This document shows positions 1 through 64,000 of a DNA stretch of 64,000 nt, in pieces (the stretch's first letter is position 1; the number at the start of each line of letters is the position of its first letter). The stretch covers positions 119,859,900 through 119,923,899 of the forward strand of contig NC_090943.1 of assembly GCF_040807025.1 (NCBI RefSeq), read 5' to 3'. Position numbers and translations under genes: made by a program. The notes beneath the pieces are model-generated. The model saw nothing but the letters and a program-made list of their open reading frames with translations, ran no database searches and was not told the origin of the DNA. This DNA comes from Struthio camelus (taxonomy: Eukaryota > Chordata > Aves > Struthioniformes > Struthionidae).

Positions 1-600
1 TGGCTGAAGGTGCAGGTATTTACTTTCACTCATTCTGCCCAGTCCCAGGGTTATCGTTGTTACTGTGATTCTCTATGAATAGCGCTGGACTGTGGCACAG
101 AGCAGTCTATGAGTTGCTTCAAACAGCAGAACTTGTTTTTCAGCAGTTTCTTTTTATGTTTAGTCTAAAAGACAGTGATGTTTAAAAATACATAAAATTG
201 ATTCTTAAAGCTAACCTGTGGGATGATAGTATTACATTGCTTCCTTTTTGAAAGATGACATTTAGAAGGATAAAGGATTTAAAACTGGTGGGGAGGTCAA
301 ATTAAGGAATTTGAAGTTTAGAGAGGCTTGGGGCGTAGCAAAAAAAATCCTATTTCTGCCGGATAGGGAACACTTCTAACTTCCTCCTCTTTCAGATAGG
401 TGAGCCCTTTATTAAACAGCTCCCTGCTTAATCTTGGTGAGATGTGAGAAATACAAGTTTTGAAGTGCTTGTAAACCACTAGTTTAAGTTAGTATAACAA
501 GACCTGGAACACTGAAATGAGTAAGAAAGTCATATAAAAAGACTTAAAACAACAAAAAAAAACCCAAAAAGAAACCTTTTGTTTGCCTTCATGCGCGCAT

Positions 601-632
601 GCACACACACACGAACGCACACACACACACAC
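601..632. repeat. CA-rich microsatellite
   Basis: A short interrupted CA repeat in the presumed YES1 intron 1. An open frame runs through it, but that is only the repeat being read as His-Thr. Confidence 0.85.
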
Positions 633-2794
633 CTCTGCTCCAGGACATGGAACAACATTTTCTTCCATATCTCTTGTTTTATGGAAACGTGGTTAAAACA
701 GGATTATTTAAAGTGCTTGTGTTTTTCGTGTTGTTTCTAATCAGTGCTTTTGACTTTAGTGAACTTTTAGTTGGAACTTCTCACGTCTGCTGCAAGGAAC
801 ATGTTTCAGCTCTCTTACACGTACTGCTTCTGTTTGAAGATTAGGAGTCCTGTTGTTCCAGGAATGCTTTATGCAGCATTAATTCACCTTAAATGTTGTC
901 AATTTGTTGTTTTCCTCATTATTACTCATAATATAAATCTTTATGACCTGCGACCAAAATTTAAATTACTCCTGCAAGTTACTGCGGAGTAACCTGTTTG
1001 ACATGCATGTTTTTGCTGAAACATTTCCCCTCCTCCCCTAGTGTTTATACCTTTTAAAAATTAATTAAAATGAAAATCATCCTTCCTTCTGGTAATACTT
1101 TTGCAGTCAAAAGAGTGTCAATGAAAGCTCTGCTTTACCAGTTAGGAACAAGAAAACTTGCTACAAAACAGTAGTTAGTTATTTAGCCTGAAGTGAATCT
1201 TGAACTATAAATCGTGTACTCCTAGAAATAAGATAAGAGAATGACTGAGAACACAAAATGGCCGAATTGTTTTGCTTGCTCATTTAAAAGTGCTGTGTGA
1301 ACCTATAGACTAAAAATTGAAGGATGTCATTGTGCCTCAGAGTATACTTCATTGTAGATTAACAGTATTTACCTCCATGAAATACCTCAAAATAAAACTA
1401 TTTTCTAGTGCTCTTTTTGTTGTTCATTGATTACTAATACTTTCTGATATTTTTCCTTTTTTTTTTTTTTTTTAGAAAACCCGAAGCATTGAGTTATTTC
1501 TGTAGTACCTCTTCACATTCCTCTTCTCTCATCTATTCCTGTTTTCTGATTAGCAAAACTATCAGTTGTGTTCACTTTGCACACTTTGGAGAATAGTGAT
1601 TGACAGTGTTTTATGTGCTGCCGACTAGTTCGCACTTGGATTCTGCTGCCTGCGTGGCAGTGAGGCATACAAGCTGGCAAAGCCAAAACAAGAGGGAAGG
1701 CCTGTTGGCTAGTATGAAACCAACCATCTTTTCTTTAAAAAGATGAATATAAAATTGATTTAATCTTTAACATATCCTTAGAAGATGTCCAAAGACTTTA
1801 ATGTTTTTTTGAGTTGTGTTTTATTAAACTTCTTCATAATAGGAAACGCTGAGTTGGTTGTTCTTTGTTTCACTCCATCAAATAAGAACACCCAGGGGTT
1901 TTTTGTGTCTCTCAGGAAAGGTTTGTCTTCTTTCTGTGATATCTTTTTCTGAAATGCTTTTATGAACTTATAAGAACTCTTTCAGCAGCTTTAAATGGTA
2001 GTGGAAAAATCAGCAGATCTATGTAGGGGAAAACCAACAAGAAATGGGAAGTGAACGCTATGTGGTTTTCCATTACATACCGTCATTGAGGCTTGGTACA
2101 CACCATACATGCCACTCTAATTGCTAGTCCAGAGTTGGAAAGAGTTGAGTATTTTGATTCTTTAGGCAAATGAATCAACAGGAGCTTGAGGGGCGAATGG
2201 CACCTTGTTTATGAAGGCAAAGAAAATTAAGACTTTTTGGGAGTGGTCGCAGGCTCACAAATCGCTGGTGAAAAGCCTGCGCTTGGAACACAACTTCTCT
2301 ATTAGAGACAGAGGATACTCCTACTTTGTAGGTGACAGCCCTGGCCTAAGATAAGTGACTGCAAATTACAAATGGCCCATTTTGCCTTCCGAGACAAGAG
2401 AAAAGTGGGTATTTTCTTCTGTGGCATGCTTTCCAAGATGCAGCAGAAGTGCCTTCCTCCCACAGAACCAGCTGAGCTTGGGAGGCAGACCCTCTGCATG
2501 GCTGAGCTCCATGCGTGCTGCCAAATGGGCTGTTAAGTGCTTACAGGAGAAGTTATGAATGGGACGGTGGAGGATGTGGGCAAGGAGTCCTGGGTAGGGT
2601 AGCAGTGGGACTCCACTCTTACCATGTCCTGTTGGCTCCATTTTCAGCTGAGAGGTTTTTTGTTTTTTGTTTTTTCAAAATATACCTGAGTTGGCTGAAA
2701 GTCTATGTGTTTAATACAGCAAAATATAATACCATACTTGTAGCAAGAAGAATGTGGGCTATGCTTTCAGAGTGAGGGAATTTCTATTCTAGAG

Positions 2795-3215
2795 TAGTGA
2801 CTGAAAAAGACCTAAGAATCGTAAGGAACAGTAACGGCAGCCAAAAGATCTAACGAAATCCCTGAATGCCTTCATAGGCGAACCTCAAGGAAGGATTAAG
2901 AAGTATTCCTTACCTGAGATACTGTATCCTCTTCTAGTGGTCGCTGTAACCAGGGAGGCACTGGAAGAGTTGAGGGGCTTTAGAGAAGATAAGACTGATC
3001 AGTGAATGGAAAGCTACTCACTAGACTGGAGTCTAGTAAGTCTTATTAAAGGGAGGGTTAAAGAGAGAACTGATCTATGTAGGATCTGCAATAAAGGGAA
3101 TAGAAGTTTGATGGTGTTAGAGGACTATTCAACCTAAGGCAAAGGTGTAGCAAGATTGTAGGCTGGATGTTGGCACTAAATTCAGATGAGACATGAGGCA
3201 TTTATTTTTAATGGG
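2795..3215 (+). repeat. Degraded old CR1 LINE fragment (probable)
   Basis: The stretch begins with a phrase like GAAAAAGACCTAAGAATCGT. It continues with 'GAGGCACTGGAAGAGTTGAGGGGCTTTAGAGAAG'-type wording, which here is interrupted, and then with a GCTGGATGTTGGCACTAAATT segment. These follow, in order, the 3' part of avian CR1 elements as I know them. Similarity is patchy with many indels, so this would be an old insertion. A repeat search would settle it. Confidence 0.5.
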
Positions 3216-6200
3216 TACTGTGTTTAAATTTTAAGACTTGTCCAGTATGGGTGCACTTTCCATAGGAATGTTAAAATTGAAAGAATTTGAGCATGTCTCT
3301 GCTTTCAGAGGCGTAAAAGGATAAATTAATTTAGGGAAGTCTTGTGGCCTATGTACAGAAGCCTGACTAGCTAATTAGTATAATTTCTTCTGGTCTTCTT
3401 GCCTATGAATACTATTGTATTACTTTCTATACTGATAGAGATATAACAGCAGTAATGATAGCAATTAGGGATAGTAATTCTTGTTTAGTTAAAACATGAT
3501 CCAGTTCTTCCCAATCAGTAGGGGTATTATTTAGTGGGTGTCGTCTTACATTTTTTGTTTAATTTTGAATTTCTTCACAGTTTAATTGTACTTTTCACTT
3601 TTTTATGTACAAAGGAAAACAAGCTATTGAATCATAAAGAACAGTGTGCTTGCGTGGTTGTAATTGTTTATACATACTTTAACTTTTTGTTTTAGTGAAA
3701 AAGGTTGATGTTTTCCAGCTGGCTTCCTGAAATTCCTCTTGTCCTGAAAAGAACTAATTGCTTATGATTTCCTAGCTGTGATCCTGTGATATAATTTGGG
3801 TAGATGTAGCAAACGTTTCTCATAGCACCTTTTTTTGGTTAACCTTTTAAGTTGCTGTGACTGTTCGTTTCTTTTATATTTTTAAGCTGACTAACAAGAG
3901 ACCAAATGAAGCTGTAACTGAAGTAAATCTCGCAGATGCTGAATTCCTCTGTTTTGTTGTCCTAAAATACAATTGCCACTTCAGCTATATGACGCAGTTG
4001 AGAAGGTGTTGCTACATAAAAAAATCATGTAGATTCATATGAATTTGGAGTTATGAACAGAATTCAGGATCTCTAAATTTCTATGAGCTTACAAATTTTG
4101 GAGTCCATGTTTTATGTGTAGTTCGTAGTGAAACTTTGGAAATACTACTTCTTAAATTTTTGTAGAACTTTTTTTCAGAACGAAAGTGCTGTAAATTGTT
4201 CTTCTACTATGTAAATTTCCCTTCACTTTAATGGAGACATCCCTTGGGAAAGCAATCTTCATGCTTCCTGCTGTGAGAGCCAGAAAATGGAATAATTACT
4301 TTATGTAAACCATTTAACAGTTGCTCTTTAAAAAAACATTGGAGGCATCTTCTTCGGGGACAAAATATACAGAATGGTTGAAACTGAATGTATAAAAATG
4401 TTCTGTGGTACCAGACATACTTTTTATTGTCCAAATAGGATTTAGATTCTATTTATAAATCAGTTCATAAATCCCGTCCAAAATAGACTAGATAACTTTA
4501 ACAAGTTAAAACATGTGTGTTATTGTAACCTTTTGGCCTGGCTTTTTGTATACATCAGGCTTTTAATTTTTGAGATAATGCTAATCATTTATGAATTAAT
4601 AAGTATGAACTGCTATTACACTAACTGAAAAAAATTTGAATTGTCCTTTTCTATTTGCATTCATTTATTGACTGTGCACTTAAATGTTCAAGACAATGGA
4701 GCAGCAGTCATGCTGTCTAGACAATACATTGAATATTTTTGTCTATGGTATCTTCTCTTGTCAGAGCAATTTCTTTGTGTGGTAAGGGCTTGAAATTTTA
4801 AGGCTAGACGTTGTCACCCTGAGTGCTAAAAATGGCTTTGGGTATATTTATTACATATTTCAGCACATAAGACTGCTTTTGCAATTCTGATGTTTTAGTT
4901 AATCTCTCCTTTGCAGTCTTCAGTGATGGAACGAAGAAAATTAATCCGTCAGTGTTGTGTAATTATTTTATGTGATCTGCCTTAGTTTTTTTGGCAGGTT
5001 TTTAGTTTACAAAACAGTACAAAGTGTTTTAGTGTACAAAAAAGCACAAATTATTTTTCACTCTTTCTGGATACAAAAAAAAATGCTGACTTCACTGAAA
5101 ACTTAGAATTGATCCTGAAAACATACCTGGTCTTAAAATGAAAGTTCTCTTTAGCAGTTAGTTGGTTTTTAATATCTAAGCTTAAACATTTAAATCTGAT
5201 AGAACATTTCTCTGCTGTAGGCCAAAAGTTAGAAGCAGCTCCTTCCTCTGTCAGGGAGTCAGGTACCCCTGTCCAGGCCCTGGGCCTAGTGCAGGTTGCA
5301 GGGGGAGGGTCCCCTTTTTCTTTTCTCCTCCCAGCATCTGCTTTCTTTCATGCTTTCTGTTACCTTGGTCAAGGTAGTCAGCCTCCAGCCGAAGTGGAGA
5401 TGGCTCATGATAGCACCAAGAGTGCAAAGATGAAGCCATGCTTTTAGTCAGGCCGCCACACTCGTACTTGGAAGATCTCAGTCTAGGTCTTGCCTCTGCC
5501 ACATCTCCTGTAGTTTTCAGAAACCTTGTCTAGAACAGAAAATTAGGCTGTGTAAGTCTGTGTAGTTATAATAATACCTTTTTCTTTTCTTCGATACAAT
5601 TAATCTGGTTTAAGCCAAGCGACGTAGAATAATTCTGGTAAAGACATACCAGAATGAAATATCGATGCAGCTGTTGCATCAACATAACTACATTAGCTTG
5701 AATTCACAAATTAGTTTATAGCTGTAGGACTTTTCCCTTGTAGGTGAATCCTTAGTGTCTGGCTGGCTTTGGAATTCCTGAGCTGCAAATCACTAGAGGT
5801 TTGGAAAGTTTCAGTCTGTGCTTGTCCTGTTTTGTATTCTTCCATAGCCGTCTGCTGTTGGTCATTGTTTCTACAAAAAGCCAACTTTATTTGTGTCAAA
5901 ATCCTGACCCATGCGCATGGTGAAGAAGGAGCTCGTGGTTAGAGGCTAAGGCCACTGTTGAAGACAGGATACTGAACTAGGTCAGTCTCTTTCTTTAGAA
6001 AAGAAGGGTTGCAGTGTTTGCATGCAACATCTGATCAAAGGAAACATACAATATATTTACAATATGATATATTTGAGCTAGTGTAGTCAAAACTGTGCTC
6101 ATAAATATAATTTTACAAGCAATAATAGCATGTATTTTGCAGAGCAGATCATGTATCATCCATGACACAATCTTTTTTTCTAATATGCTCCTGTGGTGTT

Positions 6201-9200
6201 TGCTTGCCTTTAAAACGGAAGAAGACCTCTATAGATACAGCTGTCCCAGGACACAGCTCCCTGAGTGGGAGGAGATCCTACGTATTTGGTCCTGGACAAA
6301 GGAAGAGTGTGACTAAGAAGGAAAACAGTGTTCACCTCTCTCTTGACTGCCTCATGGCTTAATTCCGTGTTGTTTGTTAGAAGTTAGTGTTGCAGTAGTT
6401 AACTCTTCTTTTACGTCTGGAACTGGAATGGCACATCCAGCAGCAGCTTGGAGTCGGATGGTAGGGCCTGTTGTTGACTGCGATGAGGGTTGTACCGCCT
6501 GCTGGAGCGGGTCCTATCTCCTACCTTCTAGAGCTCCAGCAAAAAACAGTAGGTGTTTCTTCAAGAGAAAAGCCTTTGTCTGAGAAGATTCAAACTGGAG
6601 AACTAGAAGTCCCTGGTCTCCTCCATAGATAGTATGTCCAACATCTGATACAGCTGGACAACGCTTGCACGTCCAAGCTGTTCAAGGCTCAGAAGAAGCG
6701 CACTTCCGTCATCCGCCTTCTTGTCTTCTATTCCAAAAAATGTTAAGAAATTGTGGAAGGACATGAAAGACTGAAGGACCTTATTATGCAATGCCAGCTT
6801 ATGCTAACTTTCCGAGTGGTGTTGCAAGATCTGGCATTCCTTCAGAGTACAGTCATCTTAGTAATCTTGTCAGCCAGGTAGCTAGCTCCTCCAGTAAAAG
6901 GATCAGTCACCCTCAATAAATAATTTAATGCAAATGTTAAATCTGATTTCTGTAGAAGGCATGACCTAGAACAATAGATGTAATAATTACAACAGCTTTT
7001 AACTCCTTGAAAGGTATTTCAAATACAAAAGCAGTTTTATATTCTTTTTTTTTCTCTCTGTGCAATGTCCTCTGTTTGCTATACTGTTTTTGCTAGCTGT
7101 AGCATTATGGGTTTTGTTCTGCTTCTGTGAAATCAAAAGCATTTCCATAGCAGCCACAGAATTTCTCCTTGAATATGTTTGTACAGTCATGTTGAAAGCA
7201 GGATTTGGTCAGTAGAAACATTTGGATCAAAAATTTCAAATTGTATTAGTCAGTGATAAAGGAGAATATCTCTTTACTGTTAAATATATTTTAGTGTATG
7301 GGTCTGAAGTCTAACAGTGCTGTTTTATGGTTATTTTTCTGCGTAGAACCACACTTGGATGAGTGCTAGACATTGAAATTCTAATAATCTAAATCCTTGC
7401 TTCAGTGTCTTTTTTTTATACTTCTCTTTTTGCTCCTTATTTCATAACTAATTACAAAGTCATTGTCAGTTGCACTTTAAATGCATAACAAGACTGAGGA
7501 CTCATTATGCTAGTGCTATTGCTAATTGTAAAGACTGAATCCAAAAGAACATCATTCTTGAAATTTCATGGGTTGTTCATAGTAAAATAAGCAAACTAAT
7601 TTCTGATGGCTCATGAAGTAAATTGTACCACATGATAATGCATAATTTACTAATGAAAACTGTGTAACTATGTAAAGAACGTAAGCCACTTTTGCTCATT
7701 CTTTAGTGTATTTTCCTTTACGCACATGGAGTGCTTTGTATACAAAAAAAAAAAACTCTCATCAATTGACTTCTTTAAAAGGTGAACGGAATTAGTTGGC
7801 TACTATAGTTACGGCAAAAAAGGATTGTTAGTCTCTTTCTGGTTATCTTTGTTTCTTCCTCTCTCGCAGTCTATGTGACTTCTAATAAATGACTTTTAAA
7901 TGCTTCTGTCTGAAACCACCTGTTTGACAGATGCTTTGCATTGTTTGCCTAGCTGTACAAAAAGCAAGTATAGGTTGCATGTCTCCAGTGACATACAGAA
8001 TCAGCTCTGCACTTGTTTAAGCAAATAGTCAGCTGTTAGCTAATGGATCCATTAGTGAACTTTCTGCAAAATATCCTGTCTTCATTACTACATGAAATTT
8101 TAATAACTTAAAAACATGACTCTGGTTGAAACGTCAGTGGACCTTTTTGTAAAACATCAGTTTCATATTTGAGAACTGAAATGTTTCTTTTCTTTTTTTT
8201 TTTTTTTGATGGTACTGAGAAGTGAAGGTGGATTAGCAGTGGAAATTTCTTTTTGTTGTCTTTTCATTAGCGGTTGGTAAACCTCCAAGGGCATTCTTTG
8301 TTTTTTATTATGTAGCACAGTTTGTTTTTCATGCGTTAGGATGTTTGCAGTCTCTCTTTATTCTTCTGAAGAAAGATTTGGCTGGCTTGTTGTTCATTTG
8401 ACTCTTCATAGTGAAAATTGAATTGTGTGTAAAAACTTTCAATAATTGAAAGGAGAGGAGAAAAGAAATGCCATTTTCTCCCCTTTATTAATTTTTCCTT
8501 TCCCCTACTTATTGCATTTAGTTCTTGTATGGTTTAGCACTGGGTTTAATCTAGCGGTTGAAAGAGAAAATTCTTGAGAATGTCTTTGCATCGTGTTAGA
8601 ACTTTTGCTCCATAAGGCTGTCACTGCCATACATTTTGCTGAGGTCTCCAGGAGGTGTCTGAGGACGAGATGAATCATAACAAAAGTGAGAGATGAAAAA
8701 TATATCTCCAGCTGGCCCCCAAAAAAACTCCTCATTCTTCTTGATTTTTGTAGCAAACAGTTTTTTTTTTATCGAATCTGTAACAGAAGTGAAACGAACG
8801 TGAGGCTCTTCCAGCTTTTGGTCTTTGGGGTTTCAGAATCTTGATGCCAATAGGTACAGTCCCCTTTATGGAAAAATAAGTAGTTTCAGCTTTTTGGAGG
8901 CATCAGCAGACTGCTTTGCTCTGAGAATGCTAGTTGCAGAAGATTGTCAAAGTTAAAATGGCCTCTTTCAGAGAAACCTCTACATATTCCTTCATTTCAA
9001 TAGGAGAACTTCCTTAATGTACTCGGAGAACCTTGTTTTCCAGAGAACCAACGGATAAACGGCTTCTGCAGCCATCAACTAGACAAACAAGGACATTAGC
9101 TGGATGAGGCCTCCCTTGCAAAACCTGCCCCTCGGCACTGAACAGAGAAGGCTACCAACACTCCTTAGTAAACAGTTGCTCAGCAGCTTAGAATATGATA

Positions 9201-12200
9201 GCTCTTGAGGAACAGATCATTTTTCTCAGGCTGGTAGGCCATCTTTTCTGAAATGAAAGCAGGAAAAAAAATAGCAAAGAGCTTACCAGCCTCGCTTTTA
9301 GATCATTACTGAGCAATGTTTTTCCTCATGATACTCTGCTATACAACTGAGTCAAGAAAAAAAAGATGGCAGTGTTGACTTTCTTGGAGCTCTCAATTTG
9401 GCAGAGGGTTTAGGGGGCCTTTCTCATTGTCTGAGGTGTTTGTAGAGTATGGAATCACATTTGACATGGGCTTTTTGGAAAAGTCATCCAAAGGCCAAAG
9501 TTCAGTCAGGTCACTAAACTCTCATCTGATAGCTACCTCCTAGAGTACTCTCTTTTTGTCTGTTGACGAAAAGACGATTTTATGGGCATCTACCTGCTAA
9601 CCTTCAGCCATCCTTCCAGTAATCACTTTAGCTGTTTCTAGTTCTTGAAAGCATTCTAGTGTTGGATTGTTTTCGTCTAGAAAGCAGAACAAGACATCTG
9701 TGCTTTCGTCCATCCTCTCAGAACATACTTTCCTGATAGACCTCCAGCAAGCTGACTTCTAACCCGCCCACCAGGCAGGCACATTTGCACAGCAATCGGA
9801 ACGAACAGAAGAGTATTCATTTCAAAGAACGAACAAGCTACTCTAAGTTATTCATCTGGTTTGTTTCAGACAGCAGGCTGAGCTAAAAGAATGATTTAAC
9901 TAACGGGAGTGGAACAGTGGTTTGTGAATAACTTATCCTGGGCCAGCATTTCATTGAATAGATGGACTTCTGTAGAGCAAACAAAAAACTTCTCATCTAT
10001 ATCTCTGCCTCTGAAGAGTTCAGTACTTCAGAAAAAGAGTTAGGAGCTTTGTCACAGAAATGTATTCCTTAATATTTTGTTGCTTGTAAGAAAAGGAGGG
10101 ACAAAACTAGTTGTAAGCTTTTTCAGTGGCATGCATTTCTAATAACAAATAAAATACTAGAATAACCAAATCCAGTACTGTATACTAGGTGCTTATTGTG
10201 TGTGTCGAGGTCTTTAGGCAGTAATGTGTTGCAAGACTAAACCCTAATAAATCTTTTTTTTTTTCATTTCTGTACTGTGGGTGATCATTTTTCCCTTCCC
10301 TGTTACTCACTATTTGCTTCTGTCTTCTCCCACCTTATTCCTCTACTCTCTCCTCATGAAAGCATGCACCGTACTTTACAGGCATTTTCCATCTAGGTTT
10401 TTGACTTTTAAAAGCGAAGTGTTTTGCTTCCCTAAACAAATTTTTTGGGGATATGCAGTCGTAAAAGTAGAGCTTTTAGATTTTAATCTGTTTATTTCTT
10501 TGTCTTTGAAGTGCTGATTGAATCTCTGTTGTTAATCTCGCTAGGCCCTGGAAGAAGATTACATCAACAATGAAATGGGAGGGGAGGGCAGAAGCAGGGG
10601 AAAGACACTGTTGACTGTATTTCTTTAAAACCAGTTCACATCTTCAATAAGTGCTTGTCTTTGTCAACGTTCAAGTAAACCAATGGTAGTGGTTTGCTGC
10701 TAAACATTACTAAAGTGCGTGAGCACCTATGTGTTATGCTAGTTATAATGGCAGCGCTGGTAGCATTGGTAGTGTTCATTTGGGTGAAGGAGCAATTCCA
10801 GGGGCAGAATCCCGCAGTATCACCAGGATTGGTAGATTTGCTTCCGCTTTATTTAATCTTGGAGTCCTATCAGCCTGTTACAAGTTTACCTCATGCCAGA
10901 AATGGTGGGGGGCGGGGAGGGGAAATGTCTGTGATCAATGCTTAATTATACAAACGTTCATACCTTTCTTTTTTAATCTACTTTATTAACAAAAATAGTG
11001 TGCTGGACTTCTGAATCATGTATTACGCTTAACTTTTAACCAATGGTAGGTAAGTCAAGTTATATCGATATTGTTAGCAAATGCATATTCACGAAGGTGA
11101 TCGGACTTATATTCACCTTTAGTACAAAACTGTTGATGACAATTGTTTAAAAAGAACCAAAGAAACAGGCCTTGAAGTAAGGCAGAAATTCACCATAGAC
11201 TATCACATGGGCAAATAAATGTGGTTCAAATTACAGTGTCTGTTTTTCAGCGATGGAGTGATTAAAAGGATGTATTTTGATACATGATTTTCCCGTGTCA
11301 TGAATTAATAATTAGCTTTTCTACTGTAGGTTATAAGGCTTCTTTTGTAGGGTATTTAGATGCATTAAATTTTTCATTTATGTAGCTGAGTCTCGGTTGC
11401 TCTATCAACATTTGTGCACAGTTAATACGTTGGCAGTAATAGTATCAGAAGTAAAAGATTAGATATGCTGTGCTTCTGTGATTATTCATAATTCTTCCCT
11501 ATAAAACTCCTAGTCAAGATTTGTAAAAATGCAGTTGTTTGACTTCACAGCTGCTCATTTCTACACCAGTAATTGTCTGTAGTGCTTTGCCCTATTAGGG
11601 ACTGAAGTGGCAGGGTGAATATTCTTAACTTTATGATCAGTAAATTTCATGTGGTCACCTATGGTCATTCTTTCTAGAAACTCAGATTCACAGTTCTTCC
11701 GGAAATTACAGTATCTTTAATATTGTACTACGTTACTTACATAGAGGAAATCAGAAGACAATTTTAGATTAAGAACTATGTTTTGTCCCAGTGTATTAGG
11801 ACAGTATTTGTTTAGTAAGATTTGTTTTATTCCGGATGCTTGTACCTAATAGCCAACAAGGTAGGAGAGAATTGAAATGGAAGAAAAAAGAAGTAATTGG
11901 ACATAAGATGGGAAACTGTTTTCCTAATTGTTCGTCCTACATTGTTAGTTTAAGAATCTATGAAACTGTTGTTGCAGTTACGAGAAACCATATTTTTAAT
12001 GCTTTCAAATTACTGATGTTTCTGTAACAAATCAGCTAAAAAATAATGTGGAGCAGCTGGTTTCCTGTTTTTGTGGCGATTTCTACTTTTGAAGTTAAAG
12101 TATTTTTTTTCCGGAACATAGGACTTTTCATATCAGATTAATATTGCATCTCGTATGCACTCCTGTATCCTCCCAGACTTGTGCCCCAGTGGGGATAAGT

Positions 12201-13131
12201 CAGAAGATGCCTACTCTCAGTTGTCACCACCTGACAAATGACAGATGGGGACTTCTTAAGCAGCAGTAAATTGTTTGTGACCTGCCTCTTCTCTGATAAC
12301 TATCACCAGGTAACAGCTATCCCCATAGTAAATAGCTCAGGAATAGTTTGCCTGTAGCAGAAGCTCGTGACAATCTTGGGCATTTAAAGCTAGAAGTTGT
12401 CACGTGTCGGGGGGTAGTAGTCCATTTCTAAACTACTATGGATGTTGTAGTTACAAGAGTAACTTTTTTTTTTTCCTAATTCTACTTAGACTCTTGAGCT
12501 TAATCCTATCTCATGGCCATGAATATTACAGGTTCATTTGTGAGCTGTATTTGGGGGGGGAAAATGGATGAAAACTTATTATATTTCTTTAAAGCTATAC
12601 TTAGTTGTTATACCAGCAGCAGATCAGAACCTCATTGCACAGGTGCTTAAAAAAGCAAATAGAAATTTCCCACTTGTTGTCTTGTATAATTGTTTATATT
12701 ACTCTATATTTGTCACCTCTGCTCAGAATCCCTAATGTTTCCATTCTCCCTTGCTACAGAAGTCTTCAGTGTCCCTCATCCTTTCCTTACCTGTTGTCTG
12801 TCTGACTCTGTCTTTTCTTTTTACCATGTACAGTCCACAAGGAATTGGGATGAGGAATAATCCAAATGTGCTGCCAGTGCGTGTTCTTGTAGGGGAAAAT
12901 AATTAGTTCCCTCTAGTCTGCGAACGCTTTGAATTTTCTTCCAGAACAGGTTTTCATCGGAACGTATAATCTGCATGTAGTAGCAGTTGCTGGGGATTGT
13001 TGTCTTTTTTTTATTGTTTTTAATAGTAATAAATCAGTATTTATGAGAACTTTTTGTGAATCTTCTGCGTTATCTATTAAGAGATGCAACATAAGGATGA
13101 ACTCTTTTTTTTTTTTCTCTCGCTTTCACAG

Positions 13132-28326
<15,195 letters not shown>

Positions 28327-30408
28327 GCCAACAGTCTGTATAACATGCACAAATCTGCCAAATGTAAAAGACTTGCAAAGAATTCCTGATGTCTTTAAGG
28401 AATCAAAGGAAGGAAAATCTTCACTACTTTGCATGCTTTTAATGGCAAACTGGAATTTCATAATACAGTTGCACAAAACCACTTTTGAAGTGTTATAACC
28501 TAATTTACCAATGATGTGATTATTTTTTTCTTTTTCCCAACTGATTTCAGGGTCCAAAGGAAGCTTATTGAAAATACAGGGTGGTAAAATGAGTGTTTGG
28601 TGTGAACCATTGCAGCAAAACCAATGTTTCAAATCCTTTCTTTTCCCAACATTTAATAATCATTCTGCTAAAGAGGGAATTGTCTGGAATTGCAAGTGAT
28701 CTTGGGGTAGGACATTTTTAAAGCAGAGGAACTTTATGGGACCAAACAATTCTATTCCAGTTCTGTAAAACTTCCTGCATTCAAAATTACCTGGGTCTTT
28801 TTCCCTTAAAGATGGTACAACCCCATTCATGCATAGTCTTGATTTTTAAGCTTCCTCTTGCATGGACTTAATTAGGGTAGGCAGGTTAAAAGAGCAATTG
28901 GAACATGTATGACAAACTTTGATCTAAGTGGTAGACCTCAATAGTGAAATTAGAGAACATAATGCACTGTGTTAATACGTGTTATTAATGTAACTGGAAA
29001 GTAGCATGAGAGATTTTTCTTTTTTTCTATCTGCATAGCTAATTAAGAATAATGAAGGTAACTAGAAAATGAGGTAATGTTTCATAAAGTTATGCTGATA
29101 AAGTATGATGATATTTGAACTTGAAACTTTATAATAAAATTGGGGTGGGGGAAAATCCTTTGATCTTTTAAGCTCCGATCTTACAAAGAGCTTTTGTATG
29201 GGAAGACTGCCTGCACAAAGCTCACCATGAAAGCAAGACGGAAGCTGGTAAATGGCCACTTTTAGTCCATTTTTCAGAGACAGATTTGGTACTGTTATAT
29301 GTGGCTTTTATGTGTGTTAATAAGGGTGGGTGCCACAAACGTAAACTGTCACTAGTTCAGGGATTTGATTGCACTTTTGCTTTTCTTGACTATTAAGACA
29401 CTCTTACACACAGTTTATCTTCCCACTTTTGCCCTTCCCAGAGAATTATTTAACTAAAAATAAACAGAAGAAAATGTGAAAGTTTAAAAACTTAAAGGGA
29501 TAAAGTATATTTAATATTGACCGAATATAGTGACAATGAACTTTTGCTGGCATTCAGCACAGCTTACACTACATGTAGATTTTTTTTCTTCAGCTACTGA
29601 CATATCAAGCAATAACATCATGTCTTCTATTCAACAGCTTGCATGAGGTTTTTGAATTTCCGATCAAGCTTGTATGATTTAATTTTGAAACACTAAACTC
29701 ATATTTAGCTGTTGGGTTGGAATTCATATTATCATTGTGAAGCTATCCAACAAACGGATTTCAGAAAAGTTGGCAATATAGTTCCAGTACTAATCCTAAC
29801 ATTTTTTCCATGGGTTTACACTACACTGAATCCAGCTACCAAATGGATCTTTATAAGAACAGTGCCATCATTTTCCATTTTCCCTCATCATCCCTCATCA
29901 CATCTGTGGTTATCAAATTTTAAAAGGGCTTTATGTACAAAAAAAAAAAAAAGCCAAAAAAATGGAATTTTAATTTTTCTAAATATTTTAAAATGAATAA
30001 CACAATCATACGCATTTATGTATTAATACAGCTGTAACAAAGAATGCCAAAAAATGACACTGGCATTGTTTGGATTTTAATTACTGAGTGGAACAGTTCA
30101 TTGTAATAACACTTGTATAGTAAAGGAATAAAACACTGACTTAATGAACATGTTCATTGTAAATGGTTGTGTATTATAAAACTTCTCCAAAAGAGATTGT
30201 ATGTTTATGAAAATTTATTTGTGTTTCACCTGAAGACCTTGATGTGGTTCTTACCCTAATAGAGTTTAAAATTCACATTCACATTTTTTTATATAAATAA
30301 TAATAAGTTTAATTATGTAACTAAGTATTTTTATAAAGTATGGCATTGTTGAACTGTTTTGCAGAATTGGTTCAAAATAAATTTCTCCTTGATTGTATCT
30401 GCTTATTT
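28327..30408 (+). other. YES1: YES1 3' UTR (to the likely main poly(A) site)
   Basis: AT-rich sequence without a gene. AATAAA occurs at 29133, 29459, 30127 and 30376. The last lies 27 bases before a genomic run of about 16 A starting at 30409, and is my best guess for the main site. A further AATAAA at 31671, followed by a T/GT-rich stretch, could give a longer transcript. Site choice is inference. Confidence 0.7.
30376..30381 (+). terminator. YES1: Candidate YES1 poly(A) signal AATAAA
   Basis: A canonical hexamer about 2.05 kb after the stop codon, with an A-run beginning 27 bases downstream. Confidence 0.6.
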
Positions 30409-31670
30409 AAAAAAAAAAAAAAAAGAAAGAAACAAAAACAGAGTAGCCTTCATATGGAGGGGAAAGGGAGGGGAATGAAAGGGGAAATTTAACTTTGAAG
30501 CTTCAGCTATCTTAATGAGATTTTAGGTGTATGTTTTTCCTCTGTAAACTATTTTAATGTACTTCCATAAAAGAGGCCGAGTTCATGGTGTGTTATAAAC
30601 TCTAGCTGTGAAAAGGGAGACTTTTTCAAGAGCAGTTCAGAAGTCTTTGGCAGGAACTGGCTAGAACAATTCTGTCTAGACTCAAAACTGAGCCCCAGAG
30701 GGACAGGTCGACAGGCTGGGGATTCTTGGGACAAAAATTCCAAAGTCGATTCTCAGATGGCAATCGCTGCCTCACTGTAGGCAAACACACTTCCTCCCTC
30801 TTATGTGGCGTTAGCAGTCACTGCTGATATCTGTGCAATTTTTCAGGGAATTTTATAAATTTGTTCTTGTTACAGCGGATGTTTTTTCTCAACTATGTTG
30901 AATGTTACCTATCTCAATGACCAGTACTACTCAAATCCCAAATCCTGAAATGTATATTCAGTGCCACTGTAGATTAAGCAGCTATTACTGTCAACCTGCT
31001 GTTTCTGAGTTTCAGTAATAACTAATACAGCACTAAAGGAGTTCTTACAGAAGCTATGGACTGCAAAGTTTACTGTATTTTTAGTATGTCCTGTAATGTA
31101 ATTGTTTTACTATTTTTAATGACAACAATCCTGTAATATTTCTGGTAATCTGTACTCTCCCCGTTGTCCATCAGAACTTTGTCATATCCATTTTCTTGTG
31201 GTAGGCCTGCAGATTGTTTCTGTCATGCATTGTTTCAAGCTGTAGTATTTGAAAAATATTTTCATATGATTTTTGAGTAAATTTGCAAACATAAAAATGT
31301 GTATGAGCCTACTGTTTAGATAAAATACATCCCTATTTTAGCGTAAAGTGTTACAACAAGCATCTTATGTATTCTTAACCTTGCAAGCATTTAATTCTGG
31401 CATTTCACTGCATTTGTGACTAGCTCTTTCCACTGAAAATTAGCCTTGGAAAGATCATGTTAAAAAAAAAAAAAAAAAGTGTCCCATAGCTTGACGCTGG
31501 GTAGAAACAAGCCAGAGCATTGTTCTTACCCTCATTCTTCTAAGATACTGGCAATTCTGAAACATGAGCTACACCATACTGAGAAACCTCAAATGTGGAA
31601 TGAACATAAACTTAACTAAATTTAATAATGAGCCCCAAACTCTTGTTATTTATTTTGATCTGTTTAATCC

Positions 31671-31676
31671 AATAAA
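31671..31676 (+). terminator. YES1: Alternative distal poly(A) signal AATAAA
   Basis: A canonical hexamer followed by TCTCTGTTTTT and a GT-rich stretch, about 3.3 kb after the stop codon. It would make a longer YES1 3' UTR. Its use cannot be judged from sequence alone. Confidence 0.4.
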
Positions 31677-31699
31677 ATTCTCTGTTTTTAACTTCTCTG

Positions 31700-34600
31700 T
31701 GAAGATGCTGTAGATGTTTGTACCAACTTTCCCCCAACATGTGAGACTGCAGCAGAGCTACATAGTCATGTTAGGTGTAACTAAGTGTGTTGTAAACAGC
31801 AGACTCAAATTCTCACACCCTGCTGAGGAATTTAGGACTAAATTTGAGTAACTGATTTGGGGACCAAAAGCAGGTCTATTACAGTAGATAACTGCTAAAG
31901 CCTAAAACTGTGATTCATACATTCCCTGCCTGCCTACTGTCTTTTGTGGTAGGAACTTAAGACTGTGCAGATGCCTGGAGGTTCAGGTGTCTCCCAGTCC
32001 TGCATCTTGCTCCTGCTTCAATCTGATGCTCGTGCAGGAACCAAGCTTCATCAACCTCCCAGGCCTGGCGGGAGGCTTGATACAGCAGCCTAGAGTGGAA
32101 AACCTGAGCTGTGATCTAGACTCCTGGATTGCTGCTGCATCTTATAGAGGTGGTTTTGTTAAGTGTGAAAGAGTTTTAAGTGTGAAGTGCAAGACTTCAC
32201 TCACAGCTGCAGGCATAAGCATTCGCTCTAGAGCAAGGTTCCCTTTTTCCTTGCTTTCTGTCTTCTCACGACCCAGGAGAAGGTTAGCTGGAAAAAGATC
32301 AGCAGCATCGTAGCTCCTCCCTTAGCATAGGGGAGGGAAAAGGAGACAGAGAGCGAAGGATGGAGGTGAGCAGCTGGGATGCTATTTTCAGCACTCACAG
32401 GAAAGAGAGAAGCAGGTTGAGGGGTGTAAAGCAAAGATGGCAGGGATCATCTGTTTTCTTTGTCGTATTCTGGGAAAGAGGTAGAAACAGGCATGCAAGG
32501 GAACTGAGGAGCATCTGCTCCCTTGTGCACAAGCATGGGTCAGTGGAAATGAAGCACGGCTAGAGAGAAATGCTTCCGTTCTCTGTGGTGGTTCTGTATC
32601 TGCTCGGCTCATCCTGACCAGTTCCTAGCTGAGCCCCTGTGTATTAGCTGGGGAGACCCAATATGAAAGAAGAGCAGCATTCCTCTGCCCTCTGAAAGAG
32701 TGAACCTTGATCAGTTCTTTGAAAAACCGATGCAGAGGGCCCAACCAGAGAGATACTGGCTCCTGGAGACCATGCTGACAGGGTTGTTTGCTTCTGCCGT
32801 TTAGCCCCAGAGTGATGGTGTTGCAGACACTCTGGCAAGGAGCTTAGTGTTTCTCCCCTAGTGGCGTTATGTGGATGTAGGATTTGGGATTATGTTTCCC
32901 TCCTCTCCACGTGCGGACAGAACGCCTAGGAACCCACCCAGAGTTCAGGCATCCCCCGTGGGACCCGTGTTCTCCACTGGGCCTAGTCTCTGAGCTTACT
33001 TTTCTTGTTAGCTCTGCATGCAAACACTTGCTTTTGGCATATAGCACTTTAGTTATTCATTTTTAGCATTCTTTTTTTAATTTAAAGTTACATTTTTTGT
33101 TAAATTGTAATAACCACTGTTGTTGGGGGGATCCAAGTATTTATAGCACTATGTATTTTTACAGAACGTTGTCCATCTCCTCTGTGTATGTCACTAACTT
33201 TAAATGAGTAGAAACATATGCTGGCCCTTTTGCTGCTTTTGATTTGTTCTTCTTAAAGGAGAAAGGACAGTTAACTAGTTAATCTTAGCAGGGCCTGGGG
33301 AACAGGCTGAAAATTTAAAAGAGAAACCTGAATACAAGGTTGCTGATGAATCAGTCACGTACCAACATTGAAGTTAACTGCTGTGAAAGCATTCCTTTTT
33401 CTATCAAAAAGCTACTCGCAGTAGGAGCGTTCGACCTCTCTTCTTTGTGTCCTGCTGCTAGGTTATTAAGTCTCTAGCTGAGGCTACTGATAAGTATATA
33501 CTATGACATGGATGGATGGGTGCATCTTACATTTGATCCTGAAAATCTATCCTTTGCATGCTAACGATTAGGCTTTTTTCCTGGACCTCAGCTGGTGCCA
33601 GCTGCTGCATCTGCTATTCATTCAATACCCAACATTTACTTATATTTGGGGCAGTCTTCCGGGAGCTCAGTGGCTGATGACCCTTCCCTCTACTTTAATG
33701 TCTGGAAGAGCTAGTTATATTTTCTGGCTAAGCAAGCACTTTTACTCTTGCAAAAGAGGAAAGAATAAGTCTCAATTCGAATCTGACTCTTATGAAAAAA
33801 AATACCATGAATAAGGAAAACATCTAATAATTTGACTATTTCAACATGAGAACGGTGAGGATGGCTCCCTCCTCCTCCACAGACTGTAGAATATACCAGG
33901 AGGAGTCGCTGAAGGTGTGTGGTCAGAAAATGAATGATAGCACTACATTGCAGCCCCTGCTCAATCCTGGCAAGGAGGCCGAGCCTGTGAATTGTATCCA
34001 AAGGGATTCTGATTTTGAAGAGCTCCCAAGAAAAGGCAAGAATGGAAACTGGCTTGTAAAGGACTTACATCCCTTACTCCCCACCCCACCTTCCTCTGCC
34101 CTTCTAGGCAAGGTGTTTATCATTCACTACAATCGACTGGCTTTTATTTCTCCATCATGTGGCTGTGTATTAATAGCATGAACGTGTATGAAACTTCACA
34201 GAATTAAAGATTAGCAGCATTTAGCAGCTTCATGTACCATCACTTTTTCTTTTCTTTTTTTTCTTTTTTTGTTTTAACAGGAGGTGCCTGCCAAATTGAG
34301 AAGCCCTAAATAGGGCAAGGTCAGATCCATATCACTTTCACTGAGGCACCCTCTTCACTTCTGGAATGACTGTCTTTTTCATATTGGTTTACGAATAGCA
34401 TAAATTTATACTCTTGCCTTTGTATTAAAGGACTGCAAGTACAATAGAGATAGTTTCAGTATTTACATTTTAATTTAGTGCCATTTGTTAAGGCCTTGGA
34501 TTTACTTAAAAGGGGATGTTTATGGAAAATTACTGAAAAGCCTGTGGGGATTCTGTGCTGGCTTTCTGGCGATCTTCATAGGGAAATGCCCAACCTGGAA

Positions 34601-36177
34601 GTGATTAGACATTCTGGACAGTTGTATAAGAGCGAGCGTTCCCTGTAGCACCGCGTCAAAATCTGTACATTTAATCTTCCTGATACAGTTGTCAAAGGAC
34701 AGCCGCTTGTAAGGAGAGGTTTTTTTTTTTTTTTTCATATGAAACCAAAGTTCAATCAATAGCTTCACTGGATTTAAGGTTATAATAAGTAGATTACTAA
34801 AAAGCTAAACATAATCTCTGGCGCCACTGTCATCAGAATGGCCTCGGCCTTTTCTGGTAGCTACTAAGGGTTTTGAAGAGCGAATGTGTGTGTACTTAGC
34901 AACAGATATGCCCCTTGAGTTCAATTGATCATTAAGATGAGTAACAAGGAATGACCATCTCTGCAGCTTGTGGATTACAAACGGCATTCAGGAAGGTAGT
35001 GAGAAATATGTCCACTTTGGTAGGTCAGCCTGGTCTGGGAAAATGCTGTTAGATAATCAACAACATAGCACAACCCTCCTTTGTCCACCCCAAGACAGCC
35101 AGTTTACTCTTCTGCCAGGCAACGGACAGAAATCTACAGCTACGCAACTACTCTCTTTTGGGGCTTCCCCCAAAAGCATCTGCCGTCTTGCTTAACGATC
35201 ATTCTTACCTAGCGTATAGCACTCCTCATTCTCAAATGCTTCACAAATGAGGTCAGTTTGATAATCTTCAGATGGGAAATCAAGGCAAGGGGAGAACAGA
35301 ATGAAGTTGGAGATAGCAACAGTGCAGGAGACAGAAGCTAGGGCTTGGTCTGCTAACAATTAGCTTCTGATGGGTAGTTTTTAACAGCTGACAGCTTGGA
35401 CTCCTTGTCTTGAAGTTGCAGAGGTCACTTCCTAAAACATGCTTGCTGTAATTTCACACTATCCACCGCAGTGGCTACCTGAATAAACCTGTGGACCCAG
35501 TGCAACTACTCCAGGTGCCTCCACAAAGCTAGTGTATAATCATTATTTGCGGACAGCATGGAGCTCAAGCTGGGAGACCCTGCCAGCCCCTTGCATGAGG
35601 CTGATTCAGGTACTTCTGGGGCTCAGCTAACCCACTACCTAGATAACCTATGCATGGCAAACTTCAGCTGTCCTGCTGGCATCACTTCCAGAGTCACAGT
35701 GATCCTGGGCCACAGCGCCCCTTGCCTCCAGAGTTGAGGTCTGCGATGTCTGCAATGCCCCGAGAAGCTCATATGCAGCCTCTCTGATGCCTGTGCAAGT
35801 CCCTGGGGCCTGAGCTGACACAAAGGTGAGCAAGTGGCCTTGCACCACAGGAGCCTCATGCCTTCAGCACACTCTTCATGCTGTAAGATCACATCATTGA
35901 AGGAGTATTTGATTTTACCAAGACATCACCAGATCACAGGATCATTCAGGTAGGAAGGGACCTGCAGAGGGCTCTTGTCCCCGCCGCTAAGCGGGTCCTG
36001 AGGTATCACAGCTTGCGGCTGGTGGGGTGGCTTACGGCAATGCTGTTGGTAGCTGGGTACATCACCCAACACTGGAGCCCAGTGCGCTGGCATCACCCTT
36101 CCCAAGCGCCGGTGGGGGCAAGAGGGTAATAGGGCCCACACCAGCCTGGCCTGGCACTAACAGTGGTGTTGCAACAG
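31700..36177. other. Intergenic region between YES1 and the ENOSF1 relics
   Basis: No intact gene. GC content rises from about 35500 rightwards. ENOSF1 exon 1 and its promoter would be expected near the right end, but I could not identify either. A CR1 fragment lies at 35932-36050. Open frames up to about 110 codons look like chance. Confidence 0.7.
35932..36050 (-). mobile_element. CR1 LINE fragment, minus strand
   Basis: The plus strand reads GATCACAGGATCATTCAGGT then AGGAAGGGACCTGCAG, the reverse complement of the CR1 3' end. Next comes a diverged CCGCCGCTAAGCGGGTC segment matching the 'tgctcaagcagggtc' part of CR1. The 3' end of the element is at 35932; the 5' edge is vague. Confidence 0.75.
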
Positions 36178-36284
36178 CCCACGCAGCACGTGCACCCCGA
36201 CTACTCCACAGCCTACGTGGAGGTGGAGACCGCTGCTGGGCTCAAAAGCTACAGGCTGATGTTCATCCTGGGGCATGGAAGTTA
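36178..36284 (+). pseudogene. ENOSF1: ENOSF1 exon 2 relic
   Basis: After an AG at 36176-36177 the frame reads HPDYSTAYVEVETAAGLKSY and RLMFILGHGS. This aligns with the DPDYSAAYVVIET...GIKG...FTLGKGT segment of human ENOSF1, two codons shorter and with several changes at conserved sites. The frame reaches TAG at 36283-36285. A GTAAGT lies at 36285-36290, but using it leaves a phase that differs from the one I expect. Confidence 0.6.
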
Positions 36285-36290
36285 GTAAGT

Positions 36291-39200
36291 TGTTACCTTG
36301 CCCAAATTGAAGGAGGAATCTCTGATTTCACACCTGATACTGCTCCTGCATCTAGCAAATTCAGTGCAGAGCCATGTGTAAAGGAGTTTCAGGTCTCGGA
36401 GCAACCTAGGTGGCCTGGCATCAGAAGTTGAAGTTTAAGCTGTTCCCCTGCACACACCTCCCCCTATCCTCAGGCACCAGTAAATCACTTACCTGAGGTG
36501 TGTCTGTGACCCTGCTTTTTGCTATGTGTTTATTCATATGTTGAACATGGGTTTCCTTCCAAGCAAACTTGGAATTAAGTGCTCCTTTCCCCTGCCTTGC
36601 AGACAGGTGACCAGTTTGCAAGATCCGAGTCAAGCACATAACGAAGGAACACTCTGGAGCTGGCCCAAAGCGCTCAGCTGGAACAATCAGAGCGCTTGGG
36701 CAACACGGTGCAAGGAATATTGTACAAAAATTTGTGTTCCCTAATTGCACGGCTTTTTATGTCTGTTAACCTTATGCACAGGTTTTACGTCTGTTTTTAT
36801 TAGGTAACGCCATTTGTTACGACAGGATGCAGCTGAGATAGCACGCTGCTTGCAAGGCTTAGCAGCAAGAGATCTAGTCTCTCTGTAGTAGTCTTTGCTG
36901 CTTTCTAATACCAAATTTATCTTCCCTTGTCCTGCTTGGTAATTGTAACATTTTCTGTATAAGGGTAGAGCACACTGGCTGTAGAGAAAGTTAGTTCAGG
37001 TTCATCATTTGCCACAAGGGTGGCCAGAGTGTGAACTGGGAAATTTGGTCCTCTGCCCACCATCAGACCCAGTCTCCCAGATCAATAGCGCCCTAAGGAA
37101 TAAATACATAAGATTATTGAACTTCTTCTTCTTCTTCTTTTTTTTTTTTTTACCTGTGATCAGAGGGAAGCACATGGGTTTTCTAAATACTTGATCTGTT
37201 TTTGTTTATGTAAGCATCTGTCTTGTTTATACAAAACTCTTCTGCACAGTCACTTATTACTAGTCCTATCCACCAGCTCTGGTTTCTGAATAGGCATTAA
37301 GGACTGTGCTCCTTGCCTCTTGGATGGGGTAACTGAAGAATCAACCTCTTATCTGCATGCAAAAGTGGTCATTAACTTCAATTTAGTAGCCTGGGTTCTC
37401 CAGTCCTGTCCCTTCTCTGCCACCCTGTGATTAGCACACAGGTCTACAATTTACTCTCAGATTTATACTATGAGGAGGAGTTGAGTTGCATGATTTTTTT
37501 CCCATACAAAATATGGTATGCAGCAGTGTTTTAGAAGGGATTTCTAAGAGCCCGTTCAGCTAGTAGGTGCCCTAGACCATAGCAATTCCTTTTTTGCCGC
37601 TCAAGTCTAGTATTTCATTGACACTACTAACAAACAGTGTTAAAAACAATCAGTTGAACACCTGCAAAACCTGTGACCTGATGATATCATGCCTTTTCCT
37701 CCCTTGATCCACCTCTGAAATTGTTTCTCATAGAAACACCTGATTTTTTTTTTTTAATTTCACTAAGCAATTTGGCAAGCAGTTATTTTAAGTTTCTTTA
37801 AGGATTCACCATTATCTTAGGTAGGCTAGGATCTGAGCCTGTGTATCACCTGGTCTGTTATCTGCAGCTTCAAACCTGGTAATATAAGATGCTGAACACC
37901 CTTCAGTCTTCATGAGGGGGAATGTGCTCAATACAACCTGCCTGAGTTACCTAAATGACCTCAGTGACTGTTGCATGTGATTCATCGCATCCAAGGGAGG
38001 TGAGATGGGAAGTTGTCCCCATGGTGCAGAGAGGAACAGCAAAGAACAGAGACACAGGCAAGTAAAGTGCCTTGCCCGGAAGCAAACAAAAAGGTGTTTA
38101 TGAAACTGAGGTTCAGACGCTTGTTTCTCAGATCACAAGCAAAGTCCCTAAACAGGGGAGACCACAGAGAATTGGATTTTGTCTCCTGTTCAAATTTCTC
38201 CCACATTTCTCTTTCTTACAGATCTTGCAGATTGTTCTCTTTGTTCCATGCTGCTGAAGAAAATGATGGTTGGCACGTGACTTTCTACTGTGTCTGTTCT
38301 TTCTCTGACCCTCTGCAGCTTGCGAGACAAGGGTCCGTGTAAGGAGGTGCTTTCCTGATCTGCACGTGGTGTATTCTGTGGCGCTCTATGGAATTTATGA
38401 TGAAATGAACAGTGGTATGTGGCACTGGAAAAAACAGAATTCTGCTTCTGCCCCTAATCTTGGGGACATAAAACAGCGTGACTACACCTGCCTTTCTATT
38501 ATTCTCAGAAACAAAGTCCTTTATTAGGGAATGAGAATTTGAACACGACTGGAAATACCAAAACCACTCTGGGAGATGCAGCACTTGCTTGAAGGGTACA
38601 TAAAGGGTCTCCCATTTAAAGAAACGCTGTCTGCCTAAGAGGACATGTGATCTGACAGCCTCTGCCTCTAACATAGTTCTGGGCTATTGGTCTAGAGCTT
38701 ACAGTTGTGGGGGGTGTTTTATTTTGTTTCCCTCTGAAGCAAGAGGTAAAACAATAGCAACTCTTCATCTGGAAAGCCTTTTATACCTATTAAATTTTTG
38801 GAGGAATGGATCAGCATTTGGCAACAGACAAATAAGAGATGAAACATGACCGTACAACTAGACAGTGGCCACCCAGATCTGGATGCAGAGTGAGTGGTTC
38901 CATAGTGATACAATTCATGGACTGTCAGAAAAGGTTGCTTCCCTAAACATCAGCCGAAGGAAGGGCCCACAGTAGTTGTGTTAGAGACATTTTGCTGTAA
39001 TGAGGCAGTAAATTTTGCTATGCTTTGCAATTGTTTATGCTGTCGAGGCCCTCTCCATTTGCACAGTCAACAGACACATGGAAGAAGTTGCTGTGTCCAT
39101 ACCTTGATGGGCACAGTTAGATATGCTTGATCTCTGCAGACCTTCTGATTTAATTGGACAGAAGCAGCAAAAAGCTGTAGCCAGCAGTGGAGTTGCCACT

Positions 39201-39822
39201 GAGCACTCTCATACACCATGCACCTCGGGACATCCCACCACACTATCCTGACCGCACAGCTTGCAGGTGAGAGCCGGCTTGTGTCCCACTAGCTCAGGTC
39301 CACCAGCCTCCACCGTCTCACTTCTGCTCCTTTGGATTGATCCTTCAGGTATCCTTCCATGGAAAAGTAACCAGCAACCTTCAGCTTGCCAAAATCCGAG
39401 AGCATAGTACCGTCCCAAATAGCGCATCATCAAAAAATTCACACCACAGATATCTTAAACATAGAAAGGATATACTGTATAGTGATAAGTTCCAGCAAGG
39501 GGGGTAGACCAGCATTTCAGATAGCTAGTATGAGGCTCACTCTTTTCTTTTTAGTGTAAGAATTACCCCACCAATACTGCATCCATAATGAAAGCAAGGT
39601 AAGAGGAATACTCCAGTCTTAATTATTTTAATGGGAAATTGTTGAATGTTCTGGCTTGGAGTTGAGAACCACATTACTTCAGGGTCAGTAATTAATTCTG
39701 AGTGTCAAATGGAAACACGTTTGCACATTCTGACACTTTATCAAGAAGCAAAAACCATGTGCGTGCTACCTCCTTCATAGCATCCATCTAGTTCTAATTA
39801 TTGAATTCATTTTGTTTTCCAG
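36291..39822. other. ENOSF1 intron space without recognisable exons
   Basis: The coding segment for roughly residues 55-125 (about three exons, including the RWIGPEKG and LNAVWDLW phrases) should lie here. I could not find a convincing match on the plus strand. A CTT/T-rich tract sits at 37121-37152. Otherwise nothing is recognised. Confidence 0.6.
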
Positions 39823-39849
39823 ACTCTGTGGAAGATACTAGTTGACATG
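39823..39849 (+). pseudogene. ENOSF1: ENOSF1 27-nt micro-exon (LWKILVDM)
   Basis: A TTTTCCAG acceptor and GTAAGG donor frame 27 bases reading TLWKILVDM, matching PVWKLLVDM of the human protein. It is in phase with the next segment. No lesion is seen in this piece. Confidence 0.7.
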
Positions 39850-40377
39850 GTAAGGAAATCTTGTTATATTTCCTAAGGAAAGGTAATTTGTCACTCTTGT
39901 TTCTGACCGTATGAAAAGTGAACAGGTTTTAGCTTGTGTCTAAACTCTGAGGGAACTCTATTTAATTTTAAGATGCTCTAAAAGAACCTATTTTTTTTCT
40001 GGGAGCAGGAGGTGTGAGCACAGGGATGCACCTCTGCGTTGATTAGATGGCTGGAATGTGAGATGCCGCTTTCCCATTTAATTTTTGCTCCTGCTTGGAT
40101 AGAATTTAAAAGAAAGCTGAAAAGGGCTTATTACCTACTACTTATAGCCATAAACTTAGGCACATGCTTACATCTTTGCCAGTGCAAGGTAGGCTCAGGT
40201 TAGGTTGTTGGTGGGGAGGGCCTAGAATATTTTCTGTGTCTCAGTTCCCTACTCACTTAAGAGAAATGGGGAAAATATTGATAGCCAAGCCTCATGCAGC
40301 TAGCATTACTTAATCTTTTGTCATCATACTGTTTCATTATGCCATGCTTTTTATTTTATGGCTTGTTCTTGAATCAG

Positions 40378-40449
40378 GAGCCCAAGCAATTATTATCCTG
40401 CATAGAATTCAAATATATTACTGACGCGCTAACAGAAAAAGCAGCTTAT
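40378..40449 (+). pseudogene. ENOSF1: ENOSF1 exon relic (SCIEFKYITDALTE)
   Basis: 72 bases between AG (40376-40377) and donor GTAAAT read EPKQLLSCIEFKYITDALTE then KAAY. This is 24 codons, the same length as the human exon reading DPRMLVSCIDFRYITDVLTE then EDAL. The open frame is intact. Confidence 0.85.
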
Positions 40450-42504
40450 GTAAATCTTCTTTCCCTCAAAGCTGGATTCTCCTCCTTCCTAATCCTTGAA
40501 CGGCCGCATCAGTTTTGGCAGTAACTCAGGAATACACCACCAGTCTGCGGGACTAAGACAGATTGGAGGTGCAACCATAATGATGAAATCTGGTGCATGA
40601 GGAGAAATTGTTCTTCACTGTAATTTCATATTTATGCTTGTCCCCCTACTCCAAAATGGCCTGCTTGGGAACAAGGAAAGGGGTGAGCTTAAACTAATCT
40701 ACACCTGATTAAAATCATTACTCTGTATGTCTTAGAGAATGGGAAAGGGACTGTGTGCGATGAAGCATGTTGTCTGCCAGCATCTTCTCATCCATCTCCA
40801 GCATTGCAAAGTTGGGCATTTGTTTTATGCTACATTGGTTGCTTTTTGCCATATAACTGTGGCTGGCTAGCAAGGAGATTGTGCTGTTTTCTTCCAAGGA
40901 TTTTTCTGAGTTGCAATTCTCTTTCTTTAAAATAGCTAGGGAGAAGAGAGAGGGGTTTATTCAGCAAAACTGATCTCCTTGATTAAAATTATGGCTGCTA
41001 AGGAACACCTCCACTCCTTCAGTTTCCACAAAGAACAGTCTTTGACAGACCATTGAACAAAATAATCTTTGCTGACTAAAAAGCAAACTGGCTTGAGACA
41101 ATCTTCATGTTTCAGAAGAGCAAATGTTAAAGCGTTTTTATCCTGCTTATACACCATCCCCTGCCTGGCTGTGCTACTCAGAACAACTGTTAAAACAGGT
41201 TTGAATGTTTGGTCTCTCAAATAGCAAGACTGTAAGTGATTTGTGCAATGGGGAAAAGTTAATGGACAACGATCAATGCTCAGTGCTTGCTTCTAAACAC
41301 TTAAAAGTTTTGCTGGACTGAGTAAAAACGTAACATTGCAGATATATCTTGGGAGTTCAAAGCAGACCCAGTGCTATAATTCTGCCAGTAAGGCAGAGTG
41401 CCTTGTCTAAGGCAAAGTCTTGTCTATCATCAAGGGTAGGTATACCCAACGTATATGAGTATTGAGCACAAGGTACTAATGCAGTCATGGAAGTAATGTG
41501 TGTGGGTTGTGTTGTGTCCAGCAAGGAGCTTGCATGGGTGTAGCTGTGTCAGTTTAAGCAAGGAGCTTATGCACATAGCAATACTCAGCAAAGTGATATG
41601 AAATGAGCAAAAGCGTGATCCTCAAGAGCATCAATGAAAACACATTACATCTGTGCCTCAATGGCTATGTTCAGAAGCCCAATGCCTGTAACCTGCAGTA
41701 ACTCCATCTCTGAGGAATGAGGATGTCTTCTTTGCAGGTAACATGAATCTCAGAAGTTTGACAGTTGTTGGTTTCTTCTGGAATACATGGTTGCCTCAGC
41801 TTTGAGGGATATTTCGCAACTGTCAATGGCACGAGACGTGCCCTCAGTTTCCTTCGTTTCTGGCAGCATCGTTCCTGCCAGAGACAATTGCCTGTGCAAT
41901 GGACTTGGGTTTTTTTTGTGAAAAACTGTGAAAGCTTTTGACAGTTTAGGGGTGTCAGATTTAGCTAATGCAACTGGGGTTTATCTTCCAGGAAATGTAT
42001 CCCTTGGCGAATCTAGAAATAGCATTGCTGAGTCATGGGATGTTCATAGTTGGATTAGCAAAAGTTATCATATGTTACAGTTTAGCCAGGTTGAGCAGTT
42101 TCAGTCCCGTTTTTCAGCTGGATGTTATTCATATGTCTGATCGTGTTTTCCTTGAGTTTCTGCTACCTCCTAGGAAGAAACTGAAAGTTTATTCTGATTT
42201 TGAAAATGTGTATATTAATATTATGTAGATGCATTGCAGTAGAGTTATTTGGAGATTTATTGTAGATGTAACTTTACTTGCAGTTAAGCCCAGAGGCTTT
42301 GAAAGAGGACTAGACAAGGTACAGTAAATACTTGTCTTGAATGTTACTCTTCTGCGTTTTATGCTTTGATGAAGAGATAGACTAGTTCTTGGCTAACTCT
42401 TTCATGTCTATGATACGGGCAGTCATGTCTTTACTTCTGTATAACTCTTGGTCACGTTCCTTCCTTCTACTGTGGCATAATACTGCATTGCAGGAAAAGA
42501 GTAA

Positions 42505-42538
42505 CGGTATGGCAAAGCTGATGGAGGGCTGATGCCAG
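42505..42538 (+). pseudogene. ENOSF1: ENOSF1 exon relic, doubtful (KLMEG-stop)
   Basis: A short stretch reads MAKLMEG then TGA, followed by TGCCAG. It can be set against the AQALKDGWTR end of the human exon, with Trp TGG changed to TGA. It lies in the right place, just before the KVKVG exon, but the match is too short to be sure. Confidence 0.25.
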
Positions 42539-42757
42539 ATGAAAATAACCATGTTTCCATTGATTTACGAAAAAAACATTTGCTGTTTGATTTTCAGAGT
42601 AGGATGAAGCCTGCTTGTAAGGGAAGAGAAGTAATAAAACATATTCTTGCTATAAGACAGTGATGCTGAAATTGTAAAATCTAGTTTATGTATTCCTATC
42701 TACTGATGCATTAATCATTCAGAAGTGATCTATATCTTGTTCCAAATGTGCATCTAG

Positions 42758-42845
42758 GTTCAAAGTAAAGGTAGGTGCAGATCTACAGGATGATATTCAT
42801 AGATGCAAATTTATACGAAAAATGATTGGCCCTGACAAAATAGTG
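42758..42845 (+). pseudogene. ENOSF1: ENOSF1 exon relic with the KxK motif
   Basis: After AG at 42756-42757 the frame reads FKVKVGADLQDDIHRCKFIR then KMIGPDKIV: 29 codons after one phase base, the same as the human exon. KVK is the catalytic KxK of this enolase-superfamily branch. At the expected exon end (after 42845) the sequence is ATGAAT, not GT. The nearest usable donor, GTGATG at 42843, would drop one codon. Confidence 0.85.
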
Positions 42846-43941
42846 ATGAATATCACTTTCTGCTACTATATCAAGTCACTGTATATTTAAAACTCTGAGA
42901 TGAAAGATCCCCCATTACGTAAATTTATCGACAAAGAGTTCTTTTCCTTCCTGAAATCCTGAATAATGATGCCAACAAATGTTGATGTACACCAGCAAAG
43001 AGCAATATATATGACCAAGTATACCTATGACTAAGAATTTCATCCTCTATTTCATGAGCCAGAATTTCCATTCAAGTCTGGAGGGGAACCCCTCTTGCAG
43101 CATTGCCTTCTACAAGATTTAGAGTGTCTTTTATATCCAGGAAGGCTTCCAGAGGAAAGCTTGTCGATATTTTTGTTCTGTGTTTGGCCAAAGGTAAACT
43201 GGAAAACAAAAATTTCAAACTAAAGTCATGTGAATGAAAAGAAATAATTAGATGCAAGTAATACATTTAGATTTGGGGATGACTGCTGGACTTCATTAAC
43301 TGATATACGGTGGATTCTTTGCCCCATGTTTTCCACTACGCATCACAGTTGGCCCTCTGCTCTGGGACTTTCATGGGTGCCATACATCGTGAAATGCCTA
43401 ATCAGGAACTCTGCGAACACAGGACGGAAGGGACCTAAGAACCGGAAAAGGAACCATGGTGTCATTTCCAGATCAAAATTAATAATTTTCAGATGTTCCG
43501 TTTTTGAAGGGTTGGGAAGAGATGGGAATTGTCCTTCTGTTGGAGTGAACTGCTGCTTGTGAAACATGTCTTACTTAAATTACTATATTTTCTGTCAAAA
43601 AGATTTTCTGCTGAAAATTTCAGACAGCCATGTCCATGTTTAGGGCGTTTTACTCCAGCATATGTCGATAAGATCTTTTGATTCCCTCGGAAGACCCTTC
43701 TGCCCTTGCTACAGCTCCTATCTATCTTGCTGAAACCTAGCTTGGGTATTGCTATAGCTATTGCAAGCTTCTAGCATAAGCATGGCCAAAAGCATACGAT
43801 TCAGACAGAATGTGTGCAATTTCCTTTCAATTTCCTGGATTTTCATCAGTTCATGTCAATTTTTCAGCTCCTTTTATTTGAGTCTGACAGAAAAAGTCAA
43901 TAGAATGAGGTGCATTTGATCTTCATTTTCCTTACTCCCAG

Positions 43942-44076
43942 ATGGTGGATGCAAACCAACGATGGGAAATAAAGGAAGCGGTAGAGTTGGTCACTGAACT
44001 AGCTGAATTTAAACCCTTATGGATTGAGGAGCCAACTCCTCCAGATGATATTTTGGGAAAGACAACCATTGCAAAG
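43942..44076 (+). pseudogene. ENOSF1: ENOSF1 exon, best-preserved relic (metal-binding Asp and Glu)
   Basis: 135 bases, 45 codons, equal in length to the human exon. They start with MVDANQRWEIKEAVELV and continue through FKPLWIEEPTPPDDILG to TTIAK. DANQ carries the first metal-ligand Asp and WIEEP a metal-ligand Glu. No stop or indel is present. The acceptor is good (CTCCCAG), but the donor GTTGGA is weak. It is the strongest single piece of evidence for ENOSF1 here. Confidence 0.9.
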
Positions 44077-44687
44077 GTTGGAGGGCTTGTTTTTTTTTTT
44101 TTAATGTCAATAATGATGCAGTAACTCCAGTCTAGAAAACTGTAATATATTGTCTATACTGCTCCTTGACATACTCAGAGTTCAGTTGAACTAGTTACTC
44201 AGACTCTCATTAAATACATTTGTTACAGAACCTTGACACACATTCCCTAAGTTGCAAGGGATAGTTTATTCCTAAAAAATATGTAAAAGGACTGTCATGC
44301 CTGCCCGAAGAAGGCTGCCAATATTTAGTTTAAAATGTGCAGGGACTTGTTCTAAAATGCATGCTTTAATATTTCAGTGAAGTTGGAAGTATATTGGTGC
44401 AGAGATTGCATGCACAACATGATGTACTTAGCAGCACTGTTAAAGCCCCACATGTACAATATCTGCATTTCTTTGCTGCTCCGCACACCTTGTAATTCTT
44501 TACATGTTTATGTAGCAGAAAAAGCAGAAAAATATCAATAAAAATTTTTATAGCATGTGTAACATTTTCTATAGAATGAGTAACAAACGTTATGCTGAAT
44601 CAACTGTTATTCCATCCTTTATGTTACTAACTCTATTGGCAATCAAAAATCAGAAGTGAGTCTTGAATGTTTGCTATTTCCTTCCAG

Positions 44688-44732
44688 GCCTTAGCACTGC
44701 AGGTAGGAATTGGTGAGGCAACAGGAGAACAT
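44688..44732 (+). pseudogene. ENOSF1: ENOSF1 exon relic (GIGEATGEH), donor lost
   Basis: After TTCCAG the frame reads ALALQVGIGEATGEH, against ALVPLGIGIATGEQ in human: one extra codon and Ile-to-Glu in a conserved core position. GE carries the third metal ligand. Right after 44732 the sequence is ATGAGT, which looks like a GTGAGT donor with its first base changed; the frame then runs to TGA. Confidence 0.8.
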
Positions 44733-47700
44733 ATGAGTATGTGTTGAAGTGTTTTTGGCTTTTTCCTAATTACTGTTTATTTAATATGACTACTTCATAA
44801 CCTTTGGGAGCCTGTGCCAAAACTATCCTGCATTTCCCACTAGGGAGTTAAATACTATAAATGAAAATTACTTGATATCTGTTTCAGCTGCTCCCTAGCA
44901 AGGGTGCCTGCCTTCACCTTCTCTCCCTGATTCTTTTCTTCCCACACACAATTTCTGTGAACCACCTGGAAATAACTGCTGTTTTTAAAATTATTTTTAT
45001 TAGGAGAGTAACTGCTAACATTTTGTATTCTCCGAGCAGAGAGCAATATGAACCAAATGCATCTGTGGTCAGGATTGCCCGTGTAGCAGCTACAGAAGCA
45101 AGACATAGAGAGTAAGTCCATGCTGCTCGGTGGAGCACACTGCGGCTACATGAAATAACTTAAGAGTCATCTGGAAGGTCTGTGCAGAACAAGGTGGTCG
45201 GGACAATATGGTCTGTACAGAGCTGCAGGGTTCCTGAAGCACGATATCCCCTTTAGCCCTAGGGTAATTAGCACAGCTCCCTACTCACTCTGTGGCCCTG
45301 GAGTCGATACGAGCGTTTTGCTCAGTACTGCCTTGCATGCATAGATATTAACCCCCCTGCAACTACTTGAAGGAGTGTTTTTAGAATAAAGAGGTTCCTG
45401 GGTCCTATTTCTATACCAACCCTATTTGCGCTACACTAACAAACACAGCTGTAGAGATTACGATCTCTGAAGATCTTTCTGTTAGCAAGCGGCAGTCCTG
45501 TTTCTGACAGGCTTCTGTACAGTATTTCTCTGAGAAATATTCACAAATATATAACTCAAACACTGGAAATAGGAAGCTACTTCAGGCTCCTTCTGTTTAG
45601 GCCTCAGTTCAATTATTATTAGGGGCTCAGTCCTACAGCGTCCTCAATATCCAGCGCTTCTGGAGAAACTACAGACTCCATCTTCAGCTGGTGCTGCCTG
45701 GGCAGACTTAAGTCTCTTGAAGACCCCCAAGAAATCTAACCTGGCCAGCGCAATATGTAGGTTCGACTCATGCTCACTGCTCAACACAGTTGCAGCAGTT
45801 GAGATTTTTCTTCCAACTGCCACATCCCCCCATTTGGCTTCTCTGCCCGGCTTTGCTCAGGGAAGGCCTAGCAGCATGGAGAGCTTTGAGAGACAGGCTC
45901 TGTGGCCTCGCACGGGCTCCTGACCTGCCGTGCCTGCCCACCCCTCAGGCATGGGCGTGCCGCCTTAGGGCACTGGTCAGGGTCTGGATCAATGCAGGGA
46001 AGGCCATGGCCAGGCATAGCCGCAGCACAACTAGAGACAGGCATGCCTGGGACGTAGCTCCAGCTGGGACCAGAGGCCCTGGGCCGAGCTGAAGTGGGGC
46101 TCCCGGCCCAGCCAGGGTGGGCTGGTCACAGCCAGAAAGGCCTGTTAGTGTCCCAGGGGTCCCGAGAGCAGCTTGCCCTCCAGTGAGGTGCGTTCTCACA
46201 TCTTACAGAGCTGTGCTCAGACTGGACTTGCCGTGGAGAGGTTTACTTGCTGTGGGGGACCCAGAGCCAGAGCAGAACAGGGCACTGAGCAGGGCTCCAC
46301 CACCTCTGTGGTGGAGAGAGAGGTCCGAGGTTAAGGTGGGAGCAGCTGCCAGCGAGTCAAGGTCAGGATGAGGCCCAGTGATGGTAACTGGGGTCAATCA
46401 AGCACAGACCAGTGATTAGCAGGCAGCTCTGGGGTAATCAGGCCAGCCAACGTCAGGCCAAGAAGCCATCCACAGGCCCATGGCCAGGCATAGGCATGAC
46501 TGCAACGCCAGGTTGCACCTATGGCATAGCTCGGGCAGAGACCGAAGGCCCATGGGGGACCGTGTGACCCAGGTGGGCCTGGAGGAGAGCTACTAGTGCA
46601 TGCAGGGCCCTTGCAGGATTTCCTCAGAAGGAAGCTGTTCTGCTCCATTTTTGCACGTTGCATATACAGCTATTTTATAAGGTTTTAAGTAACTTTTCCT
46701 TTTTGCCAACAAAACTCCTTACTAGCATTAGTAGCAAGTCACTGCCATCAGCTGTATTTAAATACTTTTCCCTTAAATACTTTTAATGAGTCCAAAGACC
46801 TATTTCCAAAACTACTTCCTGGATACATCATCAACAGCGGAGTGTCAAGAGACAGAATGGTACCTTTTAGAATACCAGTCTACAAGCTAAAGTAAGTTGT
46901 TTTTTATTGCACCCCTCTCCCTGCCAAGTCTTGACACTATATCTACAGAGCCAAGCAAAGTGAATTAACAAACTCTCAGTTCTCTGGAGCAACTGGAGAG
47001 AAATACTGCATTAGCATAGTTTCTCTGCTGCCAGTTTCTCACGCCAAGCCCTGCTATCTACGTATTTCATCGCGCTTCTTGCTTTCAGCTGTTGTCTGCC
47101 AGTAGATAGTACGCTCAATCTGGGAATGAGGGGTGTTGTATAATGAACACCTATTAGGATAGGTTTGAATCTACCCATTACAATAGCCCTGCTTCATAAA
47201 GGCCAACTCCTGAATGCAGGCTTTACTTCATGTTTTGTAAAACCTTTTTCTTCTTTTCACCATGACCTCTAGGAACCAGATAGACATTTAATGCATTTAT
47301 CTGCAGAACTTCCCTGTGAATAAGGTGAGTGGTGTTATCCTTACTTCAGACATGGGAAATTGATGTGAGGCCTGAACTAACAGAACAACATAGTTAAGAT
47401 CAAGCAGACAATCTGCAGCACAGCTAGAAATGCAATCCTGACACTTATCCAAGCGTCTTGACTACAAGGCCATCCCTCAGCTGGCTGTATTGGTCTCCAG
47501 GTCCCTCTCTGCAGACATGGAGGCTGCTGCAGTTGGTTAGGTAACTAGAAGGGGTTGAGTTGGCTCCTAAAGAAGCCTCAACCCTAAAAAGATTGTGAGG
47601 CAAAACGCTCTGAAATTTTGAGTGCTGTAGGAAGTCTCTGCTCCCAGACAGAGCTGCCGCATCAGCTTTACATAACAGTTCTACTATAAAAATGAGCCAT

Positions 47701-48157
47701 ATTTGCTCAGGTTGAGCCCACTAACTTTGTACCTAGACTGGAAGAACCATTTTCCCTCGGTATTTTCCCTTCACTTTCACTTTTTCACTGGATGTGGTCA
47801 ACATCCAGTAAAGGGGCAGTAATTTCTAAACCCACTCCAAACAGACGGGGCTGTTAGGCCCACAGTGATTTTCTCAGTGTGCCTCCACTCATCCACACTT
47901 AGATCAGATGTAGTCCTCTTAGTAATTTAACTTTACAAGTGTAGGCTAATTCTTTTAATATTGGCAGCATCCTTGAACTTCTCTTCCTGCAAATTCTCAT
48001 GCGATATTTCATATAAATAGAGTAATTAAAATAATTTGGATTTATCGAGAAACACAGGAGGGACACTGTACAAATGTTTTGATGTTAGTTGCCAGCAGCT
48101 CTTGTAGTATGTTAATTCTAGAGACTTCAGGTCTTAACTTTTTATTTTTCCTTACAG
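44733..48157. other. ENOSF1 intron space with a GC-rich repeat block
   Basis: About 3.4 kb. The middle (45700-46620) is markedly GC-rich and contains a diverged internal duplication. The rest is AT-rich and holds no recognisable gene. Confidence 0.8.
46001..46590. repeat. Diverged direct repeat in a GC-rich block
   Basis: AGGCCATGGCCAGGCATAG at 46001-46019 recurs as AGGCCCATGGCCAGGCATAG at 46474-46493. Similarity continues for about 100 bases in each copy, with substitutions and small gaps (roughly 46001-46125 and 46474-46590). The spacing is about 473 bp. I do not recognise a repeat family. Confidence 0.6.
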
Positions 48158-48279
48158 TGCCAAAATAGAGTGATAGCTCCTACAAGCTAAGGCCCTGACT
48201 TATCTCCAAATTGACAGCTGCAGACCAGGAAGCATGAATGAGAACTCATCTGTGTTGCTGATGGCCAAAAAGTTCCAGA
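48158..48279 (+). pseudogene. ENOSF1: ENOSF1 exon relic with 8-base frameshift deletion
   Basis: After TTACAG comes CQNRVI in one frame (48158-48175), then, one frame shifted, LLQAKALTYLQIDSCRPGSM and NENSSVLLMAKKFQ. The human exon has FKQ between these parts. The segment is 122 bases against 130 expected, so 8 bases are missing. In the starting frame TGA follows soon (near 48200). The site after 48279 reads GCAAGG, so the donor is GC rather than GT. Confidence 0.85.
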
Positions 48280-48625
48280 GCAAGGCTCTGCAAAATGCTG
48301 CAGGAATGAGAAAGTCTTTCTCCCCACTCCCCCCCACTAGCCTGATTAGCTTCTTCATGCTTTTAATTTCTGGGCATAAGTTTGCATGCACTGCTGTAAT
48401 TTCCTTTGTTTCATGTTGTGCTATAGAGCAGCACCAGAACACCCTTGATCGCTCCATACTGGGCACTGTCTTTCTCTGTCTTGGCTGGGAACAGTTGCTG
48501 TGACTGTTTGTCAGGAGCATTGTTAAAATAACATGAAAGAATGGAGACATCATTGATCTTAATCATTCAGTCATTTCCCCCATGTTCTTAACTTAAGTAC
48601 AGGCATTGTTCCTTTTTGTTTTCAG

Positions 48626-48720
48626 TTCCTGTTTGCCCTCATGCTGGGGGAATCGGCCTCTGTGAATTAGCCCAAGGAATAAGGCCAATTTTGCAACATA
48701 CAGTAACAAATAAAAATAAT
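48626..48720 (+). pseudogene. ENOSF1: ENOSF1 exon relic (PVCPHAGGIGLCEL)
   Basis: After TTTTCAG, two phase bases are followed by PVCPHAGGIGLCEL, nearly identical to the human PVCPHAGGVGLCEL that lines the active site. Similarity breaks off after this. The expected FDYISVSASLENR part is only faintly traceable at DNA level, with indels, and no clean donor is seen. Confidence 0.8.
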
Positions 48721-50742
48721 GATGGGGGTTATAAAAGTGTCTAAGAAGGTAGAACATGGAGAGAATTAGTATCTGAGCAAAGCGGTAAGAAATTTATCTT
48801 TGTGAGCTGATTGAATTTCCTCTAGGAAGTAGGGAAAGAAGTGATAGAAGCATGCATTTGGAAGGGAAATGACAGATGAGGGTAAACTCTGCAAGGCCAA
48901 ATTGTGAGGCAGAATAAGCCTAGCAGTCAGCACAGCAAATGGCAAGGACTCAAAAATGCTATGGATATGCAGAGCTAGTAAGGAACTGAGACTTGAATGC
49001 TACTGGTAGAGCTCCTCAAGCCACCAGATTGGCAGCGTGAGGGATAGGAAAATGCTGGGACAACTTACTCATCAGGAAGTAATCCCAAGAACGCTCCTTT
49101 CTTTCAGTTGGCTTATGGGTTCCTTACACCCATAAGGATCTAACAATGTCCCTAACATGCTTTGTCTTCAGTCCTGCTCCGCATATAGTCAACCTGCAGT
49201 CCTGTTAGTCATCTTTGCCAACAGTGAACAATCTTTTCACATTCTGCATATGAAAAATCCTTAAATACCTCCTCTTTAGGTCTATATATTCAGATTTCTT
49301 TGCCTGAAAACATGTAAATCTCATACCTATAAATTTTACATACGTGGTCTTACACCTTTGCTCACATTAACGTCTGCTGTATAATAAACCATTTTTACTC
49401 TTTTAAATCTCTCTGATCTCTCAAGCAGCATAAACTGTCTTGGACTTTGTTGCTTAAGGTACAAGCTTCATTTTTACCACTGCTGCCAGTAGTAAATTGT
49501 GCTGACACAAAGGAACAATGTTTTAGTTAATTCATATACTGAAAGGCAGCATATATTGGTCTAGTGCTTACCATGATTAAGTATGCTGTGTATACAGTAA
49601 TGGAGAGCGGATCATTTGTCACATTGCATAAGGGTAATACTTAAAAAGTATTTTTAAAATTTTCCTTATGACTGGACTAACTCCTTCTTAACTTATTTAA
49701 AAAAGCAAATGATTCCCCTTCTAAATTCTCTTTGTTGGGTATTTCTGTGCTGGTTAATTTACTTGAGACTGCTAACTCCCATTAGTCAAACCTTGAGACC
49801 AACACTTTGCTTCCTGTCCTCTCTAGCTACACTTGCTAAAACGCCCTGCAGATTCCAGCTTATCTGAAGTGTTACATAAAGTGGTTTCCAGTAAAAGGAA
49901 CTTAACTTGCTAAGTGCAGGCACAACGGTTAGGTGAATTTGCAACCTAATCTGTTTTCTTGTATCTTAGAGGTCTGTAAATACGCACAAGAATCTTTAAC
50001 TTACAGCAATGCACGCATGACAGTAAGGTTGCTGCCAACCTAAAGCCGGATGATACCATTAATATAGACGGCACCTGGAATATCAGAACTAGATGACCTT
50101 AAAAGATAAGACTACTAGAGATGGAATAAAATTTACTGTAAGGAACATATGAACTGGCTTTCAGGTTAGTAACAAGAATATTTACTACGTTTGAGAGCTC
50201 AGTATTGAAGAGAAGACAAGACATGAGTTTGTTACTTAATTACAGGTTGGCTCTTCAGCATCCATTTAATGCAGCCTGAAGAAAAGATAGGTTTGATCTT
50301 CCATGCATCAAGCAAGGTTCTGGTATGAGCTCAGCTGAAACAGCACAAAGTATCATTTCTGCTAATGGAAGATGAACTGAGTAGGTACTGAGGAGAACCT
50401 ACCTAATAAGCAGTAGCTTATTTACTTTTGATGTACTTACAGAAGGTAATGATAGCCTCTTTCTGCAATTTTCTTGTACTGGACTAAAAGTTGGAACAAT
50501 AACTCAAGCTTTAAAAGTCCTGCTGGTTAGAATTTAGAATAAAATTTGTCTTCTCGAATTAATTTCCTGAGCGCATTTTCAGTAGTATCCAAGGGCAGAA
50601 AGATATTAGTTCTACAGTAAAGGTTGACTGCTCTACGTGAGGAGGTATAGGAAACTCCGGCCTGTAGTAGCAGGGACTAGACTGGTGCGTGAAGAGCACC
50701 CTTCAGCTGTGATATACTTGAGCTCTATTTTTTTTCTTCCAG
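48721..50742. other. ENOSF1 intron space
   Basis: About 2 kb of AT-rich sequence without a recognisable gene or repeat. Confidence 0.75.
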
Positions 50743-50824
50743 GATGTGTGAATTTGTAGATCAACTTCATAAACACTTCAAATATCCTACTGTAATCAAA
50801 AATGCTTCCTACATGCTATCTCTG
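50743..50824 (+). pseudogene. ENOSF1: ENOSF1 exon relic (CEFVDQLHKHFKYP)
   Basis: After a good polypyrimidine tract and CCAG, one phase base precedes MCEFVDQLHKHFKYPTVIKN then ASYMLSL. Human reads VCEYVDHLHEHFKYPVMIQR then ASYMPPK. At 82 bases the length equals the human exon. Donor GTATGC at 50825. The frame is intact. Confidence 0.85.
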
Positions 50825-52440
50825 GTATGCTCTCTTAAGTGTATACACAAAGGAAAGTACCTCCATCACAAACAGTGAAAGATTTTTTAAGACTTAAAAC
50901 ATAAAATAGCAGATGTTTCACATGGTATTCAGTACACTTGGACTGAAAAAAGGGATGGTGGATGCATTACTACATGGAACAAAAAAGTAGGTTTGTTAAT
51001 TACACCTGAAAAGTGTTTCTGAAAGGAGCGTAACGCTAGTCAGAATTCAGCCCTGGGAACGTCTCCAGGTCTGTCTAATAGTTTGCATTGCTGACTTATC
51101 TAGCAAACATAAATGTATTAAGAGCGTGCCTTCAACATCTGTTATCCTCTGCAACTCTAACCAGAAAACAGGGATAGGGTAGGACTGGGAAGACGACTCC
51201 CACTGGCCTTTTACATAGGCTCAAAGGACGATGTAAATTCATAGTCCACTCTTGAGCAGTATAAGAAAATTGTTACTCAGTTGCAAAATATATCTTCACT
51301 TCCTCCCCAATGAGTAAACAATATTCTGATCTGTAAAGGATGAAAGAAATGAAAGAAAACTCTGCAAGAAACTATCAGTTTCCAGAAGGAGAAGGTTGGC
51401 AGAAGCACCTGTCAAGCCAAAAGGCACAGCAGCATTGAATAGTTAACCCCCATAAGATCTTAACTGAAAGGTAAATTCCTCAAACTCACTTTTGGAGCAC
51501 ACAGAATCACATGAAGTGGTGCTACAAAAAAATTAATCTGAAGATAAGTGCTTCTGTATAATGAAGGGATTTGCAAATAATTTTGGTGTAAAATATGTTT
51601 CTGAAAGTTATGATCAGTTTAGTTTAAGAGAAATGGAACAGTCCTCTCACTTTCAGGCCCCTGAATGAACTGAATCAAAGCCCAATGTTTATTAAATTCT
51701 TAGAATTAACTCAAATCAAACACCTTTGCAATGATATTTGCCACTATTTACTGACTCTAAAAATTAAATAGCAGCTATGTCAAATAAAAATTACTATGCA
51801 TTCCTCCATATGTTAAAGTATATACTGAATATACCAAGTCTGAATATTAACTGTAATCTGTCCACAATTGAATTTCTGAAGAGGAATTTCGTATGGACTG
51901 AAGATACAGCAAAGGTTGCAAGGATATTAAGAGATAAAAACTGAATTCTGCTAAGATTTAATCCATAGGCTCAAATCCTACAAGCACCTCTACCTCTAAA
52001 CTTTTACTGCTCCAGACTGTAAAATTAGTTTGCCTGTTTATGGGATCTGGACTTGAATGATGAGTAATGTGACTTATTCATCAGTCGTATATATACAGAT
52101 GGTTTGCTGCGAGGCAGACAGATTGTTGCTAATACTACCTGTAACCTAGGTTTAACTACAGTTCTGTTTGATTTGTCTCAAGTTCATCATTCATGTATGG
52201 TTGGGGAATGAAAAATGCTGATACACAGATGTTATGAGGAGATTCTGTTTCAGACAGCTCCATTAAGACCTTTTGCCTTCCTGCTCGATTCACCTACGAA
52301 GACCATGGTAAGCCCGGATTTGTTTTTCCTTGCTAAAGCTCACCTTCCAAGGTGCTAAAGTAGAACAGAATTTACCTTTGCTTTCCATCTCTTAATGTAT
52401 TACTAGCTATAAACAAACATCATAGTAAAATTAAATATTC
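50825..52440. other. Intergenic region or ENOSF1 tail
   Basis: The last ENOSF1 exon should be here. Only a faint similarity near 52254-52300 (CTTCCTGCT around LPA) was noted. No other gene is seen before the TYMS 3' end. Confidence 0.6.
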
Positions 52441-52449
52441 ATCATCCCT

Positions 52450-53036
52450 TTCAAAAGACATTTTTAAAAAAGCTTTATTAAACATTATATGCATTTTAAA
52501 GAGCTTTTCAACCTTGAAAGAGTCCTCTATTATACACAAATTTTCTTATTTTCGGTACCAAATAAAGCATGTAAAAGTGCTATGCAGAAAAAGTTTGCAT
52601 TTCCCTATGGTGGTAACTGAAGCAGTAACTCATGCAAGGTGTAGGAAATCATCTCACTAACAACTTACACTATGTTAGCATCCACATAGTACATGTATTG
52701 CCTACAAAGCAGGAACGAATAATCTAAACTCACCTTTCAACGCACAGAAGCTTAAGTCTGTCCTGCTTTTTTAAGGACGGAAAAAACAGCAGCACTTTCC
52801 ATGCCTAGAAATCAGTTCTGTATGACAGCTTCATACAAAAGGCAACATCACTCTATTAGTATCTACTTTCTCAATAATAAAATTTGTTTCTTTTAAAGTA
52901 GTCGCTTTCTAGAACAGGATCTTCTCCATATACAGTAACTAAGGTTTTCTATTAAAGAAAAAAGCATAACTTGAAGTAGTGAGAAAGCCAGATAGCTTAG
53001 CTAGATTTCCATGTTAATAGAAGCTGTTTTATAATA
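52450..53036 (-). other. TYMS: TYMS 3' UTR
   Basis: Roughly 0.55-0.6 kb of AT-rich sequence follows the TYMS stop on the minus strand. The best poly(A) signal is AATAAA on the minus strand at 52479-52474, a 3' UTR length similar to the roughly 0.5 kb I know for human TYMS. The exact end is inferred. Confidence 0.6.
52474..52479 (-). terminator. TYMS: Candidate TYMS poly(A) signal AATAAA
   Basis: The plus strand shows TTTATT, which is AATAAA on the minus strand, about 560 bases beyond the stop codon. Confidence 0.55.
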
Positions 53037-61926
<8,890 letters not shown>

Positions 61927-62160
61927 GACGGGGCGGGAAGGGGCGCGGGGCTGCGCTGCCGCCGCTCCGCGCTGCCGCCGCTCCGCGCCTGCCGCCGGCT
62001 CTTCCCCGGCCCGCCAAAGCCCTTCCTTTCCCGCCAAGCGGCGCCGAGGGGCGGGCGGAGCGCGGCGCCGCCGCCGGCTCCCTCTCCCTCCCCTTCTCCC
62101 CTCCCTTCCCCTCCGCCGTGACGAGCCGCGCTGGCGGGAGCCGCGGCGACCGTTAGAGGC
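61927..62160 (-). promoter_or_regulatory. TYMS: TYMS core promoter and 5' UTR, E2F-like and GC-box sites
   Basis: No TATA box is seen. An E2F-type TTTCCCGCC lies at 62027-62035 on the plus strand, about 100 bases upstream of the ATG. A second E2F/Sp1-like GGGGCGGGAA is at 61930-61939, only a few bases before the start codon. A GC box GGGGCGGGC is at 62048-62056. A pyrimidine-rich plus-strand tract runs at about 62080-62120. E2F and Sp1 control of TYMS in G1/S is established; use of these copies is inferred. I see no 28-bp tandem repeat like the human TYMS 5' UTR polymorphism. Confidence 0.7.
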
Positions 62161-62680
62161 GCCGCGCCGCGCCCCCTCCGCCGCCAGCAGCGCCAGCGCC
62201 AGGGCGGCGCTGAGGCGGCCTCGCCGGGCTGGAGAGAGGGCTGTTAAGAAAAGCCGAAAGACGTAAAAGCGACAAGTGGCGTGCGACGCCTCTGCTCGGG
62301 AAGCCCCCCGCAGCGGCAGGGCCTGGGGGGGCCTCCTCCTGGGCTCTCCCCCCTCCCCAACGGGCTCTCGCTAACCTCAGTCCACGCTCCGTGTTGTCGG
62401 GCAAAATAACGTTATTCCTGGGCCCTTGGCGGCAGGTGGTGGTGGTGTGTATCCTCTCCTGCCACCTCGAGCTTCGCTTTTCTAAACTAAACAAAACAAA
62501 AGCCTTCAGCTGGTCCCGGTAGGCCGTATGCGGGTCTCGAGGGGTCTCTCCAGTTCGGATATCCTGCCGTGCCGAAGCCCCGAGCGCCGCAGCGTGCGTG
62601 GCATTCCCGCCGCGCGATGCTCCGCGGACGCGTTTGCCTCCGCGCTAGCCTGACCCCGTCCTCCTAAACCTGAGATGCTG

Positions 62681-64000
62681 TCAGGCAGTACCCCCTCGCT
62701 TACTCCCCGTTCGGTATTTTTATTTGCCCGTGGGCTTTCTGCTTGTATTGAGTTTCATCTTGTTGAGCCCCTCCGGTCTATCCCGATTTCTCCAGGTCAT
62801 TTTCAGTTCTTGCCCTGCATCTTCCAAAGCGGTTGCAACGGCTCCCAACGTGGCGGTGCTGGCGGTGCTGGTGGCGGTGCCTGAGAATTTTGTGAGTTCG
62901 CTCTCCGTTGGTCACTTGCCAAATCGACTCTTCTCTGAATATTTCTGCGTTCGTGTGTCAGACCTTACAAAATTTGAGTTAAGCGTTTTGTGCAAGGCCC
63001 TCCTCTCTGATAGACCCAGCTTTCTGACGGTGGGTGTGACTACAGGAGTTAAGACTGTTAATCTCTCACGATGAGGATCGCGTAATACACACATATATAA
63101 TGGCGGTTGGAACTAGAACAGAGGACTGTGGACTAGAAAATGCTACTTTCTCATACTGCTGGCAAGGAAACATATTTTCCCCAGTAATAGAAACCATAAG
63201 ACTGACCTTTTTTTGTGTCTCCAATTATTTTGCATGTACATAGAAGTACAGGAAAAGGTATGGTATAATTAGAGTATGGTTATTTTTCTATGCTATGCCT
63301 AGCACAGATGATTTTGTATACTTTGAAAGGAGTACAGTTGATTTAGCAAAGATACAGCTGGAAATGCTAAACAGTGCGGTATGCAAAGAATATTTAAAGG
63401 TGCCAGGCACAGCAACTGGAACCAAGAACACCTAGAATTCTCCATATCGCTCAGAGATATATCAGTCCTTAACCTTTATTATGATTTGCAGCCGTCATTA
63501 CAGCTAATGCGTACAATTTAGGAAAAACACACATCTTTCCCAATAAAGGATGCCTTAGTTAACCTATGACTCTAGATGCAAACTATGAGTAAGAAATACC
63601 AAAGGCAGAAGATTATTGCATATTGACAAAAGTCATTTAATGTACCTGATAAATATTAAAAGCAATTGGAAGAAGCAATGGAACATTTTCTTTGGAAAAT
63701 ACTGTATTGCATGCATATTGATATCTGGTTGACCCAGGCTTAGCTGAATGTGCAACATCTGTAGGGATCAGTCTTGAAAAGGCTTAAGAAGGTGCTTGAA
63801 TTTAAATATGCAAATAGGAATTATTTGTATGCTTACGGCTGATTATTTCCTTAAATCTTTGTAAAACCAGGGCCGTAGCTGGCTATAAAAGATTAGGCAA
63901 TATACAACATGCATAACATTTTATTTAAATAATTGAATATTACAGTGGATTTGAATTTATTTTTCAGTTAAAAGATTGCTTGTCTTGAGTTGCTAGCTCA
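62681..64000. other. Intergenic sequence upstream of TYMS
   Basis: GC content falls away from the island after about 63000, and no exon is recognised. In human the next gene is CLUL1; none of it is visible here. Short open frames at 62675-63074 sit in the island shoulder and resemble nothing known. Confidence 0.75.

Follow-up and report, generated by a model that had tools for sequence, protein, structure and literature searches.

Published work describes ENOSF1 as present in some vertebrates and lost from others. The structure of the human protein has been solved (PDB 4a35), and a 2011 study reported the gene in the anole and in neither chicken nor zebra finch, pointing to an apparent loss in birds (PMC3197473). 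An earlier survey, from 2005, had detected rTS in every vertebrate it covered apart from chicken and mouse, with the proviso that the chicken data were perhaps incomplete (PMC1261261). Mouse loss and rodent decay (PMC1261261, PMC3197473) concern the same gene in an independent lineage. Another avian case, STK33, is a bird unitary pseudogene with lost exons, indels and stops, much like the locus described here; its authors dated the loss in neognath birds to about 100 million years, and the gene is kept in palaeognaths, whereas ENOSF1 appears dead in the ostrich, a palaeognath (PMC4509753).

We searched a 64-kb window of ostrich DNA, the whole stretch analysed, with human ENOSF1. The tblastn matches place the remains of the gene at 36178-51438 on the plus strand and in N-to-C order, in agreement with the original prediction, which had described ordered plus-strand segments; the best match in the window (E 1.6e-16) is at 43942-44076. 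The remains are flanked by an intact YES1 on the left and an intact, convergent TYMS on the right. In human, ENOSF1 likewise lies between YES1 and TYMS and is convergent with TYMS. The ostrich locus shares segment order, neighbours and orientation with human ENOSF1/rTS (PDB 4a35); it differs in having a stop, a frameshift, lost splice sites and lost exons, with no enzyme encodable. The features are these:

13140-28326, plus strand: YES1, intact coding sequence, 11 exons, 541 amino acids; all donors GT, internal acceptors AG
36178-36280, plus strand: ENOSF1 remnant, human residues ~29-62; AG acceptor, possible donor GTTAGT; E 3.6e-4, 50% identity
38319-38414, plus strand: probable ENOSF1 exon, badly decayed, 96 nt, human 101-132
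39823-39849, plus strand: ENOSF1 27-nt exon, human 133-141; retains its splice sites, 6/9 residues identical
40378-40449, plus strand: ENOSF1 72-nt exon, human 142-165; retains its splice sites, 14/24 identical
40643-40682, plus strand: ENOSF1 remnant, human ~166-178; donor GTGAGC, no AG acceptor; score reached in 0/60 shuffles
41116-41198, plus strand: ENOSF1 exon, human 179-206; AG acceptor, weak donor GTTTGA; E 3.5e-6
42284-42318, plus strand: ENOSF1 exon, human ~207-218; in-frame TAG at 42311-42313; 0/60 shuffles
42758-42845, plus strand: ENOSF1 88-nt exon, human 218-247; KxK kept, donor AT not GT; E 6.9e-10
43942-44076, plus strand: ENOSF1 135-nt exon, human 248-292; reading frame open, retains its splice sites, 32/45 residues as in human
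44688-44732, plus strand: ENOSF1 45-nt exon, human ~293-306; donor AT not GT
48158-48279, plus strand: ENOSF1 122-nt exon, human 307-350; frameshift near 48176, donor GC
48626-48707, plus strand: ENOSF1 remnant, human 351-366 readable; eroded end, no GT at the expected donor; E 2.0e-6
50743-50824, plus strand: ENOSF1 82-nt exon, human ~382-409; splice sites present; E 1.3e-7
51339-51438, plus strand: ENOSF1 last coding exon, human ~415-440; ends in TGA; E 0.002, 0/60 shuffles
53037-61926, minus strand: TYMS, intact coding sequence, 7 exons, 307 amino acids; all splice sites GT/AG

Direct reading of the splice borders recovered all the pieces of 27, 72, 88, 135, 45, 122 and 82 nt previously listed. 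Four more were added, at 40643-40682, 41116-41198, 42284-42318 and 51339-51438; in a frameshift-tolerant scan controlled by 60 shuffles of two-base blocks, no shuffle matched the observed score of any of the segments holding them. The last of these carries the remains to 51438, beyond the end at 50824 first proposed. Over the readable exons only, 204 of 304 residues are identical to human ENOSF1. The exon at 43942-44076 has PDB 4a35 as its best PDB match (E 1.1e-16), followed by bacterial L-fuconate dehydratases (2.4e-11), and sequence comparison assigns the remains to ENOSF1 rather than to another member of the enolase superfamily. The remnants are intron-separated exons at the ancestral site, neither a processed nor a duplicated copy, and position and segment order lead us to regard the locus as orthologous.

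The stretch at 38319-38414 is probably a decayed ENOSF1 exon, judging from its rank and flanks. It contains three stops in its best-matching frame, and of the 125 stretches in the window that are 88-108 nt long and flanked by splice sites it ranks first, by a narrow margin (33 versus 31). A plain scan of the window for human residues 100-133 was not significant (28/60 shuffles reached the score). A match for residues 65-84 at 39030-39089 was dropped as out of order.

The lesions are of several kinds. An in-frame TAG at 42311-42313 replaces human Trp216; the exon at 48158-48279 is frameshifted near 48176, being 8 nt short relative to human; the donors after 42845 and 44732 read AT where GT is expected; and the piece at 40643 has no AG acceptor. 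The donor after 48279, GCAAGG, might be a usable GC donor and was left out of the lesion count. Parts of the gene are missing from the window altogether: no trace above chance was found there of human residues 1-28 (42/60 shuffles reached the score), 60-100 (11/60) or 364-384 (52/60), and a plain scan for residues 60-133 also stayed within chance (39/60). The frameshift, altered donors and missing exons of the original prediction are thus all borne out. No complete open reading frame spans the capping and barrel domains, and the stop and frameshift fall in the barrel part. Read in this way, the ostrich gene cannot encode the enzyme.

Loss of constraint was also apparent at the residue level. 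From 92 relatives found, 80 bacterial loci were kept and combined with human ENOSF1, giving 90 positions invariant in human and all 80 bacterial relatives; 65 are readable in the ostrich and 25 lie in unreadable parts. The remains keep 55 of the 65 (85%) and have lost 10. When each of the 80 relatives was left out in turn, at least 97% of positions were kept; XcFucD scored 94%. The positions KxK, D250, E276, E305 and H355, among which we take the catalytic residues to lie, survive in the ostrich. Preservation is good across the middle exons, of which 43942-44076 still has an open frame; this and the surviving positions speak against the pseudogene reading.

Could a working gene merely look broken through sequencing or assembly error? 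The lesions were read from one assembly only, yet we give this explanation almost no credence: they are of several kinds, and none of them (TAG, frameshift, AT donors, lost acceptor) lies inside a long single-base run; YES1 and TYMS show no lesion in 18 exons, with no internal stop in the 11 of the former or the 7 of the latter, so that the neighbours are as clean as first described; and the loss of 10 of 65 invariant residues is not a pattern expected from read errors.

A decayed duplicate, with an intact ENOSF1 in an unassembled or missed part of the genome, would be a different explanation. The assembly comprises 262 contigs, and genes on the dot chromosomes of birds are known to escape notice (PMC12954441). 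We nevertheless consider this very improbable, because the remains sit at the ancestral YES1-TYMS place, with introns, which makes the copy here the original. In addition, a human ENOSF1 query of the whole 1.45-Gb genome, run exon by exon over assembled sequence with only the best candidates scored, gave eight matches, of which seven are this locus and the eighth (E 4.9) is at chance level; the Pfam family MR_MLE_C matched once in the genome, also here. The second intact copy that could have overturned the original prediction was therefore not found in the assembly.

Several independent lesions, intact neighbours read in the same way and the lack of another copy in the assembly lead us to conclude, with high confidence, that this is the orthologous bird ENOSF1 locus, decayed in place as a unitary pseudogene, as originally predicted. 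Selection on L-fuconate dehydration probably lapsed first, disabling mutations then removing the last working copy, after which the rest of the gene would have drifted. Splicing could not bring the core exons together past the two AT donors, and any translation would run into the TAG, the frameshift and the gaps left by lost exons. This agrees with the bird loss already proposed, which was inferred from BLASTP in chicken and zebra finch, with no remains described in the text drawn on here, whereas here both remains and lesions are mapped (PMC3197473). What was reported as an absence in two birds is here mapped as a dead gene, whose lesions can be dated and whose remains can still be read.

How old and how widespread is the loss? 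At a faster substitution rate of 1.9e-9 per site per year, the decay would be 21-72 million years old. At 8.0e-10 per year, the rate in kiwi (PMC9550048), it would be about 50-170 million years old; both figures come from readable blocks only and are biased downwards. The 55 of 65 surviving invariant residues date the loss only loosely. A recent, lineage-specific loss, with the gene intact in other birds, is a possibility that we doubt. It draws on the faster rate, on the 204 of 304 readable residues still shared with human, and on a 2025 paper that lists ENOSF1 among chicken mRNAs, so that some chicken annotation carries the name (PMC12586055). Against it, neither the 2005 nor the 2011 survey detected the gene in chicken, nor did the latter in zebra finch (PMC1261261, PMC3197473), and the kiwi rate, apt for a palaeognath, gives the older age even with a bias that lowers it. 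The globins of this genome also indicate a palaeognath: among single chains, alpha-A globin exon 2 is closest to the ostrich chains 3a59/3fs4 (147.8 versus 135.2 bits), with six fused human chains scoring higher because two stretches are counted in them, and beta globin gave no discrimination. We therefore favor, with less certainty than for the pseudogene itself, an old loss common to other birds. The original prediction had taken ENOSF1 to be annotated in birds such as chicken, which these surveys do not support although the 2025 paper does use the name, and had treated the loss as one of this lineage, a framing left unsupported by the proposal of loss in birds. Neither ENOSF1 nor HSD17B14 is named in the main texts of PMC4290089 and PMC12954441.

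ENOSF1 is the L-fuconate dehydratase of a pathway that also involves HSD17B14, the L-fucose dehydrogenase, and FUOM, the fucose mutarotase. An unproven lead is that both of these are absent too. With HSD17B14 as query, the whole genome yielded 23 matches with E values up to 10, the best being 2.1e-5, and identities of 25-54%; three of them form a colinear run on C14 at 6.515-6.533 Mb. The four exons of this run are about equally close to BDH2 (20/48 residues) and HSD17B14 (17/69), and HSD17B14 is absent among the best 60 of 81 PDB matches of the last exon; we therefore read the run as a different enzyme of this family and not as HSD17B14. For the match on C5, many other SDRs rank above HSD17B14. 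The positive control, BDH2, gave an exon run on C4 covering residues 1-245. FUOM exons are short, and neither Pfam nor the human protein gave a genome match for it, a weak negative without a positive control. Genome matches to PF07959, on C8 and C10, are by inference FPGT and FCSK. A tentative picture, which we hold to be rather unlikely as it stands, is that the ostrich lineage, and possibly birds in general, abandoned the entire route from L-fucose to pyruvate and lactate: HSD17B14 would be gone and ENOSF1 dead, FUOM is undetected, and the fucose salvage enzymes and multi-purpose BDH2 are retained. Once the first step had disappeared, ENOSF1 would no longer have been under selection. The literature consulted in part contains no report of loss of HSD17B14 or fucose dehydrogenase in birds. 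Should the dehydrogenase truly be gone as well, birds would offer a natural knock-out of a vertebrate pathway of sugar breakdown, the role of which has yet to be clarified (PMC13406643).

Finally, the remains might still act as RNA, with their transcript running antisense to TYMS in the way suggested for human rTS. The two genes are still convergent, with 1.6 kb from the last ENOSF1 exon to the TYMS stop, yet such a role seems improbable. If the transcripts ended at the closest polyadenylation-like signals, at 51783 on the plus strand and 52474 on the minus strand, they would not overlap, and Rfam gave no match in the window. No CpG island is left at the ENOSF1 start: none was seen in the 28-kb upstream stretch examined beside the remains, where the observed/expected ratio at 29001-36500 is <=0.50. 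The TYMS start has a CpG island, with a ratio of 0.94-1.01.

The remains of ENOSF1 lie between two intact neighbours on contig C2 of the ostrich assembly (C2 119,859,900-119,923,899; genome 1.45 Gb, 262 contigs), and within the YES1-TYMS interval pieces of human ENOSF1 match in protein order on the plus strand. The query, residues 1-440, was the human protein as in PDB 4a35, without difference, and exon borders were taken directly from the window sequence. The original prediction of ordered remains held, but the exon lengths that it listed left uncovered the ENOSF1 pieces given here.

Intact neighbours and additional ENOSF1 pieces (positions within the window; shuffles, those scoring as high as the segment)
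13140-28326, plus strand: YES1, 11 exons, 541 aa, 0 internal stops
40643-40682, plus strand: ENOSF1 piece, 0/60 shuffles
41116-41198, plus strand: ENOSF1 piece, 0/60 shuffles
42284-42318, plus strand: ENOSF1 piece, 0/60 shuffles
51339-51438, plus strand: ENOSF1 piece, 0/60 shuffles
53037-61926, minus strand: TYMS, 7 exons, 307 aa, 0 internal stops

A further stretch of 96 nt, 38319-38414, is probably also an ENOSF1 exon: it has the size and position expected for human residues 101-132 and lies between an AG and a GT. Among the 125 stretches of comparable length in the window that have splice sites on both sides, it scores highest, by a margin of only 33 to 31. In a plain scan it is indistinct, its score being reached by 28 of 60 shuffles. 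Human residues 1-28, 60-100 and 364-384 gave nothing above chance in the shuffle-tested scan of the window. Within the remains, 45501-46500 has a GC content of 0.52-0.61 and is low in CpG.

The lesions are of several kinds. An in-frame TAG at 42311-42313 replaces human Trp216, and in 48158-48279 the first six codons are in a different frame from the rest, a frameshift. The donors after 42845 and after 44732 read AT instead of GT, the piece at 40643 is missing its upstream acceptor, and the exon from 48626 has no GT at its expected end; a GC donor after 48279 was left out of the lesion count. Four point lesions were checked for long single-base runs, and none lies in one. No CpG island occurs in 29001-36500 (maximum o/e 0.50), and one is present at the start of TYMS.

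Another copy was sought genome-wide, by exon and scoring best candidates only. Human ENOSF1 gave eight matches at E <= 10, seven at this locus and one on contig C1 with an E of 4.9, and the single genome-wide match of Pfam MR_MLE_C is the ENOSF1 locus itself. A similar search can find a dispersed gene, since it picked up the exons of BDH2 in a run that covers residues 1-245. That the locus is a unitary pseudogene is well supported.

The 15 readable pieces share 204 of 304 residues with human ENOSF1. As a yardstick we used the best 80 of 92 bacterial relatives found. Ninety positions of the whole protein are invariant across human and all 80 relatives. Of these, 25 fall in parts unreadable here; of the 65 that can be read the bird retains 55, and in leave-one-out comparison every relative retains at least 97%. 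Expressed as neutral drift, this loss equals 0.075 substitutions per site (0.040-0.136), from which any age is biased low because only readable blocks were counted. At the faster of the rates used for dating, 1.9e-9 per year, it corresponds to 40 (21-72) million years. The kiwi rate, 8.0e-10 per year (PMC9550048), gives 94 (50-170) million years. A palaeognath is also the likely source by globin sequence: exon 2 of alpha-A globin (C15:19166163-19166372) has its best single-chain match in PDB 3a59/3fs4, ostrich haemoglobin, well ahead of the next chain, whereas beta globin was not discriminating. Age alone cannot discriminate between an ancient shared loss and a later one.

The original prediction took ENOSF1 to be kept in chicken. 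Three papers, taken together, put that premise on thin ground: PMC1261261 (2005) reports rTS in every vertebrate examined but chicken and mouse, with chicken data possibly incomplete; PMC3197473 (2011) finds ENOSF1 in anole and in neither chicken nor zebra finch, birds having apparently lost it; but PMC12586055 (2025) lists ENOSF1 among chicken mRNAs, which points to an annotation of that name and counts against simple absence. The ostrich pseudogene is probably part of the published bird loss. Within the literature searched, the loss had already been claimed and the mapped remains are new; ordinary in kind, they are useful as a dated fossil gene.

HSD17B14 and ENOSF1, with BDH2 as a candidate member, belong to a single route by which L-fucose is converted to pyruvate and lactate (PMC13406643, 2026). 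BDH2 is found in the ostrich genome. HSD17B14 gave 23 genome-wide matches (identity 25-54%), none a clear orthologue; a colinear short-chain dehydrogenase run at C14:6.515-6.533 Mb was rejected, being about equally close to BDH2. FUOM, the fucose mutarotase, had no genome match by Pfam PF05025 or the human protein, a weak negative. PF07959, the domain of fucose salvage enzymes, matches at C8:38701756-38703024 (spanning positions 9-418, stop-free) and C10:22616304-22619232, which we infer to be FPGT and FCSK. That breakdown was lost and salvage kept is a tentative reading, and a rather doubtful one; the main danger to it is that bird genes may be hidden in unassembled GC-rich parts.

Rfam has no matches within the window. 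The last ENOSF1 exon and the TYMS stop are convergent, with 1.6 kb between them, and transcripts ending at the nearest polyadenylation-like signals would not overlap.
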